Source of the DNA: Romanomermis culicivorax | Lineage: Eukaryota > Nematoda > Enoplea > Mermithida > Mermithidae | NCBI GenBank assembly: GCA_963922205.1 | Contig: CAWUHX010000080.1 | Coordinates: 876,814-940,813, forward strand | Direction: 5' to 3' | DNA: 64,000 nucleotides | Part shown: positions 1-64,000 of the stretch, piece after piece | How positions within the stretch are numbered: position 1 is the stretch's first letter | How the letters are laid out: each line of letters starts with the position of its first letter | Notes under the pieces: model-generated | Seen by the model: the letters and a program-made list of their open reading frames with translations, nothing else | The model's database searches: none | What the model was told of the DNA's origin: nothing | Program-made: the position numbers and the translations under genes

Positions 1-180
1 ATTCTACTGCTACTTTTTACCTATCCAAAATAATGCACTTACTTACAGAAACCACTGCATGGGCGTGAAAAAAAAACACACCAGGTACCTGAATTACCCC
101 AGTACAATTTCGGTGGTAGAAAAATTGACTGCCTTAATTCGATTGGTCAGAAAAATGTAGTTTACAGCATCTTAACTGCA

Positions 181-320
181 AATCTAAGCCTAAGCCTAAG
201 CCTAAGCCTGAGCCTGAGCTTAAGCCTGAGCCTATGCCTAAGCCTACGCCTAAGCCTAAGCCTAAGCCTAAACCTAAGCCTAAACCTAAGCCTAAACCCA
301 AGCCTAAATCTATGCTTAAA
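181..320 (+). repeat. Interstitial telomere-like (CCTAAG)n block
   Basis: Head-to-tail copies of CCTAAG, the complement of the nematode telomere unit TTAGGC, with scattered substitutions such as CCTGAG and CCTATG. The block is degenerate and internal, so it is not a chromosome end. A second block in the opposite orientation lies at 56.65-56.95 kb. Confidence 0.8.
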
Positions 321-802
321 CCAAAGCCAGAAAATCAGTCAGAACGAAAAATAGGGGGCCAGACCTTGGATGGGCTGAATGGAGTTCTAGTAATGTCATC
401 TGTGATGATCTGTTGGTACTTGTCATAAGTTAATGAGGAATTTTGAAAATTGATTGATGTCAGGATTATGAGGCTTGCTCTGGACTTGATTGAATCTTGT
501 TGATGTTTAAACATTTAGAGATTCTATGTGCAAATTATTGAATTGAGTTTCTATTGTGGTGTCAATCTTGTGATTTTTATGTTTAAAGTCATCAGCTGTA
601 TGTTTTGATTAGCCTATAAAGATATTATACAACAAGCCTGAGCCTGGGTCTGGAGAAAAATTCAGGCCCAGGCAGGTGAAACTTTGAGCCCGGTTGACCA
701 CTGCCTTTCCAGACATTGGTTCTTGGAGAAGTCAGGTCAGAGATAAATTGTTAAGGGTATCTCCTGCCTAGTGTAGATATGATTCTGAAAAGGTGCAGAT
801 TA
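321..802. other. AT-rich stretch without a gene
   Basis: No exon-like composition or protein similarity was recognised. Positions about 493-603 resemble 4190-4300, so part of this is an old dispersed repeat. Confidence 0.5.
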
Positions 803-858
803 ATAGTCTGTTTTTCTTTAAATGCTTCCAAATAATGAAAGTGGAAAGCAAGTGGTAT

Positions 859-2686
859 TGTAAAAGTTAGATGGGGGTTGTGTTACACAAAGGTTAGGTT
901 ACAGTAGCAGGAATCACACAATCGGAAAATTTCTACAGTGAGAGCAAATTGAGATGGTAGGAAAATCAGGAGTTACGGTTGGAAGCTGACTCTAATGGTA
1001 TTACTGTAGGTGCAGAAATCAAATCAGGTTGATTTCTGAAATCCAAACAGGTTGAAGTCTGCAAGGATTACTGTAAACTTAGATAGGAACTTGTAAATAG
1101 GGAGGAAAACTCAATTTGGAATGGAATCTATGGACAACTTCTATTCTCTCTTTGAACCTCAAAGTCGATATACCCATTCTCATTACTGATTTATTGGCGG
1201 GCACCCTGACCCAAAACAATGGCAAAGGCCGTGACAAATATTTACAAGGCCAAGCATGGAAAACGACAAGCGAAAACGAAATCCCAAATGAAATTCCCGA
1301 AAAGGTGTGGCAAAGCATAGCAATATATACTTGAAATGTTGCATAAAAACAAACATAGAAAGTTATGTTGGAATTTCATGATAATCTTCTTTTTGATCAC
1401 ATTGTAACGTACCTGCTAAAGCAGTACTGTAAATATATAGCATACTGTATGTGATAGACATTTATTAAATATTATTTCATTTTCATATTTTATCATCTCA
1501 AGGGTGTCTGGGATTCACACCCAAACATTCCTATAAAATTATGTGAAGTACTTTATTTTGATCCGTTCACACCCCGGTAGCCCAATGAAGATGCCCCAAT
1601 TAATTTGCACAAACAGCAGCTGGTCCCCTAGAACCTACACTAAACTACACATTCCACGGCTACCAAAATCCCCCATAAAAATCGTAAACAACACCTGCAC
1701 ACAGTAAAATAAGTAAAAGCCCCGCCAGACAATAGTCTCAAGTGTAACAGTAGCGACGGCCCCACAAAACATGTGTATTCAGAGAAACAGATACAGGAAG
1801 CATGCACAGAAGCACAAAGGTGTGGCTAAGCCCACCATAGGAAGCAAGCAATACACGACAAGCATACCATACTAGAAAAGCGTTAAAGGGCGTGACTAAG
1901 TAAGCATGAAAAGCAAAGCAGGAAGTGACGATAGGTGGAAGAAGATGGACAGAAGCACGACCTCCCGCGATGCATGGGGGAGTGGCCAAAAACGTCACAT
2001 AAAAAGAGAAGCAAAGCGTGATTTTATTATTATTGGTGATTATTGAATTCTTTGTTTTTGAAACCGCGCTCGTCTCGTTTTATATTTGCAAGCAGCCATT
2101 TTTACGAAAGCAGTTAAACCCAGGCCCGTTCATAATTTGCAAGCCAAGACCGTGTTCTTTTGTTGTTTGTTGTCGACGTCTCAAAGCAGCCATCGATTAG
2201 TATCTGTATTGCCCCTGTATTGTCGAATCGCCCATCTCCCCTGCGCCCCATTTCGTTGTTGTAACGTCCATTTGGTTAAAGTAAAGTGCTTCACAAAATC
2301 TGGTCGTTACAACGTGATATGCATTTCTTCTTCTTCTTTCAGGCTGGCCAGTCGATGTTTGGTCACATGATGGACGATTTCAGGACGAAAATCATATGGG
2401 TGGGGGATGATGTCGACTCGGAAGGAATTTGAAAGAAAAGAGAAATAAGTTTTTATAATATTTTTATCTAAGTATGGATTATTCGTTTTTATGTTACTTT
2501 CAGAGAAGTAAAAGTTAGATAAACTTAAGAGATTATGAAATAAATATTGTGTGGATAATAAAATGAATGAAAGGTACAGTAGGACGGGCTATAGCAGGGA
2601 AAAACTCATGGATTACTGTAGGAAAGGTATGTAAAATGACAAGGTGTACTGTAGGTTGTTTCATTTTTTGTTGTTGGTATTTTACA
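859..2686. mobile_element. Insertion with TGTAAAA...TTTTACA ends and GTAT duplication
   Basis: This segment interrupts the MITE at 803-2883. It begins TGTAAAA, ends TTTTACA, and is flanked by GTAT at 855-858 and 2687-2690. TG...CA ends with a 4-bp duplication suggest an LTR-type insertion, perhaps a solo LTR of another family. It was later hit by the solo LTR at 1403-2311. No coding potential was recognised; an open frame near 1116-1334 resembles nothing I know. Confidence 0.4.
1403..2311 (+). mobile_element. Solo LTR, family of the 9.2-kb retrotransposon
   Basis: Starts TGTAACG and ends CGTTACA, and is similar along its length to the LTRs of the full element but in the opposite orientation. 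Flanks are ACAT and ACGT, so the 4-bp duplication has one mismatch or was never perfect. Confidence 0.85.
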
Positions 2687-2963
2687 GTATTTCAGATTTT
2701 TGTGATTTTCTGATAAACATTGTATCATGTAGGCCTGGAACTTTGTGAGCATACTGGCCTAACCTTTACCAATTTTTCGAGTGAAAAAGTGTACAGCAAG
2801 AACTTTGAGTAAACAATTTTGACGGCAGTACTGATTTGTGTCGCTTTTCTATTTGGAAGCATTTTATAAAAAAACAGACTATAGATACTATTTTAATATC
2901 AGTACCTACTAGATACTGATATCAGAATACTATCTAGTGTAATGGTTCTCACACACTGGGTGG

Positions 2964-3857
2964 TGTAATGACCAGATTTGTGTGAGGTACTTTACTTCTA
3001 ACCAATCGGTCGATACGGCGGGGAAAAAGGGCACGGGCGGTACAATACGTGGCGATAATATACGGCTTTACAATACTCGACGGCTGCTTTAGACGTCGAT
3101 ACGGCAACGATAACGATAAACGCGGCGATTACACACAGCTTAATTGCTTCCGAATACAAATGAGACTCGCTCTCAAAACAATGCTTGCAAATACGGGGCG
3201 CGGGGTCGAAAAAATTGAACGATACAAGAATGATCAAATCAGGCTTTGCTTCTTCTTTTATACGACGTTTTTAGCCACTCCCTGGGTGTCGCGGGAGGTC
3301 AAGCTTCTGTCCATCTTCTTCCGCCAATCGTCGCTTCCTGCTACACTTTTTATGCTTACTTAGTTACGCCTCTCTAACGCTTTCCTGGTACTGTATGCTT
3401 TCTGTGCTTTGCTTGCTTCCTAGGGTGGGCTTGGCCACACCTTTGTGCTTCTGTGCATGCTTCCTGTATCGGTTTCTCTGTATACACATGTTTTGTGGGG
3501 CCGCCGCTACCGTTACACTTGAGACTACTGTCTGGCGGGGCTTCTATGTATCTTACTGTGTGCAGGTGTTGTTTACGATTTTTATGGGGGATTACAGTAG
3601 CTGTGGAATGTGTAGTTTAGTGTAGGTTCTAGGGGAACAGCTGCCGTTTGTGCAAATTAATTAGGGCATCTTAATTGGGCTACCGGAGTGTGAACGGATC
3701 CAAATAAAGTACTTCACGTAATTTTGTAGGAATGTTTGGGTGTGAATCCCAGACACCCTTGAGACGATAAAATGTGAAAATAAAATAATATCTAATAAAT
3801 GTCTATTACATACAGTATGCTACATATTTACAGTACTGCTTTAGCAGGTACGTTACA
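2964..3857 (-). mobile_element. Solo LTR, same family
   Basis: Begins TGTAATG (one change from the family TGTAACG) and ends CGTTACA. A perfect GTGG duplication flanks it at 2960-2963 and 3858-3861, so recombination between two LTRs of one insertion is the likely origin. Same orientation as the full element at 18.8-28.0 kb. Confidence 0.9.
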
Positions 3858-4559
3858 GTGGTAGCTCTGACTGCACAGCCCTGCATCGCCTGTTGCGACT
3901 GCAGCAGTGCCACAAAAATCCAGGTCTGGGTCTGTGACTTGGATGAGCAACATCAAGTCTATGGGCTCAGAGTTAAATGCATGATGACACCTTTTGCCCA
4001 TCATCACACTAGACAACATGTAGATTTAAATTAAGATATTAGCAATCTATATCCTCGGAAAATGCTGATAAAAATTATTTTACTTATAACGCTGCAGTTC
4101 GATAGAAAAGTAACATTTTTCTCATTAACAGCCACAGGAATCTATCCCCAAAAAGCATGATTTTGGAAAAAAACTGTGGTTAGTGATGCTATGAATCTTG
4201 TTGAAATTTCAACATTCAGAGCCTCTGTTATGTGCAAATTATTGAACACAGTTCCTACTATATCAATTTCGAGATTTTTACGTTTAAAAAGGATTTTTGT
4301 CCCGTCATTTTCAGCATTGAAAATCCGGCATTGTTTGAAATCGATCTGGCATTTTTCTGGCACTATTTTCTAAAAATTCTAGCATTCCCTAAAAATTTCA
4401 TCTGACAACATTGACGAACACATATCTACGACAGCCTCGCTGGAAGATTTTACTATATGTATAAATAAATTGCACCAAAGCATACATTGAGGCCAAAATC
4501 CAATCACCACAACCGGTTTCATAGAGAAAAAAACAAAAAAATCTTCAATTACAGTAATC
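3858..4559. other. Non-coding stretch with a diverged dispersed repeat
   Basis: No gene recognised. Positions about 4190-4303 are a diverged second copy of 493-603; both contain ATGTGCAAATTATTGAA and end near ACGTTTA or ATGTTTA. Confidence 0.5.
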
Positions 4560-5205
4560 CAAATTTTCTGAAAATCTGCAAAAGTGAAGAAAATTGATTG
4601 ATTACCGTAAAATTTGAACCGCTAACAATAAACTGATAGTCAAATTTTAAAAAATTGCGCGCCTCAACATCGTGCCACAAATACAGTAAGTTTACAGTGA
4701 ACTGTAAAAACTACAGTAATTTTTTTGTCAAGCCTAAATTCCTGGAAATATTTCAATTTCTGCAAATTTCAATCCTACAGTAAGTAACATAAGTCTAAAA
4801 AGAAAACTGATGTTGGATCCACTTATAGTAAACTAATGATGTTTCGGACAATAATTACAGTAAGCCTACAGTAAACTTTAAAAACTACAGTAATTTTTTT
4901 CGAGCTCAATACCCGAAAAATTTTCACTTTTTGCAAATGTCAATTCTAAAGTAACCCAAGTCCAAAGAGAAAACTGATGTCTAGCAGTAAACTAATGATT
5001 ATTCCCGGGAAAAGAATTACAGTAATTTGTAAAAACTACGGTAATTTTTTTAGTTAAATTCCTTGAAAATTCTCAGTTTTTGCAAATTCAAATTCTACAT
5101 TAACCCAAGTCCAAAGGGAAAACTGATGTAGGAGCTACTTAGAGTGCTGGTAATCAAGCTTCGGAAAATATCATCTTAATACGGTACCACGATTACAGTG
5201 AGCAT

Positions 5206-5631
5206 CAAACATGTAATTGGGGGGAAGTGCTATGGGACCCCCCCCCAGAAATCGTCGACCATATGGCTTGCCATTGGGCGACCACCCCCCCCCCCCCAGG
5301 ATTTTCCAATCCAATGGCTAGCCTTATGGCAGCCATTGGGACCCCCATACTTTTGGTCAGAAGAATACTGAAAAATGTGAATTTTTGAACGAAAAATGGT
5401 AGAAAATGCGAATTTTCTTGGCGCTTCGCGCCATGGATACATTTTTTCGGCCTTTTTAGGAAAAAATTACTAATTTTTGAACTATTTTTCGGACTTTTTC
5501 CGTGAAAAAATCGAATTTTTTCCCTTGTGAGACCCCTCCTCCCAAAATTTAAGGAATTACTGAGCCCCGGCTCCAAAAAGGTCGCCCAGCCCCCCCCCCC
5601 CCTTAGACCTCGGGGCTCCGTTACATGTATG
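5206..5631. mobile_element. hAT-like MITE, copy 1
   Basis: Termini are CAAACATGTAATTGG and, on the other end, the complement of CATACATGTAACGG. A perfect 8-bp duplication GTGAGCAT lies at 5198-5205 and 5632-5639; 8-bp duplications are typical of hAT transposons. The interior has long C runs and palindromic GGCTAGCC-like blocks and no coding sequence. Confidence 0.85.
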
Positions 5632-6161
5632 GTGAGCATAGAGTAAACTGTAGAAACTGTAGTAATTTTTTTCAAGCTAAATTCCTGAAAAAATTTCAAT
5701 GTTTGCGAATTTCAATTCTACAGTAACTAGGTACAAAGAGAAACGACGTTAGAGCCACAAGGTTTGGAGAACAATTACAGTAGCTTACAGTAAACTTTAA
5801 AAAACTGCAGTAAATTTTTTCGAGCTAAATTCCTAAAATATTTTCAATTTTCGCAAATTTCAATTGTACAGTAACCTAAGTCCAAAGGGAAAACTGATGT
5901 TGGAGCTACTTACAGTAAACTGGTGATCAAACTTTGGAGAATGGCACCTTAATATAGTATCATGATTACAGTAAACCTACAGTAAACTGGAAAAGCTGCA
6001 GTATTTTTTTCAAGCTAAAATTTTGAAAAAGTTTTCAGTTTCGGCGATTTTCAATTCTACAGTAAGTCCGAAGAGAAAACTGATGTTGGAGACATTAACA
6101 GTAAACTGATGATCAAGTTTTGAAAATTGGCGAGAGTATAGTACCATAAATACAGTCAGCC

Positions 6162-6988
6162 CGTACATGTAATTGGGCAGAGTGCTATTGGAAGCCCCCC
6201 CCCCCCCCAGAAATCGACGGCCATTTGGCTAGCCGTTGTGGGACCCCCCAGGATTTTCCAATCCTATGGCTAGCCATGTGGTAGTCAAGGGGACCCTCAT
6301 ACTCATACATGTAACGGAGCTCCGAGGTCTGGGGGGGGGGGGTTGGAGCACTTTTTTGGGGCCGGGGGTCAGTAATTCCCAAAATTTTAGGGGGAGGGGT
6401 CCCTGAAGGAAAAAAAAGTTCGATTTTTTCCATGAAAAATGTCCGAAAAACGGTTTAAAAAGGAGTAATTTTTGTCTAAAAAGTGATAAAATATGTACTT
6501 ATGGCGCGATGCGCCGAGAAAATTGACGTTTTTGACCATTCTTTGTTCAAAAATTGACATTTTTCATGGAAAAAATGACATTTTTCAGTATTTTTCCGAC
6601 TAAAACTATGGGGTTCCCTAGGGCTACCATATGGCTAGCCATAGGATTGGAAAATCCTGTGGGGGTCGCCCAATGGCTAGCCATACGGTCGACGATTTCT
6701 GGGGGGGGGGGTTCCCATAGCACTTCCCCCCCAATTACATGTATGCTCATACTTCTGGCTGGAAAAATACTGAAAAATGACAGTTTTTTGATGAAAAATG
6801 TCATTTTTTACAGTTTTTAAAACAAAAATTACTATTTTTTGGAGCGTTTTTTGTACTTTTTTGGCCAAAAAATCAAATTTTTTTTCCTCCAGGGACCGCT
6901 CCCCTAAAATTTTTGGGTAATCACTGACCCCCGGCGCGAAAAAAGTCGCCTGACCCCCGCAGACCTCGGGGCGTCCATTACATGTATG
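6162..6988. mobile_element. hAT-like MITE, copy 2 (host of copy 3)
   Basis: Starts CGTACATGTAATTGGG and ends CCATTACATGTATG. A perfect 8-bp duplication AGTCAGCC lies at 6154-6161 and 6989-6996. The extra length over the other copies is explained by copy 3 (6304-6745) inserted inside it. Confidence 0.85.
6304..6745. mobile_element. hAT-like MITE, copy 3, nested in copy 2
   Basis: Starts CATACATGTAACGGAGC and ends CAATTACATGTATG, with a perfect 8-bp duplication CTCATACT at 6296-6303 and 6746-6753. It is nearly the same sequence as the copy at 11,409-11,838, including GGCGCGAWGCGCC and long G runs. Confidence 0.88.
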
Positions 6989-7089
6989 AGTCAGCCACAT
7001 GGTAAACTGTTGATCAGGCCTTGGGAAATGGCACCTAGATACAGTAGCATAACTACAATGAGGCTACAGTAAACTGTAAAAATTTTTTG

Positions 7090-7520
7090 TTAAACCAAAA
7101 TTCCTCGCTCATCAGCCGTTTGTAGTGCCTCGCAAATCATAGGCGATTCGACGCGCAACACGTATTCGCACGTGCGCGGCTCCAACAAAGTTAAGGAGAC
7201 GGCGTTCAACGAAACGTCCTTGGACGTCAAACATTTGAGTCGGACTTCGACGCTCCGATCTCGCTCGGTCTCCGGGCATCGATCGCCCCGGCCGTAAAAA
7301 TGGCTAACTTGCAAGACGGACGACGATCGATCTTGAGCCCCGGACGACGATTGGTCTTGGGCGCGGAACGGTCTCTTGTGGGGCCGATCGGACAACCACC
7401 GGGAATGTAGGTCCAAATCCCAAAGGCCCAATAAAATTTTGGCCGTCGTCGAACCGTCCTGTTCGTCGACGTGGTATTGAAGAACGTGCTTTTGGTGGCA
7501 ATATTCGAAACGCCACCAAC
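7090..7520 (-). CDS. ERLEC1: ERLEC1 exon 5: MRH domain 2 and stop
   Basis: Acceptor TTTTCTAG before 7520 completes Gly and continues WWRFEYCHQKHVLQYH, the second MRH signature. HFYGRGD and a Cys block, TCEYVLRVESPMIC, and an ALQTADERG tail follow. The stop TAA is at 7090-7092. Only five residues follow TADERG, as is usual for the family. No ER-retention tetrapeptide is present, which is also normal for ERLEC1. Confidence 0.92.
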
Positions 7521-10500
7521 CTAGAAAATGGGATTTTTGAAGGAAAAAATTCAAATTTAAAAGAAAAACAACAATAATTTTGAAAATTTTAGAAAAAGTT
7601 GAATTTCAAACTATTTTTCCAGTTGGTAAAGCAATTTTTTTCAAAAATTTTTTCGTCAAAACATAATAAATTTAAATTTTCTTTTAAAGAAATATATATT
7701 TAGATTTTTTCGAAAAAAATTTTTTTCTAATTTTGAAATTAAATATCTTATTTTCAAAACAAATTGTTTTATTTTTAAAAAATTCAAATTTCAAAAAAAA
7801 ATAATTCTTTTCTAAGTTTTTTCAAGAAATTTTTTTCCAATCAAAATTGTCATATTAAACAACTTTTTTTTTAATTTTTTTCCCGATAAAATTTTTTTGA
7901 ATATTTTCCAATGAAAAAATTTTGCAAAAAAAATTTTTTAATTAAAAAAAATTGAATTTCTTATCAAAAAAACATTTTTTCAGTTTCTCAAACAAAAATA
8001 TCAAAATTTTCGCACATAAAAAGAAAATGTAGATTAATCCAAGAAATACAAATTTCCTACATAAAGCAGAAAAAATCAGGAAAATTAAAAAAACCAGATG
8101 CATAAAAAATCAAAATTGATAGAAAGTGAAAAATGAGGGAAAATTGTAAAAAAACAGAGGTTTTTACAAAAAAAACATGAAAATCGAAAAATGAGAAATT
8201 TCTCAATAAACAATGAAAAAAACAAAAAAGCAAAAAAAGTAGAAAAAGTAGAAAAATGCTTTATTTCCTCATCAAAAGGCAAGAAATAAAAACAAAAAGG
8301 AAGAACGAAAAAGAAGAAACAGGAAAAGAAAAAAGTAACAACAAAATGCACATTGATCTAGGAAAAGGCGAAAAATATAAAAACGAAGGAGAAAAATGAG
8401 ATAAAAGGAAAAAAACTAAAAAAAGACAAAAACTGAAATGAAAAAACGCAGATTTTTCTAAATATGACAAAAAACGTAAAAATAATGAGGGAAAAATGAA
8501 AAAAGAAAAAGTGAAAAACGAAAAAAAAAGAAAAACAAAGTGATGAAATGATAGAAAAGAGAGTAAAAGCTTTTCTTACAAAAAAACGATTTGCAAACAA
8601 ACGGAAAAAACAAATATTGTACAGAAGAGCAGAAAAAATTTCAGAAAAATAGAAGATGATGAAAAATCGAGAAAGTTTTCGCTAAAAAATGGAAAGAGAA
8701 AAAATCCAGAGGAAAAAATTATTCAAAAAAAATGAAAAATGATGTACAATAAAAATGGAAACAATCAAAAAATGCAAAAACAATCATGAAAGAAAAGAAA
8801 AGCAAAAATATTCAAAAAAATTAAAAAAAAAACAAAAATGTCAAAACAATAAGGAAAATGGCAGATTTTTTCGGAAAAAATTAAAAATGCAGAAAATCCT
8901 GAAAAATAAAAAAAGAGAAAAAATTAAGAAAAAAAATATTTCCAAGAAAATGAAACACGCAAATATAAACTTCGAAAATTATATGAAATTAAAATGAAAA
9001 AAAGCAAAAAAATGTAAGAACGATCATAAAAAACAGAAAAGCAGACACATTTAAAAATGGAGATTTTTTAGAAAAAACAAAAAAAGTGAAAGCAGTGGCA
9101 GATTTCCTATAGAAAAAAGCAGAAAAGTCGGACAAATACAGGTTTTTTACAGAAAAAAACTGAAGCAAAAAATCGAGAAAAAAGCTTTTTTCAAAAATCA
9201 AATACACAAAAAAAGTTCCGAAAATGATATAAAATGAAAATATAACAAAAACAAACAAAAAAGGTAAAAAACAAAAGAAAAAATTGAAAAAAACTGAAAA
9301 AATAAATAAACTAAAAAATAAAGAAAACTAAAATGAAAAAATTGCAGATTTTTTTAAAAAAAGCAGAAAATGTAAAAACAAAGGGCAAAAAACGAAAAAG
9401 AGAAAAAATCAATTTTTCTACAGAGAGAAGAAAAATAAAAAAAAATTTGCAAAATTTTTCTTTGAAACAATACGCTAAAAAATTCCGAAAAATGATGTAG
9501 AATGAAAACGGGGAAAAGGAAGAAAAAAAAAGAAAAGCAGATGAAATACATAAAAAAGCTGGAAAATTGTAGATTTTTTTCAGAAAAAGCAGAAAATACA
9601 AAAACAAAAGGAAAAAAAAAAACGGAAAATTTCTCATGAAATTTTCTGAAAAAAGGCAAAAACAGGGGAAAACGAGAAAAAAGGAGAAATGAAATTCTTT
9701 TAGAGAAAGCCCGGGCATGAAAAATGCCCAAAAAATTAGATGATGAGGGTTTTTTAGAAAAAGCAATGAAAATATATAAAAAATTGAAATATTGCATATT
9801 TTTCTACAGACAAAACAACAGAAATATGTAAAAATAAAAGACAATACAAATTCGTTTACAAAAAACATTAAAAATGCAAAAAAATGCAGACTTTTTTAGA
9901 AAAAAAATACAAATTTTCTACGGAAAAGCAGAAAAATATGAAAAAAACAAAAAAATTAAGATTTTCCGGGGAAAAAAAACAAAAAATGTAAAAAACATTA
10001 GAAAAATGACAAATCTTATCAGAAAAAAATGAAGAAAAGCCAGAAAAATACAAAAGAGAAAAAATCAAGAAAAAAAAATTTTGAAAAAAATGAAATGAGC
10101 AAAATAAGCAAAATTATGTAAAATAAAAATGATAAAAAAGTAAAAAAAAAATCGGAAAAAGATGAAAACACCAAAAATACAGATTTTTTTAGAAAAAATA
10201 AAAAATGAAAAAGAATTGAGAAAATAATCGAGAAAAAATTTTCTCGATAAAATAAGATACCGAAAAAAGTTCGAAAAATGATGTAAAATAAAAATAACAA
10301 AAAAAGGCAAAAATTGGTACAGAAAAGCAGAAAAATTGAAGAAAACGGAAAAATACAGAAGCATAAAAAATTTGAAAAAAAATTTTCTTTAAAATGAAAC
10401 CAGCAAAACAAAAGAAAAATGATATAGATTGAAAATGAAAAAAAAACAGTAAGAATGGAAAAAGATGAAAAAAGGAAAATTTTAAAGAAAAATCTACAAA

Positions 10501-13500
10501 AATCCAATAGAATGTAAAATTTTTTTTACAAAAAATAGCAAATAAATTCCCAACCTGATCCACCATAAAGGCACTGCTCCCCGGCCAAAAATGATTTGGC
10601 CAACGTTTGATCCGCCGGCGGTTTGGTCACTATTTTATCCTGGGCGATCTCCTGGGACGGCCTAGCACTGGTGTTAGGAGTTTCTTGCTCTTCAATTTCT
10701 TGTTCATTTTCCAGAGTTTCGACGTTTAATTCTTCTAAAATTGATTCTAAATCTATATTTTTCGGTAAAAATGGAATAATTATGCGATTTTTCCCGCCGG
10801 ATTTTTCATTTTCGCCGTATAGACGACGAAATTTCGCTTCTTTTTCCCATAAAATTAACGATTCCGGCGTCGTCGGGCTTTGTTGGCCGCCGGCAGGGAA
10901 ACATTCGATTTTGTGTTCTTTAGATTTTTCTTGCCTAATCAAAATAGAGAAAAAATTACGCAATTTTTTTTCTCATCGACCAATACAAATGCGATGATTA
11001 TTTTGATTGGTCGATTTTTTGTATCATAGTGAACTTCCTTTCCAAAAAACTATCTTACTGTATATAAGGGGGGCCTTACCGTAGATTCTCATAAAACACT
11101 GCTTCACTGTCGTCTTTAATAGAATATTGCCTTACTGTAGTCTTCAATGAACCACTGTCTAAAAGCGGAATGTCACTTCACGCGTCGGGCGACACCGCGC
11201 GTGATGACCGCTAGACCGCTAGTTTAGGACCAAACGAGCCAGCGGTCACCGCTACCAATTTTCAAAGTTTACTGTAAAAATTTAAATCTGAATTTCGGCG
11301 GTGTTGATCGCCGCATGAAGTTTAATTTTCTGATGGTTGCAATAGATAATTTGAACCAGAAAACTGCTTGTTGAATCCATTCTTTCAGTAAATAATAATA
11401 GTTTTAGGCATACATGTAACGGAGCTCCGAGGTCTGGGGGGGGGGGGGGGTTGGAGCACTTTTTTGGGGCCGGGGGTCAGTAATTCCCAAAATTTTGGGG
11501 GGAGGGGTCCCTGAAGGAAAAAAAAATTCGATATTTTCCATGAAAAATGTCCGAAAAAAGGTTTAAAAAGTAGTAATTTTTGTCTAAAAAATGATAAAAT
11601 ATGTACTTATGGCGCGAAGCGCCGAGAAAATTGACGTTTTTGACCATTTTTTGTTCAAAAACTGACATTTTTCAGTATTTTTCCGACTAAAACTATGGGG
11701 GTCCCTAGGGCTACCATATGGCTAGCCATAGGATTGGAAAATCCTGGGGGGGGGGGGTCGCCCAATGGCTAGCCATATGGTCGACGATTTCTGGGGGGGG
11801 GGTTCCCATAGCACTTCCCCCCCCCCATTACATGTATGGTTTTAGGTTGCTATTTTTAAGAAATTTTCGATTTCTTGTCCAAAAATTACACATATTTTTT
11901 ATTTTTGGCTTGATTTTTGTGAAGATAATTTGGTCAGCGAGGAACTTAGAGTGTCGATCCTGCTTTATTTCATCAGAGAAATTCAAAGAAATCATACCTG
12001 TAATTGCGGTGGGGTCCCATGACTTGGAACCCCATACTCAAATATCGGGACACCCCAACTCGAAAAAATTTTGAAAAAGTTTTTTGGGGAAAATATTCGC
12101 TATGTTCGGTTTTTTTTTACTTTTTCAGGATTTTTGGGGACCTTCTAAAATCTTGGGAATTTCGGGACCCCATCCCAAAATTTTGGGTTTAACGGCCAAC
12201 TGGTCGGATCTCTTGCAAGGAATAATATCTTGAATTTATACCGTCGCCAAGCACAAAGATTGCACAAAAAATTGGTCGAAATTCTAAAATTTTGAAAAAA
12301 TTCGAAATTTCAAAAATTCTGCAATTTTTTACTAATTTTTAATTTAAACTCATCCGGAAGATTCATTCTAGCAATAAATTCGATTAAAATCACCGAATGA
12401 ACAATAATTTTGCAAAAAACCACGATGAAAATAGTTTAGTCTTCAATGAAACAATGTCTCACTGTAGTATTTCATGGATTACTGCCCTACTATATCCTTT
12501 TATAAAACACTGTCTTAATGAAGTCTTCCATGGAACACTGTCTTATCGCAGTCTTCAACGAAGCTTTGCCTTACTGTACTTTTCCTTCGAAAGGGATTTC
12601 ACTACGAATTTTAAATGAACCGTGAAACGAATTTTTGCCAAAGTTCATTCTACTGTAAAATTTTAACAAATTGTCGTATTACTATATATCAGAGAAAAAA
12701 TCTTCTTTGCTACAGTAATCTTCGTCTACAGTATCTTTCTACTGTGAAAATTCCTAAAAATTAACATCTTCTTTGTCTTACTGTTGTTTTTGCAGAAGTT
12801 CACTCTACTGCAAAACTTTCTCGAATGGTCGTCTAATTATATTTCGAAAAATATTTTTCCTTTCCTACAGTAATCTCCGTCTTACTGTATTCTGAAAAAT
12901 CCCTTCTTTTGTACAGTAATCTTTGTCTTACCGTAGTTTCCTACTGTAGAAATTTCAAAAAAATTCACCTAAAACCCGGGTGAGCGCAAAGTCGCGACGT
13001 CGCAACGACCAATTCATATTCGCAGGACGACACTTCGTCGAAAGACCTGATCAGCCCTTTGTCGCTTTGCCGGTCGTTGTCGCAAACGTAGTAGACGGTC
13101 GTGCGACGCGGCCGACCGGTTATATCGCACGTCGTGCCTTGATGATAGTCGACGGCGTAGTAGGGCAACGTTTGATCGTCGACTTTACGACGCGGCGGTT
13201 TCGAGACGTAATCGATAGCGGCGTCCCGATCGTCCAGGTCCATTTCGGCGATGTATTGGCCTGGAAAAATATTCAGAATTAATGATCGAATTTTGAGAAA
13301 AAAATTGAAAATTTGAATTTAAATTTTTTTTCAGAAATTCCAAAATTTTTCAAATTAAATCTGAAAATTTTTCACTCTTTTCCATTCCGGAAATTTTCGA
13401 ATTTGCTTCTTTTTCTAATGGAATTCTTGGCAAATTTGATCATTTGGATTCTGGAAAGTTCCAAAAATCTAAATTTTTTCTTTGAAAAAACTTCACTTGA

Positions 13501-16500
13501 ATTTTTTATCCAAAAAGTTCTTTACAAATTTTAAATTTTATTTTTTTCGAAATTTTAAATACTTCTACATTAATTTTTTTGAAAGGAATCCTTGACAAAT
13601 TTAGAAATTTGGATTTTGGGAAATTCCAAAACTATAAATTTTTTTCGAACAATCCTAATGATTAAATTTTTTGAAAAGAATTCTTGAAAAATTTGAAAAT
13701 CCGAATTTTGAAATGTTTCTATGAAATTATTTTTCTTCAAATTTTGAAATGTTTTTCGCTTCAAAATTTTGAAAATTTCCAAGTTTGCTTTCTTCGAAAG
13801 TAATTGATGGCAAAGTCGAAAATTTGAATTTCTAAAGAGTCAAAAAATTTGAATTATAACACAGTTTTTTCTTTCAGAAAAAATTTTTGAAGAATTTGAA
13901 AATTTAAAGTTTTCATTTGAAATTTGAATCTTTTCTATAAAACTAATTTGAATTTTCAATTTTCCAACAAAACTAAAAAACTTTTTTTGAATCTTCTTAT
14001 AAAACAATTTTTTTCAATTTCAACAAAACTGGAAAAGTAATAATTTTACATTTTTGTTTAAAAATGATTTAAAATTTAATTTTTTCTACAAAACTAACAA
14101 ATTTAACATTGTACAAATATGATTTAAAATAAAATTTTAAATTTCTTTACAAAACTGATTACAAATTTTAATTTTTCTACAAAATTGAAAAAAAAATCAA
14201 AAATTTTACGTTTTTTTACAAACAACGATTTGAACTTTCAATTTCACTACAAAAAAATCTTTTCAATTATTCTGGAAAACTGAAAAAACTAAAAATTGCA
14301 ATTTTTCTGCGAAACCCATAAAAAAATTTTTTCAATTTCCCTACAAAGCTAATTTTTTTTTGTACACTACTGAAAAATTTTAAATTTTAAATTTTATTAC
14401 AAAAATAATTTGAAATATCAATTTTTCTACAAAACTAAAAAACTGAAAATTTTAGATTTTTCTACAAAAATGATTTAAAATTACAACTTTTTTAAAAAAC
14501 TCAGAAAAATTTTTTTCCAATTTTTCTAAAAGCTAGAAAAATCTTTTTTAATTTTTTTATAAAACCAAAACAGCTAAAAATTTTAAATTTTTCTACAAAA
14601 ATTATTCATACTTATTATCTTTCTAGGAAGTTAAATTTATGATTTCAATTTTTCTACATAACGCACAAAAAGTTCTTTTAAATTCTTTTAAAAAACATAG
14701 GGAAAATTTTTTTTTCAATTTTCCCACAAAACTAAAAAATGAAATTTTAAATTTTCTTTCACAAAACCCCTACAAAATTTTCTACAAATCTGATTTAACA
14801 TTTCGATTTCTCTACAAAACCTACAAAAATGTTTTTTTTCAAATTTTTACAAAACTAAAAAATAAAATTTTGAATTTTTTCACAAAAGTAATTCAACATT
14901 AAAAATTTTTAATTATTATACAAGATGATTTAAAATTTCAATTCATCTATAATAATCATTAAAATTTGATTTTTCTACAAAACTAAAAAAATTGAAAATT
15001 TTAAAATTTTCCAGCAAAATAACTTAAAATTCGAATTTTCCTATAAAAATTATTTAAAACTTCAATTTATCTACAAAACTCAAAAAAATTGTAATTTTCT
15101 ACACAATAAAAAAAATTAAAATCTTAAACTTTTCGACAAAAATGATTTGAAATTTAAATTCATCTACAGAACTAAAAAAATTTAAAAAATTAAAATTTAC
15201 GAAAAATATTTAAAATTTAAAAAGTGTAATTTTTTTCACTAGAATAATTGAAAATTTAAATTTTTCTACAAAACTAAAAACATGCATTTTTTCAAAAGTG
15301 ATTTAAAATTAAGAAATTTTAAATTTTTTCACAAAAATAATTAGAAATTGAAGTTTTTCTACAGAACTAAAAAATTAAATCCTAAATTTTTTTTTACAAA
15401 AGTGATTTTGAAATAAAAAATTAAAATTTTTCCACAAAAATAATTAAAAATTTAAATTTTTCTACAAGAATAATTTAAAATCCCAATTTTTCTATGAAAA
15501 TAATTTCCAATTTCAATTTTATACAAAACTAAAAAAATAAAAAATGTTAAAATGATTTAAAATTTAAATTTATCTACGGAACTAAAAAAAATTTAAAAAA
15601 TTAAGGTTTTTTTTACAAAACTAAAAAAATAAAATTTTTATTTTTTACAAAAGTGATTGGAAATTAAAAAATTTTAAGTTTTTTTACGAAAATTGAAAAT
15701 TTAAACTTTTCTACAAAACTGACCCAAATAATATTCCTGCCTAGACGTCCGCCGGACATCTTTTTCTTCGTGATATTGCAACAAATATTGACCGTGGCAA
15801 AATTCGTACGTCCAATATAAATCTATACGGTAATTACAAATGCGTTGATCGTACAAAGTTTTGATTAATTGTTTGGGCGTCGGACCGAAATATTCCACCG
15901 AATGGGCGCCGCCTTTTTTCGGAATTTCCGGCAATTTGCATACATATTTTTCATTTTCGGCGCTCGAAACAACGATTGTTTGATCGTCTTTGAGCGAAAA
16001 ATCCTAAAAAATTTGGAAATTGAGAAAAATGTAAAAATTAAAAAAATTTAAAATTCGAAAAAATTTAAACATTTGAAAAAAACAAAAAAAAATCGAAAAA
16101 ATTTAAAAATTTGAAAAATAAATAAAAAAATCAATAACCCGAAAAAAGTAAGAATATTTGAGAAGAGTCGAAAATAGAAACTTGAAAATTTTCAAAAAAA
16201 TACACATATCAAAAAATTTGAATAGAGAACCTAGGAAAATTATTATTTCAAACAAATTTAAAAATGCATAAAAAATAGGAAATCCGGAAAATTTTAAATT
16301 TGAGAAAGACTGAAAATTTAAAATTTGAGGGAAAATGAAAACTTAAAACTTGAGAAAAACTGAGAAAATTTGAAATTCGAAAAATTGGGAAAATTTCAAA
16401 AAATCTGAATATTTGGAAATTATTTAAAATTTAAAAACGTCTGAGAAATTTGAAAAAAATAAAAATCATATCGAATTTAAAACTTTGAAAAAAAAATCAA

Positions 16501-17821
16501 AAATTAAAAAAAATTTGAATGGTGCGCAACTTTAAAAGAATTAAAAATCTCATGAAATTTAAAAACTAAAAGTATTTAAAATTTAAAAATTTGTAAAAAA
16601 ATTCAAAAATTTGCAAAAAATTGGAAATTTAAAACGAAAATGTGAAAAAATTAAGAATCTAATAAAATTCAAAAATTCGAAAAAAAATTTAAAAAAAAAT
16701 TCAATTGTCGAAATAAAATAAAAAATTCGAAAATAATTAAAAATCTGAAAAAAATTTCGAACAATTGTAGTTGATAATATTATTGAAGAATAAGAATTAT
16801 CATATATGATAAAAAGATCGTACTAAATTATCATTAATAAAAACGATATTGAACTATTGTAAAAAATTATATTGAATTATATTATTAAAAAATCATATTT
16901 AACTATACTATGAAAAACTATATTGTAAAAAAATAATAAATTATATTGTAAAAAATTATATTAAATATTACACTGAAAAGTATTAATAATAAATTAAGCA
17001 AAATTAACTAAGACATGAAATAAAAGTTTAAAAAATTTAAATACAATATAAAATAAACAAACCACAAACACAAAATTTTCAAATATGTCATCATAACCTG
17101 TAAGACCTCCGACCAGTTGGGGGGGGGGGGGTAAATCCGAAATTTTTGGGGGAGGGGTAGAAAAAAGTCGAAATTTTTCCCAAAAAAGGCCAAAAAACAT
17201 ACACTTTTTGGCAAATTTTTTTAATTTTTTCCAAACTGGGGGGGGGGGGGGTTGGGGGGTTGGATGATTTTGGGTACAGGGTTGCTCAACAGGAATATTA
17301 AATCAAAAAAATGTCAAATAAAATGTTAAATGATTATTTTTTTGATTTTTAAAAATCGGATAAGTTCTGAAATTCAGCATTCACAATACCCCAAACGGCG
17401 AATAACTTTTCTCCAGGACATTCTGTTAAATACCCGCCAAAGCTCGTAAAATAATGAAAAATTTCTAAATTCTAAAAATGCAGTTAATATCTCAAATTTC
17501 GTATTTGGCTCAAATGCCCGAGCCGTAAAAATGTATACTGAACGGCAAATAACTATTTTCCAACAAATTTCTAGTCACCCATATTGAGCGATTAGCAGTG
17601 CTTAAAGATCCTCACCGTACTTTGCTATATTTATGGAATATTTCTTCGGCGTTGAATGACGTAGAACGACCGGGCCAATCGATTTTGAATAAAGTACTAT
17701 CGTCGAATGGTTGGAAACATAAAATGGTTGTGGGAAAAGCGCAAGCAAAAATAACGAGCAAAAAAGCGAAAAATCGAAAATTATAAGTAATTCGATGACC
17801 TGAATTTTCGACGATGATCAT
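7090..17821 (-). CDS. ERLEC1: ERLEC1/XTP3-B-like ER lectin, complete five-exon gene
   Basis: Exons in coding order: 17821-17621, 16003-15724, 13260-12969, 10934-10555 and 7520-7090. Splice phases agree at every junction, giving about 527 residues (human ERLEC1 has 483). The order is signal sequence, first MRH domain (about residues 120-260), acidic Ser/Pro-rich linker, second MRH domain (about 375-515) and the family's ADE(R/N)G tail before the stop. Known role of the family: it recognises trimmed N-glycans on misfolded glycoproteins in the ER lumen and works with the HRD1-SEL1L complex in ER-associated degradation. Exons are GC-rich against very AT-rich introns. No promoter is obvious. The first donor is ambiguous (see exon 1). 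The alternative OS-9 is unlikely because two MRH domains are present. Confidence 0.9.
7521..10554 (-). other. ERLEC1 intron 4, purine/pyrimidine-skewed low complexity
   Basis: About 3 kb. From 8.0 to 10.55 kb the plus strand is almost only A and G (GAAAAA-type runs), so the pre-mRNA is U/C-rich. Long Phe/Ser-rich open frames here are artefacts of this skew. No gene or transposon terminus was recognised. Confidence 0.7.
10555..10934 (-). CDS. ERLEC1: ERLEC1 exon 4: linker and start of MRH domain 2
   Basis: Acceptor TTGATTAG before 10934 completes an Arg codon; donor GTTGGG after 10555 is phase 1. It encodes IECFPAGG and a charged WEKEAKFRRLYGE stretch, an acidic low-complexity linker, then DQTLAKSFLAGEQCLYGG, the start of the second MRH domain. 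The linker is longer than in vertebrates, which accounts for most of the extra protein length. Confidence 0.88.
10935..12968 (-). other. ERLEC1 intron 3 with CACTGT-type short repeats
   Basis: Stretches at about 11.04-11.16 and 12.42-12.96 kb repeat a unit of roughly 30-40 bases built on CACTGTCTTACTGTAGTCTTC. Between them are the MITE at 11,409-11,838 and a GC-rich patch near 11.17-11.26 kb. No coding sequence was recognised. Confidence 0.6.
11409..11838. mobile_element. hAT-like MITE, copy 4, in ERLEC1 intron
   Basis: Starts CATACATGTAACGGAGC and ends CCATTACATGTATG, with a perfect 8-bp duplication GTTTTAGG at 11,401-11,408 and 11,839-11,846. Closely similar to copy 3 at 6304-6745, so recently active. 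Confidence 0.88.
12969..13260 (-). CDS. ERLEC1: ERLEC1 exon 3: second half of MRH domain 1
   Basis: Acceptor TTTTCCAG before 13260 completes a Gly codon; donor GTGAAT after 12969 is phase 2. It encodes GTTCDITGRPRRTTVYYVC and SSCEYELVVATSRLC, the cysteine spacing of the C-terminal half of an MRH fold, ending CAHPGFR as in ERLEC1. CG-rich codons contrast sharply with the flanking introns. Confidence 0.9.
13261..15723 (-). other. ERLEC1 intron 2, AT-rich degenerate repeat
   Basis: Very AT-rich. From about 13.9 kb it is an irregular tandem array on the theme TTTTTCTACAAAACTAAAAA / TGATTTAAAATTT. No exon or transposon ends were seen. Confidence 0.6.
15724..16003 (-). CDS. ERLEC1: ERLEC1 exon 2: first half of MRH domain 1
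   Basis: Acceptor TTTTTTAG before 16003 and donor GTCAGT after 15724 (phase 1). It encodes the KYVCKLP block, a GPTPKQL block like the family GPNPREL, and the lectin signature CNYRIDLYWTYEFCHG followed by QYHEEKD and EYYLG. The paired cysteines and the Trp/Tyr-Glu pattern are those of MRH (mannose-6-phosphate receptor homology) domains. Confidence 0.9.
16004..17620 (-). other. ERLEC1 intron 1
   Basis: AT-rich, with AAAAATTT-like low complexity to about 16.75 kb and degenerate TATTGAA/AAAATTATATT repeats to 17.0 kb. Two G runs at about 17,119-17,131 and 17,238-17,250 lie in a fragment starting CTCCGACCAGTTGG that matches the complement of a piece near 12.2 kb. Confidence 0.55.
17621..17821 (-). 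CDS. ERLEC1: ERLEC1 exon 1: signal sequence and N-terminus
   Basis: Met at 17821, a short polar stretch, then a hydrophobic run (about residues 17-37, FRFFAFLLVIFACAF core) fitting an ER signal sequence, then an FDDSTLFKIDWPG block matching the conserved start of mature ERLEC1. Donor GTACGG after 17621 gives phase 0, which the next exon needs. A stronger-looking GTGAGG donor five bases further on (exon end 17616) would put exon 2 out of frame. The frame is open upstream of this Met, so an earlier start cannot be excluded. Confidence 0.75.
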
Positions 17822-17999
17822 TCTAAATAAACAGAAAAAATTTTTGTTCAATAAATAATTTTCCTTTGTGTACTGCGGTAGGTAACAAAAAATTTTTGAG
17901 ACCTCAAAAAAGTAAAATAGTTTCGAAAACTGATTTTCCATCATTAAAAAATGTCAAAACGCAAAAAAAATTTCCGGCGCTGCGCGCTAGAAAAAATAC

Positions 18000-18093
18000 C
18001 TTCACATTTGCGATCAACAGAGACCTTAACGCCCAATTTTTCATGTAATTGAAGGACATCATGCTTTAAAAGTTTTGAACGAAGGATGAGCAT
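18000..18093 (-). CDS. Possible short coding exon, unrecognised
   Basis: After a CCCCGCCAAAA context an ATG at 18093 opens a well-composed 31-codon stretch rich in Leu, Lys and Val, followed by a possible donor GTATTT at 17999. It lies just upstream of ERLEC1 exon 1 on the same strand. I recognise no family, and no matching downstream exon was found. It could be a small gene, a 5' exon or chance. Confidence 0.2.
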
Positions 18094-18772
18094 TTTTGGC
18101 GGGGAAAAGGAGTCGAGAAAAATAGAAAACTTTTTTCGCCTCTTTATTCTCAATTTATGCAAGAAATCAGCCGAAAACGCCACAAAATCAATTTTTTTGG
18201 CAGATACGCTGCAAACAAATCATTCTAGGCAGCCCGTTCAATATTTTCTAAAATTTTACTTTTAAAAGTCTTAAATTGACGCACAACGAAAAATAGGTTT
18301 TTTTATTGTTTTTCGACAAAAAATTTAACAAATTCGTCGATTTTAAGCCCGATAAACAACCAAAAAGTTTTTGACGTGGCCAACTTTTTTCGCCAAATTC
18401 TACATCGCAACTAGGCCTAGGCGAAAAGCCCCGGTTGTCGAATAATTTTGCTTCCATTCTTAATCGACGTGGCGCTATATGGAACGCTATTTTTTCCGCA
18501 TGAGACTACAGTACACTGACCCCTCTGCTTGAAATTAACAATCAAAGACAAACATCGTTGTTAAACAGTGTTCCGACACAAACAGCAGAGTGCCAACTCA
18601 GGAAATGCCTGGATAATGCAAATCTTTTCTACAACTAAGCTTGAAGTAAACTGATTTACAATTGATTGCAAATATGTGAATCAGTTAGCGTTCCAAAAAA
18701 CCCACGTCAGAAATTTGCCAAGTTTACATGCGTCCATCAATTATCAACTGCTTGTATATATAAAACTAAATA

Positions 18773-19650
18773 TGTAACGACCAGATTTGTGTGAGGTACT
18801 TTACTTCTAACCAACGGTCGCTACGGCGGGAACAAAGGGGCGCGGGCGGTACAATACAGGCGATAATACACTAATGATCGAAGGTCGCTTGAACGTCGAA
18901 TAACAAAAAGGGAGGGCGCGGTTGCTTGCAAATAAAATATACGACACGGTTTAATTGCTTTCGAAGACGCTTGCTTGCAAATAAAAACGAACGGCCGCGG
19001 ATCAAAATTCACAAAATAATAACTAACTGAATCACGCTTTGCTTCTTCTTTTATACGACGTTTTTGGCCACTCCCTGGGCGTCGCGGGAGGTCGAGCATC
19101 TGTTCATCTTCTTCCGCCAATCGTCGCTTCCTGCTACGCTTTTTATGCTTTCTTAGTTACGCCTTCCTAATGCTTTCCTGGTACTGTATGCTTTACGTGC
19201 TTCACTTGCTTTCTACGGTGGGCTTGGCCACACCTCTGTGCTTCTGTGCATGCTTCCTGTATCGGTTTCTCTGTATACACATGTTTTGTGGGGCTGTCGC
19301 TACCGTTACACTTGAGACTACTGTCTGGCCGGGCTTCTACATATTTTACTGGGTGCAGGTGTTGTTTACGATTTTTACGGGGGATTACGGTAACTGTGGA
19401 ATGTGTAGTTTAGTGTAGGTTCTAGGGGAACAGCTGCCGTTTGTGCAAATTAATTAGGGCATCTTAATTGGGCTACTGGGGTGTGAACGGATCAAAATAA
19501 AGTACTTCACGTAATTTTATAGGAATGTTTGGGTGTGAATCCCAGACACTCTTGGGACGATAAAATGCGAAAATAAAATAATATCTGATAAATGTCTTTC
19601 ACATACAGTATGCTACATATTTACAGTACTGCTTTAGCAGGTACGTTACA
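18773..19650 (-). repeat. 3' LTR of the 9.2-kb element
   Basis: 878 bp with 7-bp inverted ends TGTAACG...CGTTACA. It is collinear with the other LTR, with scattered substitutions, and lies directly next to the polypurine tract. Confidence 0.93.
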
Positions 19651-19663
19651 TTTCCCTCCTTCC
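19651..19663 (-). other. Polypurine tract
   Basis: The sense strand reads GGAAGGAGGGAAA immediately before the 3' LTR, the expected primer for plus-strand DNA synthesis. Confidence 0.85.
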
Positions 19664-19681
19664 GGAGTTGAACCTCCTCAT

Positions 19682-22291
19682 TCAAGGCTTTCGAGGGTGA
19701 AAAGGGGTTGTCTCGTTGACATGTACTGTAAATGTAATATTCTTGTGGGCGTGTTTGAGTGTAACGTTGGGGTACATGAAATGTTGAACTATATAGGGCC
19801 TGTTTTGGCGAGGGAGGAATTTTGGAGTCAGCCCTTGCTTACGCGAATGATTTTTGTAAAGAAGAAGGTCACCTGCTTTGTAATGTATGTTCTGAGCATG
19901 CTTGTTATACTGACGGGTATAGTGGTCCTGGGCTTTTTGTAAACTTTTCTGCACGGTTGAGAGTGCTTCTGTAAAATGTGATTTTACACGAAGGGCGTAA
20001 TCGTCTAAATCAACCATGTAGGACGTGGGGAAAAAATTTAAGGCTGCGTCTGACGGCAGATTAGCTTGCCTACCGTGGAGTAATTCAAATGGGGGATACG
20101 AAGTGCTATCATTTTTATGAATGTTGATCGAAAAAACGGCATATGGTAGATAAGTATCCCAATCAGTGTGATTTGAATTGATGTACATGCGGATACGGGT
20201 GGCTAAAGTTTGGTTGCAATGCTCAACTTCCCCGTTGGCAATGGGATGGTATGGGGTGGTATAAATTTTCTGAGTATTGCATAAACTAGTTATCTGTGAG
20301 AAGAGATCAGATACGAAATCGGAGCCACAATCACAATGAATGATTTTTGGGGACCCATGACAGCAAACAATTTTGGTTACGAATAACTTGGCGATAGTGG
20401 CTGCAGTGATGTCAGGGGTCGGGAATGCCTCTACATACTTTGTGAAATAGTCGATGAAATTGACAATGAATCGATTGCCGTCTTCAGTGAGGGGTAATGG
20501 CCCCATGCAATCAACACCGACTCGATCAAACAAGCCAGTGGGCTGAATTGGTACGAGATTTGCATGTATTTTATGTCGGAGGGCTATGTGTGTCTGGCAT
20601 GGGTGGCAAGTTTTGCAGTAACGTTTGATATCATGGCTCATTTGGGGCCAAAAATATTTCTGCCTGAGTAAGTGTAAAGTTTTCCTGGCAGCGAAATGAC
20701 CTGTGAATTTGCTGTCATGATGAGAGGCAATGAGATGCTGGACCTGTGACTTGGGGATGTAGAATTTTGCTTGTTTGTCGACTATTCGGAAGAGGATGTT
20801 TTGATGTACTGCGAATTTGATCAGAGTGAGGGGGTGTTCTTGGGCGAGTTTTGCTAAAATACTTTTGACAGTTGGATCAGTGCGTTGGAGTTCGGCGAAA
20901 TTTTTCTGTTGCTCTTCTTGTTCAGTTGCTTCAGCTTCCAAAACCGAATTGATAGTGGATATTTGGGGGCGGGTTTCTAATTGCTCAATATCAAAGGATT
21001 GCTTCGCTGTCTGTGAGGGGAATCGAGAAACAGCATCTGCGTTGCGGTTAGCAGTGCCTTTCTTAGGTCGAATGTCGAATTTAATACCAGAGAGGGCTAA
21101 TCCCCAACGGGCAATGCGAGGGGACGGGTTTTCCTTTTGTAAGACTGCTTGAACTGCTGTATGGTCAGTGTGTACAATAACATGTTGCCGGAAAAGATAG
21201 GGGCGGAAATACTTGACAAACTCAACTACTGCAAGGGTTTCCAACTCAGTTATCCGGTAGTTGCTTTCGGCGGGTTTGAGTGTGTGGCTCCCAAAAGCAA
21301 TGGGGCGATCCTGACCTTTACTATCTAGCTGACTGAGAATGGCGCCGATTCCGAGTTTTGAGGCGTCAGTTTGCAGAATAAATGGTTTTGTGAAATCGGG
21401 ATGCTGCAGTATTGGGGCATGAATGAGTAACTCTTTTAGCTTGGTGAATGCGCTTTGCTGTTCAGGGCCCCAGGAAAATTCCAAATTCTTTTTGAGTAGC
21501 GATGTGAGTGGGCTAGAAATTTGAGAGCGATTTGGGATGAATCTGCGATAATAGGAGGGTAGGCCAAGGAATGACTTAACTTCTTTTGAGCTTTTGGGAG
21601 TGGGTATGTCACAGATGGCCTGTATTTTATGGGGATCTGGTGAAATGCCTTGCTGAGAAATGTCCTGGCCTAAGTATTGGACTAGGGGCTGGCAGAATTT
21701 GCTTTTTTGTATGTTTAGTTTAAGGCCTGCTTGGGAGAATCGGGCAAGGATGGTGTCTAAACGTTCGAGCATTTGGGTATGGGAGTCTGCAAATACCAAA
21801 ACATCGTCGAGATATACAAGGCATGTGTTCCATTGCAAACCCGAAAGAATAACATCCATTAACCTTTGGAATGTGGCTGGGGCGTTGGTGAGACCAAAGG
21901 GGAGGTAATTGAATTGATACTGGCCGGCTGAGCAATTAAAGGCTGTTTTATCTCTGTCTGCTTGTGCTATGGAAATGGAATAATATGCATTGGATTGGTC
22001 AAGGAACGTAAAATATTTCATTCCACGGAGGGTGTCTAGAATTTCGTCTATATGGGGCAAGGGGTAGGTATCTTTTTTTGTTACTTTATTGAGGCCTCTA
22101 AAATCAATGAATAAACGATGGCCTCCATCTTTTTTGGGAACTAAAACTGTGTTGGTACACCATGGAGAATTTCTCTGGCTTATGACACCTGCTGCTGCGA
22201 GTTGCTCAACTTCTGTTTGTATGATTTGCTTTTCTTTTGGTGGAAGTCCGATAAAGTTGTCTACGTATGGGTTGGGAGCCATTGGTGTCAA
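19682..22291 (-). CDS. pol: Pol: reverse transcriptase, RNase H, integrase
   Basis: 869 codons, opening at a TTG (first ATG at 22,282), so it probably relies on a +1 shift from the protease frame in the shared 86 bases. RT: catalytic Asp in FTFLDQSNAYYS (about residue 98) and YLDD (160-163). RNase H: TDAS (309-311) with downstream acidic residues. Integrase: HHCC zinc domain (about 524-562), catalytic D594, D654 and E690, and a basic C-terminus without an obvious chromodomain. All main catalytic residues appear present. The second integrase Asp sits in HCDCGSDF, with Cys where the family usually has Gln. Confidence 0.93.
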   Translation of the reverse strand: MTPMAPNPYVDNFIGLPPKEKQIIQTEVEQLAAAGVISQRNSPWCTNTVLVPKKDGGHRLFIDFRGLNKVTKKDTYPLPHIDEILDTLRGMKYFTFLDQSNAYYSISIAQADRDKTAFNCSAGQYQFNYLPFGLTNAPATFQRLMDVILSGLQWNTCLVYLDDVLVFADSHTQMLERLDTILARFSQAGLKLNIQKSKFCQPLVQYLGQDISQQGISPDPHKIQAICDIPTPKSSKEVKSFLGLPSYYRRFIPNRSQISSPLTSLLKKNLEFSWGPEQQSAFTKLKELLIHAPILQHPDFTKPFILQTDASKLGIGAILSQLDSKGQDRPIAFGSHTLKPAESNYRITELETLAVVEFVKYFRPYLFRQHVIVHTDHTAVQAVLQKENPSPRIARWGLALSGIKFDIRPKKGTANRNADAVSRFPSQTAKQSFDIEQLETRPQISTINSVLEAEATEQEEQQKNFAELQRTDPTVKSILAKLAQEHPLTLIKFAVHQNILFRIVDKQAKFYIPKSQVQHLIASHHDSKFTGHFAARKTLHLLRQKYFWPQMSHDIKRYCKTCHPCQTHIALRHKIHANLVPIQPTGLFDRVGVDCMGPLPLTEDGNRFIVNFIDYFTKYVEAFPTPDITAATIAKLFVTKIVCCHGSPKIIHCDCGSDFVSDLFSQITSLCNTQKIYTTPYHPIANGEVEHCNQTLATRIRMYINSNHTDWDTYLPYAVFSINIHKNDSTSYPPFELLHGRQANLPSDAALNFFPTSYMVDLDDYALRVKSHFTEALSTVQKSLQKAQDHYTRQYNKHAQNIHYKAGDLLLYKNHSRKQGLTPKFLPRQNRPYIVQHFMYPNVTLKHAHKNITFTVHVNETTPFHPRKP

Positions 22292-23990
22292 TTGTAGGTG
22301 AAACAGGGGTGGTTCTACCTACATCCATTTTGGATTTAGCATATAATGTAGGATACTTCGATAGGGCGCGTAGGAGTTGCGTCTTTTCGGTTTCTGTGAG
22401 GTCACTAGAGGTTAAATTAACGTTTTGTTTTAACCATGTGAATGTATCGAAACGGTTTGGCTGGTTTTGCGTTGAGGAGGTTACTTTAGTGGAAGCATCT
22501 TGTTTTGGGATGTAACAGGAGACTATCCCGATGCATGTTCCAGGGTAAAGAGTTTGGGCTGTTTCTTGTGTGTTTAGGACCGATATGCGTATGCGACTGT
22601 TTTGGTTTTCAGAGACACAAGCTGCAAAATGAACTTTGGGATTCTGTTTAGGTTTTGGAGTAAACTCAAGCTGTTTAACTTTTAGGTACGATTTGGGCAA
22701 AGGGACAGTGAATTCAGTTACTGTACGGGGTGGTAATTCTAATTTCTCGTCTAGATAGGTTCCACCATGAGTCAAAAGGGGGCTATATTCTAGGCCATCA
22801 CAGGGTAGTATGACATTGCCAAATTTGACCTGAGATTTTTGATTGTTTATAGTGTATTCCGAAAATCGACTGAGAAAGTTTTTGCCTAAAAGGATATCTG
22901 CTGTGCAATCTTTTTGGACATGGACCATGATTGTTTCCTGGATTGTTTGGGCTGTCACTGTGACAAAAGTGGTCCCTACAAAGTGAATCGGGAGATTATT
23001 TGCTGCTTTTGCTTGGACTAGCGGGGGTTTCATGTTTAATTGTAAAAGTTGGGCGATCCGTGAATCAATGAGTGAGTAGACTGCACCAGTATCAATCATG
23101 CCTTTTGTGATTAATTTGCCGTTAAGTGTGATTGGAATATGAGGGGTATGTTTCTCAGGTACATTTTGGGGTGGCTTGTTTGATCCAGATTGGTGAATTT
23201 GATAAATGAGTTCGATTGCAGGAGTTCGGGGGGTATCAATATTGACAAGGACGTATTTCTGCTGCGTTTTTGCCCCACGACGATTAGCTAATTCTAAGAG
23301 AGCATGGCCGAATGATGGGGGGATGGCCTCATGTAGATGTCTGTTGTTTGATGGTATTTCATACACATGTTCATTTGTGGCATGATGCTTTGGAGAGGGG
23401 AAATATTTTCGAAGAACGAGAAAAGAATAAAAGCCGCCTGCAATAACTACAGTAATAACAGCTAGATTGATAATGATTTGCAGGGGTCCTTTGAGCAAAT
23501 TGTTTGATCCGTCCGTGGGACTTTGGGTGGTACTGGTTATTACATGTTCTATGCCTCTACCGGTGCTAGAGAGGGTATTTCCAAGTGCTTGGCCACTGCC
23601 TGAGATCATGTTGTAAACTGTATCTGAGTTGAGAGACATTTGGGCGGTGTGATTGATGAGTTTTTTAACAATGTTTTCAAGTGTGTGAGTTTTATAAATG
23701 TATTGTTTCAAAAAGAGTAAGTTTGTCGAAATTGTTGCTAGTTGATCATGAAAAATTGCGGGTGTGTTAAAATGGAAAAGGGAAAAATTTTGGTTCCAGA
23801 CGATTTCTAAAGGTAAATTTGTGACATGCGGGGATCCTGTTTCACTGACCCATGTATTATTCTGTTTGTAAAGGGCTACATGCATGTGATGGCAGTCAAT
23901 GGTTTGTGAGAAGGGGGTTAAATCGTTGCCTCCTGGATTCAAAAACATGAGCTCGGTTCCTACGATGATGGGTAAAAGTTTGTAGCATGT
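22206..23990 (-). CDS. Envelope-like C-terminal part with membrane span, continuing into aspartic protease
   Basis: Same frame as the preceding ectodomain. After about 140 residues containing further Cys and a sequon comes a hydrophobic span (23,412-23,483) followed by Arg-Lys-Tyr, the expected end of an envelope-like protein. About 110 residues later the frame encodes a retroviral-type protease: DTGA at about 23,082-23,093 with a downstream ILLGKNFL flap-and-core motif (about 22.88 kb). The frame ends at 22,206, overlapping pol; the RT-side continuation is in the +1 frame. A membrane protein fused in frame to protease would need cleavage, splicing or internal initiation. Confidence 0.75.
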   Translation of the reverse strand, partial: TCYKLLPIIVGTELMFLNPGGNDLTPFSQTIDCHHMHVALYKQNNTWVSETGSPHVTNLPLEIVWNQNFSLFHFNTPAIFHDQLATISTNLLFLKQYIYKTHTLENIVKKLINHTAQMSLNSDTVYNMISGSGQALGNTLSSTGRGIEHVITSTTQSPTDGSNNLLKGPLQIIINLAVITVVIAGGFYSFLVLRKYFPSPKHHATNEHVYEIPSNNRHLHEAIPPSFGHALLELANRRGAKTQQKYVLVNIDTPRTPAIELIYQIHQSGSNKPPQNVPEKHTPHIPITLNGKLITKGMIDTGAVYSLIDSRIAQLLQLNMKPPLVQAKAANNLPIHFVGTTFVTVTAQTIQETIMVHVQKDCTADILLGKNFLSRFSEYTINNQKSQVKFGNVILPCDGLEYSPLLTHGGTYLDEKLELPPRTVTEFTVPLPKSYLKVKQLEFTPKPKQNPKVHFAACVSENQNSRIRISVLNTQETAQTLYPGTCIGIVSCYIPKQDASTKVTSSTQNQPNRFDTFTWLKQNVNLTSSDLTETEKTQLLRALSKYPTLYAKSKMDVGRTTPVSPTIDTNGSQPIRRQLYRTSTKRKANHTNRS

Positions 23991-25109
23991 TTAGTTGATT
24001 TTATGGTTGTAGAAGACTTTAGATGCGTTTACTTGTTTACAAGGCCAGATGGTGAGGGCTTCTCCTGTAAATTCTGCTATGATGTCGGTTTGCTGTAGGA
24101 ATGCACGCCCCCCAAGGGTTGCATCAAGGCGCAAAATTTGCCATACGAGATCAAGGTGACGCTGTGCCTGTCTGCATAATTCACTCCAAATGTTTTTGAA
24201 ATTTTGTATCTCGAATTCCTGGATTTTATTTGCTAGATAGTTTAGTTTTGCGTTAATGGGTTCAAAATCATCAAAATCGTATAGTGTAGTATGTGTTTCG
24301 TTGATTTTTGGGGTTAAAAATGCATTACGATGTGGGGTGCTTTTGTCTAATTGTACAATAATGCCTTGTTCGGTTAAAATGCTGTCTTGGATTTCTGGGC
24401 AATTGGGGTTCGAAAAGAGTGTGTTTTTAACCGAGAATGCACCTTGTAGCTCTTCTATTATCATGTGGGTTTGGGTGAGTTTTATGGGATGTGTATTTTT
24501 GTATTCGAAGGGGCATAAGTTTTTGAATGCTGTTTCATTCCAGATAATGGATCCGTCGGCTGTGACACAATGACCTGATGTCGGTTTGCATGACCCCAGG
24601 TCACCTAATGTACCTGTCATAGATTTTCTATTCCAAGATGCTATTTGTCCTATTTCTATGATGACGTTAGTGACCGAGGTACAGTGGTCTGTACAACACC
24701 ATGTGTATTCTACGCTTAGGGAGTTATTTGTTGACCAAAATCCTGGTTGGGTTTCATATAATTTTTGACCGTTGTGTTCTTTGTCTATAACGATTGCCTT
24801 ACAAACATGCGGGGTTAGATTTTGCATTTCGGTTTGGTCGAAGACAATACCTTTTGAGCCAAAAAATCCTGTATTAGTACAAATTTTGCGTTTGCGGACA
24901 CTGCATTTGTATGCGTCTGTTATGTGAGGTTTAGTGGAGGGAATATAGATTTTTCCGAATGTCTGTACGGGTTTGTCTACTGTGGAAGGGGGCATGCATG
25001 ATACAAGTTTTGGTATGCTGACTGAGTGACCGCTCAATGAAGTTCCACACATCTGAAATTGGGCACTACACGATGTGGGGATTATTATACAAAGAAAAAT
25101 ACAAAACAT
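23991..25109 (-). CDS. Envelope-like glycoprotein, ectodomain part
   Basis: Begins with a Met and a short hydrophobic, cysteine-containing leader of about 17 residues that fits a signal peptide. The following ectodomain is cysteine-rich with several N-glycosylation sequons (NNS, NET twice, NAS). A TAA at 23,991-23,993 interrupts it, and the same frame resumes directly in the next entry. In retroelements such proteins mediate membrane attachment or fusion if functional. Overall layout (signal, Cys-rich ectodomain, single late membrane span) suggests a viral fusion glycoprotein. I could not assign a class from sequence alone. Position before protease is the unusual feature. Confidence 0.65.
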
Positions 25110-26158
25110 CGGCCAATAGAATGTTTTAGTGGAGGCGGCGGGGCACTGTGTGTTTTCGTTCTGGCTGGTTTGGCGTGGCGGTTGGTGTTTTGCGGTTTTG
25201 AGCTGAGGGGGTGGCCGGTTTGTAATCTGAACAGTCTGTAAAACTTTAGAAGTTGAGTCATGGATGGGGTTTGGATTTGCTTACTTGTGGGAGTCGGTAA
25301 TAGTGTTTGGCGGGGGCAGAATTGGTAGGGTTCGGGGGTGAGGCCGTGTAAAAGAGACAAGAGGTTACAGCCATTTTTTGATGGTGTTTCGGGGGCGGTG
25401 GGCGACTTGGTGTCTTGTTTTCGGGGAATTTTGTAGTCTGCCAGGATGGTGGGTGGCGATTTTTCAATTTTGGCGGCTTTGGGCATGGGGGGTGGTGACA
25501 TGGCGCACCAATCGGGTACCTCCAGGTCGAGGACGTATTCGTCACTACGGCTGTGGGTAGTGGGCATAATGGTTCCTAAAGTAGTCTGAGGGCCGTTAGT
25601 TATGGGGTGTAATTTTGAGTAAAATGCGGGGTCATCAATGTCCATGAGGGGTTGGGGTTGCCTGTACTCAATGCAATTTTGAATATTACGACTCTGTTGA
25701 TTTGGACAATACCTGCTTGTATGACCTCTCTGCTTGCATAGAAAACATTGAAAATTGGAGTAGGGTTTTGAAAGGCAGTTATCAGATCTATGTCCTGTTT
25801 GGGAGCAGTGGATGCATCGGCTTTTACAATCATGTGTACTATGATTATTACGAAAACAGATTTCACATGATTTTCGGGTGCCTACAGATTTACAATTACG
25901 AGCTACGTGTCCAATTTGTCCACACTGGAAGCATGTGGGTTGCCTAAGGGTGGTATTGTTCCTGTAAGCATTATTCCTGCTGAAAATATTGTTACTGAAA
26001 TTGTTGTAGCTACTCTGTTGTGGGCGTTGAGGTTTTTGTTTGATCTGCAACTGTAAGTCTTTTACTTGTTGTTCTAACTGATGCAAAAGATCCTGTTGGT
26101 CTGTATTTTTGGTTAGGGAAAAGATGGGTTCGGGTTTTGGGGGTATGAAGGGAAGGTG
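25085..26158 (-). CDS. Nucleocapsid-like frame with four CCHC zinc knuckles
   Basis: Opens directly after a stop at 26,159 and overlaps the gag end in the -1 frame, so it most likely continues Gag. A Gln-rich coiled segment is followed by four CX2CX4HX4C knuckles ([56 protein letters not shown]) and a Pro-rich tail of about 190 residues. Knuckles bind the element's RNA. Four is more than the one or two usual in gypsy-type Gag. The 3' end overlaps the envelope-like start by 25 bases in another frame. Confidence 0.85.
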
Positions 26159-27144
26159 TTAGATTTTAACTCATTTCTAAGGATTTGCTGTTCAATGTAA
26201 GCTGCTTTGTCTGACATTTCTTTTAGAGTTGCGAACCGTCTATACTTAGTTGCTTCCCTGATTTCGTTTTGCATGCCTTCTACAAAGAGGGGTTTTATGA
26301 TCATTTCTCGTGCGTCTGTGTTAAAGTTAGGGTAGGCGAGGGTTGCGAGATGTTCTAGATCAAATAAGAATTCAGTTACTGTTTCTGAACGCTTTTGTTT
26401 TCTTTTGCGTAAAAATTGTTGATGTAGCTCATTATCTCTATTGTTTGGAAAAAATGCCTGTAATGCGACTTTATACTGCTCGTATGCGTGTGGAGGGATT
26501 TCGGAATTGGCTAAGCTTTTGAATTTTGCTAACGCAGCTCCTCCTAAATGAATCTCTAAGCATGCCAACTTTAACTGTACATCTGTATCTTTCATGCCTT
26601 GGAGTGCCATGAATTGTTCTAATCTTTGGTTCCATTCACCAAAATGTTGGGTCACGCCGCCCATGAATACTGTAGGTTTCGCGTAGAAATTATTTGCCAT
26701 GTTATTACCAATGTTTGCTGTTCTTAGATCGTCTATTAGGGTAGGGTTTACTGTATTCTGATTCAATTGTGTGCGTAAGGTACGAAAATGTTCTGAAAAT
26801 AAATCGTTTATCTGCTCTCTAACGATTTCTCCTAAATGATCTTGCGTTTGGTGGGTCATTTTCGGTTTACGCTGGGATTTCTGCTTAAATGCTTCAATTT
26901 TCGCTTCACACTGTATTCGTTTAAATGTATCGCTTAATGTTTCATTGGAGGGGATTTCCAGTTTGCTTTCTACAAATACTGTCTTACTGCAGGAAATGAT
27001 TACTACTGTATTATCTAATGCTTCTAAATGCCCAGATAAGAGTACACCTAATTGGGGGCAGGGAGTTCCAGTGGTTAACGGTACAGTACAGTCACCAAAA
27101 TATGTAACGACCAGATTTGTGTGAGGTACTTTACTTCTAACCAA
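26113..27144 (-). CDS. gag: Gag polyprotein (capsid region)
   Basis: A 343-codon frame. The central part has the retrotransposon gag pattern ([10 protein letters not shown], then a helical capsid-like region ending near [11 protein letters not shown]). The first Met lies inside the 5' LTR, and the frame runs through the candidate primer site. A more conventional start is the Met at 26,859, followed by MTHQTQDH. The gag stop lies in a region shared with the next frame (-1), so zinc knuckles are reached only by a frameshift within 26,113-26,158. Capsid proteins of this class build the intracellular particle that packages element RNA. Confidence 0.8.
27081..27097 (-). promoter_or_regulatory. Candidate primer-binding site
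   Basis: Five bases inside the 5' LTR the sense strand reads TGGTGACTGTACTGTAC, beginning with the TGG expected opposite a tRNA CCA end. I could not assign a tRNA, and the site is unusual in lying inside an open coding frame. Confidence 0.35.
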
Positions 27145-27981
27145 CGGTCGCTACGGCGGGAACAAAGGGGCGCAGGCGGTACAATACGGGCGATAATACA
27201 CGAATGATCGACGGTCGCTTGAACATCGAATAACAAAAAGGGACGGCACGGTTGCTTGCAAATAAAATATATGACACGGTTTAATTGCTTTCGAAGACGG
27301 TTGCTTGCAAATAAAAACGAACGGCCACGGATCAAAATTCACAAAATATTAACTAACTGAATCACGCTTTGCTTCTTCTTTTATACGACGTTTTTGGCCA
27401 CTCCCTGGGCGTCGCGGGAGGTCGAGCTTCTGTTCATCTTCTTCCGCCAATCGTCGCTTCCTGCTACGCTTTTTATGCTTTCTCAGTTACGCCTTCCTAA
27501 TGCTTTCCTGGTACTGTATGCTTTTCGTGCTTCGCTTGCTTTCTACCATGGGCTTGGCCACACCTCTGTGCTTCTGTGCATGCTTCCTGTATCGGTTTCT
27601 CTGTATACACATGTTTTGTGGGGGCCACTGCTACCGTTACACTTGAGACTACTGTCTGGCGGGGCTTCTACGTATTTTACTGGGTGCAGGTGTTGTTTAC
27701 GATTTTTACGGGGGATTACGGTAACTGTGGAATGTGTAGTTTAGTGTAGGTTCTAGGGGAACAGCTGCCGTTTGTGCAAATTAATTAGGGCATCTTAATT
27801 GGGCTACTGGGGTGTGAACGGATCAAAATAAAGTACTTCACGTAATTTTATAGGAATGTTTGGGTGTGAATCCCAGACACTCTTGGAACGATAAAATGCG
27901 AAAATAAAATAATATCTAATAAATGTCTATCACATACAGTATGCTACATATTTACAGTACTGCTTTAGCAGGTACGTTACA
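27103..27981 (-). repeat. 5' LTR of the 9.2-kb element
   Basis: 879 bp with the same TGTAACG...CGTTACA ends. It carries a TATA box on the element's sense strand (27,378-27,385) and, 42 bases from its inner edge, an ATG that opens the gag frame. Confidence 0.93.
27378..27385 (-). promoter_or_regulatory. TATA box in the 5' LTR
   Basis: Reads TATAAAAG on the element's sense strand, about 280 bases before the end of the LTR. This is a suitable place for a U3 promoter. Confidence 0.5.
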
Positions 27982-28005
27982 AATACTGCTTGTATATATA
28001 AAACT

Positions 28006-28494
28006 GACAAAATTAAGTTCTGTCCTCAACATGAAGAGCTTGTACTGTGGTTTTTGTCTGAAAAAATTTCCTTTAGTGAATGAGTTAATGACCAAGTAAA
28101 AAATTTGACTATTTTGACCCCTATTTGATGAATTCTGAATTATTTTGAAAAAAGGTTTTATTTCCTGTAATCATTACATTGAAATCTACAGAATATCCCG
28201 TCTAAATTTAATGATGAAGAGAATTAATTACTGTATTTATCTCTAAATTTTTGTTTTTCCCCATTTTTGTACATTTGTCACAATTTTTTTGCATTTTTAA
28301 CGATTTTTTGCATTTTTGATTTTTTTGTTGAAAAATTTGCACTGTTCTATTTTGAATTTTTTTCTTTCTTTGTCAAAGTATCCGATCAGCTTTTTTGTAT
28401 GTCTGCAGATGGCCTGCCTCCCATATCGAGACCTATAGGAGTGCTATTATTTGGATGCATGAAAATATATGAAGAGCTTATATTTGTAACATAC
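28006..28494. other. Non-coding AT-rich stretch
   Basis: No gene recognised. It starts with one of two 21-bp ACTGCTTGTATATATAAAACT copies that flank the retrotransposon. Confidence 0.4.
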
Positions 28495-29364
28495 ATGCTA
28501 ACACAGTACTGTAAATATATCGTGTACACAATGTGATAATCATATATTAAATATTATTTCGTTTATTAATCTATCGTCTCAAGGGTGTCTGGGATTCACA
28601 CCCAAACATTCCTGTAACATTAAGTGAAGTGCTTTATTTTGATCCATTCACACCCTGGTAGCCACTATTGACCCAATTAAGACGCCCCAATTAATTTGCA
28701 CATCGGTAGCCGGTCCCCTAGAATCTACATTAAAGTACACATTCCACGGCTACCGTAATTCTCCATAAAAATCGTGAACAACACCTGCACACAGTAAAAA
28801 GTAAAAGCCCCGCCAGACAGTAGTCTCAAGTTGGACAGTAGCGATGGTCCCACAAAACATGTGTATACATAAGAAACGGATACAGAAGCATGCACAGAAG
28901 CACAGAGGTGTGGCTAAGCCCACCGTAGGAAGCAAGCATAGGGAAAACACAAAAAGCATACAGTACTAGGAAAGCATTGGAAGGCGTGACCAAATTAGCG
29001 AGAATAATGAAGCAAGAAGCAGCGATTGGCGGAAGGAAATTGACAAAAACGAGACCTCCCCCGACGCCAAGGGAGTGGCCACAGAAGCCATATTTAAAGA
29101 GAAGCAAAGCATGATTTTGTCAGAATTCTAGATTTTCCGATTCCGCATTTTTATTTGCAAGCCATATTTTTGTTCGCAAGCAGTTAAACCGAGTTCCGTT
29201 CATTTGCAAGCCAGAGCGTGTGTTTCCTTTTTTTGTTATTGACGAGCAAAGCAATCGTCGTTCTCGTTTTATATTATCGTTATTTACTGTATTCTGTGCC
29301 GTTGTCCACCGTAGCCACTGTTTGTTTAGGATCAAGTAAAGTATCACTAGAACTGGTCGTTACA
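28495..29364 (+). mobile_element. Solo LTR, diverged subfamily
   Basis: Begins TGTAACA and ends CGTTACA, with a perfect TATT duplication at 28,491-28,494 and 29,365-29,368. It shares the GGTGTCTGGGATTCACACCC block with the other LTRs, but the promoter-side part resembles the copy at 30.2-31.2 kb more than the full element. Confidence 0.88.
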
Positions 29365-30235
29365 TATTCTATGAAACATAGTTTTTAACATTTAAAAATG
29401 TTTATATGGGGTTGTATTCAGGCAACTACTATGTTATGTTTAGACGACTACTACATTATGCCGTCATGTATTGTTTTTAGATTACATGTTAAAAAAAGAA
29501 AAAAAGAACTTTCCATTTTGTTTTTGAAAAATCAAAAAAAAACTACGCGTAATGCAAACTTTCTTTGATGCTTTTTGTAACAAAGTTTTAACATTTCAAC
29601 ACCAACTGACTACGTTTGGATACCAGAAAAATGGCCGCCCCAAAGAGTGAAACAAAACAAAAAAAATATGTGAAACATTAGCTTTTGGCATCTAAATTAT
29701 ACATCGTCTTACTGTAGCCGTCAATCACTAACTATGTTTTTAAATTTCAAAATCAGTCAGAGTGACCATGGCGCTATAAAATTTAATCAACAAAAATTGG
29801 GAGGAATGTGAAACAAAAGGCTGGGTGGTACATGGATGCATCAAAAGCTATCAAAATGTAGGGTGAAACATTTGCATATTAGTCCCGAAAATGTTCAGAT
29901 TGAAAAATTTTGCTCATTCCGCCAATTTCTCAATGAGTATAACTGCCACATTTATCAATTTTAGTATATTTTACATTTACTGTACTTGTATTTTTTTATT
30001 TACAGCCTCATATATGTATAGGGTATCAAATGTAATATTGTATTCTTACAAATGTCAGGGGCAAGTTACAGTCATCAATTTTTTACAAATTGATCAAAAT
30101 TGATAATGCAGCTTAATTAACGCCCTGCACATATACAAAATTCCAATGCACAAATGTAGTATGTCACAATAGATGTTTTATGTGCAGGGAGTTAATTATT
30201 GGCATATCAATATAATTCCCAAAGTGTGGAAATGG
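29365..30235. other. Non-coding stretch
   Basis: AT-rich with no recognised gene or transposon end. Confidence 0.4.
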
Positions 30236-31178
30236 TGTAACGACCAGTCTGGAGAAGCACTTTACTTTATCCTGAATAGACAGTCGAAACGACGTACAAT
30301 GGAACGGGTAATACGGGGGAGGATTCAATAATACGATTACGGGCGGGTTCAATGATCGCTTGATTCGTCGATGATAAGAATTACAATGCGATAAAAGAAT
30401 TACAATACAACACGGCTTAATAAGAATTACAATACAACACGGCTTAACTGCTTCCAAAAATAAAATCTCGCTCGCAAAACGAAAACGATGTTTGCAAATA
30501 AAACGGAATGATCGCAAAAAACCAAAGACTGAGAACTATGAATTAATAAAATCACGCTTTGCTTCTCTTTAAATACGACGTTTTCGGCCACTCCCTGGGC
30601 TTCATGGGAGGTCTTGCTTCTGTCCATCTTCTTCCGCCAATCGCCGCTTCCTGCTTTACTATTCTTGCTAATTTAGTCACACCCTTCAATGCTTTTCTAG
30701 TACGGCATGCTTTTCGTGTCTTGCTTGCTTTCTACGGTGGGCTTAGCCACACCTCTGTGCTTCTGTGCATGCTTTCTGTATCTATTTCTTCTGTGTACAC
30801 ATGTTTTGGGGGACCATCGCTACCATTGCACTTGAGACTACTGTCTGGTGGGGCTTCTACTTTTTACTGTGTGCAGGTGTTGTTTACGATTTCTATGAGG
30901 AATTTCGGTAGCCGTGGAATGTGTAGTATAGTGTAGGTTCTAGGGGACCAGCTGCCGTCTGTGCAAATTAATTGGGGCGTCTTAATTGAGTCAATAGCGG
31001 CTACCGGGGTGTGGAAGGATCAAAATAAAGTACTTCACGTAATTTTACAGGAATGTTTGGGTGTGAATCCCAGACACCCTTGAGACGATAAATTATGAAA
31101 ATGAATTAATATTTAATAAATGACTATCACATACAGTATGCTATATATTTACAGTACTGCGTTAGCAGGTACGTTACA
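30236..31178 (-). mobile_element. Solo LTR, diverged subfamily
   Basis: TGTAACG...CGTTACA ends with a perfect ATGG duplication at 30,232-30,235 and 31,179-31,182. Longer than the other LTRs, partly through a short internal duplication of AAGAATTACAATACAACACG near 30.4 kb. Confidence 0.9.
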
Positions 31179-31234
31179 ATGGTAAGTTATAGACAACGTA
31201 TTTCAAAAATATCATTTTATGAATATTTTAAAAT

Positions 31235-31483
31235 TATAGTCTGTTTTTCTTGAAATGCTTCTAAATAATGAAAGTGGAAAGCAAGTAGTATTTCAGATTT
31301 TCACGTTTTGCTGATAAACAATACATCAGATTGGGCTGGAAATTTGTAAGCATAATGACCTAACCCTTAGGAATTTTTCGAGCAAAAAATTTTACAGTAA
31401 GAGCTCTATGTAAACGATTTTGACGATAGTATTGATTTGTGTCACTTTTCTATTTAGAAGCATTTTATAAAAAACAGACTATA
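31235..31483 (+). mobile_element. 249-bp TA-type MITE
   Basis: Imperfect terminal inverted repeats of about 32 bp start TATAGTCTGTTTTT, and TATA at both ends fits a TA target. The interior is AT-rich and non-coding. The same length as the copy at 42,843-43,091. Ends and size suggest a Tc1/mariner-type MITE. Confidence 0.75.
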
Positions 31484-33416
31484 ATACAGTATTGATACAG
31501 ATCATTGAATGCATTGATAGTGTTTTATTGTTGACGTATTTTTACAAATATTTCAAAATAAATATAGTAGCTACATTTTAAAATAATTTTAACACTACAC
31601 ATGTAAAAATCTCTATGTATTTGCATGTTATACCATTTTACTCATATAGGATTTCTACGCGTGCAGGAGGGAAATTATGAGAAAAGAAGTGCTATAATAG
31701 TCGTATTTTGCAATTTTATCGAAGCTAATAATTCTATCCTTTTACAAATATAGGTTATCAAATGTGTGAAAACAGTGTTTCACATTCAAGATTTGTAGGG
31801 TAAATTATAATTATGGCAAAATAATTGTCATTGAATTTGCATTTTTATTGCAAAAACTTGATCATCAAGTTTTTTAGTCTGAAAAGATTTTCATGACTTT
31901 TGACAAACAGTGCATTTCTTATCTTCAAAACTCAAAATAAAAGGCGTTGGAGGTATTACCATAGAGTTCTCAGTTTCCACATCCGTAACTAGAAAGTTTC
32001 GTGACGTGAAGCCTAACAGCTGTTTGATGTTGACACATAAAAAACACTACAAAAGAAATTAGATTTTAAGGGTCTGAGCATGAGATCTAACAACCTAATG
32101 GTTTTACTCGCAAAAGTTTTGTGAAAACCTGTTAGATTCTAAGAGTTCCGGGGATAAGATCTGATCAGTTTACTCACTTGAAAACAAGTAAATCCATTAA
32201 ATTTTAGGGGTCAAAACTGGGAAAACGAGTCAAACTGTTTATTAGTCTTTTTACAAAAAGTTTGTAAAACCATTAGATTTTACAAATTTGATACCATCAG
32301 GTGCGTCAGCTGTTGACCATCTAGCCTACAATAATGTATTTTGATAGTTTTATGCTTTGTCGAGTGGTCGGTTTGTCCCGCTCGTTCTTGAAAAACGTGT
32401 CTAACACTGAATTCTTTGTGAAACGAGTAAAACCATTAGATAATAGAATTGGATAATAAAAGCATGTTATCAGAATTGACAAACACACACATTAGTTGTT
32501 TAAACTTATTGCCCTGAATTTTGATTTTTTGTAGGATAGTATCTGTTGACATGAGTGTGGTGTTTTGAAGACATCTGAGAATATCTTTTAAAACAAGTTT
32601 CAACTCTGTGAGTCATCTAACAACCAATCTGACAAAATTTTGAAGAATTTTGATAAATCTCGTTTGGATCTTGTGACAATGCCATGATGTTTCAAAACTA
32701 TGACTGATTGTGCAGCATATATATATATATATATTTTGTGAATCACAAGTTTTATTTTCAAGTCTAGAAATATTTAACAGGATGTTTTTGACTTTTAAGT
32801 TAAAACAAACATTTACAAGATTTCAGAAGAGTGTTTCATTTTCACACGTGAAGTTATTTTAATCAGAGTGATTCTGGTAGCCCTATTGTTTGCACATTCC
32901 GCGGTCAGATATTAAAGCAAGGTTTAGCACTTCAATCAGGCATAAGCGTAAGCATGCCAAGCAAAATCCCGTGAATCATCAATATCATAAATGGAACAGA
33001 AGCAGCTCCATCGCCTCCAGTTTTGGCCCCTTATGAACAAGAAGAAAAAGTTTTCCATGCACATTGGCACTAACTAATCTATTATTTGGAGTACCTTTCG
33101 ACGGGTATGCTCAACATCATTCCAATAGGTTTTGATTCCAGTATTAGCAGAGCGAAAATTGGCTATGACCCGATTATAACTGAAACAGTCCAAAACATAA
33201 CTAGATTCCATGAGGGCTTCTGCCTGGAGAACATTTCCACTTTGACACTTACTTGTGAATAATTTGATTGAATGTGTGGTTTATTGCTATGAAAGAATAT
33301 CAGTGGGTTTTGCAGCTGTTTGAGTTCAGTGAATAGATGCTACTCTTCTACAAACTTTGCTTTGGGAAATTGATCGAAGCAAAGTATTGCTAGCAGAGCC
33401 GAAAAATGGTCAATAA
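31484..33416. other. Non-coding stretch with weak internal repeats
   Basis: No gene recognised. A loose repeat around AAACCATTAGATTTTA occurs at 32.09-32.45 kb, and a short (TA)n run at about 32.72 kb. Confidence 0.45.
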
Positions 33417-33481
33417 GGCCTGTATGCCAGAAGGCGGAGCAGAATACTACACGGAGTAAGCTAATCGGAGAAGTAGCCACT

Positions 33482-33999
33482 TGTTGTAGTGTATTTCCAC
33501 CGATTTGTCGAACATTCTCGTATTTGTCAATTTTCGAAAGAGGCGCCCAGGTTCAAAGTGGAGCAAGCAACGCGGACCATCGAGAGACGTCTTACTGTAG
33601 CATCAATCGTCATGCATGCATTGGGCTCTCTCTCTCTTATGACTAGTGTTGTTATATTTTGTGCGTATTAACCTGCCTCCCTGTGCGCCAAGCCTGTTGT
33701 GTATTTTCCCAGCACAAGGGAGTTTATTATTTCTCGCCCATTCGAGTTTTGTATAAGTAAGTATACTTTGTGTTAGATAAATCGGAGAAAACTCTCCTTT
33801 TATTTTTCATACCTAATTAGGAGACAGATTAAGGGACTTGGTTTCCTTAGTCTGTGGGTTAATTATTGTCAGGTTTAAATACTCTAATTGAGTAATTAAT
33901 CGGGTAAGCGTGGACGTTGGGAATACATGCATTAAGGACAAATTCTGGAATCCCACTCCTGCCTCTTCTCTCAAAAGCCCCGACCAAATAAAAAAAACA
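33482..33999 (+). mobile_element. Solo LTR, TGTTGTAG family
   Basis: Begins TGTTGTAGTGT, ends AAACA, with CACT at 33,478-33,481 and 34,000-34,003. The target resembles itself on both sides (CGGAGTAAGCTAATC). Related to, but clearly diverged from, the LTR at 41.2 kb. Confidence 0.65.
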
Positions 34000-34848
34000 C
34001 ACTCCCCGGAGTAAGCTAATCCACCGACTAGCTACTCCTGGGATTAGGCTACTCCACGGATTTTCTTTTTTGGCATTCCAGAAAGTGGATTAGTGGTGGA
34101 GTTTGTAATCACTGGATTAAACAGTGGAGTTGTGACAAAAACACATGAAAGAAAGTCGTCATATTTTTCGCAATGGATTTCTGCTGCTCATCGTCGGTTT
34201 ATTGATTTTATTATTTTTCCCTGCAAGACCCCTTTATCGACCTTGTCGGTTTTTTGTTGCATTGCTTTTTGCTTCTCTGTATATATGAAACTTGTGAGAT
34301 GAGCAACAGAAAACGAGGTGGTAGTTTTCCTATCAGAATTCAAATTTTCGGTTTATTGCATTGATATTGTAGTTGGAAGTCGAAATCGCTATACCTTTCG
34401 AATGGATCTGATCTTCGAAAAAGAACTCGAGGAATGTTGTTTGTATGCTCGTTTTCCTCATCCAAATTTCTCAGAAAATTGATGAAATCAACAACTTCCA
34501 TAGTTATAGTGCTGTAAATCAGTCTTACTCCGCTGAATACACCTGCTCAATGCAGAGTTAGAAAAAGACGAGAAAAACCGTTTTTTACTCCACTGTTAGC
34601 TCTACTCTTCTTTCTGGCATACTGAAAAAAGATAATCCACTGATTATTCCGCCATTTAATCCTTGAATTAGCCTACTCCGCTTTTTGGCATACCGATTTA
34701 TTCTACTCTATTGTTCTCTTTACTCCTCCTTCTGGAATGCCAACTGGAGATAAGAATTTTCGCCCGTTTTTCGCCAAATTTCGCCCATTTTTTTCTTGAT
34801 TTCTCGGCCAATTTTCAAGATTTTTCGAAGCGGTTTTCGCCAGCGTCT
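34000..34848. other. Repeat-rich stretch of the TIR region
   Basis: Carries several degenerate GGAGTAGGCTACTCC and TTCTGGCATAC motifs (near 34.0-34.1 and 34.52-34.76 kb), the subterminal theme of the surrounding TIR element. No gene. Confidence 0.5.
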
Positions 34849-35084
34849 TCTCCAATGATGGCCGCATCACCTGCAATCAACGCCGCGACGACGCCGACGT
34901 CAGCAACGTCAATATTCTCGACGTCGGGAATGACCACTCCAATTAATCCTCATTCTTTTTAGCCCAATGTGGCGCAGCCAGTTTTTACTGTTTTTCAGAT
35001 GCCCCGCATCTTCCTACGCAGGCGCGCCCCTTTTCCGCCCATTCCGCGACGTCAGCAAGCGACGTCGCGCATCCCAAAACTCTG

Positions 35085-35590
35085 CAAAGAGGCGCGACGA
35101 TGTCAGAAATGGGCCCTTATCTTAGAAACGATTTTCCGCAATGCACATCGACTTCAGCAACAACCATTCATCACCAAAATGTTCTTCAACAAGGCGCGTT
35201 GAGGTCAGCAAGTGGCGCTCATCACCAGAATGTTTTTCCAAGAGGCGCCACGATATCAACAATGGATTGCCATCAAAACGACTTTCTGCGCAGGGGGGAT
35301 GACATCAGCAAGGTGCGCCAACCATCAAAATGCTTCTCCAAGAGGCGCGGCGACGTCAGCAAGAGGTGGCAACCCTCAAAATGCTTTTCTACAAGGCACC
35401 GTGACGTCAGTAAGCAGCAGCGATGATCCATATGCTTTTCCACAAGGCGCTGTGACGTCAGCAAGGGGCGGCAATGATCAATATGCTTTTCCACGGGGCG
35501 CCGCGACGTCAGCAAGGTGCGTCGACCATCAAATTGCTTTTCCACAAGAAGCTGTGACATCAGCAACCATTGCTCATCAGTCAACTACCA
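35085..35590 (+). repeat. 51-bp coding tandem repeat in Gag leader
   Basis: About nine or ten units of 51 bases, each built around CAAGGCGC(C/T)GTGACGTCAGCAAG. In the best frame (35,212-35,724) this is a 17-residue repeat with the core FPRGAATSARGG. Units near 35,402, 35,452 and 35,503 are the most regular; the outer ones are worn. Confidence 0.8.
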
Positions 35591-35959
35591 TTGGTGATGT
35601 GCCGCAGCCAGTGAGTGTTTTTTCCACTATGGTGCCCTTTCTAAACACAAATTCGGTGATAGCACCCTTTTTAAATTCAAATTCTTTTCTGGCGCCTTCT
35701 TCTCAACCTTTGGTAATGTTTTAAATGAATCTTTGGTGCAAGCTCTGCCGACAACTCTGCCTGCAGCTTCGAGTTTGAGTGCATCAGCTAGGCAAGTATT
35801 TTCAGCAGTGGCGCCCCTCCTAGTGCACAGGTAAGCATTTTGGACAGCAACAGAGGCCAATCAAACCTATCTGATCCTGTTGTTGAAGCAAGATTTTTGG
35901 TGCTCGAGGAAAAATATGCCCGCCAGCTTGAACAAATGGAACAATGACAAATAATCATC

Positions 35960-37603
35960 ATGAATGCATTGCTAGAGAAAAAGGAACAAACTGCTGCCAA
36001 CAGATGGGAATCACCATCGTATGATGTCCTAACGACTGTTGGACCACCAATGCTTGCTGAGCCCATTCTGGAATATTGTCCGCCGCTCCCAGTTGCTGCA
36101 TCCAACCAGCCTTGGATGAATCGTCAAAACACATCAAATCACTGTCATGCTGATGTGTTAGCGGGTGGTGCTTTTCCCCAACCGTGTGCATCTGCTAGAC
36201 AACATGATTTCCCCGACTTACTACCCGAAAATTTTTGCACAATGGATAACGGATGCCCGACCTTTCAAGAGGAGGAGGGTCGAATAAAAGTCATTGTCAA
36301 AAATATGCATCTGCTTCACGTTGACGCTTCCATCATAGATAAACAACTGCTTTGATTCTTCATACGCCTCGAAAACGAATTCCGCCACGATGAATCCAAC
36401 TATATCAAAATGAGTACGCTCCGCTGCCTCACAGGCGATACGCCCAGCAATACGATTCAAGACATAACCCAATACGACAAAGCCAAGAATATGCTCATGT
36501 TTCAACTCGCACCCGATTGCAACAAAATGACGCTCAAATGAGAATTTGCTGCCATTATGCCCGAAACTGGAGAAGAATCTGCCGCCTTTCTCAGTAGGGT
36601 AATGACCTATGTACAGCTTCTTTACCATGAAAAAGATCAATTTTTTCAACACCAAACAATTATTCAAACTTTTCTAATGTAAATGCCTATTTTTTATCAA
36701 CTTTCTATTGGTGAAGAAGCAGAAAAGTTCACTAGTGTACATCAGTTAGCCAATGCAGTAGCTAGAGTTTGCAGCAAACTAAACGCCATGAAAGCAGAGA
36801 TCGGCACCGATGAACAGACGATTGTTGTCCATCAGGCTGTTCGGGAAGCCGTGACACTGCAATCATCAACATCGCCGCCTATGAACAAACGTTTCCACTG
36901 CCGCCATAGCCATGATCATCCAATTGACCGCCGACAAACTGAGTTGCCTGCCTCTTCTGGTAGAAGTCATCGCAGTGATGGCTCTCTATCTACCGTTTCA
37001 ACATCAAATCGCCTCAACCAACAAGAACAACCTCTTTGAATGACAAAACCTCTACAAATCGCATAGCCACGACAGGTATCGAACTCAAAATTGCTGATCC
37101 GCTACCTATGATTTGAACTGGTTTCCGCTGATGCCATCTTCTGGTCTCTCCTGCAACGCCCATAATTCGCGCACTCACAATACCAAACATTGTCACTGGC
37201 TCAAACAAGTCAACACTTTGAAGATGTATCATCAAAACCCCGATCCCCGCATGATGCCCTACACCAGCCAAAATCTCATAACCAACCATCACTGCTACAG
37301 CAATGATATTAGAGCTTTCGACACATGGCAAACTCAACAAACAGGCAACCCTTTGTTCAAACAGCATATTCACTATAATATGCCAGTGCCTCCAACTTCA
37401 ATGCCAGCCTTGCCGGCCCCTCTGACTAATGCAGCCGCTAACACCGCCAAAGTGTCAGATGCTGCGGCCATGGCTCAGCCTTCAACAACTGAGACTCCTT
37501 CCGAATCAATCACCGCCAAGATGATGACTAGCCCAGGAATCATCAGCTGGGATGCCTCCACTCAACCTTCTTATCCGCTGTGGATCATTCAATCAGCCGT
37601 TTG
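35960..37603 (+). pseudogene. gag remnant with stops
   Basis: One frame from 35,960 continues with Gag-like sequence past a TGA at 36,353, another TGA near 36,539 and a TAA near 36,678. After further frame changes a His/Cys remnant resembling a decayed zinc knuckle (FHCRHSHDH) is seen near 36.9 kb. No intact product is possible. Confidence 0.55.
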
Positions 37604-37670
37604 CTGAATCAACAACCCGGCACTATCTGATACAAAATTCATCCAAAAATATGCCGCAACAAGTGCCTTC

Positions 37671-38543
37671 ATGATAGGAGTCAAAGTTAGCAACATCAAA
37701 ATGAATGCTTTAATCGACACTGGTGCTCAATGTTCCGTCCTTTCATCCCGCCTCATCCAACGAGCTTTGGATAAACAAATGCTTTGCTTGCCCATCTGTG
37801 GAAAGATAAAGGTCGCCGATGGTGCCACGGTCACTGCTCATGGTCCTGTTATCATCACGATGGGATCCCCATTCGGGGAACATTTAGTCAAGTGTGTCGT
37901 TCTCGATGATGATGATCAAGATCAATTTATTATTGGCACCGACTTCCTCGCTCATCCCCAAATCAAGGCCATTCTCAACTTCAAAGAAAAATTTCTCGAA
38001 ATCCAAAATGTCAAAATGCCGCTCAAAGTAGTCACTTTGATCAAACCACAATCATTTCTACCAACATTGTGCGACAATATTTTGGAAGAAATCCCTCTGG
38101 AGGAACAAGTGAGTATTTGTGATAATTTTTCAGAAACTGATAGTCAAGTTGAAGAAATCGAAGCCGAACAACGGATACAGCAGGCTCAACCTAGTCCACA
38201 CCAACTGCCCTCACGGCGGCTGGAGGTCACAGAGCTTGCCGAACCTATCTTCCTTGTCACTCAAGCATCCATCTCCGTTTCGCCAAACTGTCAGCAATGG
38301 ATAACCGGCACCGTTTTTCCCTCCATGCTTGTTTCTATCCCAGATTTGATTGTCCAACCATTGACCACCAACAACGTTGCCGCAGAATTCCCAATCGAAA
38401 CCGTGATTGTCAACGTAACCAATGGAAGCTGCTCACTTTTGTTTGTCAACAATATGCCGAATTGCATCAAACTTCGAGGGAAACCAAATTGTTGCCATGG
38501 CCAAACACATGTTGGAGTCTGGTGCTGCCCTGATCCAGGATAG
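37671..38543 (+). pseudogene. Retroelement aspartic protease region
   Basis: Encodes a retropepsin-like domain: LIDTGAQCSVLSS at about residue 15 and FIIGTDFL about 80 residues later. The frame then runs on in a Glu/Pro-rich linker and is overlapped from 38,422 by the RT frame. The core motifs are intact, but its neighbours are broken, so no functional polyprotein is expected. Confidence 0.7.
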
Positions 38544-39744
38544 CGACATCCGTGTTTCAGTTGCTGCATTGGATCGTGATTTGACTGACCATGAACCGGC
38601 CGCACTGGACAAATCGCTACCACTTCATACCGACAACCAAGAATTGGAATTAGCTTTGAACAAGATGACCGAAAAAACCCACGTTACTTCTGCTCAAAAA
38701 GCAAAGACCCTCAGCATGCTTCGGCAAAACAGGGACGTCTTCAGCCTCCCTGGCGACAAACCAATGTTCACCAACAAATTGATGGTCAGCATTGACACCG
38801 GCACTGCAAAACCAGTATCCGGCCATTATTACCTTGCCCTGATGGAACAACGACCAATTGTCCATCGCCATATCCAAGAAATGCTTGACAACGATTTTAT
38901 CAAACAATCACGCTTGCCCTGGGCCGCATTACTATTCCTTGTAAAGAAAAAAGATGGCTCTTGGGGACCCGTTGTCGACTACCGTGGAATAAACGATGTT
39001 ACGCCCAGCAACAAATTCCCGATCCCGCGCATCGAGGACTATTTGGATGTTATGGGACAAGCAAAATTTTTCACCATGCTCGATCTCAAAGCCGGGTACT
39101 GGCAAGTACCTCTGGACAATGACTCCCGCAACAAAACAACCTTTATCTGCCAAGAAGGTTCGTTTCGATTCAAAGTTTTGCTGTTCAGTTTGAAGAACAT
39201 GCCTGCCGAAGCCAGCAAGAAATACTACGACCAAAAAGCCCGCAAAAGAGAAATTAGCGTTAATGACCTCGTCCTTTTGGTCAACAATAAAAAAGGTAAC
39301 AAAATTCAACCAGATTTTTCATCATCACAGATGTCAGTAATATTGATAACAATACGGTTACAATTGATGCTTTGGATACGCCTGGCCCACAGCAGCTTGT
39401 CCCCATTTCCCGATTGGAGCCCTTTATTCCATGCCCAGCCCGAGACACTTTCATCACGGAAGCCGGTGGATCACACGGCCAACAAATGGATGCCACCCAG
39501 CAACATTAACTTCAGAGTGCAAAATTTTTTGGTTGGGATGACCCTCTGGATTTTTTCTTCTTTCCCCTTTTATTTTTCTTTATTCTATCCTATTTTACAA
39601 CGCCGCATAAATTGTTTGCCGATCCCGACTGCCACAACATCGATGCCTACAACAGACGATTTTTGTTTCAATTATATTTATTTGCATGCTAATTTTGTTT
39701 ATTTATCCCCTTTTTATATATGTATATTTTCACTTGCACCGTAA
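38422..39744 (+). pseudogene. RT fragment fused to integrase C-terminus by deletion
   Basis: The first part is a normal gypsy-type RT start ([19 protein letters not shown], then [18 protein letters not shown] with the first catalytic Asp). At about 39,205, right after LKNMPA where RT should proceed to the YxDD motif, the frame jumps to [20 protein letters not shown], which is typical of the integrase C-terminus. YxDD, thumb, RNase H and the integrase core are missing, so the protein cannot be active. Confidence 0.8.
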
Positions 39745-41201
39745 CCTTGGGCTCCCACTCGATTCATCCTCTCCACAGCCGCAAACAGGAAGATCAGTGG
39801 TCAGCCACTTCAACTTTCGCCCATGGCCTAGCTCATGCAACTTCCGACGTCATGGTTCGCCGCTGCCTCGATTGGTGCTGTAGTCCTCCTTCTCGATGCC
39901 TCGCTCAAGTGGGACGTTTGGAAATGGCAAGACCGCCCCAGTCTTGGTGAACTTCATGCCCAATGTTACTGCCATCTGAGTGAGAATATCATTTTTACAA
40001 TTTTTCCATCTATTTCGGTCAAAAATTTCTTTTCATTCTCAAATCCAAAAATCCAGATTTCATTCCATTAGTGTGTGCAAAGGCCGCCCCATAGTCCCCT
40101 TCTATGGTGTCGCACCACTATTCTAAAATTTTCAATGCACTCTACTTTTGGTATATGACTATGGAGCTGGCACGAGCTTTCAGCTTATTTGCTGACTGTT
40201 CTTGCCGCCTTTCCCCTACGATACTTTGGACTCTGACCATTGATTTGACGCATCGCAGTTTATCATGCATCTCCCGCTGCTCGCCACTTTATGAAGTTGA
40301 CCCCCACTCAGAACCCGAAATTTGACTCGACACCCGTACAAAAGAAGAGATCGGCAACATGGAGCCCATCACAGTTTAGTTTTCCCAAAAAATTTACTTC
40401 TCATTTCAAAAAAAAAACTATTCTTATTCTCGGTCCAAATTCACTATCTAAATATAGCCTTTGAATCACCCCAAAAAATTGTTCATCTGCTTACTGTATA
40501 GTATACTCGTATTTCTCACTGTTTTCTTGTATGTATCTTGTATATCTCGTTTTTTTGTATCAATCATCTTCTCCAACGTCAATCGTCTTCGATGGATGCC
40601 CGCCCAATCGCATGATGCAACTACGATGTTCATCTTGGCTGGCTCTGCCCCCTTTCGATTTTCAATTTCCTCACAACGTCAGATCAGCATAACTCGGCTG
40701 GCTCTGCTACGGATGTTCAACTCCCATGGCACCACTGCTTGGTTTTCATCGCCAGTCCGATTTCCCGCTACAACTTTCTTATATGCCCCGGAATGTTCTA
40801 CCGCAAGCCGCCGCCGATAGTTTGTCCTTTTCGCCTGCCATGTAATATTTTCGCTATCTTCCATCCTCCCCAGGACTGGTCGGACCTTCACTCTCGGAAT
40901 CCCGAAGGTAGTGGCCAGCCTCACCCTCCCCTCGGCATGGACTCATATGCTGGTGCACTCCAGTATATCCGTGCAGATGGAGTGCCGACACGGGCCGCAG
41001 TGTTGCCAAAATTACGGCCTTGCTAATTATGCACCGCATCGGGAGGTCTCACCCTACACATCACCAAATCGGCTCAAAACACTACAATGACTCTGTCAGC
41101 CCCACTGTGCACTGCCGATTTCATGTTCGGCTTCCCCGGTGACGGCCTGTAGTGGCTGAGTCCCTCACCTTGTCAGTTTTGTTTGTTCACATGATGATTG
41201 C
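39745..41201 (+). other. 3' region of the degraded retroelement
   Basis: Short frames only. It may hold remains of a third gene, but nothing was recognised. Confidence 0.4.
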
Positions 41202-41212
41202 AGGGGGAGGGG
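41202..41212 (+). other. Polypurine tract of the degraded element
   Basis: AGGGGGAGGGG directly before TGTTGTAGTGT, the start of the 3' LTR. Confidence 0.7.
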
Positions 41213-41718
41213 TGTTGTAGTGTGCTTCCGCCCATTTTCAGGATTTTGTAATAGCTTTGTTGATTTTGTAAAAACGCCTGCAAGTACAACATGTTGACCA
41301 TGCCTGACCTGGCTCAGCTGGACGGTTACTGTAGAAGATGGTTTTTGTGAATTAGTTAGTGTATATTATTGACTATTCTCGTGTGCCTCGCTTTTTATAT
41401 TAACTTGTATTTCGCCTGTGCATTATTCGCCTTGCCTTTATGCTGGTAAGAAGTCATGTTTTTTGGAAGGGGCGATTTTTAGGTAAGTTATATAAATAAA
41501 TGTTTAGTTAGGAAAGTGTTTTATTTGTGTCCAAAAGTGTGTTACCTTGTCTGACTAGTTTTAGTCAGGCATTTCTTGGGAAGGTAGTATTCTATTCTTG
41601 ACTTCTCGCCCCTGGGTGAGGAGTCATTCCGAGGTTTAGGGCAGGCGCAGAGAAGCACTGGCGTTAAGGTTGATCTCTCGCTATCTCTCCTGCACTTCAA
41701 TTCTTCTTACTGATTTCA
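41213..41718 (+). repeat. 3' LTR of the degraded element (right end approximate)
   Basis: Starts TGTTGTAGTGT after the polypurine tract. The end was set at a CA dinucleotide at a length like that of the solo LTR at 33.5 kb; without a 5' LTR it cannot be fixed exactly. Confidence 0.55.
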
Positions 41719-41807
41719 ACTCCTTCCTCCGACCTGACGGATCAAGGAGGCAAGAAATCGGGCAGAGCCGCCCCCAGACGTCCATCTCATTTTCAAATAC
41801 AACATTT

Positions 41808-42039
41808 GTCCATTTTTGTACGCAATAAGAGGCGAATTTGGCAAATAAGAAAAGTGGAATTTGACCCGTAATAAATCTATATCATTTTGGAACAACAGAA
41901 AATATAATAAACACATCAAGGTGACCACACACATACTCAACATACACACACACACGCTTCTGTATTACAAAAAAATACCAGAGAAAATTCTACTTTTCTT
42001 ACTGGCCAAATTCGCCTCTTATTGCGTACAAAAATGGAC
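41808..42039. mobile_element. Hairpin MITE with about 56-bp arms
   Basis: GTCCATTTTTGTACGCAATA and about 36 further bases at the left recur inverted at the right with few mismatches, around a loop containing (CA)n. TTT flanks both sides (41,805-41,807 and 42,040-42,042). No coding content. Confidence 0.75.
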
Positions 42040-42194
42040 TTTGGTGAAGCAAACGCTGTTTTGAATTCAAAATTTAAAAAATCGGTGAACAAGTGTAATT
42101 TTTTTGTTTTAAAAGTAAATTTCGACCCGTACCTCATGCGTTTATGTTCCTGCAATGAAACAGATATGAATACATACTATATTTTTTGGCTGCG

Positions 42195-42280
42195 GATCTG
42201 ACTAAGGCAGCTAATGTACAGTAGGCTGCTGATGTGCAGTAGGCTGCGGATGTGCGGTAGGCTGCGGATCTGAGCCCTAC
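42195..42280. repeat. 17-bp tandem repeat
   Basis: Four to five worn copies of a TAGGCTGCGGATGTGCG-like unit just inside the right end of the TIR region, like subterminal repeats of DNA transposons. Confidence 0.6.
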
Positions 42281-42728
42281 CCGGAGTAGGCTACTCCACC
42301 TTCTGGCATACAGGCCTAAAGTATGAAATTGTGTTACATGGTAACAAGTGGACGAATGTTTACTGCCACACAATGCTGGAATCGAATGATGGATTTCGTT
42401 ACAACGTGATACCTGTCTCTTATGAATGTCTAAACAAGTTATGGTAGGTCACCTAAAGTGATTCCAAAAAAATCAGACTTTTTTGGAAAATTTTTGCTTC
42501 ATGAACAAGATTTTTAGCTAGCTGACTAAGAAGGACACCAGTACATGCTGCACTTTTTTCCAGGGCTAATCACTATCTTGTTCATATCTGGCATCTTTTG
42601 AACCTTTTTTGAAGCCAAAACTGCGCCCATAAAGCACGGATGCCTCAAAGTCAGACATAATTTTTCACTGCACATTTTTTCTTTCTGAAAACTGCTGAAG
42701 GGATTTGTAGTGTATGCATGCAGATTTC

Positions 42729-43224
42729 CATAGTCTGTTTTTTATGAAATGCTACTAAAATAAAAAATGACAAAAACATTAGGTGACATGAAAAGCCTGT
42801 ACGTGAAGCTGTCACTATAGATTTTTCGACTCAAAAAATCTCTATAGTCTGTTTATCTTGAAATGCTTCTAAATTATAAAAGTGGAAAGGAAGTACTATT
42901 TTAGATTTTTACAATTTTTAGCTGAACCATTCGTCAGGTAAGATTGAAAATTTGTGAGCTTATTCAATCAACTTTCAACAATTTTTAGAGTGAAAAATCT
43001 TACCCTGAAAGCCTTGTGTGCGCGATTCTGACTGCATAGTTGATTTTTGACTTTTTTCAATTTAAAATCATTTTATAAAAAAGAAACTATAAATTTTAGT
43101 TGAATGTCGTCACGAAATTTTAGTTCCAAATGATTTATGACCTGGCAGAAGACACGGAATATGTAAAATAGTACTTGCTTTCCAGGTTCATTATTTGCAA
43201 GCCTTTTATAAAAAACGGACTAGT
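42729..43224 (-). mobile_element. TA-type MITE, outer copy
   Basis: Carries the family termini in reverse orientation (CATAGTCTGTTTTTTATGAA left, AAAAACGGACTAGT right). Subtracting the inner copy leaves about 245 bp, the normal family length. Confidence 0.7.
42843..43091 (+). mobile_element. TA-type MITE, inner copy, 249 bp
   Basis: Starts TATAGTCTGTTTATCTTG and ends AAGAAACTATA, exactly as long as the copy at 31,235-31,483. It sits inside the outer copy of the same family. Confidence 0.75.
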
Positions 43225-44813
43225 TCTATTACATATGGATATACAAGAGTCGTTCAGACGTAAATAGCAAAAAGATATGTATATCAGATGCTAATGCAGC
43301 CCATTTAGACAAAATATTGATAGATCATTTAGTATTGTACTTTTCAGGAGCGAAACTTCCTCAATGGCGCACATTCTATTTATGTCCAAATCGAGAGTTT
43401 GAACTTGGTTGTGGATTCAGAACCATTTTTGGCCACTGGTCACCTTGTTAAGGAAATTATAGCAGTGCCAGAAAACTATCCTAACAAAACTGGGCATCAT
43501 CATAATCATTCATGCGCATAGGGAGGGGAGAGCCGGAGGATTATCCCCGGGCTGGGCCTCAGGTCAGAGAGTTTCTGTCAGTCAATTTCGACCAACCAGT
43601 CTTCAGCTGTACAATCAGTGGTTGTATACGTCCAAACGTTCAGGGTTCCCAGGGTATAAAAAATGACCAAAATTGGTCCTTTAGTAATTTTTTTCTAGAA
43701 ATCAGGTATATAGTAATTTTTTTCACTTTAAAATTAAATTTTATTGCCTTTTTTTATCAACAATTACTCAATAAAGTTGTTTGCTGACATTAATCATAAA
43801 CCGTGTTTTAAATTGATCTTTTTTGTTTTAATCTTTCTAACCTTTTAAACTGATTTTTCTAACCTTTCCAAAATGTTTGTTGCATTCTACTTTGCCAAAT
43901 TTTTGGCATATAGTAAACTTTTGCCAAATTTTTGGCTTATAGTGAACTTCTGCCAAATTCGTTAGGGTAGGGTAAATCCATACCCTGTGTACTGTATGAG
44001 TGGTTGCAAGTTTTTTTTTGTTTATTTGTCAATAACAACCTGTTTATTAGACAACTCCATTATTGACAAATCGATATTCACACTGAACATTAAAATTGTC
44101 AGTCAGTAGAAATAATTGAACATCATGTTGGTATCCTAAATAAACTGTACCTTTATAAAATTAGGAAAAAAATTTGCTACCTAACGATTTTGGGATTTAT
44201 CCCCGGCCTAAAACTGGTACCATGCACATGTATGATCATAATGTAGAGTTTCCAGTGCCTGTCTATAATCACCTTTCGTCATTATCGGCCCTGTCATGAA
44301 GATTTTTTGAATGTCATAGCTTTTGACTCATGTACGTTCTGATTCACTTGTGTGAATTATTTCTGGATGACAATTATTAATACTTATATGAGACGTTCAA
44401 AACGGTTTCATTCGATATAATTTTGTCGATGAAATGTGGGGAATAAAAAAATACTACAAAGCATTGCTACAAAAGACGTGGTCAAATTTGCAACAAAAAT
44501 TATACATTTAACAACGAAGCTTTTGCTTCGATATATTACGGTACAAAAAAATTTTTTTTCGGTGTTACAGTGCCGAATCTACGTTATAGGTCGACATATT
44601 CGTTATTAAAATCGAGAAAAAGGAAAAGTTGATGACACACGTAATGGAGAAATATCACATTTCAATTGAATAATATACAAATCAGAACAATCGACCAAAT
44701 GAAAGTTCCAAAAAATTGGACAATAATTTAAAATTAGATCAACTTGACGAAGTACAGTAAACTTCGTCATTTGGTACTTGCTTTCCACAACATTTTTATA
44801 TACTAAATTTTGC
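43225..44813. other. Downstream flank of the FHOD gene
   Basis: AT-rich with no gene recognised. A fragment of the TA-type MITE family (GTACTTGCTTTCCA near 44.78 kb) lies just after the FHOD stop codon, so it would be in the 3' UTR. Confidence 0.45.
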
Positions 44814-45001
44814 TCAATGAACATCAGCTCCTATTTGATCTTGTACCAATTTCAAAGTTCTCGTTCGGCGCAACGATTTTCGACTGAATTGCCGAGCTTT
44901 GCGTCGTTGTTCGCGCGGCTGGTCGCTTTTGACGGTGGCGGCTTTAACGAGGCCGTCGATAATTTCGTCGTCGGCGGATTCACCATATTCTGGTTGAGGG
45001 T
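44814..45001 (-). CDS. FHOD: FHOD last exon: DAD tail
   Basis: Acceptor AATACAG before 45001; stop TGA at 44,814-44,816. Encodes [15 protein letters not shown], a DAD-like acidic/hydrophobic helix, followed by a strongly basic [18 protein letters not shown] stretch. In FHOD proteins this part binds the N-terminal DID and holds the formin inactive, and phosphorylation of Ser/Thr in the basic stretch releases it. Confidence 0.92.
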
Positions 45002-48000
45002 CTGTATTAATAAGGCGAAAAATTTGCGGATATTTACAGTATAGGTAATTTAGGGGATGATTCCAGAAGGTAGGATATTTTCAGATGTTACTGTATTTCA
45101 GAATAACTGTATCAAACCTGTGAAACTGTTATCCGAATCTGAAAATTTTTTTCCAGGATGAGGAATGTGTTGGCACTCAGGAGAGTAGACTTACTGACAT
45201 ATATTAGTAACACATTTTTTGAGAAAATTTAGCTTCAGAATTTAAAAAATTATAACCTTTGTGATCTACACAAGTCAAAAATTGAAGATTTTGAATTTTT
45301 GACACACACGTCTCCTAACTTTTGCAGGTTTAGCCACGCCAGACATCGTGTTCTGTAAATCTACCTACTATTAGGGAAATGCATGGGCAACAAATAATTG
45401 CAGGATTCATTAGTTTAGAGTGCTCATTAAAAGCAGTGCTAGAAACATCAAAGTTTTAGAGAAAAAATTGCAATTTTTTGACACATAATGGGTAAACGCG
45501 TTGCCATTGTAACCATCGCCAAACACTGTTCGAAAAATAATGCTCGACCAGGGTTCGAACCCCGGTGTCTGTGACTATAGTGCAGTGTTCTTCCGATTGA
45601 ACTACCGAGCCAGTGTCGGGATTGTTACGAAGGGGTGATCTATGGTCGTGCAACACATGACATTCCCGGGCCCCTCCCAACACCGCCACCGTCCCAACAC
45701 CGCCACCATCCCAACTCCGCCACCGTCCCAACTCCGCCACTATCGTGTCCCAACACCGCCACCGTCCCAACTCCGCCACCGTCCCAACTCCGCCACTGTC
45801 CCAACACCGCCACCGTCCTAACGCCGCCACCGTCCCAACTCCGCCACTGTCCCAACTCCGCCACTTTCTTGTCCCAACTTTCGCAATCTTTTAAAAAGTT
45901 TATTTTTTGTAATGCGTTAAACTTAACCAAACGTGCTTATCAGATCAATGAATGAACAATATTTTAAGATATAAGTGATAATTTTTCCGTGTCAATGTAT
46001 CATATTTATTCATCAACTCCGAATGCAAATTTCAACATTAACCCAATAGATGCACTAAATGACGCAAATAATCTGTTATTCTGGCCATCAAATCGTTCCC
46101 GTTCTACTCTTTAATTCCTGATTCATAAAATTTTCAATAGGACTAAAGTCACCCATGATTTGATTACACAAACTCGAATCAATTGACAACAAGAAATGAA
46201 AACAGATCCGTATGTTTGTATTTTAATGTGCAAAGCACACAGTTATTTTGGTAATATGCTAATGAAGTAAATTACGGTCTCACGCTCGTTGTTCTATTTT
46301 TGGTTATTTCGGTAAAATCGTTTGTATAGTTAAGTACGACTATACAAACGAAGATTATATAAATATACCATGTATTTATTGCTTTAATGATAATATCAGT
46401 TTTTGCCATCCTATGAATTAGCAATGTCATGTTGTTAAGTAAAAAAAAACTTTGTTACAAAAAACAATCTTTTTGAAAGATTGCGAAAGTTAGGACAAGA
46501 AAGTGGCGGAGTTGGGACAGTGGCGGAGTTGGGACGGTGGCCGAGTTGGGACGGTGGCGGTGTTGGGACAGTGGCGGAGTTGGGACGGTGGCGGTGTTGG
46601 GACACGATAGTGGCGGAGTTGGGACGGTGGCGGAGATGGGACGGTGGCGGTGTTGGGACGGTGGCGGAGTTGGGGCATGATCACATTCCCCCCCCCCCTT
46701 GAAAGAAGGACAACCTCGTCCATTGAAGATGCAGGTTCTGCGGCCCACCAATGTGGGATCAATCCAAGCCTGGCCATGACATGTAATGGGTAAACGCATT
46801 GCCATCCTAACCATCGCCAAACACTGTTGGAAAAATAATGCTCGACCGGGATTCGAACCCGGGTCTCTGTGACCATAGTGCAGCGTTCTTCCGATTGAAC
46901 TACGGAGCCAGTGTTGGGGTTGTTACGAAAGGGTGATGTATGGTCGTGCGACACGTGACATTTTCACAAAAATCAACATATACTGCTGAAGCTCAGAAGC
47001 ACCACAAACTCACCTCTACGGTAGACAGTCTAAAATGTCTTCTAGCTGCTGACAAAAAAATTAGGAAAATTTTTTGGCTAGTCGTTTTTTGCTGTTTTGC
47101 TAGGTGGTCGCATGATTTCGAGTAAGAACACCTTATAATTACTTTACTGATAATTGCCGCCTCCATTGTGGAAAATCACAAGTTGATATATTACAAAAAT
47201 GAGATATTAGAATAAGTTTCGTATAATGAATATTAAAGCAATTTTCATTCTGAATAAAAAAATAAATAGCCACAATACTTCAAAGTTGAGAATTTTTGCA
47301 TTTTTAAAGCATTTTTCTGTCTATTCAAAAAGAGACTTGACATGTACCGACCTATGCAGGAACTAACTCTATCGTTACGGGCGGAATACAATATTCTATA
47401 ATGTGGTACAGTCTTCTATATTTTGCATTTTACACAATTGAGAAATTTTAAAATGTAAATTATGAAACGTTAAGGGACACTATAAAATCCTGTAATAAAT
47501 TGTAGCCGCCTCATATTTGGTAAATTTACAGAACACTATCTTTTGCGCTCCTAACAAAAGTGAAAAGAAGTATATGTCAAAAATCGAAAATCGTTAACTT
47601 TAAGCTTTTGTCTCACTATAGCCATGCAAGTTTTGACTTTAAGACTAAATGAATATTATTTTAGTTCCTAACGCATCAAGTTATACCTGAAAGGAATTTG
47701 ATGAATCTTGAAAAATTCTGAGCACACTCAAAGTATAGCTAGCTATCGGGAAAATATCAACAATGTGACGAAAAAGCAGATATACTACACATACTTGGAG
47801 ATTGCCCTGTTGTGAAAATATTTTGGAATGATCTAGGACTAACTGTAAACCTTTTGGAACCAAATTTTAGTTCCGAAAGGACTGGCATAATCTTAAGAGC
47901 AAACCTAACAGGAAATTATCAAACGCCATAAATATTTTGATAATTTTCACAAAATTTACAAAATTACAAATACAAAAAAAACAACAAATATTTTAAAAAT

Positions 48001-51000
48001 AACTTTATCTGCTTCCTAAAACTTTTGAATTGTCATGCTTAAAGCAGGAAAATCCATCCTGGAATAGCTTAAACCATAACGGCTGGACGTCTGAGAAGAT
48101 ATAACTTTGTTGTGATTGAGTCAAAGCAATACTGTATATCTATAAAAATATAGGGATAATTTTCGATGCTGTAATTGAATCTGAAATTCATTTTGCTTGA
48201 AAGCGTTATTTAGATGTACTGCAGATCTGAAGTTGACTTTTCCCGAAACGTCAATTCTTCGATGCAACACGAAATATTTCTACAGTATAAACACACATTA
48301 TTTCAAAAAATGACGAAAAAATTCATACTATAGTTATTACAGTGGTGTTCATGACTAAATCCTGTTTTTTAGACATTTCAATCAAAACTGTGCGGCCAAA
48401 AACGGTATCGGAGTGACGTAGTAGGCAATAAGAAAGCTAAGATGATGAAGAACCTGACCAACAAATGATCAACTAATTTGCAACAGACTGTCTCTAAATG
48501 GGAGTAAGCAAAATTTCAATGAGATGGTTTACCCAAATCATAGACTATACCCCGGAGGGATGTTATTCAGTTTCTTTCGCTGGAAACAGCTACGTCAATG
48601 TTTTTGCCAGAAACCGATTTTTCGGTTCAGAAAATTTTTTTTTCTTTAATTTTTGTATTTTCTTTAATTTTTGAATATCGTATGGCATCTTTTTCGTTGG
48701 TTTTGACAAATACCTTGATTTTGACGAATACCTTGATTTTCGTTGGTTTTGACAAATACCTTGACTAACATGTTGTAGAAATCCTTCGTGTTGCTTCGCA
48801 AAATTAATATGTTAGCACACTGTTTTCCGAAAAAATTATCACTTTTTCCTATAAAAAAGTCAACTTTAGAGCTTTGTCCAGGGCCCTAAGTAAATACAGG
48901 GCAGATCTTTACTATAAACTGTTGCTGCCTCATCCGAATACTACTGGACGAAAATTAGGAAAACTGTCATATTCGCACAAAAATGTGTTAAATAATGAAA
49001 AAAGGACAAAAAATATAAAAATTCGGATTTTCTGTTTGTTCTAGGGTCTATTCCCAAGTGAGCGATTCCCAAGTGAGCGATTCCCAAGTGAACGATTCCC
49101 AAGTGAGCGAATTTCCAATTGAGCGATTCCCAATTGAGCGATTCCAAACGAGCGATAGAGAATGTAATAACACTTTCTTCAGATTTTCCTTCTTCACCTT
49201 ATATTTTCTTTGTATATATTCTCTTCTTTGTATATATTTCTTTCTTTGAGTTGCTTACTTTTCGTTAATGTATGTTTTTGCAGTTTTATTTTTTGTCTCT
49301 GTTTTCATTCATTTTCTTTTTTCTTGCCATCCACATTTTTCTTTTTTGCTCATGAAAAAATAAATTCCATTTCCTATTTAATTTTATCCTTTGTGATTTT
49401 TTTTCATTCTTACCGACTTTTCATCTTAGTTTTTTTGCTTTTACTTGTTTGTCTTTTTGTCTCTCAATTCCCCTGAGTTTTTCTCTTCTTTTGACCTTTT
49501 TTCACGTCATTTTTTCTTTCTTCCTCGCTGCTTTCTCTATCTTGCTTCTTCTTTCTTGTCATTCTTTGCATGTTTTTTCTTTTTCTGATGCTTTCCCATC
49601 TATTTTCACTTATTCTTAATGTCTTCCTTTTTGTTGACGTTTCCTTTCTCTTGATGTTTTGTTTCTTGCACCATTCTTTTGTTTATATTTTTTATGAAGA
49701 TTTTCACACTTATGCATGCCGAATTGTACAAAAATTATACGGAAGGCTATGACAACTTGTAATGGATTGTCTCATGAGCGAAAAAGGAAAAAAATTAGGT
49801 GACAAGAAGGAAGAAAATGGAAGAAAGCACAGACAAAAAATTAAAACGTTAAAACATGCATAAACGAAAACAGTAGCAAAGCAAACAGATAATGAAAGAA
49901 AAAATAAATACAAAAAATAGGGTAAAGAAGGAAAACATGAAGAAAGTGTTTTTACATTGTCGATCACACGTTTGGAATCGCCCAATTGGGAATTCGCTTA
50001 TTTTGGAATTCGCTCAACTTGAAATTCGCTCATTTCGGAATCACTCACATGGGAATCGCTCACTTGGAAATCGCTAACATGAGAATACCCCGTTTTGCTA
50101 TGACAACTTGTAATGGATTGTCTCATGAGCGAAAAAGGAAAAAAATTAGATGACAAGAAGGAAGAAAATGAAAGAAAGCACAGACAAAAAATGAAAACGT
50201 TAAAACATGCATAAACGAAAACAGTAGCAAAGCAAACAAATAACGAAAGAAAAAATAAATACAAAAAAATAGGGTAAACAAGGAAAACATGAAGAAAGTG
50301 TTTTTACATTCTCGATCACACGTTTGGAATCGCCCAATTGGGAATTCGCTTATTTTGGAATTCGCTCAACTGGAAATTCGCTTATTTAGGAATTCGCTCA
50401 ATTGGAAATCGCTAACATGAGAATACCCCGTTTTGTTTTGACACTCAGCATTACACATAGTAAAAACGTTTACTTGTGAAATGATAAATTAATGAACTAT
50501 TAATTGTTTTGTCGTTTTCTGGTCCAACTGTAAATTTATTCCAGTTCGGCAACTTACTATTCGGACTGAAATTCCGCCTGTGACGAAGTCGGACACCGGG
50601 GAAACTTCGCCATCCTTCGTCCTCTTGACCCGACGACGCATTTAAAACTTTATTCAACGCTTCTTGTTTGTTACCACCGCTGCTACCAACGCCGTTCACA
50701 GCCGTCAGCGAATTTTGGTCACTTTTGCTCGACCGCCTAGTCGACGGTTGAACAACGGAAACACCGGGCAAATTTTCCGTTATCAGTTTTCCGCGAGTTT
50801 TATTTCTTTCTCGTTTGTCCATTTGTCGTTTTTTCTGTTGCAAAATCTTGTCGCGGCAAGTTCGATATTCTAAAGCGAATTCGGCGATCGTTTTACAAGT
50901 TGAATTAATTTTCGTATCTTTTACAGCGTTTTGAGGTATGCCCATGTACAATAGAAATTTTCTAAATCTGAAAAGAAACCAACGAGTTATCAAACATGCC

Positions 51001-54000
51001 ATAAAATTTGGAAATTCCGAATACTCATACGAAAGTACTAGATGGGTCAATGATTTATTCATCGTAACTTGGAAAACGCGTTTGAATTTCCTCACGACCA
51101 GACTTTTTTTTAGCTATTTTAGGGGCCTGGGTTCCCAAAAATTTGGAAATGGTGCCTAAAATTTCAAGTCTAATAGCCATATCGGCTCCTAAAATTTTTG
51201 ATTTATGTATTATACTTCACTGACTTATAGTTATTTACATCCAAATTTAGATTTAAAATAAGTGTTCTGTGGTCTCTAAAATCAGAAAACAAAAAAAATC
51301 TAAAATCAGAAAATCAGGTTTTTGGCTCGCAAAATTTAAATTTGGCTCCTAAAAATTTAGGTCTAGGAGACATTTGGCTCATGACTTTCATATAAAAAAT
51401 GCCTGCTAATGACTTATTAAAAAATTGCATACAATTAGCCAAGTTTTGCATGGCAATAGGTAGCGGCGTAAAAATCAAGTCCAAATCGCCCACGATATTT
51501 CAAGGTTTAACATACATAGGAGAAATCCTCATATCTCACAGTGTGATCACATTACATGATGTGCAAGCACAAGTGATGCATACCTTACAGTATGATCACA
51601 TAATATGATGTGCACGTACATTTCATATACTGCATTGTACAGGAAAGTTCTAAAACCTTGCACAATATTCTTTTGCATTCTATGATGTTCTAGAATATTC
51701 TGTGATTTTCTGGGACAGTATATAAGGCATGTTGTTTTGTATATTCATTCATTTATTTAATGTACTATTCAGTGCTTTGATATTGTATGTTGTGTTAGTT
51801 ATCCTTATTAAACTTAGCTATTTACCCTCTGGTATTCCAGCTGTATATTTTCCAACCATCCCAAGACTGAGCTATTTTCAGTTTATTCCAGTCATTATTA
51901 AAGGCACAACACATCTTGATTACAAGAAAATAATCATCTTGATTATTTCTATCTTGATTACTCCATCTTGGAATCAAGATGCAAAAATCAAGATAGATGA
52001 CTAATCAGAATTGGGTACGTTTGGCGATCGATATTATGCTCCGCCTATTCTTCCAATAAAAATTTTTGAAACTTGAAAATTTTGAAACTAATCAGAGGCG
52101 TTGCATCACCTCCTATGCTTATACATACAGGACGGAACCCTTCCATACGAAGCAAGGGCTCGCTGAAGGAGGGCACCCTTGTTTTTTACGGGTGTGTTAC
52201 AAACGGGGAGGGTGGACATGTCGGTTTTACACAAAAAAATGTTTGCCGACGTTTCTCAGGAAAACGTCAAAAAGCTTGTTTTCTACCTAAAATGCAGTGA
52301 TTCCAAAAATATGATTCAAATTTTACATTTGTCAGCTCTTCGATTGTCGATCCCTACCTGTTCAGGAATCTGACGAAAAACGAAAAGTTTAATTATTTTC
52401 CGAAATTACTGATTTTCGTTGAAAAACAAGCATTTTTGATTTTTTTCTGAGAAATCACGACAGAGAAAATTTTTTCATGAAAAATCGATATGTCCATCTA
52501 AATTCCCCGAGCAAAATTACATTTTCCTTGGTAATAACCCCGTAAAAATCAAGGGCACACACCTCCAGTAAGCCTTGACCTGAGAAATCTACTTTGAAAG
52601 GTTCCGGTATAAATAAACATGGCCGGCGGAGCAACGCTTTTTCAAAAACTTCCATGAACAAGAATAGGCGGAGCACAATATCGATCGTTAAACGTGCTCG
52701 ATTGTGATTGGTCGGCTATTTTGAGTTTCCTCATCTTGATTTCAAAAGAAGTAATCAAAACAAAAACAATAATCGAGACGATGACTTATTCTGTAATCAA
52801 GATAATCAAGATACACTTCATTTTTTAATCAAGCTGCTCTGGATCACTTTTTTAATTTTTGGATGATCACTTTTTTTGTTGTCACGACGATCCAGATTTT
52901 TGTTATTTCTTTATATTTTCTTATTTTTTATCTTAATTTTTTAGTCAAGATGATTACTTTTTTTATAATCAACATGATTACTTGTTTTTGTAATCAAGAT
53001 GATTACGCTTTTTTGGTAATCCAGGTAATAAATTTTTTTCTAATCAAGATGTGACTGGATTATTTTTTTTGTAATCAAATTGTAATTTGATTTCTTGTGT
53101 GTTAAATCTAGAAATCGCTTGTATGAGTCTAACTTGATTTTTTCGTTGCAATCTTGAATATTGGGATAAAAAACTTCATTTATCGTGTGCAACAATGAGG
53201 AACTTCGAACACTTTTTTCACGTATCACACTAGCTTTTCAATTTATGTTCAAAAAAATTGAGTTACCCTTGTCGTGCAGATGTTCTAGAATCCGATTTCA
53301 CGGTATCAGTGGAACTAAAAAAATTACCTGTTAATGACCCTCCTGTGGATAACTTTCAGCGTCATTATTCTTTGAGCGCAATCGGACAAAAATTCGCCAA
53401 TTTTCTTATTCAGTCCGCTATTCGCCGAATAATTTTCTTGTCTTTGACAAATGCTCAAGGCTTTCAAATAATCCCACGACGATTTGCAATCTTTTTCCAA
53501 TTTTTCCAGGTTTTGTTGTATTTCGTCGAAATCGACTTTCGAACAACGAGCTATCGCGCCTAATTCGGAGAATAGATCGGTCGAATCCGGGAATTTGTCC
53601 ATCACGATGGCGCATAAATGATAAACCAAGGAATGTTTGTAGATGGTGTCTTTGATTTCGGGGACTTTGGCCAAAAAGTCCAATTGAAAGCCTTTGACCT
53701 GGAACAAAAGTTTGTTTGAAAGTCAAAGTCAAATTTATCTCCGAACCATGATTTCAAAGCGAAATTTCCTTTTTTGATTCAGTGACTGTGTTTCTGGACT
53801 CAATTTAAAGTTATTCATCGACTAAAAACTTTAAGAATGTGCATTGGGATGCGTTGTCCAAAAAAGTATATCTTCGAGGAAAATTTATGCCTTGTTTTTG
53901 AATTCCAGATCCTCCAACGGAACTCTCAGATTTTTGTAAAAAAATTGATTTCTTACAGAATAGAATAATTCTGCTACAGTCAACCTCAGGGAATCAGGAG

Positions 54001-57000
54001 AACTGAAAACACTCCACTTGCTTGGATAATATTATCCATAACGCTTAATAAGTCGTGCCTTTTTTACCCAAGCCTCGACCATGCATTCGAAAATTTTTTA
54101 AGGTGAGATTTCTGCTGTTCAAAAATTTTGAATACACAAATTGGGAGTAAAGAGGATTTTAGGATCTTGCGTTGTGGTACGAGTGAGAAGCATACCACTA
54201 GATGTGTTCTATATCAAAGAATGATGTGACGAGAACACAACTGTCATTATGCAATAGATCAGCAATAATCACAAAGGTTTTTTTGGACACCCGGTTTCAC
54301 ATCCTAGTTTTCAGAAAATATCTCAGGTTCAGATGACCATACCGAATTGAAAATTATTGAGGGATGTAAGGCATTGAAACCCCTAACAGCTCCGGGGAAG
54401 TTTTGGCCTCAAATGCAGTTAGTAGCTTCAAAAACCGTCTGTGTAAGATATAAAATTGTATTTTCAGTAGCTAAGCTTCAATCCGAGCAGAGCCTAACCC
54501 TTACTTTGCCTATACCTGGACTCTTACAAAGCTGAGCCTTTTCTACCCAAAGTTTTGGCCATATGTACTCGAAAATTTTTCGAGTGGGCTCTTTGCTGTA
54601 ATTTCACCTTAAGTGAAAGGAGCTAACTGCAAGGATTCAAAATATGTAGCTTATGTCATAAATAATTTGCAAAGAAAACACTGTTCAAAAATTCTTAATA
54701 TGCGAATTACGTACAAACACGATTTTGGGATCTGGCTTCGCGGTAGCAGTGAGAAACATGCTGTTATGTGTGTTTCATATGAGAGGATGGTGTGGCAAAA
54801 AAACAACTGTCTTCAGTCAAAACATCAAACAAAATTCTTGAAAATGAATTGAGATAAACTGTTTAACGTCCCATTTTGTGAAAAAATCAAAAATGGTCAA
54901 AAACGTGAGAGGTCGAAAATTTTTCGAATTCGCTGCTGATTAATGTCAAAAGTCGTTCTTTTTTTACCCATTTTTGGTAATGCACTCAAAAAATTTTCGA
55001 GTGGGGGGGGGGGTTTGCTGTAATTTATTTCAGAGGTACTTTGCATGGCATTTTCAGAAAGTGCTTTTCAAAAAAATTTTAAATATGTAAGTTATGTTGT
55101 GATTAGATAATTTACAATGGAGATATGAATGTTTAAAAATTCTGAATATGCAAATACAGCACTCGATATCTGGCCCAGGCTTAGTCGTAGCAGCATCAGC
55201 CGTGTTAGGACACCCTGTTTCACATCTCACTTTTCTGAGAATATTTTCAGATTTAATGGTCGTAAATGCTTGAAACTTGTTCAGGAATGTAAGGCAAGAA
55301 ATTCTCTATAGTTACTTAGAATTTTAAACGTGGAGTGCAATTAGCAGCTTCAAAAAAGATCAAAAACATGAGTCTTTTAAATCCTTTGATTGTACGGCCG
55401 ATTGAGGGTCGAGAGTTAATGAAAGAAATAAAAAAGCTGATGAATATATGACAATACTGTGCAATTTAGTCTTGTAACGTACCTGCTAAAGCAGTACTGT
55501 AAATATGTAGCATACTGTATGTGATAGACATTTATTAAATATTATTTCATTTTCACATTTTATTGTCTCAAGGGTGTCTGGGATTCACACCCAAACATTC
55601 CTATAAAATTACGTGAAGTACTTTATTTTGATCCGTTCACACCCCAGTAGCCCAATTAAGAAATTAAGATGCCGCAATTAATTTGCACAAACGGCAGCTG
55701 GTCCCCTAGAACCTACACTAAACTACACATTCCACGGCTACCGTAATCCCCCGTAAAAATCGTAAACAACACCTGCACACAGTAAAATAAGTAAAAGCCC
55801 CGCCAGACAGTAGTCTCAAGTGCAACGGTAGCGACGGCCCCACAAAACATGTGTATTCAGAGAAACAGATACAGGAAGCATGCACAGAAGCACAGAGGTG
55901 TGGCTAAGCCCACCCTAGAAAGCAAGCGAAGCACGAAAAGCATACAGTACCAGGAAAGCATTAGAAAGGCGTGACTAAGTAAGCATGAAAAGCAAAGCAG
56001 GAAGCGACGATTGGCTTCGTTTTTTCAAACCGCGCTCATCTCGTTTTATATTTGCAAGCAGCCATTTTTACGAAAGCAGTTAAACCGAGGCCCCTTCATT
56101 ATTTGCAAGCTGAGACCCCATTCTTTCGTTATTTGTATTCGACATCTCAAAGCAGCCGTCGATTAGTATCCATATTGCCCCGTATTGTCGAATCGCCCGT
56201 CTCCCCCCGCGCCCCGTTTCGTTGCGTGACGTCCATTTGGTTAAAGTAAAGTGCTTCACAAAATCTGGTTGTTACAGTCTTTTATAATGATATATGCTCA
56301 TTGTTCAGATTAGGCTTAGGCTTAAACACAGGTTCCGACTTAGATTTTGCTGAGCATTCATTACATGTCCTTGAGGGGTTTGGGGGTTTGTGACCCCACC
56401 CTGGCTGACCCTCAGAGGAGTTTTAATTTTTGGGATTTTTTGCATTTTTACATGAAACATAGATTATTTGAAAATGTTGGAAATTTATGGGGAAAATGAA
56501 TTTTTTCCAGTTAGAACTAGAAGAGCACGCTGAGAAACAGCTGAAAACGAAGTTTTGGATCATAGTGATTAGTTTCGAACAAAAATTCGTGGCTGATCAG
56601 TCCCAAAATTTTGGCACTTACGTACATAATGATCTGTCGAATTTTTTTGTGTTTTGGGTTTAGGCTTATCCTAGGCTTGAGGCTTCGGCTTAGGCTCATG
56701 CTCGGGCTTAAGTTTAGACTTAGGCTTAGGTTTAGGCTTAGGCTTAGGCTTAAGTTTAGGCTTAAGCTTAAGCTTAGGCGTAGGCTTAGGCTTAGCCTTA
56801 GGCTTAGGCATAAGATTAGGCTTAGGCATAAGATTAGGCTTAGCCTTAGGCTTAGGCATAAGGTTAGGCTTAGGCTTAGACTTAGGCGTAGGCTTAGGCT
56901 TAGGCTTAAGCTTAGGCTTAGGCTTAGCCTTGGACTTAGACTTATATACTTATGGGTAAAAAACATAAAAAAATTCAATAAGTGGCTATGTAATTGCTGC

Positions 57001-60000
57001 ACATGTACGTGAGCATCTCTGTGTAACAAGCATTTTGGACTTCTTACCTCAGCCCCGTTCAAAATATTGCCCACGGCCAACAAAGTACCCATCACATTTT
57101 GGAAGGTTCTCGATTGTTCCAACTCTTCCATGGCCAATTTTAAGTTCATCAACGGTTCGGCCACTTCTTTTTCCGTAGACGCGTAATCGAGCATAAAAAG
57201 CCAAAGCTTCAAACGCGGGTAGAGCATGGGCACTTCGCCCAAAAGCATCAAACACTGTTCGGCCGATCCGAGCGGTAAGTCCGGATTGGAGGCTTGAGCG
57301 TCGGCGATTTTTTCCTTTTCTTCTTCGCTCGGTATCATTGTGGTCAAGATTTTTTCTAAACATTCTTTATTCAAAATGGTCGAATCGAATTTGATGATGG
57401 CCGTTTTGATGGCTCGAGGCGGCGGCAACTTTGTCAAGCCGATATTGATGGCGTTGGAACGTTTGGTGTCCAAGACTAATATTTCATGCTTCTTGTCTTC
57501 TTTCTTCTAAAGATTGCTTATATACAGCGTGACTCAAAAGTTTAAAAACACTTGGTAAAGTATGATTTTCCGAAAAAAGATCAGCTTTGGATTAAGTTCA
57601 ATCAATGAATACTTGACCGATTACGGTATGTTTAGTACAATTCTGTAGCTTATTCATTATTTTACACAGCGATGACGAATATATTAATGAGTCGCTATTG
57701 AATAATAGAAAAGAACGACTCCATTTTTTTATCTTTTTTGAGCAATATTCAACGTTTTTCACAAATTTTTCCGCTCCAGTTTGTCCTTCCTTGATTAACT
57801 TTCACGCCCATTCCAATGGTGCAACAATCACGATCATAGCTAAAAAACTAAACGAAAAATGTTCGATTTTCCAAAACCTGAAACTTCAACTTTTCCGATT
57901 CTTCTACACTGGATCCTTACATTACGTTAAGCATGATGGAAATTTTTGAGCCGAGATTGAAATATTATATCACAATTTCCAATCATTAGAATCCAGTTGG
58001 GCCCGATTCTGATAGTTCTAAATCTGCGCTTTTCATTTTTAAGATTTCCATTCCAAGCGTGAATATACTTGCACGAACAAACAAACAAATTAAAAGACAT
58101 ATATAAACATAAATACGAGCAATCTTCCTTATTTGTGGAAAATCAAATGTATTTCAATTAATTTTTTAACTACGATAATGATTTTTGCACCATTGGAACC
58201 AGTTTCTATCCACAAAATGAAGTAGCTCTACTGAGACCGAGGAAACATTTTTGGCATTTTCGGTACACTCCGCTAAAGCGAGCACTTTCATAAAAACGTA
58301 CGTGCTTCAGGTATTCAGCCAGCAAACTATGCGACTCGCGAATTTCTATGTTTACTGTAGCATATTTTGTAATCTTCAGAATTTTGAATAACGACAGCTG
58401 CACTTCGTACTTGTAGTCCAACATCATGAGATGATATTAACATTGAGTTTTTCAATTTCAAAACGTCCTGACAATCATCTTCTATGTAATTTATGGAATC
58501 ACAGTGAAAATTTTTGAATATATGCAGACGTGAAAATCGATTTCCCACAAAAAAAATTTCAAAAGCAAAATGAATAAATTCTGTGGGTTGGATTTTCATT
58601 TAGAAATCGAATTCGTGGTTAAAATTGAATTTAAAAACAGTCCACCTTCCATGAAATGCTGTGAATCATGACTGCGAAGAGCAATTACCTTCCCATATTT
58701 TTACGATTTTCTACTGCAATATGTCACATAGGACTGAAAACTTGTGAATACAGTCAATTAACCATTAACGAGTTTTCGAGTAAAAAAATTGATCGCAAAA
58801 GCTAATTTCAAAGATGTCGATTTATCATTTTTATATTCCATGAAAAAGATACGATAGTTTTAAACTTTCCAAATGCATCCTAAAAGAACTTTTTATACGA
58901 AATTAAAGATTACTCGACTTGATAAAAACCAATATTTTCCGATTTAGTTCAGCCTGAACCAAAATCTTGAAGTGACCAATCGGATTCCAGTCGAAAAAGA
59001 CATGTATAAATCTTATATTCCTATTTGCGAAATATGATGCTATTGCGCCATATACAAGTTGATTTTTTTAATAAACTGGATTTCAGGAAGATTAATTTCG
59101 AACTTCGATTAACTTATCATTTTGAGGCCTCAATCTTAAGGCCGATGTATAGTCGCCCTGATTCTTAAAAAAATGGCCTTTCCTGAGTCAGGAAAGCTCG
59201 TTCCCTAAATTTTCGATCCTGACGCAATCTGCAATCCTGAAATCAGGATTGGGATAGAGTTCCCGACCTGATAAGGAAAGGTGTTCCTGATGTCTTCCTG
59301 ATCGGGAAAGGATCGGCTTTCCTGACGTCGGGAACAAGGTACAAGCCTTCCGTACTTTTTCAGGATCGGGAAAGCTACACGCTACAGTAAATACTCATAA
59401 AATGCGTAACGGCTTTAGCCTGCGCATAATCCTAGTTACATTTTCCAGTAATTGGAATGTCAAATGAAGTAAAATTTAGCAAAAACTAAGAATTTGCTAC
59501 CAGATAAGGTAGAGTAGTTAGTTAAGAAAAAGATTTTTTATTTTTCGGTGAAATATCTGCACTTTACGCAAGTGCAATACTTTGCAACTACAGAGCGTTG
59601 TAATACTGTAGCCATGTTTTTTTACAACAAAACGGCAGATTTGCGGCTTTTGTTGATTGATTCCAGCGTTTTTATTTATTAAAAAATTAACTTTCTAAAA
59701 AATTAATTAATTTTAATGTCAAACTTTATTGATTTAAAAAAATTTAAAATTAAAATATTTAAAATTAAAATATTTAAAATTAAAATATTTAAAATTAAAA
59801 TATTTAAAATTAAAATATTTAAAATTAAAATATTTAAAATTAAAATATTTAAAATTAAAATATTTAAAATTAAAATATTTAAAATTAAAATATTTAAACT
59901 CAAAATATTTAAAATTAAAATATTTAAAATTAAAATATTTAAAATTAAAATATTTAAAATTAAAATATTTAAAATTAAAATATTTAAAATTAAAATATTT

Positions 60001-62708
60001 AAAATTAAAATATTTAAAATTAAAATATTTAAAATTAAAATATTTAAAATTAAAATATTTAAAATTAAAATATTTAAAATTAAAATATTTAAAATTTAAG
60101 TATGTAAAATTTAAAATTAAAAAAAATTAAAGTTTAGAATTAGAAAATTTTAACATTTTTAATTGAAAACTTTTTAAATTAGAAAATTTAAAATTAAAAA
60201 ATTATAAATTAAAAAATTTAAAATTAAAAAATTTCAAATTAAAAAATTTAAAATTAGAAATTTAAAATTAAAAAATTTAAAATTAAAAAATTTTAAATTA
60301 AAAAGTTTAAAATTAAAAAATTTCAAATTAAAAAATTTCAAATTAAAAAATTTAAGATTAAAGAATTTAAAATTGAAAAATTTAAAATTTAAAAATTTAA
60401 AGTTTAAAAATTTAAAACCAAAAAATTTTAAAATTTCAAATAAAGAAATTTTAAAATTTCGAATAAAGAAATTTTAAAATTTCAAATAAAGATATTTTAA
60501 AATTTCAAATAAAGAAATTTTAAAAAAATATAAAATTCAAAACTAAAAATTTTAAACTTTCAAATAAACAAATTTTAAAAAAATATAAAATTCAAAACTA
60601 AAAATTTTAAAATTTTAAATCAAAAAATTTTAAAATTTAAAATTAAAAAAATTAATTAAGGGGGAATTAAAATATGACAAATAAAAAAAAACACCGAAAC
60701 AAAATAATGTAAACGCATGTATGTAAACATGTGCAACGTGAACGAAAACAAAAAAATAATCAGAATAATGTATAAAATCAATAAAATGTATAAAACCTGC
60801 TGTCTGGTGTCGTATTTATTTATACAACTTACGCATCTCAATATCTAATCTTACTGTAAAATATTTGTCATGTAGTCGTCCCGATCCTTAAATTTAGGGA
60901 CGTTAAGGACGACTTTACCTGGTCATATCCTTTCCTGATCCTTATCGGGTCAGGAACTCAGGATTAAAGATCAGGATTACGGATTACTATACATCGGCCT
61001 TTATCTCGTACTTTTCTCAAATTTTGAATAAACAGCTACTACTTGCAGTGTTTTTATTGTCTTTTAAGCACACATGAACCAAATGAAAGTACTCAAGTAA
61101 AATTGGGATGTGGATTATATGGCCTAGGCTTAGAGCTTTGCACTTCGGCTTACTAGCGGATCCGGTTAAACCCTAAAGCTTGGCCTAAAGCTAATTCCGT
61201 GTCAGTCCAGGCTAAGATTCAGCATTCAGATCTGACTTTTCTCTGACTTTGAGTTTTGTGTATGCCTAAGTTTCGAGACATCAAAGTAATTACCATTTCC
61301 GAAATCCAGATTAGGGACGTGCACATGCCGCGCAGCCCACAGCCCGGGCCGAGAATCGGGGAGTCAAAAAATATTGTCAGGCTGGGCCGGAATGTTCAGG
61401 CATATAAAAGCCCGGAAATGTAAGCAGATACGTTTGTAAGTGAACTTTCGAGAGTTCATTTACTGTATGTTTCTTGATTTGAAATATGCAGGATTTTTAC
61501 CGCCATTATATTTTGTGTATATTCAATTATGTATCTCTTCTGGTCAAATATCTTTGATTATAGTCTATTTTTTTCTGAATGAGCCTCGGCGCTAAGAAGG
61601 ATGCTCAGACTAGTATACTTATCTGCACGGGCATTTTTTTCTCCACTTGACTGTAACAGTTAGACGAACAAGCTGAGAAAAAAATTCGGCCTACGATGCA
61701 GGTTTATTGTCTGCTCGTCGATTTCTATAGATTATTTTGCTTTCCGTAGCTCATTTGGAAACGAACTGACTATAGTTTATAAGAAAATAGAGATAAATAT
61801 TTTATGCACCTTTTGAATATGGGCCTTTTCGCCATTTGGCAAGAGGTCAGAACTGTTTTAACAATTTTTTTTGAAGTCCCTTTTTCCATTTAAAAATGTC
61901 AACGGGATGCTTTATTTTGGTTTTTTTTTAGTTTGATCATTTCAATATTTTCAGAACGAATTAAAAATTGAGAAAAAACTTTTTTTTGAGTTCTAGTTCG
62001 GATAATGGTAACAATATACATCGAATGATTTTGATTTTTTTGATTTTCAAATGATGATCTGAAATGATCTAAAACATAGATTGCCAAAAATTTAGCTGTA
62101 AACACTAAAAAAGGTATCAAGTCAATGTCTAAATTCAGACCCAAAACTCACCTTAACCACCACATCTTTAGCCGACTTCGTTTCGAACAATTGTATCACT
62201 TTTTCCGTATCTATATCGACGGGTTTAACTTTTTGCCAAAAAACACCTTTCGACTCTAAAACCGACGACGGCTGCTGCAATTGGGCTTCTTTCCAAAATA
62301 GTTTCACCGTTCTTAAATCCTTCGTGTTGGGCGATTCGGAACGCGTCGGCGACGACGTTTTACAAAAAGGCGGCGGCGGCAGTTGCAAGGAGTTGGGCGG
62401 TGGCGGCATCCCGTAGCCCATCGGGGGTGGCGCCATCGGAGCCCCGTCTAAAAAATCGCAGATGCTGTAATAAACTGGAGACGTCCAGAACTTTTTTCCA
62501 ACACTCACTAGCAAGCCCGAGGCGCGCAGGACCCACTCGCAACGGGTCACAATCGTCCATGTCCTCCAATTCCGTAAAATCGAGGTCGTTGATAATCAAG
62601 GGTCGATTTAGATTTTCCATGGCCCTCTCCCATTGGACTTCGCTTTCGCGACGGTTATCGGCCGGTTGCTGCTGTATGAGCTTCTTCTCCATTCCTCTAC
62701 GAGCCTTA
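44814..62708 (-). CDS. FHOD: FHOD-family formin, 3' part (six exons)
   Basis: Exons in coding order: 62708-62509, 62447-62152, 57506-57048, 53698-53328, 50967-50558 and 45001-44814. Phases agree at every junction, giving about 640 residues up to the stop. Domains: acidic linker, short FH1, whole FH2, then a basic DAD tail. The FH2 sequence ([39 protein letters not shown]) matches the FHOD subfamily rather than DIAPH, DAAM or FMNL. Formins of this kind nucleate and bundle actin; FHOD proteins act at stress fibres and sarcomeres, including nematode body-wall muscle. The GTPase-binding/DID half must lie beyond 64 kb. The introns hold most of the repeats in this part of the window. Confidence 0.93.
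45480..45664. mobile_element. tRNA-derived SINE-like unit, copy 1
   Basis: 185 bp, about as long as and closely similar to the unit at 46,778-46,962. Positions 45,541-45,611 (minus strand) resemble a tRNA with a GTTC/GAAC D stem and a GGTTCGAAC T loop. The anticodon stem has two non-pairs, and the T stem one mismatch, so it is not a working tRNA. Lies in the last FHOD intron. Confidence 0.6.
45668..46682. mobile_element. Foldback element 1 with minisatellite arms
   Basis: Both arms (about 45,668-45,910 and 46,450-46,682) consist mainly of a 15-bp unit, CCCAACTCCGCCACCGT-like on the left and its complement on the right, plus an inner unique part (CTTTCGCAATCTTTTAAAAA and complement). ACATTCCC flanks it at 45,660-45,667 and 46,683-46,690. 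The central 540 bp is AT-rich and non-coding. The long glycine/tryptophan- or proline-rich frames in the arms are satellite artefacts. Confidence 0.7.
46778..46962. mobile_element. tRNA-derived SINE-like unit, copy 2
   Basis: Direct repeat of copy 1, 1.3 kb away. The tRNA-like part (46,839-46,909, minus) has a perfect T arm, but two mismatches each in the acceptor and anticodon stems. The presumed anticodon differs from copy 1. Confidence 0.6.
46963..49043 (-). other. Part of the last FHOD intron
   Basis: AT-rich with no gene or transposon terminus recognised. A short duplication of TTTCGTTGGTTTTGACAAAT occurs near 48.69-48.77 kb. Confidence 0.45.
49044..50091. mobile_element. Foldback element 2 with tandem-repeat arms
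   Basis: The left end carries five to seven copies of GAGCGATTCCCAAGT-like 15-mers. The right end carries their complements (AATCGCTCACTTGGA-like). Inside, 49,165-49,370 and the complement of 49,750-49,970 are alignable (shared AACACTTTCTTCA, TTTTCCTTCTT). Arms have diverged considerably. Confidence 0.6.
50097..50434. repeat. Tandem duplication of the right arm of foldback 2
   Basis: Repeats 49,746-50,091 at a 351-bp offset with few differences, beginning GCTATGACAACTTGTAATGG in both. It ends about 125 bases before the donor of the 50,967-50,558 exon. Confidence 0.85.
50558..50967 (-). CDS. FHOD: FHOD exon: end of FH2 and linker
   Basis: Acceptor TCTTTTCAG before 50967 (phase 2); donor GTAAGT after 50558 (phase 1). 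A weaker GTGTCC donor 42 bases earlier would also keep the frame. Encodes [29 protein letters not shown] and [13 protein letters not shown], the conserved post-FH2 helix, then a Ser/Asn-rich linker. Confidence 0.92.
51905..53060. mobile_element. Foldback element 3 with ATCTTGATTAC repeats
   Basis: Outer arms consist of ATCTTGATTAC-type repeats (left 51,905-52,000; right 52,735-53,060, inverted). Next come inverted 55-60-bp blocks with CGATCGATATT and GCTCCGCCTATTCTT. Further in, diverged inverted sequences share GGAACC, GGGCACCCTTG and TTTTTACGGG. Lies wholly in the FHOD intron between exons 50,967 and 53,328. Confidence 0.6.
53328..53698 (-). CDS. FHOD: FHOD exon: FH2 C-terminal half
   Basis: Acceptor TGTTCCAG before 53698 (phase 0) and donor GTAATT after 53328 (phase 2). 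Encodes [35 protein letters not shown] and HRRVINR, collinear with FHOD FH2. Confidence 0.93.
53699..54049 (-). other. FHOD intron, start of the stretch after FH2 exon
   Basis: No feature recognised. Confidence 0.4.
54050..55400. repeat. Three diverged tandem copies of about 415-480 bp
   Basis: Each copy starts with a TTTTTACCCA / ATGCACTCGAAAATTTTT-like block (about 54,055, 54,535 and 54,955) and has a later GTTCAAAAATTCT and GGATCT...AGCAGTGAGAAACAT-like block. Strongly diverged, no coding content. Confidence 0.55.
55473..56276 (+). mobile_element. Solo LTR with a deleted promoter segment
   Basis: Same family as the 9.2-kb element: starts TGTAACG and ends GTTGTTACA, with a perfect GTCT duplication at 55,469-55,472 and 56,277-56,280. 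About 100 bp that include the TATA box in other copies are missing near 56,017. Confidence 0.9.
56277..56649 (-). other. FHOD intron between solo LTR and telomere-like block
   Basis: No gene recognised. Contains one isolated TTAGGCTTAGGC at about 56,310. Confidence 0.4.
56650..56950 (+). repeat. Interstitial telomere-like (TTAGGC)n block
   Basis: About 290 bp of TTAGGC with variants TTAAGC, TTAGAC, ATAGG and GTAGGC. It lies in an FHOD intron, about 100 bp from the donor of the FH2 exon at 57,048. Confidence 0.85.
57048..57506 (-). CDS. FHOD: FHOD exon: FH2 core
   Basis: Acceptor ATCTTTAG before 57506, donor GTAAGA after 57048, both phase 0; 153 codons. Encodes [20 protein letters not shown], the actin-binding FH2 lasso/knob region, ending [12 protein letters not shown]. 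The translated frame runs past the donor into TTAGGC repeats, but this part is intronic. Confidence 0.93.
57507..59138 (-). other. FHOD intron
   Basis: AT-rich. A worn relative of the TA-type MITE may lie at about 58.63-58.87 kb (CCATGAAATGCTGTGAATCA, TTTTACGATTTTCTACTG). No gene recognised. Confidence 0.4.
59139..61001. mobile_element. TIR element with TTA duplication carrying an AT satellite
   Basis: Both ends are AGGCCGATGTATAGT, inverted, with TTA at 59,136-59,138 and 61,002-61,004. Subterminal TTTCCTGATC/GATCGGGAAAG-like motifs recur near both ends (59.17-59.38 and 60.87-60.98 kb). A 3-bp TTA duplication fits PIF/Harbinger. No transposase. Confidence 0.75.
59741..60105. repeat. 15-bp satellite array
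   Basis: About 24 nearly perfect copies of AAAATTAAAATATTT with one visible variant unit (near 59,896). It degenerates into mixed AAAATTTAAAATT repeats up to about 60,650. Confidence 0.95.
61005..62151 (-). other. FHOD intron
   Basis: No gene recognised. A GC-rich patch with CAGCCCGGGCC lies at 61.32-61.42 kb. Confidence 0.4.
62152..62447 (-). CDS. FHOD: FHOD exon: FH1 and start of FH2
   Basis: Acceptor ATTTTTTAG before 62447, chosen over TTATTACAG because only it keeps the frame; donor GTGAGT after 62152 (phase 0). FH1 is very short: one PPP and two PPPP runs within about 25 residues. FH2 begins at [10 protein letters not shown], followed by the [18 protein letters not shown] linker region. 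Confidence 0.9.
62509..62708 (-). CDS. FHOD: FHOD exon: region before FH1
   Basis: Acceptor ATTACAG before 62708 (phase 2) and donor GTGAGT after 62509 (phase 1). Encodes a charged, Gln-rich stretch ([10 protein letters not shown]) and an acidic [13 protein letters not shown] motif like the segment before FH1 in FHOD proteins. Upstream exons are not in the window. Confidence 0.8.
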
Positions 62709-62944
62709 CTGTAATGAAAAATTTTTGCCACTTTTATATTAATGAACGAAAACGAGGACAATTTAAAAAAGCTAAAAATACAAACAAGAAAAAACAAGAA
62801 GGAAGATCAGACGATGAAAAAACAAAAAAAGTTCTTGATCAGACAACGCATAGACTGTTTTTTCAATATTTCTAGATCATATAAGTGGAAAGCAAGTATT
62901 ATTTCATATTTTTACGATCTCTGGGTATTTGTGGGCTTAATCAA

Positions 62945-64000
62945 TTAACTAACGAAACAGAACAAGAAAACGAGACAAAACAAAGCAAGAAAACGAGACG
63001 AAACAAAACAGGAAAATGGGAGAAAACAAAACAAGAAAACGAGACAAAACAAAATAAACAAGAAAACGAGACAAAACAAAATAAAACAAATTAAGAAAAT
63101 GAGACAAAATGAATCAAAACAAGAAAACGAGACAAAACAAAACAAAACAAACAAGAAACGAGACAAAACAAAATAAAACAAAACAAGAAAACGAGACAAA
63201 ACAAAACAAGAAGACGATACGAAACAAGAAAACGCGGCAAAACAAGAAAACAAATTAATAGAAAATAAAGTAAAATAAAATAAAGCCAAACAAAATCAAG
63301 AAAAACAAAATAAAACAAACCGAACAAAAAAAACAAAACAAAACAGAACAAAAAACAAAACAAAATAAAACAAAATAAAACAACACAAAACAGAATAAAA
63401 CAAAACAAAATAAAACAATACAAAATAAAACAAAACGAAATAAATCAAAACGAAATAAAACAAAACAAAATAAAACACAACAGAACAAAACAAAATAAAA
63501 AAAATGAAACAAAATGAAACAAAACAAAAAAACAAGATAAAACAAAACAAAATTAAACAAAACAAAATTAAACAAAACAAAATTAAACAAAACAAAATTA
63601 AACAAAACAAAAAAAACAAAACAAAATATAACAAAACAAAACTAAACTAAACAAAACAAAACAGAACAAAAAACAAAACAGAACAAAATAAAATAAAAAT
63701 AAAACAAAAAACAAAATAAAACAAAATAAATTAAAACAAAATAAAACAATACAAAATAAAACAATACAAAATAAAACAAAACAAAATAAAACAAAACGAA
63801 ATAAAACAAAACAAAATAAAACACAACGGAACAAAACAAAATAAAAAAATGAGACAAAATAAAACAAAACAAGAAAACAAGATAAAACAAAACAAAATTA
63901 AGCAAAATAAAACAAAACAAAACTAAACTAAACAAAACACAACAGAACAAAAAACAAAACAGAACAAAATAAAATAAAAATAAAACAAAATGGAACAAAA
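62945..64000 (+). repeat. AAAAC/AAAAT pentanucleotide array
   Basis: About 1 kb or more of mixed AAAAC, AAAAT and, at the left, GAGAC-containing units, running off the right edge. In the FHOD intron upstream of the 62,708 acceptor. The long Phe/Leu/Cys-rich frames on the minus strand are products of the repeat. Confidence 0.9.

Follow-up and report, generated by a model that had tools for sequence, protein, structure and literature searches.

Structure of the element

The window, a stretch of 64,000 nucleotides from Romanomermis culicivorax, contains an LTR element of 9,209 bp on its minus strand (positions 18,773–27,981). The 5′ LTR (27,103–27,981, minus strand) and the 3′ LTR (18,773–19,650, minus strand), the latter preceded by a polypurine tract, agree at 857 of 884 aligned bases, an alignment that takes in 5 flanking bases. 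The LTR termini are TGTAAC...GTTACA, and TATT is found on the outer side of each LTR. The TATT may be a target duplication; neither this nor the LTR end is certain, because TATTT also borders the 5′ LTR internally. Inward of the 5′ LTR, after this TATTT, comes the sequence TGGTGACTG, a candidate primer-binding site.

All genes of the element lie on the minus strand. In this copy gag, counted from its first Met to where the capsid frame stops, occupies 26,113–26,859 and is matched by two of the proteins described below, P0004 and P0006. Four CCHC zinc knuckles mark the nucleocapsid (NC) at 25,706–25,933. A preliminary description had the knuckles end at 25,085, which is merely where the open frame stops; their true end is 25,706. 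A signal peptide follows at 25,062–25,109; in sibling copies it is internal to a polyprotein. The Env ectodomain is read in two parts, 23,994–25,061 and 23,481–23,990, which match the Pfam profile PF24664 at 4e-6 and 1.5e-7, respectively. They flank an in-frame TAA (23,991–23,993) that is not present in unbroken siblings. The membrane span lies at 23,400–23,480 and can also be read in a sibling. The preliminary account of an env gene running from 25,109 to about 23,400 was thus right as to the signal peptide, the richness in Cys and the single span, but the reading frame it described is interrupted in this copy by the TAA.

Downstream of env lies the aspartic protease (PR; 22,800–23,150; gag-asp_proteas, 2.8e-8). 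Its DTGA, anticipated near 23,090, is found in the motif MIDTGAVYSLID at 23,099–23,064 on the minus strand. Reverse transcriptase (RT) occupies 21,300–22,318 (RVT_1, 2.6e-36; Ty3, 2.7e-109), the coordinate 22,318 being where the RT open frame of this copy starts; its YLDD lies at 21,823–21,791 on the minus strand. RNase H (RH) and integrase (IN) lie at 19,682–21,299; the Ty3 match extends over them, and integrase motifs are present. The integrase stop falls 31 nt short of the 3′ LTR.

Read from stop to stop, gag, NC, env-PR and RT-IN of the window copy are spread over three frames. Since siblings lack both these frame breaks and the TAA, we regard them as lesions of this copy. The window holds a second retroelement fragment (37,098–39,744, plus strand), which carries PR and RT; four Env queries found no match in it.

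Sibling copies

Is the position of env ahead of PR a property of one copy or of a family? A DNA search of the genome scored 40 places out of 1,120 candidates, namely the window copy and 39 others at 94–95% identity. The NC-to-RT stretch was fetched for the first 20 of these 39 siblings. In all 20, each of them found through env, the order is NC-Env-PR, in agreement with the preliminary description of an env-like gene between gag and protease. NC, Env and PR share one frame in 13 of the 20, and the whole 4.6 kb stretch is open in nine. Because most fetched siblings have one frame, an arrangement of gag and env-pol as overlapping separate frames was ruled out and frameshifting was dropped from consideration.

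A protein search scored 110 places out of 3,618 candidates. In 68 of these 110 copies the open-frame value reached or exceeded 2,450 codons; a TGA lies inside the match in one of the 68. The commonest open frame, of exactly 2,486 codons, occurs in 28 copies. Frames are shorter in 42 copies and fall below 1,500 codons in 17 of the 110. Of 30 further loci, 28 have NC, Env and PR in one frame; the window copy and L069 do not. All family copies were located through env, and these counts speak for env-bearing copies. At the 3′ end, an integrase match is followed after 34–82 nt by an LTR in 18 of 20 sibling 3′ parts; the other two (L034 and L044) have the LTR and gave no integrase match. The sibling layout, in a single frame, is CA-NC-signal peptide-Env-span-PR-RT-RH-IN. 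The element in the window is best read as a decayed member of a large family of the Ty3/gypsy type.

Diverged relatives

How far does this arrangement extend beyond the family? A search of the same genome with PF24664 gave 68 scored matches out of 2,320 candidates, all above the cut-off, with spans and frame lengths that vary among them; the same search in 14 control genomes gave no match in any. In two diverged families of this genome, L079 and L080, with Env identities of 44% and 58% to the window family, a single frame runs from the linker through signal peptide, Env and span into PR. The knuckles stand in the same frame in L079, while the read of L080 starts behind them.

Five proteins from other sources, P0003 found with a longer natural piece and P0004–P0007 with an alignment, have Env at the same place, as far as each extends. 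A protein search with the 372-amino-acid env piece by itself had no match, which is probably due to its length filter. Their domain positions were mapped with separate query pieces. P0006 is a Gag-Env-PR-RT-RH-IN protein of 2,461 amino acids, with CA at 96–269, a CCHC knuckle at 353, Env at about 541–1101, PR at 1217–1339, RT at 1535–1859 and RH-IN at 1861–2389. Hydrophobic stretches lie at 505–525 and 1068–1102, and two additional ones at 14–38 and 1671–1688. P0004 is a single protein that runs from CA and a knuckle by way of an internal signal peptide, Env and PR into the first part of RT. P0006 likewise has its signal peptide internal, between gag and Env. P0003 (1,424 amino acids), P0005 and P0007 have the order Env, PR, RT with no gag in the same protein. 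P0007 bears the label of a Desulfobacteraceae MAG, which we infer to be contamination.

An alignment of seven lineages, from which the partial P0007 was omitted, has 75 invariant Env columns, 16 of them Cys. Env identity falls to about 32% across the lineages. Over the 21 lineage pairs, which are not independent of one another, Env identity and PR identity are correlated with a Spearman coefficient of 0.70. The simplest reading would be one old capture of env followed by joint descent. Env stands ahead of PR in these seven lineages, a place that is constant in the family and in its diverged relatives.

Identity of Env and Pol

What kind of protein is Env? PF24664 (Monjiviricetes_fusion) matches the two env pieces of the window collinearly. 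The first piece covers profile positions 296–387 at 25.5 bits, just below the cut-off of 27; the second covers 396–462 at 30.2 bits, above it. The comparison with viral glycoprotein profiles that the preliminary description had proposed is more telling in unbroken siblings: the Env of L013 and L017 match at 6.1e-19 and 6.9e-19 (67.9 and 67.7 bits, against the same cut-off of 27). Weaker similarities, below their cut-offs, were to Bornavirus G (0.0015, L013 only) and to herpesvirus gB (0.009 and 0.0097 for L013 and L017). We conclude from these matches to PF24664 that env is no chance frame and that Env is related to the fusion glycoproteins found in chuviruses and their kin.

Env may have a class III fold. 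An AlphaFold model of P0005, built from six input sequences, was rejected at a mean pLDDT of 42.8. The env pieces matched no sequence in the PDB, and a search there with the Env-PR alignment returned matches to PR and RT only. Nor was there a match in IMG/VR, which was searched with an env piece and with P0003.

The best match of RT-RH-IN among solved structures is Ty3 (7q5b, E = 2.7e-109), spanning RT to IN. The LTRs, the polypurine tract and the order PR-RT-RH-IN are those by which Metaviridae are recognized. The Env of that family is placed downstream of integrase, whereas here it sits between NC and PR. Belpaoviridae are defined by a BEL/Pao pol with Env behind it; the element has Ty3 as its best match and Env before PR.

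Purifying selection

If the capture is old, is Env still under selection? The ratio dN/dS was estimated from an alignment of nine fully open copies at pairwise distances of 1.8–4.1%; the choice of open copies biases this sample against nonsense changes, not against missense changes. The capsid part gave 0.09, the knuckles 0.28 and the linker between NC and signal peptide 0.33. Values of 0.28 and 0.15 were obtained for the short signal peptide (17 codons) and span (23 codons). The two halves of the ectodomain gave 0.08 and 0.05, the Env-PR joint 0.09, PR 0.07 and PR-RT 0.06. The alignment allows for a two-codon indel among the copies that shifts the register of gag, NC and linker. Purifying selection on env and on the env-PR joint, which the preliminary description had put forward as a check, is accordingly borne out by ratios of 0.05–0.09, and the constraint on Env is about equal to that on PR.

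Expression and topology

How might an Env that precedes PR be expressed? We think it probable that the element makes a single Gag-Env-PR-RT-RH-IN polyprotein that is split across a membrane at the internal signal peptide. Gag would be translated in the cytosol, and the signal peptide at the Gag/Env border would then direct the chain into the ER. The Env ectodomain would fold and gain its disulphide bonds in the lumen, until the single span halts transfer and PR-RT-RH-IN is made in the cytosol as the tail of Env. Signal peptidase would cut at the Gag/Env border, after which PR would release Gag and Pol. All three products would in this way be made in equimolar amounts and kept at one membrane, unlike in retroviruses, and the outcome would be enveloped particles.

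A polyprotein is suggested by two observations taken together, the one frame from gag to integrase and the lack of a conserved start codon for Env. The signal-peptide site was located by exact motif in 17 siblings (3 of the 20 could not be located in this way), and an ATG stands there in 11 of the 17 and is absent from six. The shorter frames in 42 of the 110 copies count against the polyprotein model, as do the ATG where it is present, the Met exactly at the signal peptide of P0005 and the lack of gag in P0003, P0005 and P0007, and tolerance of equal amounts of Gag and Pol must be counted as a further difficulty. Glycosylation sequons are denser inside the ectodomain than outside it in L013, L080 and P0003. 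L079 shows no such enrichment, and sequons therefore lend the topology no firm support.

Might Env-Pol instead be translated apart from Gag? Splicing or trans-splicing of the mRNA could bring this about, as could internal initiation or reinitiation, and Env-Pol would then be a type I membrane protein that begins with the signal peptide and has Pol for its tail. The signal-peptide ATG in 11 of 17 siblings would suit this, and the first Met of P0005 falls exactly at its signal peptide, for which reason some relatives may indeed make a separate Env-Pol. There is also a precedent for splicing in Cer1 of C. elegans, which, according to the available part of its description, makes a spliced mRNA. 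Against this, six of the 17 siblings lack the ATG; the nearest in-frame upstream Met is 129, 78, 33 and 300 residues off in L013, L079, L080 and P0004, respectively; and gag and env share a frame in many copies as well as in P0004 and P0006. A simple scan of the internal region with generic splice motifs, which may not be those of the host, found no strong donor-like site (0 against 1.85 in shuffles), and acceptor-like sites at chance level (10 against 8). On balance we consider separate translation unlikely. Of the three strategies named in the preliminary description, the sequences favour a membrane-anchored precursor over splicing or internal initiation.

Two further explanations concern what Env is for and whether its position is real. 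Env may no longer serve entry and may have been kept as an anchor, fastening Pol and Gag to a membrane inside the host cell. The family is, after all, a high-copy genomic element, and no furin-like R.[KR]R site was found within the Env of L013, L079, L080 or P0003. An anchor would need the signal peptide and the span; yet constraint extends beyond these to the entire ectodomain (0.05–0.08), and all 16 invariant Cys are kept in seven lineages. We therefore rate this as improbable, more so than separate translation. The broken frames of the window copy might, finally, suggest that the juxtaposition of env and PR arose by rearrangement of this copy. Such a rearrangement would be betrayed by other copies with env absent or placed after integrase. 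None appeared among the copies recovered, all of them found through env, and the order is the same in 20 of 20 siblings, in L079 and L080, and in P0003–P0007 as far as each reaches. These findings refute a rearrangement, to which we attach next to no weight.

Beyond the membrane-split polyprotein itself, a broader proposal can be made, tentatively and at rather less than even confidence: that this is a deep Ty3/gypsy lineage, present in several organisms, which has given up the gag-pol-env order of retroviruses for a gag-env-pol polyprotein in which Pol, as the cytosolic tail of a fusion glycoprotein, enters particles by way of the envelope membrane and not by way of Gag.

What would follow? 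The order gag-pol-env is the textbook order for enveloped reverse-transcribing viruses, and it governs the expression of Env, the Gag:Pol ratio and the packaging of Pol. An Env that stands in frame before PR, with identities down to about 32% and with the frame open in dozens of copies, indicates that an alternative solution works. A membrane-split, alphavirus-like strategy thereby becomes directly testable in a retroelement. Annotation that seeks env solely after integrase will overlook gag-env-pol elements.

Comparison with known systems

The polyproteins of alphaviruses and flaviviruses carry an internal signal sequence after a cytosolic capsid. They share with the proposed model a polyprotein topology split by a membrane, and differ from it in that their genomes are unrelated. 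We know of no reverse-transcribing member with such an internal-signal topology. Foamy viruses express Pol from its own mRNA; they are an analogue of a separately translated Env-Pol and not of the polyprotein favoured here.

With Metaviridae, including Errantivirus, the present family shares LTRs, polypurine tract, CA-NC, the order PR-RT-RH-IN and a Ty3-like RT-RH-IN. It differs in that Env stands inside the gag-pol frame, after NC and before PR. From Errantivirus it differs, in addition, in that its Env matches PF24664 and not the errantivirus type of Env. The ICTV profile of Metaviridae states that Env, if present, is encoded downstream of integrase, which agrees with what the preliminary description had held for known members. 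By its LTRs and pol the element is accordingly classed as Ty3/gypsy, yet it lies outside the stated Env position of the family.

Two candidate precedents were dropped. Cer1 is likewise a Ty3/gypsy element with one long gag-pol frame, but the available part of its description gives the domains as GAG, PR (amino acids 735–859), RT, RH and IN, with no Env in that list. Troyka is reported, in the portion of the source at hand, to be without an envelope. The literature searched, which included few subscription papers or preprints, yielded no gag-env-pol Gypsy element.

Parallels also exist among the BEL/Pao elements, as far as the available parts of their descriptions go. Atlas virus, a belpaovirus of hookworm, encodes one Gag-Pol-Env polyprotein of 2,828 amino acids without stops. 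It shares with the present family an Env derived from an RNA virus inside a single polyprotein; it differs in that this Env is C-terminal, class II and phlebovirus-like, and in that its pol is of the BEL/Pao type. Anakin, a BEL/Pao element of mosquitoes, has captured a chuvirus glycoprotein and so carries a glycoprotein from the same broad group (Jingchuvirales). Its pol, by contrast, is of the Pao type, and the envelopes known from BEL/Pao elements are described in the same paper as following the polyprotein. In a survey of 2023 the authors of that paper report, in the part available, no clear evidence that Gypsy elements have captured such glycoproteins. With the family described here, a Ty3/gypsy case joins the known captures of Monjiviricetes glycoproteins.

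Constraint along the NC-to-RT region

Where, between NC and RT, is the coding sequence least constrained? Among the nine sibling loci of the main element's family (L013–L026) that are free of frame breaks, dN/dS by region showed the lowest constraint, at 0.33, in the linker that joins NC to the signal peptide (window ~25110–25700). A two-codon indel among these open copies falls in the same linker. This linker is a probable location for processing sites.

In L080, the locus of a diverged family in the same genome, the protease motif is DCGA, as against DTGA or DSGA; the protease frame is open despite this. A search of the same genome with PF24664, the fusion glycoprotein profile that matches Env, gave, among its scored matches, three on one contig (G000 C180:404–17640), spaced by exactly 8,365 bases and each containing one TGA. 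They represent either an assembly repeat or a tandem array of LTR-sharing elements.

Surroundings of the main element

Just outside the main element, at 28481–31000, are two more LTR-like stretches in mutually opposite orientation. Their complementarity to each other is piecewise, at 76–98%; they are pieces of related LTRs. A second, decayed retroelement (37098–39744, +) matches Asp_protease_2 (3.6e-9) and RT (8.2e-9). Four Env queries detected no Env within it. By eye, a knuckle-like Cys/His motif is seen upstream of its PR.

A tRNA-like gene (46838–46909, −) was assigned to tRNA-His; its anticodon, ATG, is an unusual one. The exon encoding a formin homology 2 (FH2) domain at 56520–57506 (−; 5.4e-37) belongs to an ordinary host gene.
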